Of a DNA stretch of 64,000 nucleotides, positions 1 through 64,000 are shown in pieces. The notes under the pieces are model-generated. The model had not been told where the DNA came from, searched no databases, and was given only the letters and a program-made list of their open reading frames with translations. Position numbers and translations under genes: made by a program. How positions within the stretch are numbered: position 1 is the first letter of the stretch; each line of letters begins with the position of its first letter. This stretch comes from Meghimatium bilineatum (taxonomy: Eukaryota > Mollusca > Gastropoda > Stylommatophora > Philomycidae): NCBI GenBank assembly GCA_034231615.1, contig CM067299.1, positions 13,817,863 through 13,881,862 of the forward strand. Reading direction: 5' to 3'.

Positions 1-1008
1 AAATTCTTCATTCCTCAAACTCTTCATTCCTCAAACTCTTCATTCCTCACATTCTTCATTCCTCAAACTCTTCATTCCTCAAATTCTTCATTCCTCAAAC
101 TCTTCATTCCTCAAATTCTTCATTTCTCAAACTCTTCATTTCTCAATCTTTTCATTTCTCAAACTCTTCATTCCTCAAACTCTTCATTCCTCAAACTCTT
201 CATTCCTCAAACTCTTCATTTCTCAAACTCTTTATTCCTCAAATTCTTCATTCCTCAAACTCTTCATTCCTCAAACTCTTCATTTTTCAAACTCTTCATT
301 CCTCAAATTCTTCATTCCTCAAGCTCTTCATTCCTCAAACTCTTAATTTTTCAAACTCTTCATTTCTCTAACTCTTTATTCCTCAAACTCTTCATTCCTC
401 AAACTCTTCATTTCTCAAACTCTTCATTTCTCAAACTCTTCATTTCTCAAACTCTTTATTCCTCAAACTCTTCATTTCTCAAACTCTTTATTCCTCAAAC
501 TCTTCATTCCTCAAACTCTTCATTTCTCAAACTCTTCATTCCTCAAACTCTTCATTCCTCAAACTCTTCATTTCTCAAACTCTTCATTTCTCAAACTCTT
601 CATTTCTCAAACTCTTTATTCCTCAAATTCTTCATTCCTCAAACTCTTCATTCCTCAAATTCTTCATTTCTCAAACTCTTCATTTCTCAATCTTTTCATT
701 TCTCAAACTCTTCATTCCTCAAACTCTTCATTCCTCAAACTCTTCATTCCTCACACTCTTCATTCCTCAAACTCTTCATTTCTCAAACTCTTCATTTCTC
801 AAACTCTTCATTCCTCAAACTCTTCATTTCTCAAACTCTTCATTCCTCAAACTCTTCATTTCTCAAACTCTTTATTCCTCAAATTCTTCATTTCTCAAAC
901 TCTTCATTCCTCACACTCTTCATTCCTCAAACTCTTCATTCCTCAAACTCTTCATTCCTCAAACTCTTCATTCCTCAAACTCTTCATTCCTCAAACTCTT
1001 CATTCATC
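1..1008. repeat. 16-bp minisatellite, about 63 copies, running off the left edge
   Basis: Tandem copies of a 16-base unit (TTCATTCCTCAAACTC) with scattered C/T changes (CATTCC or CATTTC) fill the first kilobase. The array is cut by the window edge, so its full length is unknown. It has a strong pyrimidine strand bias. No coding role is seen. Confidence 0.95.
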
Positions 1009-1494
1009 ATGACGAGTAGCTACAACGACAAAAGATAACGTCTGTTCATAAATTACGTCCACAATTTTCTTCCATTTTTTAATCCTCACCACCTCCCTAC
1101 CCCTTGTCAATAACTGTACAGAATTCGAGGTTTTTCTCTGCATAATTATATCAATAATTGTTCCAAAAATTAATTTGTAATCACATACAATGCGAAAATA
1201 AAACATTAGTTTAATTTTCTCAGGTTTTTGGAAAATTCAAACAGTTTAATAGGTCTATAGAAACAATATTGTTGACATCAAACTTTTTTAAAACCCTCTC
1301 CAACTTTTACTACAACTGTTAAACTGTTTCAGACCTGCTGCCCCCATAATTCTTAATGTTCATTTTCATTTATGGACAGTCGGTAAACCAAATGTGTTAT
1401 TAAATCTAGAATTGTAGGATCAAAAGTTCATTGTTAAGGGGAAATAATAATAATTATATAGTGCATTTATGGGATTATTTCCCATATAATACAA
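1009..1494. other. no feature recognised
   Basis: AT-rich sequence between the first array and a dispersed repeat. Only short open frames are present, without splice-site or family support. Confidence 0.6.
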
Positions 1495-1580
1495 TGTTGA
1501 TTTACTAAACCGTGGTTACCATGTTGAAGTCGCAGGTGTCGGGCCGAACGAAGCAGATCTCGCAAACTGTAACCCATAAT
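1495..1580 (+). repeat. dispersed repeat family A, partial copy
   Basis: The stretch with GAAGTCGCAGGTGTCGGGCC followed by a CTCGCAAACTGTAACCC-like segment matches the middle of the more complete copy at 42690-42985, and in reverse the copies at 7895, 9383 and 41865. Noncoding, short interspersed repeat. Confidence 0.5.
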
Positions 1581-1709
1581 ACAATACATTGTTTTCGTTG
1601 GATTGCATCTTTCAAGACAAAGTAGTTTAAGCGCGAACTCAGAAAAAGCAATCATGATCCAAATAATATCGCAACGATCAAGCATTATGCAATTCGTTAA
1701 ATCATTGCA

Positions 1710-1900
1710 TACTTTACTACTTGAGTCAGCACTCTACTACATAAGTCGGCAACTACTACTTGAGTCAGCAATCTGCTACTTGAGTCAGCAATATAGCTTT
1801 CTGCTACTAGAGTCAGCACTTTACTACAAGAGTCGGCAATTACCATATGAGGCATCACTAAACTACATGAGTCAGAACTCTACTACATGAGTCAGCATAA
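1710..1900. repeat. degenerate 20-22 bp minisatellite
   Basis: About nine diverged units of the form CTACTACATGAGTCAGCACT, with substitutions and small indels. The decay suggests an older array than its neighbours. Confidence 0.8.
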
Positions 1901-3424
1901 TTGGCATTTAGATCAATGTTTGAAAAGGCGCGTTGGAGTAGTTTGCCCTAAATCATTGAACACTTGACCTGCGATAGTACTACACTCTAGAGGGTCAAGA
2001 TTCAACCAATGGTTGTGTTTAATTGTAAATTCTCGTCTTCTCTTCACTTCTTAAGGGCTGGCCATAAATTGTGTCAACAGTTGGTGAGGGAAGAGTCTGA
2101 AAACATTTTACACAGTGTTTGACAAACGTTAATGTCAACGATACTGTTTTATACATCAATTATATTATTTAAGTTTGACACAATTTTTTTTTAAATTTTG
2201 AAACAAAAAAAACGACTTGTATTTTATGTGCAACACAATTGTTTCGTAAATATTTTGTTGTAACAGAAAAAGGACGAAACAAAACGAAAGACGTAAATTA
2301 TAGACATTCCTCTTTTCAGATGTTTCGCTAAAGTTCGTTAACTGTCAAACAGGAAATGTAGCAGTTGCACTACGTAAAATATTATAATTCATAATTTTAT
2401 AGCTAATCTGGTATTTTAACGTGTAGCTTTCTGTACCATATTTTGGTTAATAAACAGTGCTGGTTTTTTGGGGGGGGTCTTATTCATGTTATGGTTTCCA
2501 GAGTAGCGGGTAAGATAGACACCGTTTGTAACAAAGAATTTGTTTCTACTATATCCAGTAACTTAGAAAGAAGCGTATGTGGAGTAACAATGACAATGTA
2601 CCGTTTGTTTGTGTGTTTGGATCTTCATGAATTGCGAACAATAGAGCTCTTGTGTTTTCTTTTTCAAATTGGTTGGAGGAATTCATCAGAGTTTTATTGT
2701 ATATTCAAGAGGTCTCACATTTTCAGCAATGGGCAATGTTCTGAGAAATCTTCTACTCAAAGAAGAAATATAGAATTGTATAGTTGAAGTGATGTTGGGT
2801 CTCCTCAAGAGGTAAACACCACTTTCAGGCATACCATCTACTAGAAATGTGCTTGTTGTATGGTGGTTCTTCTACGGGGTCATGCTTGATGCCTTCAGAC
2901 CTTCCTCATACTGGATAATGACAATAAAATTATCTGTCAAAATACGCTTCTGTTTATAATATAATTTAATGTTTCAGCGATCTATGACATATGTAAAATA
3001 ATTGTGCTCTGAAATTTGTCAGTTTATTGTTTCATTATAAATTATTGACTATTTATGCATATTATATTCTTTAGCTGAAATATAATATCTGTAGTTTTGT
3101 CTTTATTTTTATTGGTGTTATTGTGCTATTTATAATGTTTTGGTTGTTATTGTTTGTTTGTGCCATTATTCGTTTTTTCTTTGGATTTTTTGTTTCTTCA
3201 TACAAAGTATTTATATATCTCCATGTATACCCCTATGTATTTCCATGTAAGCATTTCTAATATATTTATATGAATAGTTTCTCTATACTGGCATATGGTA
3301 CAGATAGTCTAGTTCTGTACCTGTCCTTTGCTATAGAATATATCATATTCATAATAATTATATTCTTTCAGAATAGATGTAACATTTTGCAACGTTTCTG
3401 ATGAAAATAATAATAGATGTAACC
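1901..3424. other. no feature recognised
   Basis: AT-rich sequence with short homopolymers. An open frame of about 114 codons at 2443-2787 lacks domain similarity, a usable ATG near its start, or splice support, so it is not called a gene. Confidence 0.5.
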
Positions 3425-3595
3425 CGCCGAAGACGGATATGTCGGGCTAATGGTGCAAATTAAATGGCGATACAATGAATTTCCATTCTCTGGACTACAT
3501 CCTGCTAGAAATCTAGTAGGATCATGGTCCTGCTACAAGAGAGATCCAGAAAGAGCTTGAGAATGAACACAGAAGAAGAAGAAGAATAGATGTAA
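3425..3595 (+). repeat. dispersed repeat family A, 3' half with GAA tail
   Basis: Contains CCATTCTCTGGACTACATCC, then GAGAATGAACACAGAAG and a tail of GAA triplets. The same order is seen at 42900-42985 (+) and, reversed, at 33585-33765. The A-rich simple tail is what a retroposed element would carry. Confidence 0.65.
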
Positions 3596-3658
3596 CATTT
3601 TATACGTCTCTGAGCAATATAGAGCAGATGTAACATTAGATACTTTTCATATATTTAT

Positions 3659-3662
<4 letters not shown>

Positions 3663-3694
<32 letters not shown>
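3663..3694. repeat. (TC)n microsatellite
   Basis: About 16 uninterrupted CT dinucleotides. Confidence 0.95.
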
Positions 3695-3698
<4 letters not shown>

Positions 3699-4149
3699 CC
3701 ATTGCACAATGTCATCATGTTGTGCTTAATGCAGTTACATTGACTATAACGTACCTTTCTAACACAGGGACTGTCAATTCATTAGTCTTTAGTAAACAAT
3801 TAAGGGTGGAATGAGTCTTAACTATTTACACAGTTGTTGACAGAGTGGGGGTGGCAAAAGTTGACGTCAAGAAAATGGATTTTTATACACCAATTAAATT
3901 GAAATTGTGTGAATATGAAGGGAAAAATAAACAGAAAAATAAAAAAAAATAATGTCGCTTTAGTGGACCTTGTTTGCTAAAAATATTTTGTAGAAAGGAG
4001 GGGGAGTGGGGATTAAGCAGGGGAATGTCTCCTGGATTTTTCACAAGCTTTTGACAACTAGGAGAGATTGGAGGGGTTCTTGCCGATAAAGAGTAGACAT
4101 AATTTATGGACAGTTCTACCCCCCCCCCCCCCCTGTATAAACCTGTATA
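3695..4149. other. no feature recognised
   Basis: Unique AT-rich sequence ending in a run of about 15 C at 4121-4134. Confidence 0.6.
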
Positions 4150-4740
4150 ACAAATTTACAAATTTAAATATTTGGGCACAATTATTACTTCAGATGGTAC
4201 ATGCGTCACTGAGATAAAAAAAAATCGAACAGCACAGGCAAAAGCAGCATTCGAGAAGATGAGGAACATCTTGTGCAATATATCATATCAATGGAAGTAA
4301 TAAAGAATATACTAAAGTGTTACATAGATCCCATACTGTTATATGGTAGTGAAGCATGGATAATTGACAATATTGCAAGAAAACATCTGGAGGCAATAGT
4401 GATGTGATTTTATAGAAGAATGTTAAAAATATCATGGACAGCTAAAAAAGAGTAATGCTATAATTCTACAACTGGTCAACTCAAATAGAGAACTTATTAA
4501 CTGTATTAGAAGACGACAATCACAGTTTCTGGGTCATGTCATGTGAAGAGGTGGGCTAGAGAACATCGTTACAACTGGAAAGATCGAGGGTAAGAGAGAC
4601 AGAGGAAGATAACGTGAGAAAATGGATGGCTTGACAGCCTGGCATGATGCAGAATCATCAGAAACTATATTTAAATGTATAACAAACAGAGGGCTATGAA
4701 GAGACATGATCGCCTACTCCGGAAGGTATGTTTCCAATGA
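4150..4740 (+). mobile_element. non-LTR retrotransposon fragment, reverse transcriptase C-terminal region (pseudogene)
   Basis: Translation in broken frames gives KYLGTIITSDGT, then RTAQAKAAFEKMRNIL, YGSEAW, FYRRMLKISW and RELINCIRRRQSQFLGHVM, followed by a tail segment ending in a RDMIAYS-like string. This order (YLGS-like, YGSEAW, RRxL, LGHVMR) is the standard post-polymerase C-terminal part of LINE-type reverse transcriptases. Stops and frameshifts make it inactive. Only the 3' end of the element is present, as expected from 5'-truncated insertion. The clade cannot be fixed from this. Confidence 0.8.
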
Positions 4741-5225
4741 ATGAATATCATACATGTTTATCTTACCAGTATAAATTAGCCGTAGACTTCCACATAAAAA
4801 CATCGTTTCAAGATTACTTCATATTCTGTGGGTTTTTTTTTCTAATCAATTTGTTCTTGTATCACATATTTTTCCTACCGCCTTCATCGCTTCCTTTACC
4901 ATAAATTTGTTTCTGTTGTTGAAAATATGTTTCGTTTTGTTCGAATTGTTCAAGAAATATTGCAAATATAAGATTTGAATCTCTTTTCTTGCTGTGATTA
5001 TTGTGCACATGTGTCAGTATAACAATAAAATACCAATGATACATGTCTAATAAATCGTTCTCTGAAAGGTTGAGAAGGTGTAGAGGATTGACTTCATTGT
5101 ATTCGGGTTACATCATATGCACTATGTCCTTCTGAACAGAACGGCACAACTTCATAGCTTCAAGCGATAATCCCTAGGGATCTCCAAAGGAAATCCACTT
5201 TATAAACAGGACATGTCATGCTCAT
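4741..5225. other. no feature recognised
   Basis: Unique AT-rich sequence without supported coding potential. Confidence 0.6.
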
Positions 5226-5345
5226 CTTCGTTTGCGAAGGAGGAACAACATCATCATCATTTATACTCTCGCATCCTCATCATTTATACCCTCACATCCT
5301 CATCATCTATACTCCCACATCCTCATCATTTAAAATCTCACATTC
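5226..5345. repeat. short degenerate repeat, about 25 bp x 4-5
   Basis: Units of the form CATCCTCATCATTTATACTC with small changes. Confidence 0.7.
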
Positions 5346-5548
5346 TTATCATGCAAATGATTACTTACAACATACATTTTTCTATTAGCGAATGATAAAT
5401 TACATCATATTTCTCTCTTATGCAGATAACATAAATAGTGTATGTGTGTGTGACGATAATAAAATTGATAATAATAAATTATAACATAACTAGTTATATG
5501 AAGCAACACTAAGTGATAACAAATAATTATCCTAGGCAGTGGGAAATT

Positions 5549-5985
5549 ATGACATAACTTATTATGTAAGGCAACAATAAGTTAGAACATAACTAATTAT
5601 GTAAGGCAACAATAAGTTAGAGCATAACTAATTATGTAAGGCAACAATAAGTTAGAACATAACTAATTATGTAAGGCAACAATAAGTTAGAGCATAACTA
5701 ATTATGTACGGCAACAATAAGTTAGAACATAACTAATTATGTAAGGCAACAATAAGTTAGAACATAACTAATTATGTAAGGCAACAATAAGTTAGAACAT
5801 AACTAATTATGTAAGGCAACAATAAGTTAGAACATAACTAATTATGTAAGGCAACAATAAGTTAGAACATAACTAATTATGTAAGGCAACCATCAGTTAG
5901 AACATAACTAATTATGTAAGGCAACCATCAGTTAGAACATAACTAATTATGTAAAGCAACCATCAGTTAGAACATAACTAAAACA
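5549..5985. repeat. 35-bp minisatellite, about 12 copies
   Basis: Near-identical units built from GTTAGAACATAACTAATTAT followed by GTAAGGCAACAATAA. The last three units change AATAA to CATCA, which marks one edge as a separate variant block. Each unit holds a donor-like GTAAGG, but no adjacent exon is recognised. Confidence 0.95.
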
Positions 5986-6061
5986 TGACCATTATCCCCA
6001 CCCCACTAATTGTTGACGTAATTTAGGGGCAGCTGCTAAATCGTACAAAATCGTAAAAAAT

Positions 6062-6107
6062 TTAGTCACTAAATAGTCACTAAATAGTCACTAAATAGTC
6101 ACTAAAT
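6062..6107. repeat. 11-bp repeat x 4
   Basis: Four tandem copies of AGTCACTAAAT, flanked by related TCGTAAAAAAT variants. Confidence 0.85.
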
Positions 6108-6884
6108 CGTATTAGCAGTCCCTAATCGTGACAAAATCGTAGAAAATTACAATATGATTTGATTATTTATATAGACGTTCACAGTAACGTATGTACATGA
6201 GTTATATTATGTACATACATAAGCATTATTTTTTAACTAATAAACCAATACACGGGCATGATATGTGTACATTTGTACAACTGTCATAAAATGTTCGGTT
6301 TTCTTAACTAGAACTAAACATTTCAACACTTTGTGAACGGGTTCAGTATAATATAAGAACTGGATCTTAAGACGGTATGTGGAACTTGAGATTGCATCTA
6401 GTTGTATTCATGCTGACAGTTGCATAACATGGACTGCTTTATGCAGGCCAGAATCTCTCCTTGAAGTGTTTGTTTTACTTGCCCAATGTGAAAGGTTACA
6501 GACAGTTACGTTATGTATATTGTTACAAAACTATTAGAAGAAATTGCTTCATTAGAATCACAATGATCAAGACGAGACTGGTGATTATGACGAATGACAC
6601 GAGGCCTTCCACAGTAAATACCTCGGTACAAAAAGTAGAAAAAACTTTATTGCTTATGTTTTTGATTATCGTTGATCACTATTTATATACTTGGAGTCGT
6701 ACTCTGTCGTCTTGCCTCGTCTTGCCACTGAGACGATGTGTGTAAGTATGACCCAACGAATGGACACGATCAGTGCACATATTCTATTACAGAAAGATCT
6801 AATATTATGCAATAACTACAGAAACATTGCTCATATAATCCAAGTAAATTTAAGTAGGAAGCCAGAGGACAATTTAAAAATTCG
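6108..6884. other. no feature recognised
   Basis: Unique sequence. Two open frames of 70-94 codons show no family similarity, and their composition is not distinctive. Confidence 0.5.
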
Positions 6885-6985
6885 TGAGACTAACGGGAAT
6901 TGAACCCGTCCGTTCAACGGCACCATATCGCCTAGCAACTATTGCACACGCGTTCTTCCGTACTTGACTAACCACATCTATAAAA
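6885..6985 (-). repeat. tRNA-like SINE remnant
   Basis: On the minus strand the stretch reads ACGGGTTCAATTCCCGT, a self-complementary T-arm with a B-box-like GGTTCAATTCC. It is preceded by GTTGCTAGGCGATATGG, a weak A-box-like region. No intact acceptor stem closes it, so it looks like a tRNA-derived SINE head or a decayed tRNA copy rather than a working tRNA gene. Confidence 0.45.
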
Positions 6986-7309
6986 AATATGCGATTTTGT
7001 CAAGACATTAAAAAATTCAATTCAATTCATATAATCCAACAAAGCGAAACACTACTCAGCATCATTAGGATAAGATTACATCATTACTGGATGCAGAATC
7101 AAATTAATGTTTTCAAATAGCATAGGGTCACCAGAGATCGCATTTGTAATATACCAAACATCATAGAGAAATGTACAGAGTTCAACATTGACATTTCTCC
7201 ATGTATCATTGGTTAAAGTAAGGTCTTCGAATTTGTACATCACCTGAAACTTTGGTATATCGTGTGAGAAATGAGCTTACCTCTACACGTAATTAGATCA
7301 AAAACATCA
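6986..7309. other. no feature recognised
   Basis: AT-rich sequence directly upstream of a reverse transcriptase scrap. It may be decayed element sequence, but nothing can be aligned by eye. Confidence 0.5.
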
Positions 7310-7480
7310 GCAGCTAATTGAGAAGAGGATACATGTCTGGTTCGTTCAGTGCGGAAAGATATATCAGACAAGAATATATCATATCACTATATCTCTTCAA
7401 TATTTATGCACAAGACATCATGACAAATGTAAACAACGTCCAGCAGAGAAACAACTTTGACCAACTAACTCAACGTAGAG
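7310..7480 (+). mobile_element. non-LTR reverse transcriptase scrap
   Basis: Translation includes ERYIRQEYIISLYLFNIYAQ followed by DIM. This resembles the RT block with a GIRQGCxLSPxLFNIYxEYIM pattern, with the glycine and cysteine positions lost. Short, 5'- and 3'-truncated and inactive. Confidence 0.65.
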
Positions 7481-7481
7481 T

Positions 7482-7660
7482 GATTGGTGTCTATTATCTT
7501 TGTCTCTTATCTTTCCCAAGGTGGTTTTTTATTCATTGTATTTGTCTATTGTCTTTCCCCATGTGGTTTATTATTCAATCTTGCCATTAAGCGTAGGGGT
7601 GATTGAAGCTCGAGCGTGTGCTCCAAGGCCAGATTTGTAGCCTTCGTCACACATCTGTTT
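7482..7660 (+). repeat. dispersed repeat family B
   Basis: Holds TCTATTGTCTTTCCCCATGTGG, then TTGCCATTAAGCGTAGGGGT and a GCTCGAGCGTGTGCTCC-like segment. The same order recurs at 53265-53375 and 56825-56945 (+) and reversed at 32891-33005, where it directly follows a retrotransposon end. Probably a noncoding part of a retroelement. Confidence 0.6.
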
Positions 7661-7734
7661 CCGTCTTTTGTGAATTGATCTTCATGTTGTGTTTTCTACA
7701 TGTTGCAGATAGTGAGTTATTTTTTTAATAACAT

Positions 7735-7795
7735 GACTCTGCACACACGGGGGCCTTCTCCAGAGAACTCGTCTACCCCTGACGCAGAAAGGTAA
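7735..7795 (-). repeat. dispersed repeat family C, short copy
   Basis: The minus strand reads GACGAGTTCTCTGGAGAAGG and then GTGTGTGC. The same core occurs on the + strand at 38965-39025. Two copies are visible in the window. Confidence 0.5.
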
Positions 7796-7894
7796 TAAAG
7801 GGTTTAGCGAATAAATAGATATAACATGATTTTGTAGTTGTTCTTCGTTTTCAAATATGAGACTATGGTCGCCTGCGAAAAAAGTTCCATTGTT

Positions 7895-8115
7895 CAGTGG
7901 TTTACAGCTTATCAGCGATATTTTCACCTTTCGGTATGATACTTCCAATTTCAGCGTACCTTCTGGGTCACTCTGACCATATACGAGATGGGACAGCCAA
8001 CTTCACTCCGAAACTTAGTCACCTATTACGACATGCATGGAAAGTAAACAGTAGTGATACGCTTTGCTCCCCGTGTAAGCCTGCACCACAAGATCTATTC
8101 GTGTATCTGTGTTGC
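7895..8115 (-). repeat. dispersed repeat family A, 5' half
   Basis: Shares a GGTTTACAGCTTATCAGCGATA-like start, TGGGACAGCCAACTTC and TTACGACATGCATGGAAAGT with 9383-9575 and 41865-42065. It is the reverse complement of the family copy at 42690. Confidence 0.6.
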
Positions 8116-9013
8116 CAGTGTGGTATATCTAAATGCATTGTTATCTAAATGACATCTATTACACTATATATTCATTTTAAAATCTGGCTATGTATGTAAA
8201 CAATAATTGAAGCATATCCGGTAATGTGCGATGCTAGTCGACTGTTATTTAACTGTTAGACACCACTAATAGAGCCATGCAATGGCATTACCAGTGCGAT
8301 ATGTATGAATAAATGCGTTTTGAAATATTGTGTTCAGAAACCAATTACGCACTAGAATGGCAAGTTAGAACCAAGATGGAGGAATGACAAGTTACAGTCT
8401 CCTTATGAAATGGATGTGATCTCAAGCATTTCGTTTTGCCTGATGTCTTTATTTGTATATACAGAAATTTTCAGTGTGGCTATTGACACTGGAAGAGATC
8501 CAGAAAGAATGTCCCCGATATGAGTTGTAAAACGGTTGTGAGAAGGTCTGTCTGTGCCAAGTGACCTGTTTGCCATTTAGACTTTTGTGCTGTTAATCAT
8601 AGGCACTAGAGAGGACCAGCGTACACAAATATCCATAGAAGTCACATTTATTCCACATCTGTTCTAAATGTGTATGGTGATCGCATTAAGCTTCTAGCAT
8701 TGGAGAGAAACACAGAATAAGAAAGTTGCTATAGTGAATAGTGAAAATAACTATATAAAGATATAAAATATATAAATAACAAATAATAAAAATACGATCA
8801 AAACAATTGTAATAAAATGAATACGGATGAAAACTGTGTGTTCGTCTCAACAAACGTATAATAGTCAGAAAAAACGAGTAATACAGAAACGATTATTCAT
8901 TTAAAAACATAATTAACAGACACAACAATAAATAAGCAGTCCGTTTAGGAACCTGGCGAAGGACGGAAGAATCATGGCGTATTGCACACGATTTGTTCAA
9001 CTCTTTCAAGAAT
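8116..9013. other. no feature recognised
   Basis: Unique AT-rich sequence. Confidence 0.6.
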
Positions 9014-9107
9014 AAACTTGCGCACACCATAAATAGATTGCTCACCATAAAGAGATTGCACACCATAAAGAGATTGCACACCATAAAGAGATTGCGCACG
9101 ATAAAGA
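9014..9107. repeat. 18-bp repeat x 5
   Basis: Tandem units of GCACACCATAAAGAGATT with single-base variants (GCTCACC, GCACGATAA). Confidence 0.85.
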
Positions 9108-9205
9108 GATGTCGAAGTGTCGGATAAGCAACACGAAAAAATATCTCACCACGACGCAAGATAGAGCCAATTTCCTAGTTACAACTAAACTGTAAACCAT
9201 GTGTC

Positions 9206-9372
9206 CAGGGCCGGCCCTAACGATTGGGGGGCCCAATGCGAAACGGATTGCGCGGGGCCTAGTCTGGGTAGGGAAGAGGATAATAAAATTATTTCTAATA
9301 TTAATTTATGGGCCTATGAAGTGCGGGGCCCAATGCGACCGCATAGGTTGCAATGGCCTAAGACCGGCCCTG
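9206..9372. mobile_element. 167-bp hAT-type MITE with 8-bp target duplication
   Basis: Terminal inverted repeats are CAGGGCCGGCCCTAA on the left and, read inward from the right end, CAGGGCCGGTCTTAG. The perfect 8-bp direct repeat CATGTGTC flanks the element at 9198-9205 and 9373-9380. An 8-bp duplication with CAGGG termini is typical of hAT elements. The interior is noncoding and GC-rich with a GGGGCCCAATGCGA motif near each end, so it would need a transposase from elsewhere. Confidence 0.85.
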
Positions 9373-9382
9373 CATGTGTCAA

Positions 9383-9575
9383 GGTTTACAACTTAACTGC
9401 GATATCTGCGCATTTCGGCTTAAACATCTGACGTTAATCACGACTTCTGTGCCGCTTTGGCCTTATATGGAATTGGACAGCCAACGCCACTCAAAAAAAT
9501 CCTTAGTCGCCTTTTACGACATGCATAGAAGGTAAATAGTGTTGCTATTCTTTGTTCCTTATTCGGCCTCTGTAC
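9383..9575 (-). repeat. dispersed repeat family A, 5' half
   Basis: Contains GCGATATCTGCGCATTTCGG, then TTGGACAGCCAACGCCACTC and CGCCTTTTACGACATGCATA, matching 7895-8115 and 41865-42065. It lies directly beside the MITE at 9206. Confidence 0.65.
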
Positions 9576-9894
9576 TAATTGGCAACTATGAAATGTATGC
9601 ACACAGCTTTATATGTTATTCACTTGAGACTTGTCCTTCCCTTTCTAATGGAGTTATGACGCAAATAATAACAGACACTCTATTCTTCAAGGCCAGCACT
9701 AGTAGCACTTGAATAAACAGAATGCATAGGTTCTTAACGTGTAAATGCACTGTTGGTTATTGTAAATGGGAATGTAGAATACTTCTTGTAACAAATTAAC
9801 CACGTGAAAGAATAAACGCTAGTGGTTATGGGTAAAGTTAAAATATAACATTAGACAAGTGTTATACAATGTTTTATACAGGAACATTATTGAT
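9576..9894. other. no feature recognised
   Basis: Unique AT-rich sequence. Confidence 0.6.
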
Positions 9895-10333
9895 TGCGTA
9901 ACAGTGAAGAATTCCAACATTAATATATGGATGTGAAAGTTGGAAAGCAACATCAAAATTAGAGCAAAGATTAAACACCTTTGAAAATAAATGTCTTAGA
10001 AGGCTACTGAAATACGTTGGTCAGACTTCAAATCAAACACAGTTGTCAGACAAGAATCCAGACAAGAATATGTATCCACCTATATTAGAAAGCGTCGCTG
10101 GAATTACATCGGACACGCGCTACGAATGAATACTGAAAGACTCCCTTGTCAAGCTTTGATGTGATCACCAAAAGGCAAGAGAAACGAGGAAGACCAAAAG
10201 AAACTTTACGTACAACTATTACAAGAGAACGTTTCATGATCGGTATCAGAAACAATGAAGATCTAAAGCAAATTGCAATGCAACGAGAGACATGGAAATC
10301 AATGACATCCGCCCCATGTGCCGTTTTTGGCCC
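9895..10333 (+). mobile_element. non-LTR retrotransposon 3' end (pseudogene)
   Basis: Broken-frame translation gives LIYGCESWKATS, RLNTFENKCLRRLLKY, then RGRPKETLRTTITRE and ETWKSMTS. This is the RT C-terminal tail (YGCESW, FENxxxRR, GRPKxTLRR, xxWxxM). The coding tail ends in GPRGITN and runs straight into the (AACT)n tract, which therefore looks like the expanded 3' tail of the element. Confidence 0.8.
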
Positions 10334-10442
<109 letters not shown>

Positions 10443-10659
10443 GTGAAGCATGAATTCTTGGAATGTTACGTGTTATCAGACAAGCAATACTACTCTTATC
10501 AGATAGTTCTTGTTTTCCTGTTTATTTAACTTTAACTATGTCCACAAGAAAGACATATTCCCTATAATAATATAGGGTGTCAGGGTTCCTGTTCTGTAAG
10601 GTTGAAGAATAGCTTTTCAATAGGTTGAAATCCAATTGTATTTATCTGTATATATCTAG

Positions 10660-10830
10660 TAATCACAACAGGCAAAATTGAAGGCAACAGAGACGGAGGG
10701 GGACAACGTGAGAAAATATTAGACAGTTTGACAACCTTGCACGGCAAGGAAACAACCACGACTTTGACAGAGAGCTGGTGGAGAGCTATGACCGCCTACG
10801 CCAGCCGGCATGGCACCTGATGGTGATGAT
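10660..10830 (+). mobile_element. non-LTR retrotransposon 3' terminal scrap
   Basis: Contains GGCAAAATTGAAGGCAACAG, then GACAACGTGAGAAAATATTA, a GAGCTATGACCGCCTACGCC segment and a GGCATGGCACCTGATGGTGA end. The same end sequence is seen near 4620-4740, 19180-19330, 42380-42520, 52720-52865 and, reversed, at 60720-60950. These are 5'-truncated copies of one family. Confidence 0.7.
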
Positions 10831-10974
10831 CTAGTAATGAGTTTAGTAAGTTAGTCCTATCCATTGTTCTATTGCACAATACAGTTTCAGTACACACCAG
10901 ATGATCTGCTCTCTTATTTTCTCTAAATATCCGACCTGGCCAGAAAAATAAATATAACACCTTTAAACTTCGGC

Positions 10975-11985
10975 ATCTTCACTGTCACAATTCTCTTCAC
11001 TGTCACAATTCTCTTCACTGTCACAATTCTCTTCACTGTCACAATTCTCTTTACTGTAACAATTCTTTTCACTGTCACAATCATCTTCACTGTCACAATT
11101 ACCTTCAGTGTCACAATTCTCTTCAAGGTCACAATTCTCTTCACTGTCACAATCCTATACACTGTCACAAATCTTTTTAACGGGCAAAATCCTCTATACT
11201 GTCACAATCCTCTTCACTGTCACAATCCTCTTTACTGTCACACTTCTCTTCTCTGTCACAATTCTATTCTGTCACAATCAATTCTCTTCTCTGTCAAAAT
11301 TATCTTCTTTGTCACACTTCTCTTCACTGTCACACTTTTCTTCACTGTCACACTTCTCTTCACTGTCACACTTCTCTTCACTGTCACACTTCTCTTCACT
11401 GTCACAATTCTCTTCACTGTCAAAATTCTCTTCTCTGTCACAATTCTCTTCACTGTCACACTTCTCTTCACTGTCACACTTCTCTTCACTGTCACACTTC
11501 TCTTCACTGTCACACTTCTCTTCACTGTCACAATTCTCTTCACTGTCAACATTCTCTTCTCTGTCACAATTCTCTTCACTGTCACACTTCTCTTCACTGT
11601 CACACTTCTCTTCACTGTCACACTTCTCTTCACTGTCACACTTCTCTTCACTGTCACAATTCTCTTCACTGTCACAATTCTCTTCACTTTCAAAATTCTC
11701 TTCTCTGTCACAATTCTCTTCACTGTCACGCTTCTCTTCACTGTCACACTTCTTTTCACTGTCACAATTCTCTTCACTGTCAAAATCCTCTTCACTTTCA
11801 CATTTCTCTTCACTGTCACAATTCTCTTCACTGTCACAATTCTCTTCACTTTCAAAATTCTCTTCTCTGTCACAATTCTCTTCACTGTCACGCTTCTCTT
11901 GACTGTTACACTTCTTTTCACTGTCACAATTCTCTTCACTGTCACAATCCTCTTCACTGTCAAAATCCTCTTCTCTGTCACAAGC
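10975..11985. repeat. 18-bp minisatellite, about 55 copies, with higher-order structure
   Basis: Units such as TCTTCACTGTCACAATTC are 18 bp, a multiple of three. Long frames are therefore open on both strands (for example CDSEEK-type repeats on the minus strand). These frames are by-products of the repeat and carry no domain. Variant units recur in a fixed order about every nine units near the right end, showing segmental amplification inside the array. Confidence 0.95.
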
Positions 11986-12457
11986 CAATATTCATGAACG
12001 CATCTAATTTGTAATGTTTCTGATTATGCTCATCAAGTCACGTAGGACGCAGAGAAGAGTTGTATTTGTGCGCGCATACAGTTCAACAATAGTACTTACG
12101 TAGAACACAGGTTTTTGATGTTTAAATTGAACACAACAGACGAACGATCACTACCACTAAGGGGTTATGAGGTGTAATCACGAAACAATATACAATACAC
12201 AAGACATTTTCAATGTTTCGAACCGTTAGGTCTTTCTCAAGAAAATATAAAACAAACAGTGAAAAACAATTAAAACAGTAAATACAACGTTACCATTGTT
12301 TTTGTTAGGCTGGCTGAGACGGAATGCACAGATGCCTTACATTACTGTGTGCAGATAGTGCTATTGAATGTGATAGCGTAGAGGTCTCAGAGAAATTTCC
12401 TACTTTTTTGCAGACAATTCGCATTCCATCTTCAGTCTCCATATCTACGGACACGAG
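11986..12457. other. no feature recognised
   Basis: Unique sequence between the 18-bp array and possible minus-strand exons. Confidence 0.5.
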
Positions 12458-12740
12458 CTAAAAGTGTTGGCTATGAATACAGCAAATATAAATGTATTTC
12501 TGTTTCCAGGGTGCATCACGAGTAGGTATTTTAAGATCTTGGTTATCTGGTAAACCTCCTACGCATGAGGGCCATGCGAGACCATTTACACTCCAATATT
12601 TCTGGTAAAATGCTAAGTTGTAGAGCTCTATAGAATATCTCACAGTTGTATTAAGCATAGTACGCCCCAATATCAAGCAACCAAATGTGCCATAGCTAGA
12701 AACCCGACTATCATACAATCTCACAACGCCTAACAACAAC
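12458..12740 (-). CDS. possible exon of an unidentified gene
   Basis: An open minus-strand frame of 93 codons reads in part YSIELYNLAFYQKYWSVNGL and then AWPSCVGGLPDN. Its mixed, aromatic-rich composition is less repeat-like than most frames here. A pyrimidine-rich acceptor-like TTGTTGTTAG lies near its upstream end (about 12730). Joining it to the candidate exon at 12875-13098 through the obvious sites does not keep frame, so the two may not be neighbours in one transcript. No family is recognised. Confidence 0.2.
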
Positions 12741-12874
12741 AGCAGAGAAGTTATAATATACTGTTAAAAAAGATAAATCTTTTTTAAAAAGATATTCACC
12801 GATTGGACATCATTCAACCTATCGACTGTGTCCACTGGTTATTAACTTCTCGTCGTTACCTGAATTGTACTCAC

Positions 12875-13098
12875 CTTATTATTTGTGAGGTCAGGATCAA
12901 AACAGCATTTTTGGCAACATCTCGTGACAGGTTCATGAGAATCTCGTGAAATTTACTGAACACAAAACTCTCTGACAATATTCTTGAATGCGCATAAAAG
13001 ATTGGCGGTTCTCTAATAAATTCAGTTGAAAAGTCAATTGGCAAGTATAGCTCATCTCGCGAGGAGCGACGATACATCATTATTGGATACTTACAGAC
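12875..13098 (-). CDS. possible exon of an unidentified gene
   Basis: The minus strand is open and reads YRRSSRDELYLPIDFSTEFI, followed by a segment ending VAKNAVLILTSQII. It stops exactly at a consensus donor, AATAAG|GTGAGT. The upstream boundary is uncertain, because a Tc1 transposase remnant on the other strand starts at about 13140. Product unknown. Confidence 0.25.
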
Positions 13099-13139
13099 TT
13101 GACAATCACAAAATATAGTTGTCAGACAATTTGATGTGG

Positions 13140-13470
13140 TTAGAAGCCCCATTAGTTGCCTTTCGGTCGATTTCAAGAAACTGGCTCAGTGGCAGAGGGG
13201 CTGCGAAATGGAAGACCCAGAGTCACAAATCCACCCGAATAACGTTTCATATAGCTGTGTCACCTCCAGAATCGATGTGCATCTGCATCCCCCACAATCC
13301 AGTTAATGCCAGCAGCTTGTCCAATTTCAGATCAAACTGTCAACAACCGGTTGTGCGACGCTGGCATGTGCGCTAGAAGACCCTACAGAGGTCCTTTTCT
13401 TACCGACCGACATCGCAAGAGCCGAATGCAGTGGACGAACCAGTATTGTCAATGAACAGTTGGGAATGAC
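13140..13470 (+). pseudogene. Tc1/mariner-family transposase fragment
   Basis: Translation gives FQETGSVAERLRNGRPRVTN, then two in-frame stops, SDQTVNNRLCDAGMCARRPY and RGPFLTDRHRKSRMQW. These match the Tc1 transposase N-terminal DNA-binding region (ETGSVADRPRxGRPR) and the linker (RRPYxGPxLTxRHR). At least one frameshift and internal stops are present. The catalytic DDE part and the terminal inverted repeats are not seen. Dead, truncated copy. Confidence 0.85.
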
Positions 13471-13499
13471 TGGAGGCGGGTTTGGTTTATTTAAAGTCT

Positions 13500-14370
13500 T
13501 AAAGTCTATTCATACGAAAGTTGAAATATTAATTCCGTAAAATTAAGTTTTGGTACAGGTTTGAAATAATGTTACGTTTATTTTTTTTATATTTTTTTTA
13601 TTGTGAATTGTATAGCCATATTAAACATTCTAGATTATTGTAACATAACCTAACATAAACATACTGAAATGAAATATTAAACATTCTATATGGTTGTGAT
13701 AGAACCTAACATAAACATACTGAAATGAATTTTAAACATTCTATATTGTGCGGACATAATAAATAACAATTTTAAAAGTTTGTTCAACATATTCAGTAAT
13801 TCACCCTCCCTCAGAATTAGGATGGACAAAAGCAGAAAGGATGCAAACCATCCCCAACAGCCGTGATCTGTAATAATAATAATAAGAATCTTCTAATAAG
13901 TCAGCCTCTTCTAATTTTTAGAAATACAATGTTTATACATTACAAACTAGAGTAGGGGACTTCATGTCGTCGACAATGTTGTGTTTATTTTTCTACACAA
14001 TAATTTACCTGTCAGAAGGTAAACTAGTTCCAGTAATAATGATCACCCAGGTCATATGAATCAACCTCAGCGGGGTATGGGAACATGATGACAATGTGTT
14101 ACATATTGTTTATGAATAGTTCCACTCTGTGTATGTGTGTAAGTGTTAGATAGGTTTGGGAGAAGGGTGGCTATGGTTTTTGTGTGTATTTATATTTGTT
14201 TATGGGGAGAGCGATTCATGGCTCGTGTAGTATTGCCGTATCAGAATTCCAGCACGATAAATAAACGAATCCAGAATCGTGAGTAAATAGCATTAATTTA
14301 AAAACGATATGTACCGTATGCATATTTGACAAAATATCGTGTGACTAATTATCGACGTTTCGATACCTGA
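13500..14370. other. AT-rich intergenic stretch with a short 58-bp repeat
   Basis: At 13618-13748 a unit with ATTAAACATTCTATAT and CCTAACATAAACATACTGAA occurs about 2.3 times. Otherwise nothing is recognised. It leads into the START gene promoter region. Confidence 0.6.
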
Positions 14371-14372
14371 TC

Positions 14373-14382
14373 TATATAAAAA
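14373..14382 (+). promoter_or_regulatory. candidate TATA box of the START gene
   Basis: TATATAAAAA lies about 150 bp before the start codon at 14523. A start of transcription about 30 bp downstream would give a leader of about 115 nt. Position and sequence fit, but there is no transcript evidence. Confidence 0.4.
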
Positions 14383-14435
14383 TCCACCTACCCATGTTTT
14401 TCTTGCGTCTTGTAAACTGTGACCTGTACTTATAA

Positions 14436-14457
14436 ACAGCAGCTGTGAAGCTGCTGT
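14436..14457. promoter_or_regulatory. perfect 9-bp inverted repeat in the START gene leader
   Basis: ACAGCAGCT and AGCTGCTGT flank a 4-nt loop (GTGA). Each arm contains the E-box CAGCTG or its overlapping AGCTG core. In RNA it would form a small hairpin. Function unknown. Confidence 0.35.
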
Positions 14458-14522
14458 GGTAAAGTTTTGCATACCATTTAATTAGTTCTGTAGCTATCAT
14501 ACACATAAACTAATTTATAATC

Positions 14523-14615
14523 ATGAGTTTCGACATCGATCTGAGAGCTGCCAGAGAACGCGCTTTTGCACTGCTAAAGGAGCAGGATGGATGGAAACTA
14601 TCTTCAAAGTCGAAT
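14523..14615 (+). CDS. START gene exon 1 (residues 1-31)
   Basis: Starts at the first ATG after the TATA-like box and codes MSFDIDLRAARERAFALLKE followed by QDGWKLSSKSN, the N-terminal helix of the START fold ending in the conserved GWK. The donor is AAT|GTAAGT and the phase is 0. Confidence 0.85.
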
Positions 14616-17600
14616 GTAAGTTGATAATTATAATAATGATATAGAGAAATGTTATTTTTTTAATCATAGTTAGAAACTGTATAATATTTTCAAATTCTAA
14701 TACAAGCCTTTTAACTGCTAGGATAGTTAGCATTCACAGCTTATTGAACTGAGAATGGACAAGGGAAACATCAAGACCGTAGATAGATGGTTAGGGGGGG
14801 GGAGGGGTTGGTTGGGTTGGGAAACAAAACATGACTTTTAGAATTAGTAACTTAGCCACAGCGGATCAAATCCCCCCCCCACCCAAAAAAAAAACCTACT
14901 CCTTATCGATTGTTCACAAAATGGCAATCAATAAGTCATCAAAAAGAAGAAATTTACATACGAAAACGCAGGAATGACTTTATTTTTAATTTTAGTAGAA
15001 ACCCTCTCTCTCTCAATATCTCTCTGTCTCTCTCTTCCATAAGAGAAACGTATGTACTGCCCTGGGAGACATTTTGCGGAAGCTTGGCGCTGTTGAATGT
15101 AGACACTACTATAGATGATGCATCTAGGATACGGTTTTTGGTTGTGATAAAATATACATTTTATAGTGCGGTGTGCACCTTTCAACCGCGGACGCTAGTT
15201 CAATTTGGTTATATCAGAGCTGTATAACCATAAAAATTATTCTAGGTCGCAGCTCCGATAATCTAGCGACTACGACCTCCAAGAATGTATATAATCTCGG
15301 ATACGAGTGATATAATTTGATATTCAGTAGGGTACGAGTAGGACTGGGCATCTTAGGAACAGAATGATTAATACAGCGAATCACGAACCAGTAGGCTACG
15401 CATGTCTTCAATATTTGCTGTGGACGATTGAATGCTTATAGGTTTACGTGGAGTGCAGTGGTTTCGTCGAAAAACTAATTATAATCAAAAATCAAAGTTA
15501 ATTGAAACATTTATTCACTTTTTAATGAAGTTATTATTTCTCTTGTATTGAGATTATATTGAGTATTGTGAGTATATCCTGGATCAACCAATTGTGATAT
15601 ATCTCATGGGTCAGCCAATTGTGATATATCTCATGGGTCAGCCAATTGTGATATATCTCATGGGTCAGCCAATTGTGATATATCTCCTGGGTCAGATAAT
15701 TGTGTCAGTTGAGGTAAATAATGATTGTGATGATGATATGATTGAACTAACATACAATGTGGAACTCAATGTGACTCGTTGTTAGTTTGTTGTATTGAAT
15801 AATATTGGTGGTATAGTGGTTTTCACTAGCTTTTTCCTCAACCAAATGTAATTATCTGAGTAACCTTCCAATGTATTAATGCCATTGTTTGCATACAATG
15901 TTATTTTTTGTTAGACCCAACAAATTTATAATGTATATGTGTGCATCATGTCAATTTTTGTTTGTTTGTTTGTTTTTGTTTACGAATGAAATCCTTTGAT
16001 GTTTGTCAGTATACTCATTATTGTGTCTTGAGAAATGACGTTTTACCACTTCAGACTTTAAACCGGACACAATCTTAAACCTTGTGTTCGAGAGTACAGA
16101 ATAGTCACATTTCTCGCTTAAATAACGCCTAAAGCATGACAAATAAATCATGTAAATGACGTCATATAATTGATTGTAAACAGAATTCTTTGTGTGTGAG
16201 ATATGTGGTGACATGTAGACTTTTAATCTATATCGCACAGAAGTAAACTAATGAATGCAATTCGTAGGGTCTTCATCAGTGTTTCCCAACTTGGGGCCCA
16301 CGCCCTACAGGGACAGCTCTGCTGGGGGGGGGGGGGTGATATTCGAACAAGTTCAGGCTTCATTTAGGGAATATTATTTTTTTAATATTAAACATATGTA
16401 TATGTTACATAGGGGGGGGGGGCATCAGAATTTTAGAAAGACTTAGGTGGGGCATGGTAAAAACAAAGGTTGGGAGACACTGGTCTGTACCATTTTCATA
16501 TCCCACACACAATTTTAATGAAACTCGTTGTATATTTGCTGAGATATATGATTTCAAAGTTGGGCAACGCTGGTAAAATGTGCTATAGTTGTAAGTTTCC
16601 ACTTCATCAGGAAATGCGTATAACTACTAGCAACAGTTCAAACGAAAAATAAATGTATAATTTAAAAAAAGATTTATTATTAAATACCAATAAATTAATA
16701 AATTCGCCATTGCATCCACCTGAATCAAAACACCACGGAAGATCATTACGTCATCTCCGCTTCCCCTATAATCATTTTACGGAGATAAATGGTTCTTGTG
16801 TACCTGCGTACATCTGTATTTTAATTTTTACGTACACATTTGTCTTATGCTCTCTATATGAAATTCGTCTGTAATATTTGTATTCGAAAGCATGTAGTTG
16901 TCTATCTATGTCCGCAGTGAGTGTACAACTCTCACAGCAATACAGGTCAACAGAAATCATTAGTGAATTATAAATTTGATTTTCACTCTAACACTGATGT
17001 TGCTTTTCACAATCAAGTTTAGTCTTAACATAGAGAACTATAGCATGGTTTGAACATGTATGCAGAAATAATTCCTTGTCTTGCATAGCACAAAATAAAT
17101 GGAGGTCTTGATTTAGGTAGTGCTTCCACACGACCTCTCATATAGTTGTATATACATATCTATATATATATACATAATAATCCCATAACCCGCCAGTGTC
17201 GCAGAAGTATCACTTTGAATGCTTCACACACACACACACACAGTCCTGCGATTTCTATCTTCAAGGATGTGGCTGAGTGAGGGAAAATCGTGTCCTGTCC
17301 ATTCCTTAATATTGTCTGTCCATGTCTTCATTTTCTCTTGTCTGCTTCTTCCCCCTCCTTTTTTCGAGGTGTATACTCCTACGTGTGTATATATATACGA
17401 AAGTGCTAATGTTACGAACCTTTATTTTTCTGGTTGCAAAATACGGCTGTGAAACATGGACCCTAAGTAAAACAGCGACAAAGAAGATCAACGCCTTCGA
17501 GTTGAAATGCTACAGAAAGATACTTAGAATATCATGGAAGGAAAAATTCAGAAACTTAGATAATATAAACACATTGAAGATTCCAGAGTGTTGGTTACTA

Positions 17601-17853
17601 AACACAATAACATAAAGAAAACTACGCCTGTTTTTTTGTCATATAAAGAGACACAACTGTTTAGAAAGACAAATAATGGAGGGAAGAGTACCTGGGAAGA
17701 GGAGAAAAGGGCAGACCAAGAAGACGACGGACTGACGACATTAAAGATAACATGAATACATCGCTAGAAAATGCAAGCAACATCGCCCACGACAGAGAGG
17801 GTTTAGAGAGTTAATTGGGAAGACAACGTTCTGGAAGGAATACGGCACATGAC

Positions 17854-17895
<42 letters not shown>

Positions 17896-19669
17896 CGTTA
17901 ATATTTGTTAAATTGTGCTTATTATGAAGTAAAATGTATTAATGTTTTTTAATTGAAATCTGTTTCTTTCAAACTTAGGAACATTGGAAAATCGAGTCCA
18001 AATTATCAGATAAACTAAACTGTAGCATGTAAGTACGATGTTCTAAAATTGCATAATCAATCGACTCAACGATTCAGTCGATCATGCTGAGTGACGTTGT
18101 CGATCATGTTTCTGCAAAACTCCGCATCTTGTGTTGTAATAAGTTCATTAAGTGACATTATCTTGTGCCAACCTGAAAACACATTCGTCAACGTTTTTGT
18201 TTGTATTGGTCCGTCACGTCTTCTCTTGACTTTTATATTTCTTACTAAATGTTCATGTTCTTCTCTCAATTACATAATCTTAAAATCTTGATTGCTTCTG
18301 AATTTTTGCAATAATTTGTCTTTAGAACATCTTAAGAGTACAACAATCATTAAGCAGTAGTAGTTTTTTTATCCAACGATTAAGCAGTAGTAGTTTTTTA
18401 TCCAACGATTAAGCAGTAGTAGTTTTTTATCCAACGATTAAGCAGTAGTAGTTTTTTATCCAACGATTAAGCAGTAGTAGTTTTTTATCCAACGATTAAG
18501 CAGTAGTAGTTTTTTATCCAACGATTAAGCAGTAGTAATTTGTATCCAACGATTAAGCAGTAGTAGTTTTTTATCCAACGATTAAGCAGTAGTAGTTTTT
18601 TTATCCAACGATTAAGCAGTAGTAGTTTTTTATCCAACGATTAAGCAGTAGTAGTTTTTTATCCAACGATTAAGCAGTAGTAGTTTTTTTATCCAACGAT
18701 TAAGCAGTAGTAGTTTTTTTATCCAACGATTAAGCAGTAGTAGTTTTTTATCCAACGATTAAGCAGTAGTAGTTTTTTATCCAACGATTAAGCAGTAGTA
18801 GTTTTTTATCCAACGATTAAGCAGTAGTAGTTTTTTATCCAACGATTAAGAGACTTCAAAAATTGTGTTGATAGGCCTATTTTTCTCGCCTCGCAGTTTA
18901 TTTTAAAATTCGTGATACTATTGTACGATTAATGGATGTGGAGCATGGAAAGTAAACCCCAAAAAATTGAAACAGAACTGGGTGCAACAGAGATGTGGTT
19001 TCTAAGAGGAATGATGACAATACCATGGACAGGTAAGAAAATTAATGCAGAGGTTCTCATTGACGCTGGAGTAAAAAGATCAATCACATCAAATATTAGG
19101 GGCAGACAGTCAAGGTTTCTAGAGCATGTGCTGAGAAGAACACAGCTTGAACACTTAATACCCACTGGAAAGATCAAGGGCAGATGAGACTGACAAGAAT
19201 GAAGAGAGACGTTGTTAGATGGACTTGTATTGTGGCATGGTAGAAGTTCACCAACCGAGTTTATTGACAAAGCAAGAGACAGAGAGTTGGGGAGAAACAT
19301 AATCGCTAACGCCACTCGGCATGACACTTGATTGATTGATTGATTGATTATACTTTACATGTTCCCTTTCTCCTCTTTGAATTTTTGTCATTGCTAATGT
19401 TGTCCAATTTAATCAGAGGGGAGATTCATAAATAAATAAAATAAAATTACCCCTCAACTCAGACATGACCATCTACTATATAAGACCTACTTGTCAATTA
19501 GTAATCAAACCTTGTTCATGATTTATTTAACTATTTCCGTCATTTTCAATGGTAACTACCTTATACTTTGTATGACAACCAATGAAAATAAATGGAATAC
19601 TCAAATTTGTCATTTTAGAATGTGGATTTCCAAATAATTAATAGGTCTTATACTCAGATGTACAATTCC

Positions 19670-19710
<41 letters not shown>

Positions 19711-22700
19711 CTATAAATCACGTATGAGCTATCAAGATATGTGTATAATAGAAAATTGACGAGTGGTCACTGATCATACAATGTCACTGATCATACAATG
19801 TCACTGATCATACAATGTCACTGATCATACAATGTCACTGATCATACAATGTCACTGATCATACAATGTCACTAATCAACATCACTGGCAACGTCACTGA
19901 TCATACAATGTTACTGATCATACACAGCTATTGATCAGACAAAGTCACTGATCAGGCAAAAGGTAATAATGAAATATAAATATAAAACGTCTATAACACA
20001 AAACAATCATCATTACCTAAAAATAAACCCAGAAATTTACAGCATAACCCGTGGTCCGTACTTGGATATACAACATCTGTCGATCAGAATTTACATTGTA
20101 ATACGACTACCAAGTATCCATACATTGTTGATGCTTCTAAGGTTTCAATTAAAACCAACAATAACCACACAATTCGTTTTTGTGTTTACATTGTGATTGA
20201 GGGCATCAACTTAGTCATGTGCCGATATCCGACTGCGTTTTCTGTTCCACGCCTAACGTTGTGCATCTTGTATCCAGCAACCAACTCTTGGTTGGTTAGG
20301 TTGGTTACTGATCCAGCGGTTCACGGGCTCATGCCCTTTGACCCAATGACATTAAAATGGCATTACATTGCTGAAAAGTCTGTGAATTTTTGGCCCACCC
20401 CGGGACAGAGCCAAAGAATAACTATCACACCTCCAGGAAGGTAGGTTTCAACCTATGCACTGCTCACAGCCACTGTAACCAAGATAAGGTTCACTGTGCT
20501 CATTCTCCGCCACCAATTGACTACTGGTTTACTGGTTATGCCGAACTTCTCTATTGCTCCAGACATGCAACCAAATGTTCAAGTCAAAAGGATTATCACG
20601 TCCTGAGTCACTGTACCCCTATGATGGATCTCAGCCATAGGAAAAAAACAGTGATGTCAGTTTCCTCCCCAGTGCTGCACAGTACTTCTCTGGCTCCCTC
20701 CCAACTACAGAGTGTGCATACATATATATTCAAGTAAACATGAAATACATTTCAACAACAAAACAAAAGCATAATTGTATAGATGACGTGCCATGAAGTT
20801 TCTATAAGAAGATAACCTCAATATAACGGCATGTCATCCACTAAGGTTTTCTGTTGCATGGTTGGTTTGTCTAGTGGGCCATTGGTAAGACCCACAGACG
20901 CAGCCGCATGCGTGCAACCAATTCTTAACACTGTACATTTTGTGCTACACTCTTGACACTATAAGTATTATGTCCTAGTCTCAATACATTAGTTTGTTCG
21001 TTCTTTTCGTGCTACAGGCTATGATAGGGCAGAGATTTTGATTTTTCTTTCGTTGCGGCCCGCTGCGTGTACGTTTAGTTCTTGTATGGACTTATTATTT
21101 CTATTATTTCTTCTTCATTACGTATTGTGCTTTTTAGGGTATTTTGGGCCTCCTCTTTTTCTTTACCCTCAGGTGTTCACAAAACGGCTTGCTGGTTCAG
21201 TCTGTTTTCATCTAGTCTAAGAACCGTGTCCCAGACATTTCCATCTGCTTTTTCGTATAATATTTGGAACATATTCTTGGTTCACCACATACCGTGCGTT
21301 ATGTTCCATGCTCCAAACACCATAAATCTTGTGTCTCACACCTAACACTGTGTCTACTCCTAACACTGTGTACATTGTGTCCTACTTCTAACACTGTGTC
21401 CGATCTTGCACCGTGGATCTTGTATCCCACTTCTAAATCTGTGCATCTTGTGTCTCACACCTAGCATTTCACCACTGCTAGCATTGTGTTGCACTCCTAG
21501 CACTATGTCCCACTACTAGCACTGTTCTATTCATATAACTGCATCTCGTGTCCTACTTCTATTACTGTGTATCTTGAATCCCACTCCTAGCACTGTCCTA
21601 TTCATACCACTGTGCATCTTGTGTCCCACATCGTGTTGTTTATCTTATCGGTGGCCTATAACGTTTTCGCTGCCCTGGCAATATCCACTCCATTATGGTC
21701 CTTTTTATGCAGTCATATTGTAAAGGCAATTTATATCACCAAAATATTATAGTTTTCTAGTGAGAAACTTGTTGTTCAGCTCGTTCTATTTTCACTTTAA
21801 ACTCTATCAGAATTCCCTAATGATGATATATATTTTTGGTCCATGCTATTCTGAGGATTATAAACAGATATATGTCTATATATCAACAGTGTCAAACAGA
21901 CAACTCTGTAACATTCAGGGTGTCTAATAAACAAAACACTTATTCTATTTATTTGGTTGATTATGTTTCTTGTTTGTTCAAATAGTGATCTATACCAATG
22001 TAAACAAAATTACATATGCTATAAGTATACATTTTAGGTAAAATAACATTGTTAACACAGGTAAAATATACGAAAAAATAATAGAGCACAGAATATGATA
22101 CATTGCAGAACCACAGTTGAGTCCCTCTCAATTTGGCTTCAAAAGCTGTACAGATGCACTATTCACAGTGAATCAAATGAGTGAAAAAAAATCAATCGAA
22201 TACAATCACGATTTAAACAGTATTTGTAGACCACGAAAAGACAATCGACAGAGTAGATAGAAACATTCTATGGGAAACCTTAGAAATGTAAAACATCAGA
22301 GGGCAGCTGTTAGATAATATAAAAGCGACATATAAAAAATGTCAAAGCTCAGAAAGAACAACAGATGGAATTATTGAACCTTATGAAACAAAATCTGGAG
22401 TAAAACAAGTTTGGGTACTTTTACCTCTACTTTTCAACATATACATGGATAGAATAATAAAAGAAGCTCACAAAGAGAAAAAATTGCAAATAAATCTGAT
22501 GAGGTCCTTAATAATGAAATCAACGAACTACTAGTTGCCGATGATTAAAGTCTAATACACAAAGATGAGGAAAATTTGTAAAATCACATCAATGCATTGC
22601 TATTAGCATGTCAGAAGTACAACATGAAAATTAACGTACAGAAAACCGATGTTAAGAAATTAGCAAGTCTGCAACACCAATGGATAAAACAATAACTAAT

Positions 22701-25339
22701 ACTAAAGTAATACAAGCCAAAGAATTTAAATATCTAAACAACAATTCTTCCGAAAATGGAAGACTGGACAGAGATATAGAAACAAGGTGCTAGAATGCAA
22801 ACACAGTGACCTACCAACTTTTACCATTACTTCTTCACCCAAAGATCAAGAAAGAAATAAAACAGAACAGATAATATCTAAAAATTTTATACCAACACTC
22901 TGCTACCAATTTCAAACATCCTAGCAGCAGAGGAAAATTGTTACATGTGAAATGAAGTGTCTGAGAAAAGCTGCAATGGTTACTAATCTAGGAAAAAAAA
23001 AGAAATGAAGACATTAGGAAAAGAGTTGGTATAATATCATGTATTGAGTATATTGAGACAGCAAGTAAAATGGTTCTGCTCTGGCACAGTTTCATCCACT
23101 CCCTCCCACCTTTTTCCAAAAAATGATACATGGAAATAGAGATTACGTTTAATTGAACATGTTCACACATTAACATACATATACAAACTCGACGTTTTGA
23201 CTAAAATGCATTCATCGACGTTGGAACAGATAAAAATGAGAATGTGAGGGTGACCTTCTGTTTGTGCGAAGTCTATAGCAGTATTCCAACAATAGCATGC
23301 CATGGGAAATTCTACACGACACAGTACAAGTATCCACGTATTCACACAAAATCCCATTGTGGACAATTGTACGGGATATTTGTCATTGTCATTACTGCAC
23401 TTATTCTGTTAAGGAGCACAGAGAGATAGTATTCTGTTCTGTGTAACAAAGATCGTATACCCTGGAATATGTCCACGACATGTACAGGGAGGGCAATTTT
23501 ATTTACTCTCATGCAGAAAAAATAATAAAGTCATTATCAGGAGTCAAACCCCATACCTCATGAGTGTGAGGCCAACGTAATATGCGCAATATGTACATAA
23601 CAAGGCGAAATGAAAACGTGTACCTGGAAGACAAAATTACATGTTATACACCATCAAAGTGTCCAAGAGAAACGTACATAGGTGTGTACAAGTATACAAG
23701 TACATGAAACTGTAAAGAGAGTGTTGAGAAAAGCAACATATGCATTAGTATGTTCCTTAAGGAGTGATATACACGTATTTTTAATAAAGTTTATGAAATC
23801 TGTCGTACTCACTAATATTCTATGTGATACTAATGGTACTATTGTTTATGTAAAATAGCATTGTTAACAATATGTAATGTAACATCACATTCAACTAATA
23901 ACAGTGATACTAATTTTACCATTATCTGAAATGAATAGATACAGAGCTGTACACACTGTTAAAGCCCCCATTGATGTTGTGAAGCAGACACTCAACTTCC
24001 TGCCTGGAGGACGTCGTCGGGAGTGGGACCCTGACTTTAAGGAACTCATACTTCTCAAGCAGATTAACGATGTCTGTATTCTGTGTTTGTTACGATGTCT
24101 GTATTCTATGTTTGTTACGATGTCTGTATTCTATGTTTGTTACGATGTCAGTATCCTATGTTTGTTACGATGTCAGTATTCTATGTTTGTTACGATGTCT
24201 GTATTCTATGTTTGTTACGATGTCTGTATTCTATGTTTGTTACGATGTCAGTATCCTATGTTTGTTACGATGTCTGTATTCTATGTTTGTTACGATGTCT
24301 GTATTCTATGTTTGTTACGATGTCTGTATTCTATGTTTGTTACGATGTCAGTATCCTATGTTTGTTACGATGTCTGTATTCTATGTTTGTTACGATGTCA
24401 GTATCCTATGTTTGTTACGATGTCAGTATTCTATGTTTGTTATGATGTCTGTATTCTGTGTTTGTTACGATGTCAGTTACGATGTCTGTATTCTATGTTT
24501 GTTATGATGTCTGTATTCTGTGTTTGTTACGATGTCTGTATTCTATGTTTGTTACGATGTCTGTATTCTATGTTTGTTACGATGTCAGTATTCTATGTTT
24601 GTTACGATGTCTGTATTTTATGGTTGTTACGATGTCAGTTACGATGTCTGTATTCTATGTTTGTTACGATGTCTGTATTCTGTGTTTGTTACGATGTATG
24701 TATTCTATGTTTGTTACGATGTATGTATTCTATGTTTGTTACGATGTCAGTATTCTATGTTTGTTACGATGTCAGTATTCTATGTTTGTTGGTTCTTGTC
24801 TCGCTCTAACGTTATATGTTACTTGTCAGATGGGGGAGAAGGGTGGGGGGGGGGGTGTCTGTTTATAGAAAGCAAATATGTTTCTCGCCATTGAAGTGGG
24901 AAATGCGGAATTAAGTATGTTTTTTCATTACCCAGTAACAAACTTAGGAGTGTTGTGGTCAGTACTATATCTACTGTCTTTACGTTCTAAGAACATTGAA
25001 GAGCTGAACAAGCAGTGGGTGAAGGAAATCATGGATTGACAACATCAAGGAGTTCGCGGACCTGATTTCTACATACTCGTCTGCGCCGCTGACTACGTAA
25101 GAAAATAGATATCTATGTGTTGATGCATCCACCAATGCTCCCGTACAAGAATAACGTGTTTTATGATATACTACTACTTAGGGCCGTGCCGTGCTATTAT
25201 GTAGATAGGCAGCTGCATTCGGCTGGCGGCAACAATCAAAATACATATAAGGGGCGGTATTTCGAAGAAAAACCTTTCAAGGCCGGGGAGGCATTTCGAA
25301 GAATTGCATCATGCTGAGAAAATCTACCACACTTTCCTG

Positions 25340-25424
<85 letters not shown>

Positions 25425-28400
25425 ACTACTACTACTACTACTACTATTATTATTATTATTATTACTACTAGTAGTAGTACTGCTACGTCTGTTACTACTA
25501 GTAGTAGTTAATAATAATACTACTGTTACTACTGTTAATACTGTTAATACTACCATTACTACTTCAATACCATTGCAACTACTACTACCAACACTCCAAA
25601 CCAACACTATCACCAGAAAAACAACCACAATCCCTACTACTACAACTACCACTAATAGACCCGTACTTTCCCAGAAGTTTTTTGCACCAATTTCCTCAGG
25701 TTGGATTGACCTAGAAGTCAGCATTTAAAAAAGAATATTCTTCTTTGTAATAGAAATTGAACATTGAATCACTGAACTAGGAAGTTATTGCTCTAACCAC
25801 TGAGATACCGACAGATAGAATGATTATTTTGAAGGATGTTACAAGATGATACACACCAAGAGATAGAGATTGGTTTGAGAACCCCTGTATTGTGAGAACC
25901 CCTGTATTGTTGTATTGTAAACATTCATTTTGGAGATGCCATGAATGTAATGTTAATGTTAAGAGTATTGGAATATTTACACAGCAGAGATTGTTTAGAA
26001 AAAGAAGTGTCAAAGATTGTGTCATCACTTTGTATGGTAAAATCCTGGTATACAAGTCAGATGAAATAATGGGAGGATTGAAAAGAAAGTTGACATTAAT
26101 TTCAAGAGTCGAATGAAGACAGTATTAGAAATGTGGGACGAAAGTGGGAAGAAATGGAACATTTGTGATAATTGGTAAGAGATGACAGATCACAATGTGA
26201 GAAAGGGAAATGGAAGGACGGCCAAAACTTAATGTTAGAATTAACGTGGAAATGACTGAAGAACATTGTAAAAGCTGGAAATTGAAGAGAATGTGAGGAA
26301 AGAGAGAGAGAGAGAGAGACAGAGAGGGATAGAGAGAGAGAGAGAGTTAGGTGAAAACAATTTGAGAATATTTGTTTGTGGAAGAAATAATGACGTCTGT
26401 GATTTGTAGGGGAGGGAATACATAGACACAAATACGAAAGTTTAAGTCGTACGATAGTAAACAACAGTGCAAAAATTAATTAGATTCATACTTTTGGCAA
26501 CACTTTCCTGCAATCTAACGGCATGATGCAGTTAACAGGGGTGATTTAGTCCAAGTAGTCCAGGCATGGTGCAGTTAACAGGGGTGATTTAGTCCAAGTA
26601 GTCCAGGCATGGTGCAGTTAACAGGGGTGATTTAGTCCAAGTAGTCCAGGCATGGTGCAGTTAACAGGGGTGATTTAGTCCAAGTAGTCCAGGCATGGTG
26701 CAGTTAACAGGGGTGATTTAGTCCGAGTAGTCCAGGCATGGTGCAGTTAACAGGGGATGATTTAGTCCGAGTAGTCCAGACATGGTGCAGTTAACAGGGG
26801 TGATTTAGTCCGAGTAGTCCAGGCATGGTGCAGTTAACAGGGGTGATTTAGTCTGAGTAGTGGAAACATGGTGCAGATGCATGTTTCATGACACGAGGTG
26901 AGTCAACTTCACGCCCAAAATCTTACTGTTCTTTGCTCTCATTTGGAGCCCCGATAACCCTCAGCAACAGCAGGGGAAAAATTAATCGATGTGGTTTCAT
27001 TCGGCCAGAGAGAACAATGAGAGACAATGAGTAATGATAACGACCAGCAATAAATCTGAGAAGTACAGACGCTATCTTTACCTGATCTCACCTGAAGTAT
27101 TTACACCATATATATATACATATATATACACACACACAAAGACACAAGGATAATATTAGCAGCCACACGTAACCAGAGATATACAACAACGGTAATGTTA
27201 TTTATGTCAGGTAGTATATCTATAGTTGTACGAATATACAGACTGTTTTCTTACAGACTGTGTTCTTACAGTTTTCTTACAGATTGTGTTCCTACAGACA
27301 GTTTTCTTACAGATTGTGTTCCTACAGACTGTTTTCTTACAGACTGTGTTCCTACAGACTGTTTTCTTACAGATTGTGTTCCTACAGACTGTTTTCTTAC
27401 AGACTGTTTTCTTACAGATTGTGTTCCTACAGACTGTTTTCTTACAGACTGTTTTCTTACAGACTGTTTTCTTACAGATTGTGTTCCTACAGACTGTTTT
27501 CTTACAGATTGTGTTCCTACAGACTGTTTTCTTACAGACTGTTTTCTTACAGACTGTTTTCTTACAGATTGTGTTCCTACAGACTGTTTTCTTACAGACT
27601 GTGTTCTTACAGACTGTTTTCTTACAGATTGTGTTCCTACAGACTGTTTTCTTACAGATTGTGTTCCTACAGACTGTTTTCTTACAGATTGTGTTCCTAC
27701 AGACTGTTTTCTTACAGATTGTGTTCCTACAGACTGTTTTCTTACAGACTGTGTTCTTACAGACTGTGTTCTTACAGACTGTTTTCTTACAGATTGTGTT
27801 CCTACAGACTGTGTTCTTACAGATTGTGTTCTTACAGATTGTGTTCCTACAGACTGTTTTGTTACAGACTTCTGGCAGACTGTATTCTTACAGACTGAGT
27901 TCTTACAGACTTTACACTAACAGACTGTGTTTTTATGCACTGTTCTTATAGTCTGTGTTCTTACAATGTGTTCTTACAGACTGTTTTTACGGACTGTTCT
28001 TACAGTTTGTATTTTTACAGACTTGTTACTTTCTGTGAAAACACAAACTAAAATTAAGCTTGTTTACTATGTTCTGCATGATTACACAAACCTGAGACAT
28101 TTTTGCTTTTGTCCATAGAACACAATTGTGTACGTAACCCGAACAAACCCAATTGCTAAAGGCCTGATTTCTCCCCGAGAGTTCATTAACATCGCTACCT
28201 GGGAAGATACACCTGACTCTTGGCTTGTAATAGGTAAGTGCTCCTCTCTCATCCATTATGATAAGTTGGCTGCTGTTTGAATATCCCTACATACCTTCTC
28301 CTCACCCCCCCCCACACGCATTGTGTCATATCATATGTTTACAAGAACTCGCTAATAATTAAAACTGCGATTACTCTGTGTTTCCGTTCCCCACAAGGTG

Positions 28401-30929
28401 AGTAACGAATAGTAGCACTTGACCGGTTCAATGTGCTTTGATTATCGCACAAGTAAACGATACGACGTCATTTGGAAAATTCCTAAAATTTAGGTCAGCT
28501 AAAGTAAAACAGAGTGTGATCCAGACTTAAGGGTAGAAGCATGACATGTCTCCAGCTGTGACTGTCGGCAGTATAGAAGCATAACATGTCTCCAGCTGTG
28601 ACTGTCGGCAGTATAGAAGCATAACATGTCTCCAGCTGAGAATGTCCGCAGTATAGAAGCATGACATGTCTCCAGCTGAGAATGTCCGCAGTATAGAAGC
28701 ATGACATGTCTCCAGCTGAGAATGTCCGCAGTATAGAAGCATGACATGTCTCCAGCTGAGAATGTCCGCAGTATAGAAGCATGACATGTCTCCAGCTGAG
28801 AATGTCCGCAGTATAGAAGCATGACAGAGTGGATCGAAATGTTCCTGAGGGTCCATATACATCACTTTGGCAACCTATTGTATGTAATCTTATATTTCAC
28901 TTTTGATTCATAGGATATACATTATGTGTTCATATCGAGCGAGACAGGTGATAAAGAAGAACATTTATTTCAGTTTTAGACATTTCCTTCAATATTAACA
29001 TTTTGCATGTTTAATATTTTATTGCCATCTTTACTTTTCTTCTGTCCCAGGTTGTGGAACCGATTTTCCAGGTTTCCAGGTAGATGAAAGTTTTGTTCGA
29101 GGAATCAGTGGAGTTATGCTCATGAAAGTCGAGAAAGATTCTAGGTAAGTATTAATTCGTAAATAGAAAGATTCCAGGTAAGTATTACCTCGTAGATAGA
29201 AAGATTCCAGGTAGTAATTCGTAGATAGAAAGATTCCAGGTAAGTAGTAACTCGTAGATGGAAATATTCCAGGTAAGTAGTAACTCGTAGATAGAAAGAT
29301 TCCAGGTAAGTAGTAACTCGTAGATGGAAATATTCCAGGTAAGTAGTAACTCGTAGATAGAAAGATTCCAGGTAAGTAGTAACTCGTAGATGGAAATATT
29401 CCAGGTAAGTAGTAACTCGTAGATAGAAAGATTCCAGGTAAGTAGTAACTCATAGATAGAAAGATTCCAGGTAGTAACTCGTAGATAGAAAGATTCCAGG
29501 TAAGTAGTAACTCGTAGATAGAAAGATTCCAGGTAAGTAGTAACTCATAGATAGAAAGATTCCAGGTAGTAACTCGTAGATAGAAAGATTCCAGGTAAGT
29601 AGTAACTCGTAGATAGAAAGATTCCAGGTAAGTAGTAACTCGTAGATAGAAAGATTCCAGGTAAGTAGTAACTCGTAGATAGAAAGATTCCAGGTAAGTA
29701 GTAACTCGTAGATAGAAAGATTCCAGGTAAGTAGTAACTCGTAGATAGAAAGATTCCAGGTAAGTAGCAACTCGTAGATAGAAAGATTCCAGGTAAGTAG
29801 TAACTCGTAGATAGAAAGATTCAAGGTAAGTAGTAATTCGTAGATAGAAAGATTCCAGGTAAGTAGTAACTCATAGATAGAAAGATTCCAGGTAAGTAGT
29901 AACTCGTAGATAGAAAGATTCAAGGTAAGTAGTAATTCGTAGATAGAAAGATTCCAGGTAAGTAGTAACTCGTAGATAGAAAATTTCCAGGTAAGTAGAA
30001 CTCGTAGATAGAAAGATTCCAGGTAAGTAGTAACTTGGAGATAGAAAGATTCCAGGTAAGTAGTAACTCGTAGATAGAAAATTTCCAGGTAAGTAGTAAC
30101 TCGTAGATAGAAAGATTCCAGATAGTAACTCGTGGATAGAAAATGTCCAGGTAAGTAGTAACTCGTAGATAGAAAGATTCCAGGTAAGTAGTAACTTGGA
30201 GATAGAAAGATTCCAGGTAAGTAGTAGCTTGGAGATAGAAAGATTCCAGGTAAGTACTCGTAAATGGAATGATGACTGTGGTTTTGTGTAGATTTTAACC
30301 CATTCCCCGTTTGAAAACGGAATATGACATTAGTATAAATAAACAAACAGAATATTAGGTAACCCCTGTCTTCTTGGCGGTTATCCCAAAATAAAATCAT
30401 CAGAAAACCCCAAAACGTGAAAAGAAAACTGTATTCTTGTTAACTGTACAAAAAAAACTGTACTCGTATGTAGGACAACAAAATATAATAGTATGCTCCT
30501 GAAAAATGTGTCAATTTTCCCACCTCATGGAACAATGTACAGTATATGGTTACATGGAACAATGTACAGTATGTGATTACATGAAACAGTGTACAGTATG
30601 TGATTACATGAAACAATGTACAGTATGTGATTACTTGGTACAGTGTACAGTATGTGATTACATGGAACAGTGTACAGTATGTGACTACTTGGTACAGTGT
30701 ACACTATGTGATTATTTATACAAATGTACAGTGTGTGATTATTTAAAACAGTGTACGTCAATATTCGTTAAATATTTTGAGTACTCATAAAGCCAGTAAA
30801 TATATGGCCTGAAGATAAATATCGTGGAACTAACAGAAAAAAAGGAAATTGAGAACACATAGGAACACTTGAAGAGAGCAGAAAGTTCTTGACAGAGGCA
30901 AGACTCACATGGAGTGTGAATGAGTACAT

Positions 30930-30969
<40 letters not shown>

Positions 30970-32203
30970 AGAAAATTGAAAGTACATAAACTATACATCC
31001 TTGGATGCAAACACACCGAGGAGGAAAGGGGAGTGACAAAGGTTTTATGATAAATATACAATGTATGTGCACCGTTTAGCACGAAACTTGTCAAATTGTA
31101 TCTATCTTTAGTGTATCTTTTTAGCAAGTTATACAAATGTGTCTGTACAGCGCATAAGCTGATACTTATTGCTTGCAAGCAATCTATAGTCGTTACTGTT
31201 AACAATGATCATGAGAGAAGAGATGATATTAGTATGGGAGAAGAGTTGATATCAGTATGGGAGAAGAGTTGATATCAGTATGGGAGAAGAGTTGATATCA
31301 GTATTGGAGAAGAGCTGATATCAGTATGGGAGAAATCTGACAACAAATGTTACTTCCTTACCTGAGATTTCTGTGGGCGATGCTGTTCATGAGGATTCTA
31401 AGCTGTTATTGGGACTTTATTATCACATTTTTCTCAATGAAAACGTGAGAGGAAAACTAAGTGTGATTAGCCAGTAAGTTACAGGAACATTATGCATGCC
31501 TATCTTTCATTCTGTGGGAGTGACTATCCACCTGTACGTTTTCTTAAAATCCAAATATAACTGTTCACAAACTGTATAACTGTTCACATAAAACCCATTT
31601 TACACTCAAAATGTTTCTATTCACTCCAAACATATTTTATGTGTCTATTTTGTTTATTTCTGTCCTTGAAATTCTACCACTCTAATATAAATATATCATA
31701 GTATTGTATATATCTAACTGTATATTCAACAATTGTTGCATATATCAAAATCTCTAGTAAATTAGTTAAGTATCTACATCTCTAGACACAATTTTTGTCA
31801 TATATCTACATCTCTAGACACAATTTTTGTCATATATCTACATCTCTAGAGTCCATTTGTTCATATATTTTAAAGAATATGATTTATACTTGACCAATAT
31901 GTTGAACTTGTCACAATTGTAGATATACAATTGTTCAATGTGTCACACTGTTACACTTGAATCTATTCTACAATAAAATAAACACTATTTTCTTCTCGTA
32001 AAGTATTAACTGATACGGTGTTATCAATAATATTTTATACTTCCAGCAAACCAGGATATATACGCGTGACTACAATAACCGAGATGGACATTAAGGGGAA
32101 GATACCACGATACCTACTAGACTCCACTATACCGGGTGTACTGGTCACATCTTTCGGTACATGGAGAAAATTCCTAGAGAAAGAAGGCCACCTCAAATCA
32201 TAA
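14523..32203 (+). CDS. START-domain lipid transfer protein, six exons, 213 aa (gene span)
   Basis: Six exons (14523-14615, 17979-18028, 23939-24071, 28119-28233, 29051-29144, 32047-32203) join with consistent phases to 642 nt, coding 213 residues plus stop. START proteins bind one sterol, phospholipid or other lipid in a closed cavity and move it between membranes. Seen here: W77-D78 in REWDPDF, a YVTRT strand at about 97-101, ISPREF at 109-114, an FVRG turn at about 145-148, and a C-terminal amphipathic helix (about 188-208) that in the family lids the cavity. There is no signal peptide, mitochondrial leader or membrane segment. Length and architecture match the small soluble STARD4/5/6 group, but the exact subfamily and ligand are inference. 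The introns carry splice-site-like minisatellites. Confidence 0.9.
14616..15578. other. START gene intron 1, first part: no feature recognised
   Basis: AT-rich intron sequence with CT-rich and poly-C/poly-A runs near 14870-14895. No supported coding frame. Confidence 0.6.
15579..15703. repeat. 27-bp repeat x 4-5 in intron 1
   Basis: Near-identical units of GTGATATATCTCATGGG plus TCAGCCAATT. Confidence 0.9.
15704..16276. other. intron 1: no feature recognised
   Basis: AT-rich unique sequence. Confidence 0.6.
16277..16482. mobile_element. 206-bp hAT-like MITE
   Basis: The left end CAGTGTTTCCCAACTTGGGG and the right end, read inward as CAGTGTCTCCCAACCTTTG, form imperfect terminal inverted repeats of the CAGTG-CCCAAC type common in hAT elements. 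The flanking 8-mers GTCTTCAT and GTCTGTAC agree at only part of their positions, so the target duplication has decayed. The interior is noncoding with long G runs. Confidence 0.65.
16483..17419. other. intron 1: short simple repeats only
   Basis: Includes a short TA run near 17155-17172 and (CA)n at 17224-17241. No coding region is supported. Confidence 0.6.
17420..17840 (+). mobile_element. non-LTR retrotransposon 3' fragment in intron 1
   Basis: Codes VAKYGCETWTLSKTATKKIN, then FELKCYRKILRISWKEKF (the YGCETW...RKxLxISW block). It is followed by an out-of-frame GRPRRRR-like tail and then a (CA)n tract. Inactive, same strand as the host gene. Confidence 0.8.
17851..17892. repeat. (CA)n microsatellite
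   Basis: About 20 CA dinucleotides following the retrotransposon scrap. Confidence 0.95.
17979..18028 (+). CDS. START gene exon 2 (residues 32-48)
   Basis: Acceptor CAAACTTAG|GAA. Codes EHWKIESKLSDKLNCS plus two bases (AT) of the isoleucine 48 codon. The donor is AGCAT|GTAAGT. The phase fits exon 3 exactly. Confidence 0.8.
18060..18275 (-). mobile_element. non-LTR retrotransposon 3' scrap
   Basis: The minus strand codes WHKIMSLNELITTQDAEFCR and then NMIDNVTQHD. This resembles the final coding residues of LINE-type elements (WxxxxxNELxxxxxDREAWRxMxANVxxH). Truncated and inactive. Confidence 0.6.
18346..18850. repeat. 29-bp minisatellite, about 17 copies, in intron 2
   Basis: Units of TTAAGCAGTAGTAG plus TTTTTTATCCAACGA, nearly identical and differing mostly in the T-run length. 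Young array. Confidence 0.97.
18905..19330 (+). mobile_element. non-LTR retrotransposon 3' fragment in intron 2
   Basis: Codes KIETELGATEMWFLRGMMTI and then RSITSNIRGRQSRFLEHVLR with a LEHLIPTGKIKGR tail (the MWFLRRMxRI and RQxxFLGHVMR blocks). It ends in the shared 3' segment with GAAACATAATCGCTAACGCC and GGCATGACACTT, then a GATT repeat tail. Confidence 0.8.
19331..19349. repeat. (GATT)n tail of the preceding retrotransposon
   Basis: About five GATT copies directly after the element's 3' end. Confidence 0.85.
19676..19706. repeat. (GA)n microsatellite
   Basis: About 15 GA dinucleotides, with one AA interruption. Confidence 0.9.
19764..19960. repeat. 17-bp minisatellite, about 10 copies, in intron 2
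   Basis: Units of TCACTGATCATACAATG, perfect in the first half and diverged at the right end (GATCAGACAAAG). Confidence 0.92.
19965..21289. other. intron 2: no feature recognised
   Basis: The segment 20170-20740 is less AT-rich than its surroundings and may be an old interspersed repeat, but no family is recognised. Several overlapping open frames lack support. Confidence 0.5.
21290..21640. repeat. degenerate repeat, period about 30 bp
   Basis: Repeated strings such as CACTGTGTCC, CATCTTGTGTCCCAC and CCTAGCACT recur in varying order and spacing. Old, decayed minisatellite. Confidence 0.7.
21650..22049. other. intron 2: no feature recognised
   Basis: AT-rich unique sequence. Confidence 0.6.
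22050..23150 (+). pseudogene. decayed non-LTR reverse transcriptase in intron 2
   Basis: Broken-frame translation recovers QLSPSQFGFKSCTDALFTVN (RT block with QFGFR and TxDA), a DHEKTIDRVD-like remnant, ADD at about 22540 (polymerase block C), ACQKYNMKINVQKTD and later C-terminal scraps. Many stops and frameshifts are present. It is the longest retrotransposon remnant in the START gene and covers fingers, palm and part of the thumb. Confidence 0.75.
23151..23938. other. end of intron 2: mostly unrecognised, with a tRNA-like scrap
   Basis: At 23525-23590 the minus strand has CCTCACACTCATGAGG, an anticodon-arm-like hairpin, followed by a GGGGTTTGACTCC T-arm-like segment. This suggests a decayed tRNA-derived SINE. 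The rest is unassigned. Confidence 0.4.
23939..24071 (+). CDS. START gene exon 3 (residues 48-92)
   Basis: Completes the isoleucine 48 codon (AT plus A), then codes YRAVHTVKAPIDVVKQTLNF and LPGGRRREWDPDFKELILLK, ending QIND in phase 0. The acceptor (GAATGAATAG|A) has a poor pyrimidine tract and the donor (GAT|GTCTGT) is weak, but phase and protein alignment fix both. The donor is the first unit of the 25-bp array. Confidence 0.85.
24072..24790. repeat. 25-bp minisatellite starting exactly at the exon 3 donor, about 29 copies
   Basis: Each unit is GTCTGTATTCTATG plus TTTGTTACGAT. The first begins with the exon 3 donor GT, and every unit ends in ACGAT, the last five bases of exon 3. So each junction repeats ACGAT|GTCTGT. 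Two short units (GTCAGTTACGAT) are deletion variants. Because 25 is not a multiple of three and no stop occurs, all three + frames stay open for hundreds of bases. Confidence 0.95.
24986..25105 (+). mobile_element. non-LTR retrotransposon 3' scrap in intron 3
   Basis: Codes NIEELNKQWVKEIMD and, after a frameshift, WIDNIKEFADLIS. This resembles the short terminal coding segment of some LINE-type elements. Family assignment is tentative. Confidence 0.4.
25335..25480. repeat. (TAC)n microsatellite with decayed flank
   Basis: About 35 TAC copies with two TAAC slips, grading into TTA and GTA triplets. Degenerate ACT-rich sequence continues to about 25650. Confidence 0.95.
25735..25815 (-). repeat. 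tRNA-like SINE remnant in intron 3
   Basis: The minus strand reads GGTATCTCAGTGGTTAGAGC, a near-perfect D-arm with A box, then a TCCTAG-containing arm and TTCAATGTTCAATTTC in place of the T-arm. No acceptor stem closes it. It is most likely a tRNA-derived SINE head, or a decayed tRNA pseudogene. Confidence 0.5.
25816..26514. other. intron 3: no gene recognised, includes (GA)n
   Basis: (GA)n runs at about 26298-26346. The open frames here are low-complexity. Confidence 0.6.
26515..26875. repeat. 43-bp minisatellite, about 8 copies, in intron 3
   Basis: Units of CATGGTGCAGTTAACAGGGG, TGATTTAGTCC and AAGTAGTCCAGG. The left copies carry CAAG and the right ones CGAG, marking two sub-blocks. Confidence 0.95.
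26876..27234. other. intron 3: no feature recognised
   Basis: Unique sequence with a short TA/CA run at 27108-27138. Confidence 0.6.
27235..28022. repeat. 15-bp minisatellite of acceptor-like units, about 50 copies, upstream of exon 4
   Basis: Units alternate between TTTTCTTACAGACTG and TGTTCCTACAGACTG or ATTG forms. Each is a pyrimidine tract followed by YAG|A, the consensus for a 3' splice site. The array ends about 95 bp before the true exon 4 acceptor. Fifteen is a multiple of three and no stop occurs in the body, so all + frames are open. Confidence 0.95.
28119..28233 (+). CDS. START gene exon 4 (residues 93-131)
   Basis: Acceptor TTTTGTCCATAG|AAC, phase 0. Codes NTIVYVTRTNPIAKGL, ISPREFINIATWED and TPDSWLVI, with one base of glycine 131. 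It contains the START-family SPREF motif. Donor ATAG|GTAAGT. Confidence 0.9.
28520..28828. repeat. 40-bp minisatellite, about 8 copies, in intron 4
   Basis: Units of AAGCATGACATGTCTCCAGC plus TGAGAATGTCCGCAGTATAG. The two left units carry TGACTGTCGG instead of AGAATGTCCG. Confidence 0.95.
29051..29144 (+). CDS. START gene exon 5 (residues 131-162)
   Basis: Acceptor TTCTGTCCCAG|GT completes glycine 131. Codes CGTDFPGFQVDESFVRG and ISGVMLMKVEKDS, with two bases of serine 162. The donor TCTAG|GTAAGT is strong. Using any later donor in the adjoining array would read AGG TAA, an immediate stop. Confidence 0.88.
29145..30258. repeat. 33-bp minisatellite of fused acceptor-donor sites starting at the exon 5 donor, about 34 copies
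   Basis: Each unit runs GTAAGTAGTAACTCG, TAGATAGAAAGATTCCAG, so successive units meet at TTCCAG|GTAAGT. The 13 bases before each junction (AGAAAGATTCCAG) match the last 13 of exon 5 (AGAAAGATTCTAG) at 12 positions. A few 29-bp units lack the AAGT of the donor. The array starts at the first intron base. Confidence 0.97.
30525..30758. repeat. 27-bp repeat, about 9 copies, in intron 5
   Basis: Units of CATGGAACAATGTACAG and TATGTGATTA. The 27-bp period leaves frames open on both strands, with no domain. Confidence 0.92.
30930..30966. repeat. (GA)n microsatellite
   Basis: About 17 GA dinucleotides. Confidence 0.93.
31205..31335. repeat. 23-bp repeat x 5-6 in intron 5
   Basis: Units of GAGAAGAGTTGATATCAGTA plus TGG. 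Confidence 0.9.
31336..32046. other. end of intron 5: AT-rich, with a 30-bp triplicate
   Basis: At 31784-31860 ATATCTACATCTCTAGA recurs three times with an ACAATTTTTGTC spacer. Otherwise unrecognised. Confidence 0.6.
32047..32203 (+). CDS. START gene exon 6 (residues 162-213 and stop)
   Basis: Acceptor ATACTTCCAG|C completes serine 162. Codes KPGYIRVTTITEMDIKGKIP, RYLLDSTIPGVLVTSFGTW and RKFLEKEGHLKS, then TAA. This is the last beta strand and the C-terminal helix of the START fold. Confidence 0.9.
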
Positions 32204-32384
32204 TTGAGTGACGAAACAGTTCTCGACATTCAGTTGTGTGAAGCTATTTAAAATATGTGTGTATGATTATGTATGTACAATTCTACCTGGTGAGTCACAT
32301 AAAAGTTTTAGAAACAATTAAATTCGTAATTTTCCAACGTGATGGAGAGAAATTCACTGGGGAACAATTTCCATTTTATTAAAC

Positions 32385-32390
32385 AATAAA
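32385..32390 (+). terminator. candidate polyadenylation signal of the START gene
   Basis: AATAAA lies 182 bp after the stop codon, before the long TA tract. Confidence 0.45.
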
Positions 32391-32432
32391 CAACCTACCC
32401 CCACATTTGAAACATCCATCCCAATGAAAATG

Positions 32433-32620
<188 letters not shown>

Positions 32621-32624
32621 AAGA

Positions 32625-32890
32625 GGCAAAAAGTGCAGAGGGCAACGTGACCAGGCTTGACAGATTACGAAATGAAGATATCAGGAAAAGAATAGGTATA
32701 ACACCTTGCACAGAATACAAAGAAAGGCAGCAGATAAAATGGTTTAGCCACATTATGAAAAAGCATCATGACAAGTTACCAGTGAATGCATATAACCAAA
32801 TGAGAACAGGGTGCAAAGCCAGAGGAAGACCACGGAAAAGATGGATAGAAAAAAGTCAGGGACATCTTGAACAAACACGGTCATAGCACA
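32625..32890 (+). mobile_element. non-LTR retrotransposon 3' fragment
   Basis: Codes [20 protein letters not shown], then KERQQIKWFSHIMKKHHDKL and GCKARGRPRKRWIE. This is the LINE-type C-terminal pattern (IRxRxGI, RQQxxWFGHxxR, GRPRKRWIE). The 5' end is lost at the TA tract. Related segments occur at 37990-38090 and 39044-39286. Confidence 0.8.
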
Positions 32891-33005
32891 ACCGAGGCCA
32901 CATATCTGGCCTTGGAACACACGCTCGAGCTCTAATCACCCCTTCCACTTAATGGAAAGAGTGGATAACAAACCATCTGGTGAAAGACAATAGATGGAAT
33001 GTTAT
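32891..33005 (-). repeat. dispersed repeat family B, reversed
   Basis: The reverse complement matches 7482-7660 and 53265-53375. Here it follows a retrotransposon coding end without a break, suggesting that family B is that element's 3' untranslated region. Confidence 0.6.
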
Positions 33006-33584
33006 AAATGTCAGACGTGAACAATACTGAAGAAATGACATTCATTGTATATCACTAAACGAAGAGACTTGAGAATGAAGTTTATATTAGAAACAAGACC
33101 TGTTTAAGTGCATGAAGGAATTTTTTTTAGGAATGAGGGATCGAAAAAAACAAAATGTTTAGCAAAAGGGACTGTAGGTCCAAATAGGTTGGGACAAACT
33201 GGGTTAAATCATTATTTTGTGGCAACATTCACTAAAAATCATATATTTAAACAAGACAAACATTAAACAGTTAATACAATAGATTGTGAGAAAAAATATT
33301 TGGCGTAAACCGGTTTGAATGTGAAAAATAAAGCAAAAATTACATAAGCAGCTATTTTTATAGTATTTTCATACATTCGAAATAATCCTTCCAAGATGTA
33401 TTCTATGTTTTCTTGTATGCGACGCAGTCTGTATAAGATAAAACATATTTATTATTGATTTAAAGACAGCAAAACAGTGAATATTGTATTGTGTATAAAC
33501 CAGGGTACCACAATCATCTATTATATATTAAATAAGTCAAGGGTAAATATATACCTGTGAAAGGCAATTACTTTCACAGAGTGT
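33006..33584. other. no feature recognised
   Basis: AT-rich unique sequence. Confidence 0.6.
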
Positions 33585-33765
33585 AGTCTGAGATTCGTCT
33601 TCTTCTTTAGCGTTCATTCTCAAACTCCCGCTGGATTTATCTTGTAACAAGACAATGTTCCTACAAGATTTCCAGTTGAATGTAGTCCAGAGAATGGAAA
33701 TGCGTTGTGTTGATGTTTTATTTGCGCCATTGGCCCAACACATCCGTCTTCGTCGGAGTAGTCTG
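33585..33765 (-). repeat. dispersed repeat family A, 3' half, reversed
   Basis: The minus strand reads GAAGACGGATGTGTTGGGCC, CCATTCTCTGGACTACATTC and GAGAATGAACGCTAAAGAAG. This is the same order as 3425-3595, with the GAA tail. Confidence 0.65.
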
Positions 33766-34134
33766 AGATAGAAGTTACTTATAGAAAGCACTTCTGAAAT
33801 AATGATTACTAAGTATTATCATATCAAGCAAGATATAGCATCAAAAATTACTTTATCAACATAGGATACCAGTAAGAAAATTTGATAAGAGTAACAAGGG
33901 GATATGTATGAATCAGTGGAAAACTAGTCGGAAGCACTAACATAGATATATTGATAAGTAATAATACGATGTAACGACGATGTGATACATTATTGTACAA
34001 TTGAACAAGTGATTTAACATCGATGGAGTGTGAGTTTCTTTATCTTTTGCCCTATTCTAGAAGGTGGTACAGAATGCATTTTATCTGGCATTATTGTTAA
34101 TGAGAATGGTTTTTTGGAGAAATTACAAGTATTA

Positions 34135-34278
34135 GATGCTACAAGTCCCAAACTTTACACTTCCAAACTTTACAAGTCCCAGGCGTCATAAGTCGTAGAT
34201 GTTACAAGTCCCAGATGTTGCAAGTTCCAGATATTACAAGTTTCAGATGTTACATGTTTAAGATGTTACAAGTTTCAG
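34135..34278. repeat. degenerate 18-bp repeat ending in acceptor-like units
   Basis: Units of GATGTTACAAGTTTCA and TTACAAGTCCCAG variants. The last unit ends in TTTCAG|ATG, where a candidate exon begins. Confidence 0.75.
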
Positions 34279-34383
34279 ATGACTGTTACTCAAAGTAACT
34301 GTGGGGTTAATGTCTCGAGTTGGACAGACTACTCCGCAGGGGGCTTTACCATGTATCTCTTGCAATCTCCAGGTGTGCTGCAG
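34279..34383 (+). CDS. possible exon of an unidentified gene
   Basis: A 105-bp open segment runs from TTTCAG|ATG to CTGCAG|GTAAGA, in phase 0 at both ends. It codes MTVTQSNCGVNVSSWTDYSA then GGFTMYLLQSPGVLQ. No family is recognised. The acceptor is embedded in the preceding repeat, so the fit may be chance. Confidence 0.25.
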
Positions 34384-35429
34384 GTAAGAGAGGGTAGATT
34401 CCCTCTCCTTGTGTGGCGACAGCTGATACCTGCACACTGATTGGTCACAGCTATGATCTGCACATTGAATTATCTACCTGTCAGCTGTCTTTTTTAAAAA
34501 ATATATACATGTGCCTGATCTCGATTTCTACTTGTCTGTTCAAACATCCTCTCATTTATCTCGTTATTTCTCAATGCTTCTATATATATGCGTGTATGTG
34601 TATATGTTTCTATATCTATCCAAGACCGTAGAGAATAAAGACCTCTGTACAGAAAGTAAGCAGGACTTAATTGCTTACGTGTTTGATTATTGTCGTGATT
34701 TTCGTTGGTTACTGTTTATATGCTTTGAATCGCATGCCACAATAACCAAAGGCTAACCAATAAAATTTCCAGACATAATCAAAATTGACTTTTCAGGTCA
34801 TGGTTACCTTTCGTACACAGGTCTTTATACTTTCTTCAGGTCACGACCTATCTATCTATATACTATTAGAAAGAATTTAACCTCCAATGTAGGAAAACAA
34901 TCCAAAAGGATTGACATTTTGGATGACACACTGGAAATTCGAGTGTTGAGAATAACACGGAACAAAATATGCAGATACACGGAAATAGGTAGAAGATTTA
35001 CAAATATATATAAACAAAACATACTAGCATCGATGTTGTTTTAAAAAAATAAATAGTAATATTTACTTAGTCAGGTCATCATAACTGCAATTAGAGAACG
35101 TTCATATGTTTTTTTAAAAAATATTCTATTCAATATTTCTTGATGCGCATGATAACAAACTGTTTCAGTTACGTGTTCCTGATTATTGTTCTCTGTTTTC
35201 TCTATAAATTTACTCTATATACATACCGGCACATCTGTATAGTTCGGCTCCATGGAAGCGACGTACAGGGCGCGTCTGTGACGGACAAGGTATTGTATTC
35301 GAATCCAGCCACAGAAAATGTTATATCTGGACTGTTTAGCAAGCACTGGAAAACTACTGAACGAATGTATATTGTTTAGAAACATAATACAGCCATAAAT
35401 GATGAGTTTATGGATATGCCCTGTATAGT
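34384..35429. other. no feature recognised
   Basis: AT-rich. The open frames at 34413-34756 and 35140-35379 have no recognisable domain. Confidence 0.5.
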
Positions 35430-36035
35430 TATGCATCTGTATAGCATCACGTTTGTGCACTTGAAACGTCTTTGTCATATGTATAGCATCTCGCTTGTGC
35501 ACTTGAAACGCCTTTTTCATCTGTATAGTATCTCGTTTGTGCACTTGAAACGTCTTTGTCATATGTAAAGTATCTCGTTTGTGCACTTGAAACGTCTTTG
35601 GCATATGTATAGTATCTCGCTTGTGCACTTGAAACGTCTTTGTCATATGTATAGTATCTCGCTTGTGCACTTGAAACGTCTTTTTCATCTGTATAGTATC
35701 TCGTTTGTGCACTTGAAACGTCTTTGTCATATGTAAAGTATCTCGTTTGTGCACTTGAAACGTCTTTGGCATATGTATAGTATCTCGCTTGTGCACTTGA
35801 AACGTCTTTGTCATATGTATAGTATCTCGCTTGTGCACTTGAAACGTCTTTTTCATCTGTATAGTATCTCGTTTGTGCACTTGAAACGTCTTTGTCATAT
35901 GTATAGTATCTCGTTTGTGCACTTGAAACGTCTTTGTCATATGTATAGTATCTCGCTTGTGCACTTGAAACGTCTTTGTCATCTGTATAGCATATCGCTT
36001 GTACAATTGAAACGTCTTTGTCACCTGAAAGCAGA
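35430..36035. repeat. 42-bp minisatellite, about 14 copies, with a four-unit higher-order repeat
   Basis: Units of TCGTTTGTGCACTTGAAACG and TCTTTGTCATATGTATAGTA. Variants TTTTCATCTG, CATATGTAAAG, TTGGCATATG and TTGTCATATG recur in this order, a 168-bp super-unit seen at least twice. The 42-bp period leaves long frames open on both strands (minus: TKTFQVHKRDTIHM). No start context, splice support or domain makes this a gene. Confidence 0.95.
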
Positions 36036-36419
36036 CATGACTTTCATATGATGGTGTCGTTAGTTTCACCGAAGCTATGGAAACACATCATCAGGGCAGC
36101 TCCCTTATTGGAGTGGGGGGGGGGGGTCTCCTGAAAAAATGTCGGACCTACGTTTAGGTGAAAAATTTGATGACATCTTTTGAAAAAATAGCTGGGTGGG
36201 GTGAGGGACGGTTGGAATTTTGGACCGCATTTCTGCACAGTTCCTAGTCTTAATAGTTATATTCCTATTTCCTACAAAGGACGGGTTTGAACCCTTAATT
36301 TACTGGCCTGCACACCATTGTCTATCACAGTGTATCGTGTTATCCAAGTGTGAAGTACATACATATCTGTGTGTGTCTGATAATATACTGTTAGAAATAA
36401 ACAAAATATGGCTGTACTT
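36036..36419. other. no gene recognised
   Basis: Includes a G run at 36115-36126. A minus-strand GGGTTCAAACCCGT B-box-like string near 36278-36291 is too isolated to call a tRNA-like element. Confidence 0.5.
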
Positions 36420-36860
36420 CAACAAAATGACAACTTCAACTTTCCTTGGAGCCTGTATTTTCCCAGTAGCAATTTATGGATGTGAATCCTGGAAATCAAC
36501 CAATTATAATGTGAGAAACAAAATTACAGTACTTGAAACATATTTTAGAAGAATCTTTACAATACAATGGAGAAAACATTTCACCTTGAGGAACATTCTG
36601 AGAGAATTAAAACCGTAAAACTAAACTGGCTAAACAACACGATTATCTCTAAAACACATATACAATATTTAGGTTAAATCAAACGATATATGAGCAAAGA
36701 AAAGTCTATAATGAAGAGGTTGAGTCCAGTACAACGAAAAACCGGTTGCACGAAGATGGACACAATATATAAAAGATACTCTGGCCATGACAACATGCCA
36801 CTTACAGAATCAAGAAATTAGCCAACGTTAAGCAGAAATTTCGAAAGGCTGTAATTGCTG
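36420..36860 (+). mobile_element. non-LTR retrotransposon C-terminal fragment
   Basis: Codes AIYGCESWKSTNYNVRNKIT, then LETYFRRIFTIQWRKHF and further broken-frame tail. The YGCESWKST string also occurs in the fragment at 40251-41285. Confidence 0.75.
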
Positions 36861-36888
36861 CTACATCCTGTCTAGGATATAGCATCTG

Positions 36889-36894
<6 letters not shown>

Positions 36895-36938
<44 letters not shown>
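36895..36938. repeat. (AT)n microsatellite
   Basis: About 22 AT dinucleotides. Confidence 0.95.
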
Positions 36939-36941
<3 letters not shown>

Positions 36942-37199
36942 TCAATTATTTCAATTCATGTGAGGCCTTCAACAACGTGTCATATCTTTTAATAAATCCA
37001 AAATATTTTATTTGTTTGATTTTTATTTCCCCTAATATGACTTTTTTCATAGCAGTGTCGTCAGAACCCATGTTTATTTTCGTGTCCTCTCATGTAGTTA
37101 ACGCTATTCTTTTATCTTTCAACATTTTGAGCATCAAATATGTCTTCTGTTTGTTCATTGTTCATGTTTGTGTTTGTGCCATGTCTGAATGAGTGAGTT

Positions 37200-38095
37200 T
37201 AGAGCATCAACAAGGAGCACTACGTTATGAAAATAATACATTGCTCAAATAAAAAAAACTTGAAAATTAGAACACATCTCAGCAGAGGCATCATAGTAAA
37301 GTCCTAAAAATCAAGACAAATCGGCCACAATATTACATATTGGTCAGATTATTTTATAATAATATGCACAAAGTGGCTGATAAAGCAAGCCTAATCAGGA
37401 CAAAATTGGTCTTCAAGTCAACACTTCCAAAACTCACATTATACATTTTACGAAATAAAACTTAAAAATTTCCCGCAGCAGAGAAACAATTCAAACTGTT
37501 GGTAACTTTTCCAATTTAGGGAGCAAGATGAAAGATCGAAATACAATTATTTCTACCAGACTTGCTGTGGCATCAAGTGCGTTCAACCACCTAACAAACA
37601 TTTGGAAATCAAAAAATAAATAAATATATAAATATACCAAGCTATAACCATTCAACTCCAATGTGGTATCCGTGTTTACATATGGTTGCGAAAGAAAATG
37701 ACAAACGCATTGGAAAAGTAAGAGTAAAACAAGTATCGGAGTTAAATAACTGGGTAGTATTTACACATAAAATGGAAGCCTTGATTGAGAGATAGAGACG
37801 AGATGTCAAAAAGCAAATACAGTAACATACCAACTGTCACCACCACTTCTTCATCCCAAGATCGAGATGGAAATTAAAAGACAAATAATTTACAGTATAT
37901 TTCTACCAACACTGTGTTACCAGTGCCAAACCTGGTCTCTCTCATCTTCACATTACAGATTCTGCGAGATGACATGCTTGAAGAAAGATGTAGGGGTCAC
38001 CAGGCTTGACTGATTACGAAATGTAGATATCAGGAAAATAATAGGCATAATACTTTGCACAGAAAACATAGGAAGGATGAAGATGCAGGGACACA
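37200..38095 (+). pseudogene. decayed non-LTR reverse transcriptase fragment
   Basis: Recoverable pieces are GNFSNLGSKMKDRNTI, RLAVASSAFNHLTNIWKSKN and, near the end, LLHPKIEMEIKRQIIYSIFL with a GVTRLD-LRNVDIRK tail. The middle piece aligns with VYLGSKITTDEDTNSK and IALASSAFNKLSNIW in the element at 40251. The end resembles 32625-32890, so two related copies may be joined. Many stops. Confidence 0.7.
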
Positions 38096-38099
38096 TATT

Positions 38100-38178
38100 C
38101 ATAGAAAGCTCAGTACTGTTTGTGTCAGTACTGTATGTGTCAGTACTGTATGTGTCAGTACTGTATGTGTCAGTACTG
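38100..38178. repeat. 15-bp repeat x 5
   Basis: Units of TGTCAGTACTGTATG. Confidence 0.9.
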
Positions 38179-38797
38179 AGAAGCTTCCAAAAACAGCAGC
38201 ATGTATTATGAAAACTGGACTTGCTGTGTAGACTGCAAACAAAAACTGTTCCATTTTGACTCGCATGTTATGTTCTACCCTGTTCAAAACTTCTAATATC
38301 CGCTCTAATCTGACTATTCTAGGCTGGACTGTCAACAGTTGTAGTTTCTCAAGCTTTTAGTCAATTCTGCAGTATATGAGAGATGTCTTCAAGTAATCCT
38401 TTAAGCGTTTCTTTTCTCCTGTTTGAACACTTATCTGCAGACAGTTCGCCGTAGAATAAAACTATACACATAAATAATAACATAAGGTGCTTTCAGCGTG
38501 ATTGTCAATAGCATTTGTGTTTTTACAAGCAATACAGTTTCTTCTGCATTTTATTATATTATGTAATAGTGACAAAATGTAGTATATTTTGTCATGAAAC
38601 GATAGAATGTTCTACATAAGGGGAAATGTTATGTTATGTTCCTCCAGGGCCATAGGCGGAGCATAGGGAAGAAACCATAGATTTCCATTTCTGTCTTTGT
38701 GTTGCCAGGTCTTTCAATAAGGGGAAATAAGATGATAAAAATATCCAGACCGATAATGCATTGCTTCCCTTGGTCTATAAACACACGCACACACATC

Positions 38798-38800
<3 letters not shown>
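38179..38800. other. no feature recognised
   Basis: Unique AT-rich sequence. Confidence 0.6.
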
Positions 38801-38801
<1 letters not shown>

Positions 38802-38872
<71 letters not shown>

Positions 38873-38897
38873 GTCTATCTATCTATCTATCTATCTA

Positions 38898-38938
<41 letters not shown>
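38802..38938. repeat. compound (TCTA)n / (TCTG)n microsatellite
   Basis: A long TCTA tract with one TCTG interruption, a block of about seven TCTG, then TCTA again. Confidence 0.97.
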
Positions 38939-38964
38939 ACTCTGTATCTCTTGTTTTACCTTGC

Positions 38965-39025
38965 GGCGTCAAGAGTAGAAGAGTTCTCTGGAGAAGGCCT
39001 TCTTGTGTGCTATTTGTAAGCTTGT
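38965..39025 (+). repeat. dispersed repeat family C, short copy
   Basis: GAAGAGTTCTCTGGAGAAGG followed by a TGTGTGC end. It matches the reversed copy at 7735-7795. Confidence 0.5.
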
Positions 39026-39039
39026 TCCTGTGGCTTCTT

Positions 39040-40250
39040 TGATTTATGGTATCCATCTTTTACATGGTCTGCTTCTGTCTTTATAGCTTTTATGTCTGTT
39101 TGTCATTGTCATCGTTGACATGCTGTCTTTTGGTAGTCTGGAAGCGTGTAAAAACCACTTGATCGGTTGTCTTTTCATGTGTTCCAATACTGGTATTGTT
39201 TTGATTATCTGTCTGTTATCGTTTCTAATGTTATCTCTTAATGACACTCCAAGTATTGTTTGTAGACATGCCATTTCTGCTGTCACTATTTTTCTTTTGT
39301 CTTATGCTGTTATTGTCCAGATTTGATACTCGTAGCACAGTTATGGGATAATACTAGTCTTGTATAATGCAAATTTAGTGTCTATGTTTAAATTTGTGTT
39401 CTTAAAATACATGTCATCTGTCCTAGGTTCTGGTATGTTTTGTTGCATCTATTTTTGTATCTCGCACTGTTTTCCCCTTCATTTATCCTTTCTTCGTCTT
39501 TCTGTCCATAATATTCTTAGTACCTTTCTATAATATTTCTTTTCCATTGCCGATATTTTCTATTCCATTGCGGAGGTCATTTCTCACGTCTCACAATTAT
39601 ATATTGCAACTGGAAAATATATTTTTTAGTAGTTCTTACTATGTTTTTCTGTTTGTCTCTTACTATAGATTTTTCATCTGTGATTTTTTTTGTATGGCCA
39701 ATGCTAATCTGTCTGATTTCTGCAAAGCAATCTCCTGTGGTGTTGATGGTTGACCCGAGATATTCAAAGTTGCTGACATTTTCTAGTTGTTCTTTGTCAA
39801 TGACTTGTAGGTGTAATTTTATCTTTGCTGATATGCATTATTTTTGTATTCTCTTACATTAGCAAAAGATTGTGTGCATTGCTAGAATATTTAACTGACA
39901 CCATCACGAGTTGGAGCTGTTCATAACGTGGGTCATCTTCTACATTTTGTATGATATTTTCTGCCTATATGTTGAACAGGTGTGGTAAGAGAATGTATCC
40001 CTGACTGACTCCTTTTTTGAACCGCTAACAAGTCAGATGTTTCTCCCTCGAGACGGACAGAAGCATGTTGTCCTGTTAAAGCATTTTAGTGAGCAATACA
40101 AGATGGTATATGAAGCCCATATCATAAGAAAGTCAATCAGTTCCTTTTTTGCCAAGTTTAGCATATAGGGCGGATGTCATAGTTCTCTATATATGTCGGT
40201 CAGTTGTCAGGTATTGCAGGTCTTGTGCATTTATGCCTGTTGATTTTAAT
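39040..40250 (-). pseudogene. non-LTR reverse transcriptase fragment, C-terminal region
   Basis: The minus strand carries GVSLRDNIRNDNRQIIKTIP, then LEHMKRQPIKWFLHASRLPK and RSRPCKRWIP. Upstream pieces resemble linker and palm regions with frameshifts. It differs from the adjoining element at 40251, so this is a second truncated copy lying head to tail with it, or one nested in the other. Confidence 0.65.
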
Positions 40251-41285
40251 TCATTCATAAATGTTCTTCTGAGCGTTGTTTTTGGTCTGCCCTGTTTTCT
40301 TTCCCGTCTGGTGTCCACATGAAGGCTTGTTGTGGAATTATGTTTTCCTTTATTCTATGTATGTGGCCGATGCATGTCCAGCGGAGTTTTCTGATGATGT
40401 TCGTCGCATGTTCTTGTTTTGTCTCCTCTCTTAGTATGTCGTTTGATTTGAAGTCTTTCCAATTAGTATTTGTGATTTTTCTGAAGTATCTATTCTCGAA
40501 GGCAACTAACTTACTATCAATTATTGCGGTAGATTTCCAACTTTCACATCCATATGTCAATGATGGAATCACACTTGCATTGAAATGTCGCAGTTTGATG
40601 TGTTTACTTGCGATCTTCGTTCTCCAGATGTTTGAGAGTTTGTTAAAGGCGCTGGAGGCGAGAGCGATTCGAGTCTTGATTTTTGAGTTGGTATCCTCGT
40701 CTGTTGTTATCTTGCTTCCCAAATATACAAATTTTGAAACGTTGTCTAGTATATTATCATCTAGTTTAATTGATTCTGTCAGGCCGATAAAGTTCATGAT
40801 TTTAGTTTTATGCGTGTTTATTTGACGGCCTATCTGCTGTGCAAAATATTTGAGTCTTTCTGTGTTTTTTTCTTGGAAATCTTGGTGTGTTGAACTCAGG
40901 AGAGCAATATCATCTGCGAAGGTTAGATCTTCCAGGGTCTTGTTGTTTACCCAATTGATTCCTAGCTGTGTTTGGCCTGTGCATTTTCTCATCACCCAGT
41001 CAATCGCGATGCAAAACTGTATTGGGGGCAAAACACATCCTTGTTTTACTCCCGCTGTTACTGGGAACCAGCTGGAAAAACCACTTTCTGTTCTTACACA
41101 GCAAGCCATCTCGGAGTAAAAAGATTATATGATATATTGATGTATTTCGTAGGGATGCCGTAAAGCGTAAGAATTTTCCAGAGAGATGGTCTGTGAAGAC
41201 TATCGAAAGCCTTCTGGAAATCTACAAAATAAATAAGAAAGCCTTCTCCATAATTTCTGGTGTGTTACGCAGTTAAATACATTGG
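40251..41285 (-). pseudogene. non-LTR retrotransposon reverse transcriptase, best-preserved fragment
   Basis: A 284-codon minus-strand frame (41109 to 40255) carries SGFSSWFPVTAGVKQGCVLP at about residues 9-28, the polymerase motif FADD at 64-67, KTKIMNF, VYLGSKITTDEDTNSKIKTR, IALASSAFNKLSNIW, YGCESWKST, RYFRKI and LRWTCIGHIHR. Upstream of 41109, after a frameshift, FVDFQKAFDSLHRPSLWKIL supplies the first catalytic aspartate block. So palm and thumb are nearly complete, but the fingers, the endonuclease and the 3' tail are missing. LINE-type, clade not determined. The most recently active-looking element here, yet frameshifted. Confidence 0.88.
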
Positions 41286-41864
41286 AGTAGTTCATGAAAC
41301 AGCTGTATATGTCTGTATTGAACTCTGCATTTCTCTATTATAATTCTCATATTAAAGATGTGATCCCTAGTACATATGTTCTGTACATACACCTGCCTGA
41401 AGTATACAGATTTCTCTGTCCATATTACCTAGTACACATTCAGAATGTAATGAATGCTTCGTTTGCATTCAGGAATATATTAACGCGTTACTGTGAGACC
41501 GGCTTTCTAACTATTCAACTACTCATTCTAAATACATATTGTCATCTGAAGGAAACAAGTCCAGTGAATTGTTCAGCTTGGAGCTAAGATTTAATTGGAC
41601 AGTTCTGGACAGCTGCAAGCAAATGGGCTTTTTTTATCAGATGATTCCCGTTGAATCAGGAAATGATACCCTGGAGCTGTGACCAAGTGGACGGGACATT
41701 CACAGACAAGTATAATTAACTCCTGATGTCTTGAACACTTCTTGTATTCTCTTTTAATTTCAACGAAAGTTAATCCATCTCGCATTCATCCTCTTCTTCC
41801 TTGTTCATTTTTTAACTTTTGCAGGTTAACTTAATGTATTCCAGAGCACAAATTGCGTTGTGTC
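41286..41864. other. no feature recognised
   Basis: AT-rich. A 97-codon + frame at 41294-41587 has no domain. Confidence 0.5.
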
Positions 41865-42065
41865 ATGGCTTATAGCTAAGCTGCGATATCTGCGCTTTTC
41901 AGTCTGACACATTCTACTTCAGCATGGTCTATGAATCACTTTGACCCCCCTATGGTATGGGACCGCCAATTGCACACCCAAAATAAAACCTCTTTAGTCG
42001 CCTCTTACGCCATGCCTGGCAAATAACAACATTGCTATTCGTTTCTCCCTTTTAGGCCCTAAAAC
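41865..42065 (-). repeat. dispersed repeat family A, 5' half
   Basis: Contains GCTGCGATATCTGCGCTTTT, TATGGGACCGCCAATTGCAC and CGCCTCTTACGCCATGCCTG. It matches 7895, 9383 and, reversed, 42690. Confidence 0.65.
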
Positions 42066-42214
42066 ACGCATTCACAATGTGTTATTCATTTCATTTACTT
42101 TCTTTACTTTATATAATTGTTTCCTATTGGTCCTCACTGTCTTTCTTCCCAAAATATTGTTCGGATCTTCTCCAATCTACACCTCATTCTGCTGTAAAAA
42201 TAAACATGTAATTT

Positions 42215-42530
42215 TCAAGGATGCCAGAAAAATGGATGTGGAGCTGTTGAAAGAGTCAAATGCGAGGTAGAGCTTAATCAATAATATAAGACAAAGACCA
42301 TCTTAATTTTTTGTGTGGCTATCTTATGAGGCAAGAAGGTTTGGAGAACATAGTCTCAATATAAATTATTGAAGACAAAAGAGACAGAGGTCGACAACGT
42401 GAAAAAATATTGGGCAGTTCAACAATCTGGCACGACATAATCAATAAACTAGTGATAGAGAGTTGTGGAGATTGATACTCGCCTACGCCATCCGGCACAA
42501 CACCTGATGATGATGAATCTTCACGGAACA
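42215..42530 (+). mobile_element. non-LTR retrotransposon 3' fragment
   Basis: Broken frames give MDVELLKESNAR, SLINNIRQRP, a FFVWLSYEARRFGE remnant of the FLGHVMRREGLE block, then DKRDRGRQREKILGSS. It ends in the shared 3' sequence with GATACTCGCCTACGCCATCC and a GATGAT tail. Confidence 0.7.
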
Positions 42531-42689
42531 CACACATCACTCCGCATAAATATTAGTAAGGAACCATCAATACCTACGCTTAAAATCTAGCAGTGTTCGG
42601 TATAGCACATTTGAATATGTTCATACATCATTGTATAATCAATAATACAGCGTCCGTACTTGGAATGGCTTGCCTAAATTTAAACAAAC

Positions 42690-42985
42690 CACCGTGTGAT
42701 GCCGGGGCCAAGAGGGCAGCAAAGAATAGCATCGCTGTTTACCTTTCATGCATGTCGTAAGAGGCGACTAAGGAGGTTATGGGATGACGTTGGCTATCCC
42801 ATCCCAAATGTAATTGTTCCATATTTGGGTTTGTGACCCAAAGCCATGATGAAGTCAGATGTGTCAGGCCGAAAGGTGGTGATATCGCAGCAATGATGTA
42901 AACCATGACAGAACGCATTCCGTTCTCCGGACTACATCCTGCTAATATGTAAGGGCTTGAGAACGAACGCCGAAGAAGAAGATGA
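42690..42985 (+). repeat. dispersed repeat family A, most complete copy
   Basis: About 295 bp, in order: GGCAGCAAAGAATAGCATCG, CATGCATGTCGTAAGAGGCG, GGCTATCCCATCCC, GTGTCAGGCCGAAAGG, CGGACTACATCCTGC and a tail with GAGAACGAACGCCGAAGAAG. Six other partial copies lie in this window in both orientations, splitting into 5' and 3' halves. It behaves as a short retroposon with a GAA tail. No coding content. Confidence 0.7.
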
Positions 42986-43074
42986 ACTTTTTAAAGTGGA
43001 TTTTTAGCTACAAATTCCAACATCCCTTCTACGTCACGATACGCATATGATTAAGTACAAACTCATACACGTTC

Positions 43075-43545
43075 GATTTGATTTATATGTAAATGAACGA
43101 ATTAATGATATAATAAATCGGACGCTAATAAACTATTTGATTTATATGTAAGTGAACGAATTAATAATACAATAATTCGGACGCTAATAAACTATTTGAT
43201 TTATATGTAAGTGAACGAATTAATGATAGAATAATTCGAACGCTAATAAACTATTTGATTTATATGTAAGTGAACGAATTAATGATAGAATAATTCGAAC
43301 GCTAATAAACTATTTGATGTATATGTAAGTGAACGAATTAATTATATAATAATTCGAACGCTAATAAACTATTTGATGTATATGTAAGTGAACGAATTAA
43401 TGATAGAATAATTCGAACGCTAATAAACTATTTGATTTATATGTAAGTGAACGAATTAATGATAGAATAATTCGAACGCTAATAAACTATTTGATTTATA
43501 TGTAAGTGAACGAATTAATGATAGAATAATTCGGACGCTAATAAA
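43075..43545. repeat. 60-bp minisatellite, 8 copies
   Basis: Units of CTATTTGATTTATATGTAAG, TGAACGAATTAATGATAGAA and TAATTCGAACGCTAATAAA, nearly identical. On the + strand seven of eight units contain GTAAGTG. On the minus strand the array begins about 30 bp after the donor of the candidate exon at 43571-43664. Confidence 0.96.
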
Positions 43546-43570
43546 CTTTTTAAACTTGTAATATTCTTAC

Positions 43571-43664
43571 AGTTAACGCTATATCTGTCTACATTAGAAT
43601 CGGCTGTATCTTCAAGTAATTTGTGCAAGTGTTTCCGCTCACTTTTTTTTTTAGCCTCAGACAT
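43571..43664 (-). CDS. possible first coding exon of an unidentified gene
   Basis: The minus strand reads ATG at 43664-43662, then MSEAKKKSERKHLHKLLEDT and ADSNVDRYSVN, ending at a consensus donor AACT|GTAAGA. Highly charged, helix-prone peptide. The frame stays open upstream, so it could be internal instead. No partner exons were identified. Confidence 0.3.
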
Positions 43665-43794
43665 ATTTTTACTCGCCTTTATCAATCCAGAGGCCTGAAT
43701 GATCAATGGATAGTTAGTTAACTGGCTTCTTATTCGTGTTGTCCAAAGTTCGATTTTCCAGTTCACATCACCAGACGCTTTACATGTGCCTTTA

Positions 43795-44013
<219 letters not shown>

Positions 44014-44033
44014 AAGTGACGTGTCCTTTGCAG

Positions 44034-44140
44034 AACGTTGTCCTCACTTTCACTCTGTAAGCCTCACAATTCTGTGCGAGCTGCCCAGCTTCTTCCAGTA
44101 TCATACTCAGAAGTTCTTCGATGCCTCTGAAGACGACTAA
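44034..44140 (+). CDS. possible terminal exon of an unidentified gene
   Basis: After TGTCCTTTGCAG (acceptor ending 44033) the frame codes RCPHFHSVSLTILCELPSFF then QYHTQKFFDASEDD and TAA, entering in phase with one base from an upstream exon. The helical pattern with FFQYHTQKFF vaguely recalls BAR-domain helices, but this is only an impression. The upstream exon was not found. Confidence 0.3.
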
Positions 44141-44157
44141 CACAAAATGAGTGCAAG

Positions 44158-44281
44158 ATCTTCTCGGAAAGTAAAGGATGTAGGTGTTAGGCTGACAGCA
44201 TCTCGGAAAGTAAAGGATGTAGGTGTTAGGCTGACAGCATCTCGGAAAGTAAAGGATGTAGGTGTTAGGCTGACAGCATCG
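44158..44281. repeat. 39-bp repeat x 3
   Basis: Three perfect units of TCTCGGAAAGTAAAGGATGT plus AGGTGTTAGGCTGACAGCA. Lies just after the candidate terminal exon. Confidence 0.95.
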
Positions 44282-45679
44282 CCCCTATTTTTGCAATTTT
44301 CACGAAACCTTCTTTCTTCTCCTTTTTTTCTCAAACTCCTACAGACAAGCAGGATGCAGTCCGGAAATGGATTACATTATTTCAAAGTTTACATTATGGT
44401 TGCAACACCTGCGCCTGATACACACATTAGCATGACGTCTTGGTTACTTTGACCTCCAATTGGATGGGATATTTTACTCTCCCCTCACCTCCCAAAAAAA
44501 TTTTAAAATATTTTTAAATCATGTGTCTCTTATTAACGTTCGTAGCAAGAATCATTGCTGCTATTCTTTGTTCACCTTATGAGGTCTGTAGATGACAAAC
44601 CTACAATATCTCCTGATGCACAGCTAGAGCTTGTGACTATTAAAGGTTTTACTGTGTTCTCCCTCATTTATAAACTCCTGCTGGCTTATCGGGAATAATC
44701 TTTCTAAAATGACTATTTGACTTTTACCGTGATTTTCATTGGTCAAATTGTGCATACTTTTTGTTGACGCTCAGTGAAAATCACGGTAAAAGTAAATGAG
44801 TCACCAATGATCATTAAAAGTAAATGATCATTTTCAATTTAGCCCACAATCTTTAATGTCGTTGGACACGGTTGTACTTAAAATAATAGGTTTCCAGCGG
44901 CTTAAGGTAAGCGGGGATATCTAGATGCAAGGAAATAATGCAGATTTTCCAAAGTTCTTGGGATGAGTTCGGAGTCATCCATTGAAACTGACGCTTGAGA
45001 ACTATTCCCATTTTTTCTTCCATTGGTTTCCGACACAAAGTACATAAAATGACCAATGAAATTCGCAAGAAAATTCAAATTGCATGCTTTAAGAAGGATG
45101 ATTCCCAATAAGCTTAAAGAACTTTTTTGTCAAAGTACTCGACCTCAATGCCCTCATTCTACCTGGACTGAGTGTGCGGTAGTGAGAGTAATAAAATACG
45201 CGCGCGTGCGTGCTTGTTTGTGGGTAGTAGGCGATATTTCGTGTGCGTGACTATGTCGGATAGCAAAAACACAGTGTCGCTCGCTGTTGATGCTTTCCCC
45301 CCACCGACTTCTAAGCTCATTCATTGAGTATTAAAGAAAAGCCTGATCACAACGAATTGCTGAAACTGCAATAGTTCATTCCTACACTTGACTTTTCCAG
45401 TACGCTTGATTATATATGTTGCCTAGCTACAGGCGTCATAATGTGAAACAGTATGGTTATCTATGTGTCTATTGTTCCGTAACTGATTTTTCGTTAAAGC
45501 TGTGTCATTTAAATATATATATATAATGTGTTGTTATGATATTACACGTATCTTGTGACGGAATTTGTCAAGGAGTCGCGTTGGTGATACTTTCAGAGTG
45601 AATAGGCGATCGTCTACGGTGTACTGGCAATACGATTAGACGTGTTAATGGTTACTTAATAAATTATCAATACTTGAAT
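44282..45679. other. no gene recognised; holds one inverted repeat
   Basis: Apart from the hairpin at 44715-44797 nothing is recognised. Confidence 0.5.
44715..44797. mobile_element. short inverted repeat, possible MITE remnant
   Basis: ATTTGACTTTTACCGTGATT at the left pairs with AATCACGGTAAAAGTAAAT at the right. The arms are about 24 bp with one unpaired base and a loop of about 35 bp. No clear target duplication is seen. Confidence 0.5.
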
Positions 45680-46220
45680 CATCATTATCAAGTGCCGACT
45701 CCGAAACTAATATTCACTGCCTCAGACCTTCAACATGTATGTCTCTTATTTTGACAGTACATTCTAGTGCATTCTGTAACCTATCGCTCTCGTGATATGT
45801 CCCTCCCACTTCAATCTTTACTTACCTCTTGATCGTGTCACTTCAGCTCTACACTCAAGACAGGTCTTCAGTGAGGTGTCATGTCCTTCAATATGTCCAC
45901 CATATTTTTTTATTTTCTTTAAGAGTTCTATTTTCATACACAGTGTTGTCTGAACCTATTTGCTCTTTTCATTCCCTTTCCATTAACTTTCCTTATTCTA
46001 TATATTGAATTCTTCAGCGCATCAATTCTGTCTTCTAGTTGTTCATTTCCATATTTCGGAGTCATACATTAATGTAGAATAGACGTATTTTATAATTATA
46101 AGTTAAAGTTTGTCATTTATTTACACGTTAATATTTTCTTCAAGTCATTGAAAGTACGTTTAGCTATTCCTATTCTCCTTTTACCTTCTGTTTCACTAGC
46201 TTTATTAGTTGTACTTACAG
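45680..46220 (-). mobile_element. decayed non-LTR retrotransposon C-terminal fragment
   Basis: The minus strand gives RRIGIAKRTFNDLKKILTCK, then a decayed segment and YGNEQLEDRIDAL. This matches the RIxxAKxAFNxLKNIL and YGCE blocks of LINE reverse transcriptases. Stops throughout. Confidence 0.55.
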
Positions 46221-47004
46221 TTGAATGACGATGTCTTGTATGTAACATACCTCAATTCATATTACTCTTTTTTTTAAGTGTAAGGTCTTGTCAGATATCA
46301 CTAAGCTACGGCATGGCAGTATACCGATCGAATCTGTTTCTGTTAGCGCTGAAAATCGGGAAATATCTGCCGATCCTGACAACATTGTGCCAGCGTCTTC
46401 ATACGGAGGAGCACATGCTGGAGTATTCAAGCCTTATCTTACGACGAGGAAATGCTACCTAAACCCAAATGGTGTGGCAGCGTTAACCAGGCTCTTAGTC
46501 TTGATTGGCAGATTGTCTAAGTTCGGATCACTGATATAAGGACAGATAAAGAACAGCTCTGCTGACCTGACAGCTACTGTAGTTTGTCTTGCGCCAAATG
46601 TATTAGTATTAAATTTCCTTTTGAGTAAACAAGGCAGGCAGAGAGAGGAATCATGCTGAGTAGGCAGCACATGGTCTCTATATTTTAGGACTGATATTCT
46701 GCTATGGAGAGGTATACTTCGTCCCTGGCCGCAACAGGTCTCGGAGTAAAACCGGGAGATGACAGCTACTGGTTATAAGTCCTTTTCAATTTGTGTGGAT
46801 TAAGGATGTTACGGGATATCTCTTACGATTGCAGAAACTTTCGGAGACATTGGTAAACTAACACTTGCATCAGGCACGACCGACACCAGCCAATAAGACG
46901 TTTGTACGTCTGTGTTTCAATGGGTGCGTATTGATGGTAAGACAAAAAATAATTAGGCTGTCAATACATTGTTCCAGGAAATAAAAAGTAAATTGGAAAC
47001 GTTA
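46221..47004. other. unassigned; possible 5' part of a retrotransposon
   Basis: A + frame at 46288-46539 (VSVSAENREISADPDNI, then YLTTRKCYLNPNGVAALTRL) precedes the endonuclease fragment and may be its upstream region. No known domain is seen. Confidence 0.3.
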
Positions 47005-47560
47005 GGCTTCGACGACGTGCGAAAAACAAATTATTGATGCTGAACTAAACCATTATAACATATATATTGATGACATGCAGGAGATACGTCTCCTTGAGGA
47101 TGGGTGACTTAGAGAAAGGAACTATATCTTCATCTGAAAAGGTAGAGAAAAATATGAAACCAGGAACCATGGAGTGGGCTTTGCAGATAAGAACCCACTA
47201 TTGGGTCCTTTTTATGTGCCAAGTTTGTGAATATTATAGAATTTTAACATTCAGATTGCTGACTTAAAGTAGATGTATAACAATTATCACTGCATATGTA
47301 CCAATACTAACATCACGTGAAGAAGTGAAGAGTAAGTTAGTAAGTAAGTAAGTAAAGTAACCCATAACATTTATTAATGCCGTAGGGGTGTGAGATGTTA
47401 GCGATCTCACATTTCAGAGGCTCTGCAAATGAGGGCGGTAGCCATCTCCTCTCCCTCGCAGACAATGCAGATTATATAGTGAAGAGTATCTTCTATGAGT
47501 AGCTGGACAATGAACTGAAAAAGATTCCTAATTTTGAATTTATTTACTTACTGTATGATT
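47005..47560 (+). pseudogene. non-LTR retrotransposon AP-endonuclease domain fragment
   Basis: Broken frames give IIDAEL, YIDDMQEIRLLEDG, LRERNYIFI, RNHGVGFADKNPLLGPF, then after an interruption LDNELKKIPNFEFIYLLYDF. This follows the LINE endonuclease pattern (IDAELxxxNIDIAxLQETR, GSLREKNYTFFW, HGVGFAVKN, LxxIPxxDxxxLLGDFN). In QEIR the glutamate of the ETR motif has slipped to EI. Inactive, and the RT does not follow it. Confidence 0.75.
47325..47480. repeat. insertion inside the endonuclease fragment, with (AAGT)n
   Basis: Endonuclease coding similarity stops near 47325 (SREEVKSK-like) and resumes near 47485 (FYE-LDNELKKIP). Between them lie GTAAGTAAGTAAGTAAAG and a GGCGGTAGCCATCTCCTCTC segment that resembles 51400-51418. 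Confidence 0.55.
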
Positions 47561-47789
47561 TTAACAGAAGTGGGGGGATCTGATTCAAAATATGGAAGAG
47601 GATTAAGTGCTTAGACTAATGTGGAAAAGTATTCGTTTTGTGAGCAATATGGAAGAGAATTAGTGTTGTAAAGAATATGGAAGAGATTTAGTGTTGTGAG
47701 CAGTATGCAAACTGACTAATGTTTCGCAGCCTGGTCCGTACAACAAGGTATTTATATAATATAGAACATTCTAGGCGTGATCTATCCAT

Positions 47790-48960
47790 CTATCTATTGT
47801 CTTTTCTCTGATTTCGATGTAAGAGGTCGCAAGATTGAATGACAATCGGATTTCGGACTATGCCACGTTTAGCCGCTTTAAATGCAGTAATAGTGTGCCG
47901 TCTCAGAATGTCTATAACTCCTTCAATCCACCTTCGTCTTGGTCTTCCTCCGTATCTTGCTGTTTTCATTTTCATGGCCTGTGCTCTTTTCGCGGATCAA
48001 TAAGGATTCATTAAGTGACCGAAGAATTTCAGTTTATGCTTTTCACTATATTTGACCATAAATGTTCCTCCAACAGTTTTTGTAATCTCTTCATTCTTCA
48101 CATAATTTCTTTTTGTTCTGTTTACTGTTTTTCTTAGACATCTCATTTCTCACGTCGTAAGCTTTATCTCTTGTTATTTTGTTTGTGTCCATGTCTGACA
48201 TTGATATCAGAATGTTGGTATGAAGATTGAATTTATGATTTCTCGTTTTGTTTCCATTGGGATCGATTTGTGTTCTAAAGTTGTGTAAGTTCATAATTTA
48301 CGTAGTTTGCTTTTTGAACTCTTGTCTTGAGCTGTGCCCATTCCTCCGTCGTCTGCAAAAAATGCTCCCAAGATATTTAAATCCCTGCACTTGTTTCAGT
48401 AATTGATCATTTTCTTTATGTTGTTTGTATTGGGTTCTTTACCTATAGACATTACTTTTTTATATTCTGTGTTTATCTTCGTGTTGTAATTGAGGCAGCT
48501 TTCGTTGAGTATGTCTATGTGTTCTTGCAGCTCTGCAGTTGAACTGTGGAATAGGCACTGATCATCAGCACAGAGTAGTTCAGTTAGATCATGTGGGTGG
48601 TAAGTCACTGGTAAATGTTTTATATTATCCAAATAAATAATACACAAATCCATATAAATAAAAAATAATTACGATAATACACACTACTGTCTATTTCCTG
48701 ATGTTGCTGAAAACCACTTTGTAAGTCCTGCACTTGTTGTAAGTGCACTTTCACTATATTTGCATATATGGTTCTTACACAATTTAATAATGTTCTTTTA
48801 TTCCATACTTTTCTAGAATACCCCACAGTAATTCTCTAACTATATGGCCGAAAGCTTTCTCTTGATCTATAAAAGGAATATTCATTTGGTTGTGTGCATT
48901 CTATTGTCTTTTCAATAATTTACTTTTTTTTCTTACGTTCTTACACAATATCTATAGCAG
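47790..48960 (-). pseudogene. decayed non-LTR reverse transcriptase, 3' half
   Basis: The minus strand holds KVWNKRTLLNCVRTIYANIV, LCADDQCLFHSSTAELQEHI (polymerase ADD motif), LNESCLNYNTKINTEYKKVM and, farther on, RYGGRPRRRWIEGVIDILRR. Frameshifts separate the parts. It spans palm, thumb and C-terminal tail. Confidence 0.75.
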
Positions 48961-49999
48961 ATTCATGTGACCACTCAAATCCCCTACCGGTTTGCCAGAT
49001 CTATCGTAGATTTGAAACAGGTTATAGTAATACATAATTGTTGTTTTCTTGATTGATTATTCAGTTTTATGGGAGCTCTCAGTTTTGAAGAAAAAAACAG
49101 CAAGTAAAAATAGCAGTTAGACCAACTACTAATGCTTGAAAAACTTGAGCTATAAATATTATTTTACATCAATGAACGAACTATACGCATCATTTCAAAA
49201 CAGGAATATTTCTTTTAAAATACTTAAATGCAAACTAAACAAGAAAGAATACGTAGTATAAAGGTTATGTTGCATTCAGGTTAAAGTCAATATTCTTCTT
49301 CTAGCAAGATTTTGAGTTCAATTTCGGCATCTTGTTTTTTTTAATGGTATCATAGCTTTTTTTTTTTATTAAATGACCATCTTTTTGTAAGGCATATCTT
49401 TTTAAACCACAAACGCATGTCTCTTTTCGTTATATCAGGACCATCAAAAAATGGGAGCTGTTATTTATATCACAAAGAGATAAATATTGCTTTATAACAC
49501 TATAGTCCGAATGGGGATCTACTAGAGATAACCTAGTACCCATTGAGAAAAGTCACTGCACATTTACTGTTATACATATAGGAAAGAAATGCATAGATCA
49601 GATACTTTACAACCTTTTTTCCAGAAACAGAGAATGCTAGTCTGTGTATAGATCATGGATGTTAGTCTGTGTACAGTAAACTGACACTCGGTGACAGATA
49701 AGTCCCTACATAACTTTCTGGATATAAACAAAAGCAATGAAGGTGTGTTGTGTACTTCCGAGTCAAGTCGTTTATCATCTCTTGAACAGTGGTGACCGTT
49801 GTTGTTCATCTGGGAAAAGAAATATTCTTGCCTTGACCTATTTATAACACTCCCTTCTCTGTAGAATGCAAGTATTGCAAAATGAGAAGAAATTGTAATA
49901 ATTGTAACGACCTTCTTTTTCTTGGTAATGTACTTAACGACCCTTACTATGCATTGTCATTACATTATGCATCCACAATACTCTAGATTCATTCATTCA
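48961..49999. other. no feature recognised
   Basis: AT-rich unique sequence. Confidence 0.6.
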
Positions 50000-50510
50000 T
50001 CTCCCTTTTGCGCTGAAGTTAGCGCATAGGGCAAAGATCAGATCTCTCCAATTCTGTCTGTTCAAAGCTATTCTGTGCAGTTCTACTTCTTCTTCTTCTG
50101 CGTTCAGCATGTGGTGATGCTATACCGTCAGACCTGTCATCAAGACGAAGTCCACTGTCTTCTCCAGGTCAGAGCGGATGCTCCATAGCTTTTGCCTCAA
50201 GTCTGTATCCTCTGGCCAGGTCTGCTGTGCATTTCTTGAATAGTATGAATATTGGCTGTTTTGCTTTCTCTAAGTATTGTTCTTCTGAGTGTTTCTTTTG
50301 GTCTACCCCTTGCTCTTTTTGCCTGTAGGTATCCATTCAAGAGATTGGTTGTGTATTCTGTTGGTGTCTGCACGTAGGATATGCCCGATGTAGGACCAAC
50401 GGTGTTTTCTGATAACATCTGAGATCAAATTTTGATGTGTCTCTTCTTTGATTTTATCATTCGATTTGAATTCACTCCAATGGGTGTTATACTCTAGATA
50501 ATACATTATA
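50000..50510 (-). mobile_element. non-LTR retrotransposon 3' fragment
   Basis: The minus strand codes THWSEFKSNDKIKEETHQNL, ISDVIRKHRWSYIGHILRAD, QSLEWIPTGKKSKG and, after a one-base shift, RGRPKETLRRTILRE. The same family as the fragments at 9895 and 40251 (IRKxRWxYIGHxxR, GRPKETLRxTIxRE). Confidence 0.8.
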
Positions 50511-50589
50511 TAATTCTGTCAACCACATAAGACTATAAGGCCAGTTTTTACCTAATTTAATTCTATAATGTTATATAACTATAAACACA

Positions 50590-50665
50590 TGGGCGATTTC
50601 TGTGTCCTAATTTTTAAGTCGTTAGCTGTGTTCTCAAGAGATTTCTGGTTCGAATCCCGCACCTT
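50590..50665 (+). repeat. tRNA-like SINE remnant
   Basis: The + strand ends in CTGGTTCGAATCCCGCACC, a good B box and T-arm, preceded by a TAAGTCGTTAGCTGTGTTC segment where D and anticodon arms would lie. The acceptor stem is not complete. Decayed tRNA-derived element. Confidence 0.45.
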
Positions 50666-51539
50666 ACTTTTTATTTTTTACAACGTATCATAACGTCATC
50701 TATGTCATAATCAAACTTAAAGGAGGCTCGCGGACCTATTCTGTCAACATCTGTACTGTATTAATATTATACTGCATTATAACGTATCCAAACTGGTACT
50801 CCTGTTGCTGACAACTTCGATGGCACGGGTCATCGGGGAGAACTCGAGATATTCAAGTGATGGCCATTAATATATATATTTGAAACGATTCAACCCATTG
50901 TGATCAATGTCCGTCAATCGTATGGAGGTCATTCTTTATTTCCGTTATTCCTCTGTTTGACGTCTCTCGTCGATATGTGTGTGTCTATTTTATGGTTGCT
51001 TTACCTCTGACCTTCTAATTTTAACTCTTCAAGGTTATATCTATATTTAATTCTGACATGTACACGTCAACGTAAATAGTACAGTTATTTTTCCCATTTT
51101 TACTGTGAACGTGTTCTTGATAAAGGCCTTTTGGTTTAATCTTCGATTTGTATGTGTTATTATGTGTGTTACCAGTGACTAGTAAAATTTATTGCCATGT
51201 TACAAATTTCGCCTTTTTTACAAAATGGACTTCTCTGAAGAACACTGAGGATTATCGCTTGAAACAACGGAGCTACGTGCTCTGTGTGATATACTGGGGC
51301 TGGCGATATACCGTTTCGTTAAAATATACAATGTACATTTGTGGAAGTTTGATTACAATTAAATCAACCAAAATTTGGTAGGATTTCAGTAAACATGGTG
51401 GCAACCATCTCCTCTCCACAACGTTATTTATCGACAAGCAGATATAACCCCTGTTCAACATGGTAGTACGAGAAAATGAAAACAAAAATATCAGACTAAA
51501 TAAGAAGAAAAGAGAAGTACTGGCTATTTAAAAGAAATA
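50666..51539. other. no feature recognised
   Basis: AT-rich. The open frame at 51148-51381 has no domain. Confidence 0.5.
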
Positions 51540-51860
51540 TGCATCACCATGGGTGCAGTATTAAGATCATTGTTGAAAATAATTTAAATCAAGTGGATCA
51601 TGTTAACTATCATGTTACTATCTAAACATCCCAGGACTAGTGTTCCGTTGACATAAAGAACAGGATAGATCAAACCAAGTCTGCATTTATAAACTTAGAA
51701 ATATTGTATCCATTGGAGTATGATCAATGCTTGTGCGAATGTGAGTGTTGTCTTAGTATCCAGCCAATTCTTGTTTATGGATAGAAGCATGGACTGCAAA
51801 AAATAAAAAAGTTCAAAGTGAACTGGAGGATACTGTGATGTGTTTGTTTTAAACAGAATG
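51540..51860 (+). mobile_element. decayed non-LTR retrotransposon C-terminal fragment
   Basis: Broken frames give RIDQTKSAFINLRNIVSI, then ILVYG and AWTAKNKKVQSELEDTVMCL. This matches the RxxxAKSAFxxxRNxL and YGSEAWT blocks. Confidence 0.6.
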
Positions 51861-51880
51861 ATTAGTACTATGATCGGAGT

Positions 51881-51911
51881 CCAACCCCCCCCCCCCCCAA
51901 AAAAAAAAAAC
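51881..51911. repeat. poly-C / poly-A run
   Basis: About 16 C followed by 12 A, immediately after the retrotransposon scrap. Confidence 0.9.
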
Positions 51912-52599
51912 CTTTCCGTTCCTGTTTCCCATTAGTGAGTTTCTATGTATTTTATGGTTGATTGATCTCAATATTATATCAATAAAGAATCAATAATTAA
52001 TTGAAATACTCATTTTTTAGGGTTAGGGATTTGGTTAGTTATGTTTTACATAAATAATCCTCACACTAACTATAATTATATTTACATTAATAAAAAATAC
52101 AGGTAAGTGCTAATTGTCGCTACAGGGGTTGGACTGCGATCATAGTACCGAATGATTTAATTCCGTTGACCGCTAAGAAACCGAATGTCCTCAGAAATGC
52201 TGGAGTCACATGCAATTGTAGCAAAACTTCGAAGCAAACAGTCAAGATTTTTATGATTGTGATGAAAAGAGTAAAACTTGAATATTTAGTCAAAACTGTC
52301 AAATACTCTCGTACATGTTTCCCGTTAAGGAGTTGAAGGGAGGTATCCTAGAGATCATTGGTTATATCGATGGGGTCTTTGTTACCTCTAATATTTTATG
52401 GTAGTGTGTCCTGATATAACCTAATTGGACTTTGTTCGCTGGTTGAAAGGGGCACGCCTCTTCAAAAGAGAGGCAAACTCATTAACTACTACCAAGTTGA
52501 AGGGAGGGATTTTGTAGTTGTGGTTGTAGCTGTGTGATAAAAGCCACACGCTCTTGCTGTCGCCACGTCATGTGCTGGGTGAATCTCTTAATTTACCCT
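51912..52599. other. no feature recognised
   Basis: Unique sequence. Confidence 0.6.
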
Positions 52600-52690
52600 C
52601 CGACAGAAAAAAAACCCAGTCCTTACCGGGGATATAACTCTAGACCTCACTAGTGTGAAACCAACGTTCTATCCCCTCAGCCATACGCCA
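52600..52690 (-). repeat. tRNA-like SINE remnant
   Basis: The minus strand reads GTATGGCTGAGGGGATAGAA (D-arm and A-box-like), TTTCACACTAGTGAGG (anticodon-arm-like, self-complementary) and GAGTTATATCCCC (weak T-arm). Arm order and spacing follow a tRNA. A similar arm, CCTCACACTCATGAGG, lies near 23560. Confidence 0.5.
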
Positions 52691-52714
52691 CACGAATACT
52701 TAATGACCACCATA

Positions 52715-52865
52715 TTTGCAAAGGCAGAAGAGGACAAAGAGAGAAGTTCGTAGATTTATTGTTATCGTGCCATGATAGAAATTACAAACTGACCTTATTA
52801 ATAACACAACAGACAAAGAGTTGTGGAGAAACATGATCGCCTTCGCTACTCGACATGACACTTGG
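52715..52865 (+). mobile_element. non-LTR retrotransposon 3' terminal scrap
   Basis: Contains AAAGAGTTGTGGAGAAACAT, GATCGCCTTCGCTACTCG and ACATGACACTTGGG, followed by a TA tail at 52869-52886. Same shared 3' end as 10660-10830 and 18905-19330. Confidence 0.65.
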
Positions 52866-53264
52866 GCTATATATATATATATATATAACATTCAAACTTT
52901 CATCTCAGTATTATATATTGTTTTGCTGTTGGTGCTAGACGTGTTCCGTGTTTGATTCTGACTTTCATCTCAGTATTATATATTGTTTTGCTGTTGGTGC
53001 TAGATTTGTTCCGTGTTTGATTCTGACAGCCAAGAATTAATTCTACGTAATTTTTCATATTTGTAAACTTGGTATTTAATGCTTTATCCTCATAAACCTC
53101 AACGGCTGTGGTTCGCTGAATCACGACCTCCATTATTTTGTACGGTCTAAAAGCTATAAAATTGGATTCACGTCCGGGGTTGTAAGGATTGTACTTCATC
53201 ACAAGGAGTACAATTTAAATGGTCAATAGTTGTCCAGCTGTATTGCAATTTCAGTTTTCCCTAC

Positions 53265-53375
53265 TGTTATCTATTGTCTTTCCCAAGATGATTGATAGTT
53301 GCTCGTATTCACACTTGCCGTTAAGCGTATGGGTGGGAGGGTCGTCTCAGCTGTCGTTCCAAAGCAAGATGGCGG
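53265..53375 (+). repeat. dispersed repeat family B
   Basis: ATCTATTGTCTTTCCCAAGA, CACACTTGCCGTTAAGCGTA and GCTGTCGTTCCAAAGCAAGA match 7482-7660. It is duplicated at 56825-56945 as part of the large duplication. Confidence 0.6.
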
Positions 53376-53985
53376 TGATTTCATACTTATAATTGATTCG
53401 ACGCAACAAAGAGTGTTGTCCATTTTAAAAACAAAACCGGAAATGTAGTTCATCTGTAGGGCCTACCACTTTATCGAATCTCTATCCGGCTGTACTGCTC
53501 TATTTGAAATAACTTCATTTATATCAGATAATGAAACGTTTTCAAGATGTTGGATATGTCATATTTCGCGAATGAGCTCCGTTAAAAACTTGTCCGTTAA
53601 AAACGTTTTCTTAAATGTAAATCTATTGTCTCAACGAATTTTTGGATCAGAGTACTTTTTCACCCAACCAATGTCTTGCAAGTTGAAATAGTTCATAAAA
53701 CTAGCGTCACGTTCATTACTTGAATAAGAAAATAGTTCACAACTACAGCAAAACATTTGATAAAGATCTCTTAGTTGATACCCTGTTGTATGCGTTCTTT
53801 CCGTGTGTTTCTAGTGACATTTATTAATGGGATTATTTCATTTTCCTATATTTCAAATTTTCGCTTTCTGAATCTGTAAGAGGAGATTTGCTATTAATTG
53901 ATTTGTTGTGTGGTCAACCGTATACACAGAATAATAGTTTTCGGTAGCTATAAATCAACAAACGAACTGCACATTTTAGTTTTAG

Positions 53986-54096
53986 TCTGTTGAAACTAAG
54001 AACCTCTATAATAATTGTCAAGAAGTGAATTATGAGTTTGGAGATTTGTGCAATCTATTTTTGAGAATTAATAACCAGACAAAATACACTTGTAAG
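53986..54096 (+). CDS. possible exon in duplication copy 1, unidentified gene
   Basis: Between TTTTAGTTTTAG and the donor AAG|GTAAGA an open 111-bp segment codes SVETKNLYNNCQEVNYEFGD then LCNLFLRINNQTKYTCK, phase 0. Its copy at 57553-57663 differs at three bases, all synonymous in this frame. The following candidate exon at 54448 is frameshifted in this copy by a 4-bp deletion. No family recognised. Confidence 0.35.
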
Positions 54097-54175
54097 GTAA
54101 GATTACTCGTTGTTTCTCTGTGTTACTGGGTGAAAATATACATATGAAAGCTTAAAAATAAACCTTGTACAAGGA

Positions 54176-54181
<6 letters not shown>

Positions 54182-54273
<92 letters not shown>

Positions 54274-54276
54274 TTA
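54182..54276. repeat. (TA)n microsatellite specific to copy 1
   Basis: A long TA tract where copy 2 has only a few TA dinucleotides. Confidence 0.95.
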
Positions 54277-55479
54277 TAACGCATACATATAAAACTGTTG
54301 CCAGCCCTGCCACGCCAAGATGTCAAGCTATACAGTATATTGCCTTTTTGCATTTATGTGACTCATTTCCCCTCAACGTTGCTTGCCTGTCGCTACCACA
54401 TTTTCCAAAGATACTCTCGTAGTGATTCTTAATTATTTTTTTAACAGGAACCAGCATCATTGCACAAGGGTCGTTTTCAAAAACACTCTGTCATTTCATG
54501 GGCCATTTAAAAGTTTATAAAATCAGTGTCCGTCAGTCGTTGATTGTAGATATTTCCGGTCATTCCAGTGAGGACAGACTCCCCCTTATCCCCTGGTCAC
54601 TCTCATGTCTATCATTCTCTGAGCTTGTACATTATCTATTTATGCATCCTTCTCATCCTTGTGTTACATCTGTCACCGAGTTACAGCGTGCCGGTTTCCA
54701 CACAATGTTTGAACAAAATAAAATTGTCCGAGTCGTGGTTTCTTGCCTGACGCTACTCCAGTCGATTAGCTGTAAATGGGTACCTGGCGCATGAGTTAGG
54801 GGAGGAAAAGACAGAAAGAAAGGAAACTGGGAACTTCACCTAATATTTCTACGTGGGGAGTTGATGAAGAGTTGTCTTCATCCCAGACAGTGGATTGTTG
54901 CCAAGGGAACTACCTTTACCTTTACATCTTTGTACAATATATCTAAAACTGCTATAATTAATTCAGCCCTATCTCTTTTCACCACTATGTCAACCACTAC
55001 AGCGTTACAAGCCAATGCATCAGTTCTTTCACTACCACTGACTTCCGCATATCCTGGACAGTATATACACTATTATCATTGTGTGGTTAATAAATGTGAA
55101 TTGTTCTTTTTTCTTACATCGATAAGAAACTTCATGTTAGTGGCAATCTCCTTTAGTAAGAATTTTCTCGTTAGCTTTCCATGTTATCTATTGCTCATTA
55201 GTTTTCCGTGTCTATTGTTATTACAGCATTTTTACTACATTTCTGGGAGCTCTTTGTTTCCTATTTGAGATGTTTATTCGTGTATTATCCATGATTTTCT
55301 TCCATAAAACATAATTACCTCTTTTTATGCATTAATAACGTTCTTCTACATGTGTTTCTAATTACTGTTTGTCTTGCAAAAATAAAACAACATATGTATG
55401 TGTTTTAGTCATATTGATTTTTATATTTACAGTTGTGATGGTGTGTTCATGTTTTATATTTGCCTCTGTTAGTCTTTTA

Positions 55480-55620
55480 CTGCTGAAATAATAGGTATTT
55501 TGTCGAACTGGACAATCTCTGACTGCTTGACATAATAGGTATTGTGTCGAACTGGACAATCTCTGACTGCCTGACATAATATGTATTTTGGCAAACTCGA
55601 CAATCTCTGTGACTTCTGAC
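55480..55620. repeat. 46-bp repeat x 3 in duplication copy 1
   Basis: Units of ATAATAGGTATTTTGTCG, AACTGGACAATCTCTGACTG. Copy 2 (59040-59125) has one unit fewer. Confidence 0.85.
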
Positions 55621-56156
55621 ATCCCCTCTCATTTTCATAAATTTAATACATTTCAGTTATGACGCCCCTCAGGATTGATTTTATCGCCAGCAACCGGACA
55701 GCGGACGCGGTCTCCCTTAGCTAATTTAGCCTCTGGTCTGTCTGTGTTGTAGCTATGAAGACTTGTCCATCTTCTGCGAATAGAGTCATTAGAGAATGAA
55801 TAAATGAAACTTAATCTCAGTCTTCAATGCAGCATTAATCATACCCTCTTTATCACGTTCGATCTGTTACAGGAGTGATGTTTAGTTCAACGAAAGAGAC
55901 CGAGTCTTACAAACAGCTCGTACAGTAATACTGACAGAATAGCAAGGGTTGTCAAGTTTATTTTCTCTCTGTCATGGTTGCCAGATGGTTGGAATTGTTT
56001 ATGCCAAATTGTTGGCAGCAAATTGCAAAGTATGGTCAAATTTCAAAATTGTGCATAAACTCTACTAATAACACCTAGAGTTTTCAAGAATGTTACCTTT
56101 CTAAAAACATGTATTAGGTCTCTCTAATTATCAACATACATTGATTTTACAATGAG

Positions 56157-56256
56157 NNNNNNNNNNNNNNNNNNNNNNNNNNNNNNNNNNNNNNNNNNNN
56201 NNNNNNNNNNNNNNNNNNNNNNNNNNNNNNNNNNNNNNNNNNNNNNNNNNNNNNNN
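56157..56256. other. assembly gap of exactly 100 N
   Basis: A fixed 100-base run of N is a conventional placeholder for a join of unknown size. Confidence 0.99.
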
Positions 56257-57552
56257 AGGACAGTCAACTTCCCTTACGGAGACGGCACATAATGATGATG
56301 ATATATAAGCTAACTGTCGCCTCGCGACATTTTATCAAAGATAAACTATATCTGAAGTACACACGCAATTAATATATTAATATGCGGTTATGATTTATTC
56401 TGTTTGAGACGCACTGTAATTTATATAACAAAATACAAAACATACAAGATAGTATGTATACATATCTTAGTATTATATTTTGTTTTTCCTATTGATGTTA
56501 AACGCTGTTCTGTGTTTGATTCTGACTTTCATCTCAGTATTATGTATTGTTTTAGTTGGTGCTAGACTTGTTCCGTGTTTGATTCTGACAGCAAAGAATT
56601 AATTGTACGTAATTTATCATATTTGTGAAATTGGTATTTAATGCTATATCCTCATAAACCTCAACGGCTGTGGTTCGCTGAATCACGACCTCCATTATTT
56701 TGTACGGTCTAAAAGCTATAAAATAACCAAATTGGACTCACGTCCGGGGTTGTAAGGATTGTACTTCATCACAAGGAGTACAATTTGAATGGTCAATAGT
56801 TGTCCAGCTGTATTGCAACTTCAGTTTTCCCTACTGTTATCTATTGTCTTTCCCAAGATGAATGATAGTTGCTCGTATTCACACTTGCCGTTAAGCGTAT
56901 GGGGGGGGGGGTCTCAGTTGTCGTTCCAAAGCAAGATGGCGGTGATTTCATACTTATAATTGATTCGACGCAACAAAGAGTGTTGTCCATTTCTAAAACA
57001 AAACCGGAAATCTAGTTTATCTGTAGAGCCTACCACTTTATCGAATCTCTATCCGGCTGTACTGCTCTATTTGAAATAACTTCATTTATATCAGATAATG
57101 AAACATTTTCAAGATGGCGGATACAGTAATTTTTCGCGAATGAGCTCCGTTAAAAACTTTTCCGTTAAAAACGTTTTCTTAAATGTAAATCTATTGTCTC
57201 AACGAATTTTTGGATCAGAATACTTTTTCACCCAACCAATGTCTTGCAAGTGAAATAGTTTATAAAACTAGCGTCACGTTCATTACTTGAATAAGAAAAT
57301 AGTTCACAACTACAGCAAAGCATTTGATAAAGATCTCTTAGTTGACACCCTGTTGTATGCGTTCTTTCCGTGTGTTTCTAGTGACATTTATTAATGAGAT
57401 TATTTCATTTTCCTATATTTCAAATTTTCCATTTCTGAAAATGTAAGAGGAGATTTATTATTAAATGATTTGTTGTGTGGTCAACCGTATACACAGAATA
57501 ATAGTTTTCGGTAGCTATAAATCAACAAACGAACTGCACATTTTAGTTTTAG

Positions 57553-57663
57553 TCTGTTGAAACTAAGAACCTCTATAATAATTGTCAAGAAGTGAATTAT
57601 GAGTTTGGAGATTTGTGCAATCTATTTTTGAGAATCAATAACCAGACAAAATACACATGCAAG
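57553..57663 (+). CDS. possible exon in duplication copy 2, unidentified gene
   Basis: Same peptide as 53986-54096. ATT/ATC, ACT/ACA and TGT/TGC are the only differences. It joins in phase 0 to the segment at 57993 through a 329-bp intron with GTAAGA and TTTTTTAACAG borders. Confidence 0.38.
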
Positions 57664-57992
57664 GTAAGATTACTTGTTGTTTCTCTGTGTTACTTGGTGA
57701 AAATATACATATAAAATCTTAAAATAATCGTTGCACAAGAAACATTGTATATATATTTATAACGCACACATATGAAAGCTTAAAATAAACGTTGTACAAG
57801 GAACATTATATATATATATTTATAAGGCATACATATAAAACTGTTGCCAGCCTGCCACGCCAAGATGTCAAGCTATACAGTATATTGCCTTTTTGCATTT
57901 ATGTGACTCATTTCCCCTCAACGTTGCTTGCCTGTCGCTACCACATTTTCCAAAGATACTCTCGTAGTGATTCTTGATTATTTTTTTAACAG

Positions 57993-58343
57993 GAACCAGC
58001 ATCATTGCACAAGGGTCGTTTTCATAAATACTCTGATTGTCATTTCATGGGCCATTTAAAAGTTTATAAAATCAGTGTCCGTCAGTCGTTGATTGTAGAT
58101 ATTTCCGGTCATTCCAGTGAGGACAGACTCCCCCTTATCCCCTGGTCACTCTCATGTCTATCATTCTCTGAGCTTGTACATTATCTATTTATGCATCCTT
58201 CTCATCCTTGTGTTACATCTGTCACCGGGTTACAGCGTGCCGGTTTCCACACAATGTTTGAACAAAATAAAATTGTCCGAGTCGTGGTTTCTTGCCTGAC
58301 GCTCCTCCAGTCGATTAGCTGTAAATGGGTACCTGGCGCATGA
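57993..58343 (+). CDS. possible terminal exon in duplication copy 2, unidentified gene
   Basis: After a strong acceptor (TATTTTTTTAACAG) the frame codes EPASLHKGRFHKYSDCHFMG, HLKVYKISVRQSLIVDIS and a leucine-rich C-terminal part ending CKWVPGA, then TGA. With the preceding exon this gives 153 residues. Copy 1 lacks four bases here (54482-54495 region) and hits a stop 20 codons in. Not recognised. The second half could equally be 3' untranslated sequence. Confidence 0.3.
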   Translation, partial: EPASLHKGRFHKYSDCHFMGHLKVYKISVRQSLIVDISGHSSEDRLPLIPWSLSCLSFSELVHYLFMHPSHPCVTSVTGLQRAGFHTMFEQNKIVRVVVSCLTLLQSISCKWVPGA

Positions 58344-59662
58344 GTTAGGGGAGGAAAAGACAGAAAGAAAGGAAACTGGGCACTTCACCTAATATTTCTA
58401 CGTGGGGAGGTGATGAAGAGTTGTCTTCATCCCCGACAGTGGATTGTTGCCAAGGGCACTACCTTTACCTTTACATCTTTGTACAATATATCTAAAACTG
58501 CTATAATTAATTCAGCCCTATCTCTTTTCACCACTATGTCATCCACTACAGCGTTACACGCCAATGCATCAGTTCTTTCACTACCACTGACTTCCGCATA
58601 TCCTGGACAGTATATACACTCTTATCATTGTGTGGTTAATAAATGTGAATTGTTCTTTTTTCTTACATCGATAAGAAACTTCATGTTAGTGGCAATCTCC
58701 TTTAGTAAGAATTTTCTCGTTAGCTTTCCTTGTTATCTATTGCTCATTAGTTTTCCTTGTCTATTGTTATTACAGCATTCTTCCGAAGAAATACATTTCT
58801 GGGAGCTCTTTGTTTCCGATTTGAGTTGTTTATTCGTGTATTATCCATGATTTGCTTCCATAAAGCATAATTACCGCTTTTTTGCATTAATAACGTTCTT
58901 CTACATTTGTTTCTAATTACTGTTTGTCTTGCAAAAATAAAACAACATATGTATGTGTTTTAGTCATATTGATTTTTATATTTACACTTGTGATGGTGTG
59001 TTCATGTTTTATATGTGCCTCTGTTAGTCTTTTACCGCTGAAATAATAGGTATTTTGTCGAACTGGACAATCTCTGCTGAAATAATATGTATTTTGGCAA
59101 ACTCGACAATCTCTGTGACTTCTGACATCCCCTCTCATTTTCATAAATTTAATACATTTCAGTTATGACGCCCCTCAGGATTGATTTTATCGCCAGCAAC
59201 CGGACAGCGGACGCGGTCTCCCTTAGCTAATTTAGCCTCTGGTCTGTCTGTGTTGTAGCTATGAAGACTTGTCCATCTTCTGCGAATAGAGTCATTAGAG
59301 AATGAATAAATGAAACCTAATCTCAGTCTTCAATTCAGCATTAATCATACCCTCTTTATCACGTTCTATCTGTTACAGGAGTGATGTTTAGTTCAACGAA
59401 AGAGACCGAGTCTTACAAACAGCTCGTACAGTAATACTGACAGAATAGCAAGGGTTGTCAAGTTTATTTTCTCTCTGTCATGGTTGCCAGATGGTTGGAA
59501 TTTTTTATGCCAAATTGTTGGCAGCAAATTGCAAAGTATGGTCAAATTTCAAAACTGTGCATAAACTCTACTAATAACACCCAGAGTTTTCAAGAATGTT
59601 ACCTTTCTAAAAACATGTATTAGGTCTCTCTAATTATCAACATGCATTAATTTTACAATGAG

Positions 59663-60719
59663 AAATATGTTATTGCTAACTTAATTTTCATTCTTATGGT
59701 GTTAGTTTGAGAGACTAAGCTTTCTCTAGACAAGAAACAATGGGCAGAGCCGTTGATATGTTCTCCTTAAGGGGGAAAATGGGTGAGGAGGGGGGGGGGG
59801 GGTTTCAACGTTAAAAATTAGAAAATGTTATTCGTAGATTTTCGTACGTAATATCTACATTCTGAAAATGTGATTATTTTTTCCAAAACATCGCTAAGAG
59901 AGAGGTTTGCTTTTCTTTAGCCAAGTTCCTAATACTAGCAATTATTAAGTGGAGGGTGTGAATACCCCAACTCCCCTCCCCCAACCCTTGTATACATGTC
60001 TGACACTGAGGATACTTAAAGGTTCTTGTATATTAAAATTATACAATTTACTCTTCACTATGTAGTACCTGAATTTACAGGTAAATTATTCTCCCTGAAA
60101 ATTATCTAGTGATTATTTTCTATCACGAAATTTTCATTTCTTATTGTTTACTGTATCTCTATAGTAACAACGTTTCCACTTAAACATCCTGAGAAAAGTA
60201 TTATCAAAAGCATGTTTGGAAAAAAAGGACTTTTCATTATCCCTTTATCCATACGTAGTACAGACAGTGTTTATGAATTAGTTTATTATCTAAAAATAAC
60301 AGAAGAAATTTCCACACAATATTAGTCTTAAAGGTATAGTTGAACAAGAAAAAATGGAAATGTAGATACTATTTTAAAATGCCAAACGTGGTCAGAAAGA
60401 TCACAATGACCAAAATAAATTGCATGGCCAGTAGCTTTTAAAAATGTCCAAATTTAATCAATTTGACCATAAAATAGCCAGCACGGCAACCCTGCTCTGA
60501 TGAAACCTTTAAGCTATAATAAGGCAGACGAAAATCGATAAAAGTAATTGTGCGGTCGAAGTTAAAGGTTGAAACACTCTCAGGAGTCAAAGATACTTTA
60601 GGAGTCAAGAGTTACAAATAGCATTAAAGTAGATGTCACAAACATAGAATGTTGTAGGTAAAAAAAAAAAAAAAGGTGAACATAATATGCATACTCCTTC
60701 AATCATGTTAACTCTTATA
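59663..60719. other. no feature recognised
   Basis: AT-rich unique sequence with a G run at 59790-59801 and an A run at 60660-60674. Confidence 0.6.
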
Positions 60720-60950
60720 GACGCGGTCTAAATCAGCATTTCAGAGATCATCATCAGGTTCCATGTCGGCTGGCGTAGGCGATCATGGCTCTCCACAGCT
60801 CTCTATCTCCAGTAGAATGTATTAGGATCGTTGTTGTTTCACTGCCGTGTCAGGTTGTTAAACTTTCTAATATTTGTGCAAGTTGTCACCCTCTATCTCT
60901 GTTGCCTTCTATCTTGCTTGTAGTGACTATGTTCTCCAAACCTCCAAACC
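60720..60950 (-). mobile_element. non-LTR retrotransposon 3' terminal scrap
   Basis: The minus strand reads GAGAGCTGTGGAGAGCCATG, ATCGCCTACGCCAGCC and GACATGGAACCTGATGATGA. It is the shared 3' end, with a TGATGA tail, as at 10660-10830. Confidence 0.7.
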
Positions 60951-61048
60951 TGACTGTCTCATAACGTGGCCAAAAAATGAAAGTTATTCAGTAGAACGGA
61001 GTCACATTTCGTGTCTACCTAACAGGCTTGTGGTGATGTTAGAGATGA

Positions 61049-61218
61049 CGTATTATTTCAGGCAGATACTGACATTCTAGAATATATACAAGTATATTCG
61101 AGGTATCTTACTTCAATACATTATTTCAGGCAGATACTTACATTCTAGAATATATACAAGTATATTCGAGGTATCTTACTTCAATACATTATTTCAGGAA
61201 GAGACTGATATTCTAGAA
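61049..61218. repeat. 67-bp minisatellite, left part (split by the hAT element)
   Basis: Two and a half units of ATTATTTCAGGCAGATACTG, ACATTCTAGAATATATACAA and GTATATTCGAGGTATCTTAC. The array resumes at 63384. Confidence 0.9.
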
Positions 61219-61594
61219 CAGGGGTGGGCAAACTTTTTGTGCAGAGGGCCACATTGAAAATTGTAAAGCTATTGGAGGGTCACATATAATATTATGTATA
61301 TTTTTGTTTTAAATTCTCGATAAGTAATCAATTAAATATTTTTATTCTAAAGGAAGGTAGTTTTACATAATGTAGATAACCTTAAATAAATTACATTTCT
61401 AACAGACTTACACTATAACAGTATATTTTCTAATATGGATAAAAGGTTTTGCAAATATTTTAACAATATTTGAAAAATAATATGTTTCATACAGTTACAA
61501 TATGGGTTCATATCAATAGTTTTAATGAAGATTTTTAAAAAACACCATACACATACAATCACAACAGTTACAACTTTATTGATATTATTAATTT

Positions 61595-62526
61595 CTAATG
61601 AGATGTATGTAATTGCTTGTAAGATTTTATAATTCCTTTGAAATCTGGAACAAGTTTACTTGTAAAAATTTGCATGACTACATTTAAGTTGCAATCAGAT
61701 AATAAAGACCTATTCTTAGATTTGTTGATTTTTAAGCAAGAAAATGCATGTTCACAAATATATGTAGATCCAAATAATGACAAAAATTTAGCTACAAAGT
61801 TTTTTTAAGTTTGGGAATGATTGTTCAGGCAAAGAACCATAGAAATCCAACAAACATTCAGACTTAAATTTTTCCTTCAGGTAATGATTGGCTTGTAATT
61901 CAAACAACTCCAACTGTATGTGCTCTGGGGCTTTATCAGCTTCTGCACTGAGAGGAGAACTGATAACATTCAAGTGCTGCTCCAAGATCTAGGAATCTTC
62001 TTCCAAATTCTAGCTTACTTGCATCTTGAAGTTGAAGGGTCAAATATTCACTTATCTTTCCAACACGTCTGACCACAGTTCTTCTGGATAATGTAATACT
62101 GTCAAAGTTGTTGTTTTGTTCTGGACACAGAATGTTTGTTGCATCTAGTAAACATTCCTTAATAAATTCACCATCAGAAAATGGCTTGTTGTATTTCACA
62201 ATTTTGTGTGACAACACCAAACTGGCCTCTGTTGCGGTATCTTGAATTGAAGACGGTTTTGTAAACACAGTTTGTTGGTTCTCCAAACTTTTTACCAACT
62301 CTATGCATTTTCTTTTTCTTTCTTCAGATGTTAGATTGTGTCCGAAATTGTGATGTTTTGTCTGGTAATGTCTTTTTAAGTTATATTCTTTAAAAACAGC
62401 AACTGATTCATGAAACAGCAAGAAAACAGATTTGTTGCCAACTTGCATAAAACAATATTTGGTTATCCATTCGTCTTTGAAAACCCGACACTCGTCTTCA
62501 ATCTTAAGTTTTTTGGATGCGCTCAT
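61595..62526 (-). pseudogene. hAT transposase pseudogene (N- and C-terminal parts, catalytic core deleted)
   Basis: From ATG at 62526 the frame codes MSASKKLKIEDECRVFKDEW and a BED-like finger region ending FKEYNLKRHYQTKH, then HKIVKYNKPFSDGEFIKECL and LSRRTVVRRVGKISEYL, as in the hAT/Charlie-type family also found in GTF2IRD2-like host genes. The finger's CxxC pair is lost: positions 35 and 38 are F (FLLF), while H53 and H58 remain. After residue about 170 the core with the DDE residues is deleted. The C-terminal hAT dimerisation part follows in two shifted frames (LEQHLNVISSPLSAEADKAP; FGSTYICEHAFSCLKINKSK). It cannot make active transposase. Confidence 0.92.
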
Positions 62527-63074
62527 TATAATAAAAATATCTTAAAATGTTGCAAGATTAACTAAAAACAAATGTGCTTCCGGTAGCGCGAATATAATTA
62601 TTTAGATTTAGAAAACTCGGTTGAAATATAGGTAAAATATTCCATTTGTGAATGGAAACTACAAACGTGATGGTTATTAAAACTCACCGGGAATTTCTCA
62701 GGCACTGCGCAACTTAAATGATTGCAAATCGAGTATTTGCGCATTCCATTCGTTGGATATGTGGGGGGGGGGGGTATTTCTGACGATACATTATTGTTGT
62801 AATGATGTATTATTAATTATAACAGCTTTTAGCGATATTCTATTTTGTATGAAACATCTTTTTAATATAAACTAAACATACATCCCGACATAATGCTTTA
62901 AAGTTAAAAGCAATTAATTATAATTTGAAAGGCAATTTTCAACCTTTATAAAATTATAACGTCCGAGTACTTATAATCATTGACAAACATTCAGCCAATC
63001 AAATTACGTCAAGTATAGAATAGTAAATTACTCAATATTAAACACTCATATTAAACGTAGTAAAATTTCATTGA

Positions 63075-63175
<101 letters not shown>

Positions 63176-63383
63176 TTTAAATGATGTCAAATTCGAATAA
63201 AAAAATATTGTATATTTAATATATAAGAAAGTCGAATTAAAATTACAATGAATTTCTGCGTAATATTAATGGGGAAAAAATCATTTGTGACGATCGTTCG
63301 TTTATTTAAAATGTGTTTGAGGGCCGCAAAATATCCAATGGCGGGCCGCATGCGGCCTGCGGGCTGTAGTTTGCCCACCCCTC

Positions 63384-63680
63384 TTCTAGAATATATATTC
63401 AGGGAATAGTAAAGAAGAAAATGTATTATTCCAGATAGAGATTGACGTTCTAGACATTCAAAGAATCATATTTCAAAACGTATTATTTCAGGCAGACACT
63501 GATATTATAGAATGTATATTCATGATTTCTTACTTCACGACAATGTATTATTTCAAGCCGAGGCTGATATTCTAGAATATATATTCAAGTCCACATACTT
63601 CACGACAATGTATTATTTCAGGCAGAGGCTGATATTCTAGAATATATATTCAAGACCTCGTACTTCAAGAACGTATTAAA
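63384..63680. repeat. 67-bp minisatellite, right part
   Basis: About four diverged units with TATTATTTCAGGCAG, GCTGATATTCTAGAATATAT and ATTCAAG, continuing the array at 61049. The units here are more diverged than those on the left. Confidence 0.85.
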
Positions 63681-64000
63681 TAATAAATACTGAACATGAT
63701 CCAGTGGCACATCACTGGAATAAAACAATTTACCCACTTCATGAAAAAGACAGTAGATATTATAGTAAACGCTAATTTGTAGATATAGGTAGGTTTCCAT
63801 CGAACCAGAGAAGAAAATGTTATTTTGATTAGGTATATATAGCGAGACATCCAACATTTTTTGCTGTAGTGATTGCCAAAACAATACTATAAGTATGTTG
63901 CCATTGTGTTCCGAACTGTCCGGCTGCCCAACTGAGTGCACTAACAAAACTAGGTAGAAAAGAGTTATCTTTATAAAATAATTTTTAAATTACATTTATC
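63681..64000. other. no feature recognised
   Basis: A 109-codon minus-strand frame at 63618-63947 has no recognisable domain. Confidence 0.5.

What the first reader, a model, noticed from the sequence alone, without database searches (positions are those of the whole stretch)
29145..30258. Tandem array of about 34 fused acceptor-donor sites beginning at a real 5' splice site
Units of the intron 5 minisatellite meet at TTCCAG|GTAAGT, the motif of a zero-length-exon recursive (ratchet) splice site. The array starts at the first base of the intron. The 13 bases before each junction copy the last 13 bases of exon 5 with one change, so the array seems to have grown by duplicating the exon 5 / intron 5 boundary. 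Each copy keeps exon-side and intron-side donor context, so the splicing machinery is offered dozens of near-equal donors. Using any copy other than the first adds AGG TAA, an immediate stop. The array could therefore be tolerated only if splicing favours the first donor, removes the array stepwise, or if array length tunes the yield of full-length message. Array structure is seen; the splicing consequence is inference.
Basis: partly seen in the sequence, partly recalled or inferred. Interest (0 to 1): 0.88.

Follow-up and report, generated by a model that had tools for sequence, protein, structure and literature searches.

The report
Splice-donor repeats at snail exon ends
In a genome that looks like a land snail's, short repeats have grown out of the exact point where an exon ends, offering the cell dozens of copies of a splice signal of which apparently only the first gives the right protein, so it is a natural experiment in how cells choose splice sites.

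Summary
The array is real. 34 units follow the true exon 5 donor (29145); 30 of 34 keep GTAAGT, 28 the ideal CAG|GTAAGT. The gene is a six-exon START-domain gene of 213 codons that aligns without a gap to a land-snail protein, so the first donor is the coding one; the other 34 junctions each cut the protein to 162 residues. Such arrays are "mirages", known from amphioxus (PMC3087553, PMC3902484, passages read). The ratchet reading is weak: the units lack a pyrimidine tract. Genome-wide, three perfect donors in tandem occur at 827 places against 309 for the backwards motif, or 21 against 7 distinct arrays in about 262 Mb. One of the other 20 follows a homology-confirmed exon end (COMMD2). Against a general trend, 68 donor-like sites showed no enrichment of arrays (1 against 0.53 expected). 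Best reading: growth by slippage, hidden from selection because the 5'-most donor is used. No RNA evidence was available.

The parts
14523..14615 (+). exon 1 (start codon at 14523), donor AAT|GTAAGT
   Evidence: tblastn of the Bradybaena N-terminus; joined frame
17979..18028 (+). exon 2, donor CAT|GTAAGT
   Evidence: tblastn; joined frame
23939..24071 (+). exon 3 of the START domain, weak donor GAT|GTCTGT at 24072 (1.3 bits)
24067..24790 (+). second donor array: 25-bp unit, starts 5 nt inside exon 3; 29 copies of the donor after the real one (GTCTGT, GTCAGT, GTATGT)
   Evidence: TRF; listing; 9 of 29 would keep the frame
28119..28233 (+). exon 4, donor TAG|GTAAGT
29051..29144 (+). exon 5, ends AGAAAGATTCTAG
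29132..30256 (+). the array of the finding: last 13 nt of exon 5, the real donor at 29145 and 34 further junctions, mostly 33 bp apart (four units of 29, one of 32)
   Evidence: TRF; unit listing; unit alignment
29145..32046 (+). intron 5 (2902 nt), whose 5' end is the array
32047..32203 (+). exon 6, coding part with stop TAA at 32201-32203
   Evidence: profile and tblastn hits; sequence; joined frame

Best explanation
The array is a donor-side mirage: a minisatellite that began when 13 exon bases and about 20 intron bases at the exon 5/intron 5 boundary were duplicated in tandem, and that then grew by slippage or unequal exchange in blocks of one to three units. Growth is hidden from selection because a duplication across a donor leaves the first copy of the exon end intact. 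If the spliceosome pairs the exon's acceptor with the nearest downstream donor (exon definition), the first donor is used and all later copies leave with the intron. Shown: gene model, exon ends, anatomy of the array, a second array at another donor of the same gene, truncation by every later junction of the first array, and more donor arrays than backwards-motif arrays in the genome. Inferred: slippage origin, use of the first donor in RNA, near-neutrality.
For: Six exons give 213 codons that align without a gap to a 213-aa land-snail protein only if the first donors are used. 34 of 34 later junctions truncate. Two arrays start 13 and 5 nt before donors; two or more of five donors so hit in 0.28% of relocations. 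Blocks of two and three units recur, and the first unit and the remnant past the last donor share GTAAAT where all units between have G at that column. Donor triples exceed backwards triples, 827 to 309 places and 21 to 7 arrays in the same 262 Mb (p 0.013). One of 20 other such arrays follows a COMMD2 exon. Published mirages did not disturb splicing in the amphioxus cases reported (PMC3087553, PMC3902484, passages).
Against: No RNA data. In 68 donor-like sites array starts were not enriched (1 against 0.53 expected) and arrays spanned fewer of these sites (3 of 68) than of control positions (67 of 408). 15 of the 20 other donor arrays show no clear exon by my test. In array 2 the first donor is among the weakest copies (1.3 bits against up to 5.3), which makes its use less certain.
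Confidence: 0.7

Rival explanations
1. Recursive (ratchet) splicing: each TTCCAG|GTAAGT works first as acceptor and then as regenerated donor, so the intron is removed stepwise.
For: Every junction reads CAG|GT except one, and removal of whole units regenerates a donor; a branch-like TAGTAAC lies in most units (sequence).
Against: Acceptor scores -5.4 to 0.3 for 34 junctions against 0.8 to 14.3 for the real acceptors; 4-6 pyrimidines of 15. Intron 5 is only 2.9 kb.
Confidence: 0.06
2. Expression tuner: a share of transcripts uses later donors, stops at AGG TAA and is destroyed by nonsense-mediated decay, so that array length sets the yield of full-length message.
For: All 34 later junctions stop at once; most are as strong as or stronger than the real donor; predicted structure leaves 25 of 34 more accessible than the real donor.
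Against: No expression data. The donor core is neither protected nor eroded: 3 of 19 hand-counted events in 9 of 33 columns, p 0.31. Array 2 does not share the logic, since 9 of its 29 later donors keep the frame.
Confidence: 0.15
3. Coincidence: a minisatellite-rich genome in which some arrays must abut donors; nothing about donors matters.
For: About 14.5% array cover in sampled loci; array starts at 68 donor-like sites as expected by chance (1 against 0.53).
Against: Two of five donors in one gene (0.28%); three-fold excess of donor-motif arrays over backwards-motif arrays; a confirmed exon end at one of 20 others.
Confidence: 0.2
4. U1 platform: the many donors recruit U1 and suppress premature polyadenylation in the intron.
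For: 28 ideal donors at the start of the intron; three AATAAA in intron 5.
Against: Introns 1 and 2 hold 5 and 10 AATAAA and no array at their donors; array 2 has weak donors.
Confidence: 0.03

Closest known systems
Amphioxus 'mirages' (Adh3, globins BflGb6 and BflGb9, troponin C; similar repeats in PGBD5); PMC3087553 and PMC3902484, passages read
   Same: Minisatellite-like tandem duplication across an exon-intron boundary, many units with AG/GT, length instability, reported not to disturb normal splicing
   Different: Here a probable gastropod; 34 further junctions, mostly ideal donors; two arrays at donors of one gene; signs of a genome-wide class. Splicing and length variation untested here
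Intron gain by tandem duplication of AGGT segments (Rogers model; potato RdRp, fission yeast 24-bp repeats as cited in PMC4974935, passages read)
   Same: Tandem duplication that multiplies AG|GT
   Different: Here the reading frame fits an existing intron whose 5' end was multiplied; no new intron is needed. Age of the intron not tested
Human introns from tandem arrays (Zhuo 2007, title seen in a reference list; content recalled)
   Same: Minisatellite units carrying splice signals
   Different: Not read; comparison recalled only
Recursive splice sites (ratchet points; recalled)
   Same: CAG|GTAAGT junction
   Different: No pyrimidine tract; tandem copies 29-33 nt apart in a 2.9-kb intron

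Membership tests
Mirage (boundary minisatellite) | tandem units that span an exon-intron boundary | tested here: met
   TRF array 29132-30256 holds 13 nt of exon 5 and the donor
Mirage (boundary minisatellite) | units carry the AG/GT signal | tested here: met
   33 of 34 later junctions keep AG|GT
Mirage (boundary minisatellite) | normal splicing continues | not testable with these tools
   no RNA reads; the gap-free protein alignment only fits it
Mirage (boundary minisatellite) | length instability between alleles | not testable with these tools
   one assembly only; block structure suggests past turnover
Recursive (ratchet) splice site | functional acceptor with pyrimidine tract before AG|GT | tested here: not met
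   34 junctions score -5.4 to 0.3 as acceptors; real ones 0.8 to 14.3
Recursive (ratchet) splice site | strong donor regenerated at the junction | tested here: met
   30 of 34 keep GTAAGT
Recursive (ratchet) splice site | intermediate lariats or nascent junctions | not testable with these tools
   no RNA data
Intron gain by tandem duplication | intron absent from relatives | not tested
   the Bradybaena protein is known, its gene structure was not available
START-domain protein (host gene) | Pfam START above the curated cut-off | tested here: met
   PF01852, 68.4 bits against cut-off 22; nearest solved structures STARD3

The most novel reading that the evidence does not exclude
Splice donors are a genome-wide nursery of minisatellites: a duplication across a donor is hidden from selection because the spliceosome takes the 5'-most donor by position rather than by strength, so arrays sprout from exon ends into introns. 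In array 1 and at COMMD2 the first donor is weaker than the usual later copy, and in array 2 it is weaker than some later copies (scored for arrays 1 and 2; judged by consensus for COMMD2); in L071, L076 and L088 it is the same CAG|GTAAGT.
Probability: 0.3. Interest if true: 0.72.

Novelty: new member of a known kind. Interest (0 to 1): 0.5.

Why it matters
How a spliceosome picks one of several near-identical donors has been studied mostly in short artificial duplications (recalled). Here nature supplies arrays of about 30 donors, one set near-ideal and one weak, in the same gene; in the near-ideal set every later donor truncates the protein. Ordinary RNA-seq could test position against strength directly. 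It also suggests that boundary minisatellites, which I know only from lancelets under the name mirage, occur in a gastropod-like genome, perhaps at dozens of exon ends: the excess over the backwards control extrapolates to roughly 86 donor-motif arrays, of which an unknown share lies at exons.

Tried and rejected
Ratchet splicing: not favoured, on acceptor strength. Hiding of decoys by RNA structure: not seen in array 1 (25 of 34 decoys more accessible than the real donor), but in array 2 only 3 of 29 are. Erosion or protection of decoy donors: not seen. General enrichment of arrays at donors: not seen in 68 sites. L009 (90-bp donor array on C10): no exon recognised by eye. Rfam at gathering threshold and tRNA scans of the window: nothing. 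Pfam on seven candidate translations from fetched loci: no family. The first protein search, with a 115-aa query, found nothing; longer relatives were outside its length range. Upstream exons were first missed by a donor scan and then found by homology. The acceptor-motif triple (TTTTGCAGG) and the AAGGTAAGT triple did not complete, so whether acceptors show a like excess is unknown. Donor and acceptor scores use matrices recalled by me and are crude. The permutations used slightly wrong exon coordinates; one search is the corrected one. The acceptor values printed for exons 2 and 3 were misplaced and are replaced. The land-snail genome paper PMC8496239 (passages) said nothing on boundary repeats in the passages shown.

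Full report
What is there. The window lies in a 1.61-Gb, 32-contig genome at C2:13817863-13881862. The finding sits in a START-domain gene on the + strand. I read exons 3 to 5 from the sequence and Pfam confirmed them; a START profile found exon 6, and a homologue found exons 1 and 2. The six exons give 213 codons. The one database relative at E 0.001 or better is a 213-aa protein of the land snail Bradybaena similaris, 73% identical over the 166 residues searched; the full proteins align without a gap. The source is therefore probably a land snail or near relative (inference from one hit). Pfam gives START at 68.4 bits; the closest solved structures are STARD3.

The array. TRF places it at 29132-30256 with a 33-bp period. 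It starts 13 nt inside exon 5. After the real donor TTCTAG|GTAAGT come 34 copies: 28 CAG|GTAAGT, 2 AAG|GTAAGT, 3 CAG|GTAGTA and 1 without GT; 27 are exactly TTCCAG|GTAAGT. A two-unit block alternates through units 3 to 8, and a pair of variants recurs three units on (units 20-21 and 23-24). The first unit and the remnant beyond the last donor share GTAAAT, where every unit between has G at that column. This is what growth in place from the exon 5 boundary would leave.

Consequence of another donor. All 34 later junctions add AGG TAA and cut the protein to 162 of 213 residues. The gap-free relative therefore fits only the first donor. Use of that donor in RNA is inferred, not shown.

A second array in the same gene. 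A 25-bp array (24067-24790) begins 5 nt inside exon 3. After the real but weak donor GAT|GTCTGT (1.3 bits) come 29 copies, some stronger (GTCAGT 4.2, GTATGT 5.3). Nine of the 29 would keep the frame. With the 20 arrays of this gene relocated at random, arrays start within 13 nt before two or more of the five donors in 0.28% of trials.

Why a ratchet is unlikely. As acceptors the 34 junctions score -5.4 to 0.3, the five real acceptors 0.8, 6.6, 9.1, 10.6 and 14.3. The matrices are recalled and crude, and the weakest real acceptor is close to the best decoy, but the missing pyrimidine tract is plain in the sequence. Predicted RNA structure gives no single answer: in array 1, 25 of 34 decoys are more accessible than the real donor; in array 2, only 3 of 29 are. 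The donor core is neither protected nor eroded: 3 of 19 hand-counted events in 9 of 33 columns.

Genome scale. Three perfect CAGGTAAGT in tandem occur at 827 places; the motif read backwards gives 309. Large arrays count many times, so I counted arrays: the listed places run through C1, C2 and 3.56 Mb of C3, about 262 Mb, and hold 21 distinct donor arrays including this one, against 7 for the backwards motif (p 0.013). I fetched the upstream flanks of the other 20. One (L083) follows an exon that matches COMMD2 (PDB 8f2r, E 2.2e-11). Its 35-bp repeats start 12 nt inside the exon, at a first donor CAA|GTAAGT, and lie in two blocks, 137-369 and 835-1151 of the locus; the stretch between was not examined. 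Another (L088) resembles an ABC transporter only weakly (pgp-1, E 0.58). A test for an acceptor of at least 10 bits and an open frame up to the first donor passes 4 of 20 (L071, L076, L080, L088, two of them at exactly 10.0) against 4.8% of 1,892 random positions (p 0.014). At 8 bits it is 5 of 20 against 12.6%, at 12 bits 0 of 20 against 1.2%; the cut was not fixed beforehand. L083 itself scores 4.3, and two loci gave no donor near the array start and count as failures. So 15 of 20 show no clear exon.

Evidence the other way. Of the first 100 of 216 TTCCAGGTAAGT places, 27 are this array and 3 the C10 cluster (L009). Of the remaining 70 I took 68 (two on C10 were not fetched). One of the 68 (L025, a receptor-like exon by my reading, no Pfam family) has an array starting within 13 nt before the donor, where 0.53 is expected by chance. 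Arrays span 3 of the 68 sites against 67 of 408 control positions. So arrays do not prefer donor-like sites in general; what is in excess is arrays that carry donors. Not all 68 sites are real donors, since the backwards control gives 87 places to 216.

What is known. Tandem duplications of exon-intron boundaries, many units with AG/GT, are described in amphioxus as mirages (PMC3087553; PMC3902484; passages read). The first paper reports them for Adh3 and two globin genes, with length instability and no interference with regular splicing. Intron gain by tandem duplication of AGGT segments is a related idea (PMC4974935, passages). The original Adh3 paper and Zhuo 2007 were not held. In ten full-text searches I noticed no report of mirages outside lancelets, but several listings were capped (12 of 43, 12 of 135, 15 of 29 shown) and most papers were seen only as listings, so this is weak evidence of absence.

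Conclusion. A real, donor-anchored minisatellite of a known kind in what is probably a new lineage, with an unusually large number of near-ideal donors, a second case in the same gene and signs of a genome-wide class. It makes the choice of donor by position or by strength testable with ordinary RNA data.

Noticed in passing
27237-28027: A 15-bp array near the 3' end of intron 3 offers 52 YAG sites that score 1.2 to 12.0 (mean 6.6) as acceptors, against 10.6 for the real exon 4 acceptor. It ends 91 nt before exon 4. The same intron thus starts with a donor array and nearly ends with an acceptor-like one.
   Followed up: partly
52902-59656: Two near-copies (93.9% over 2.7 kb and 97.4% over 0.6 kb) flank a 100-N gap at 56157-56256: unresolved haplotypes or a tandem duplication.
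   Followed up: partly
1-64000: 59 TRF rows in 64 kb, many with 15-60-bp units; a very minisatellite-rich stretch.
   Followed up: partly
40255-41121: Reverse-transcriptase reading frame on the - strand (PF00078, 46 bits), relatives in many environmental and animal sequences.
   Followed up: partly
24067-24790: The 25-bp array is open in the exon 3 frame to 24809, so in-frame use of later donors would insert 25 or more residues into the START domain rather than stop it.
   Followed up: partly
L025 (C3:4017200-4021200), donor near the centre: Two-copy 52-bp duplication that starts 10 nt before the end of a receptor-like exon; the second copy no longer reads AG|GT.
   Followed up: partly
L009 (C10:35469500-35475500), 2827-6001: 90-bp array with TTCCAGGTAAGT in many units that runs off the fetched stretch; no exon recognised at its start.
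   Followed up: partly
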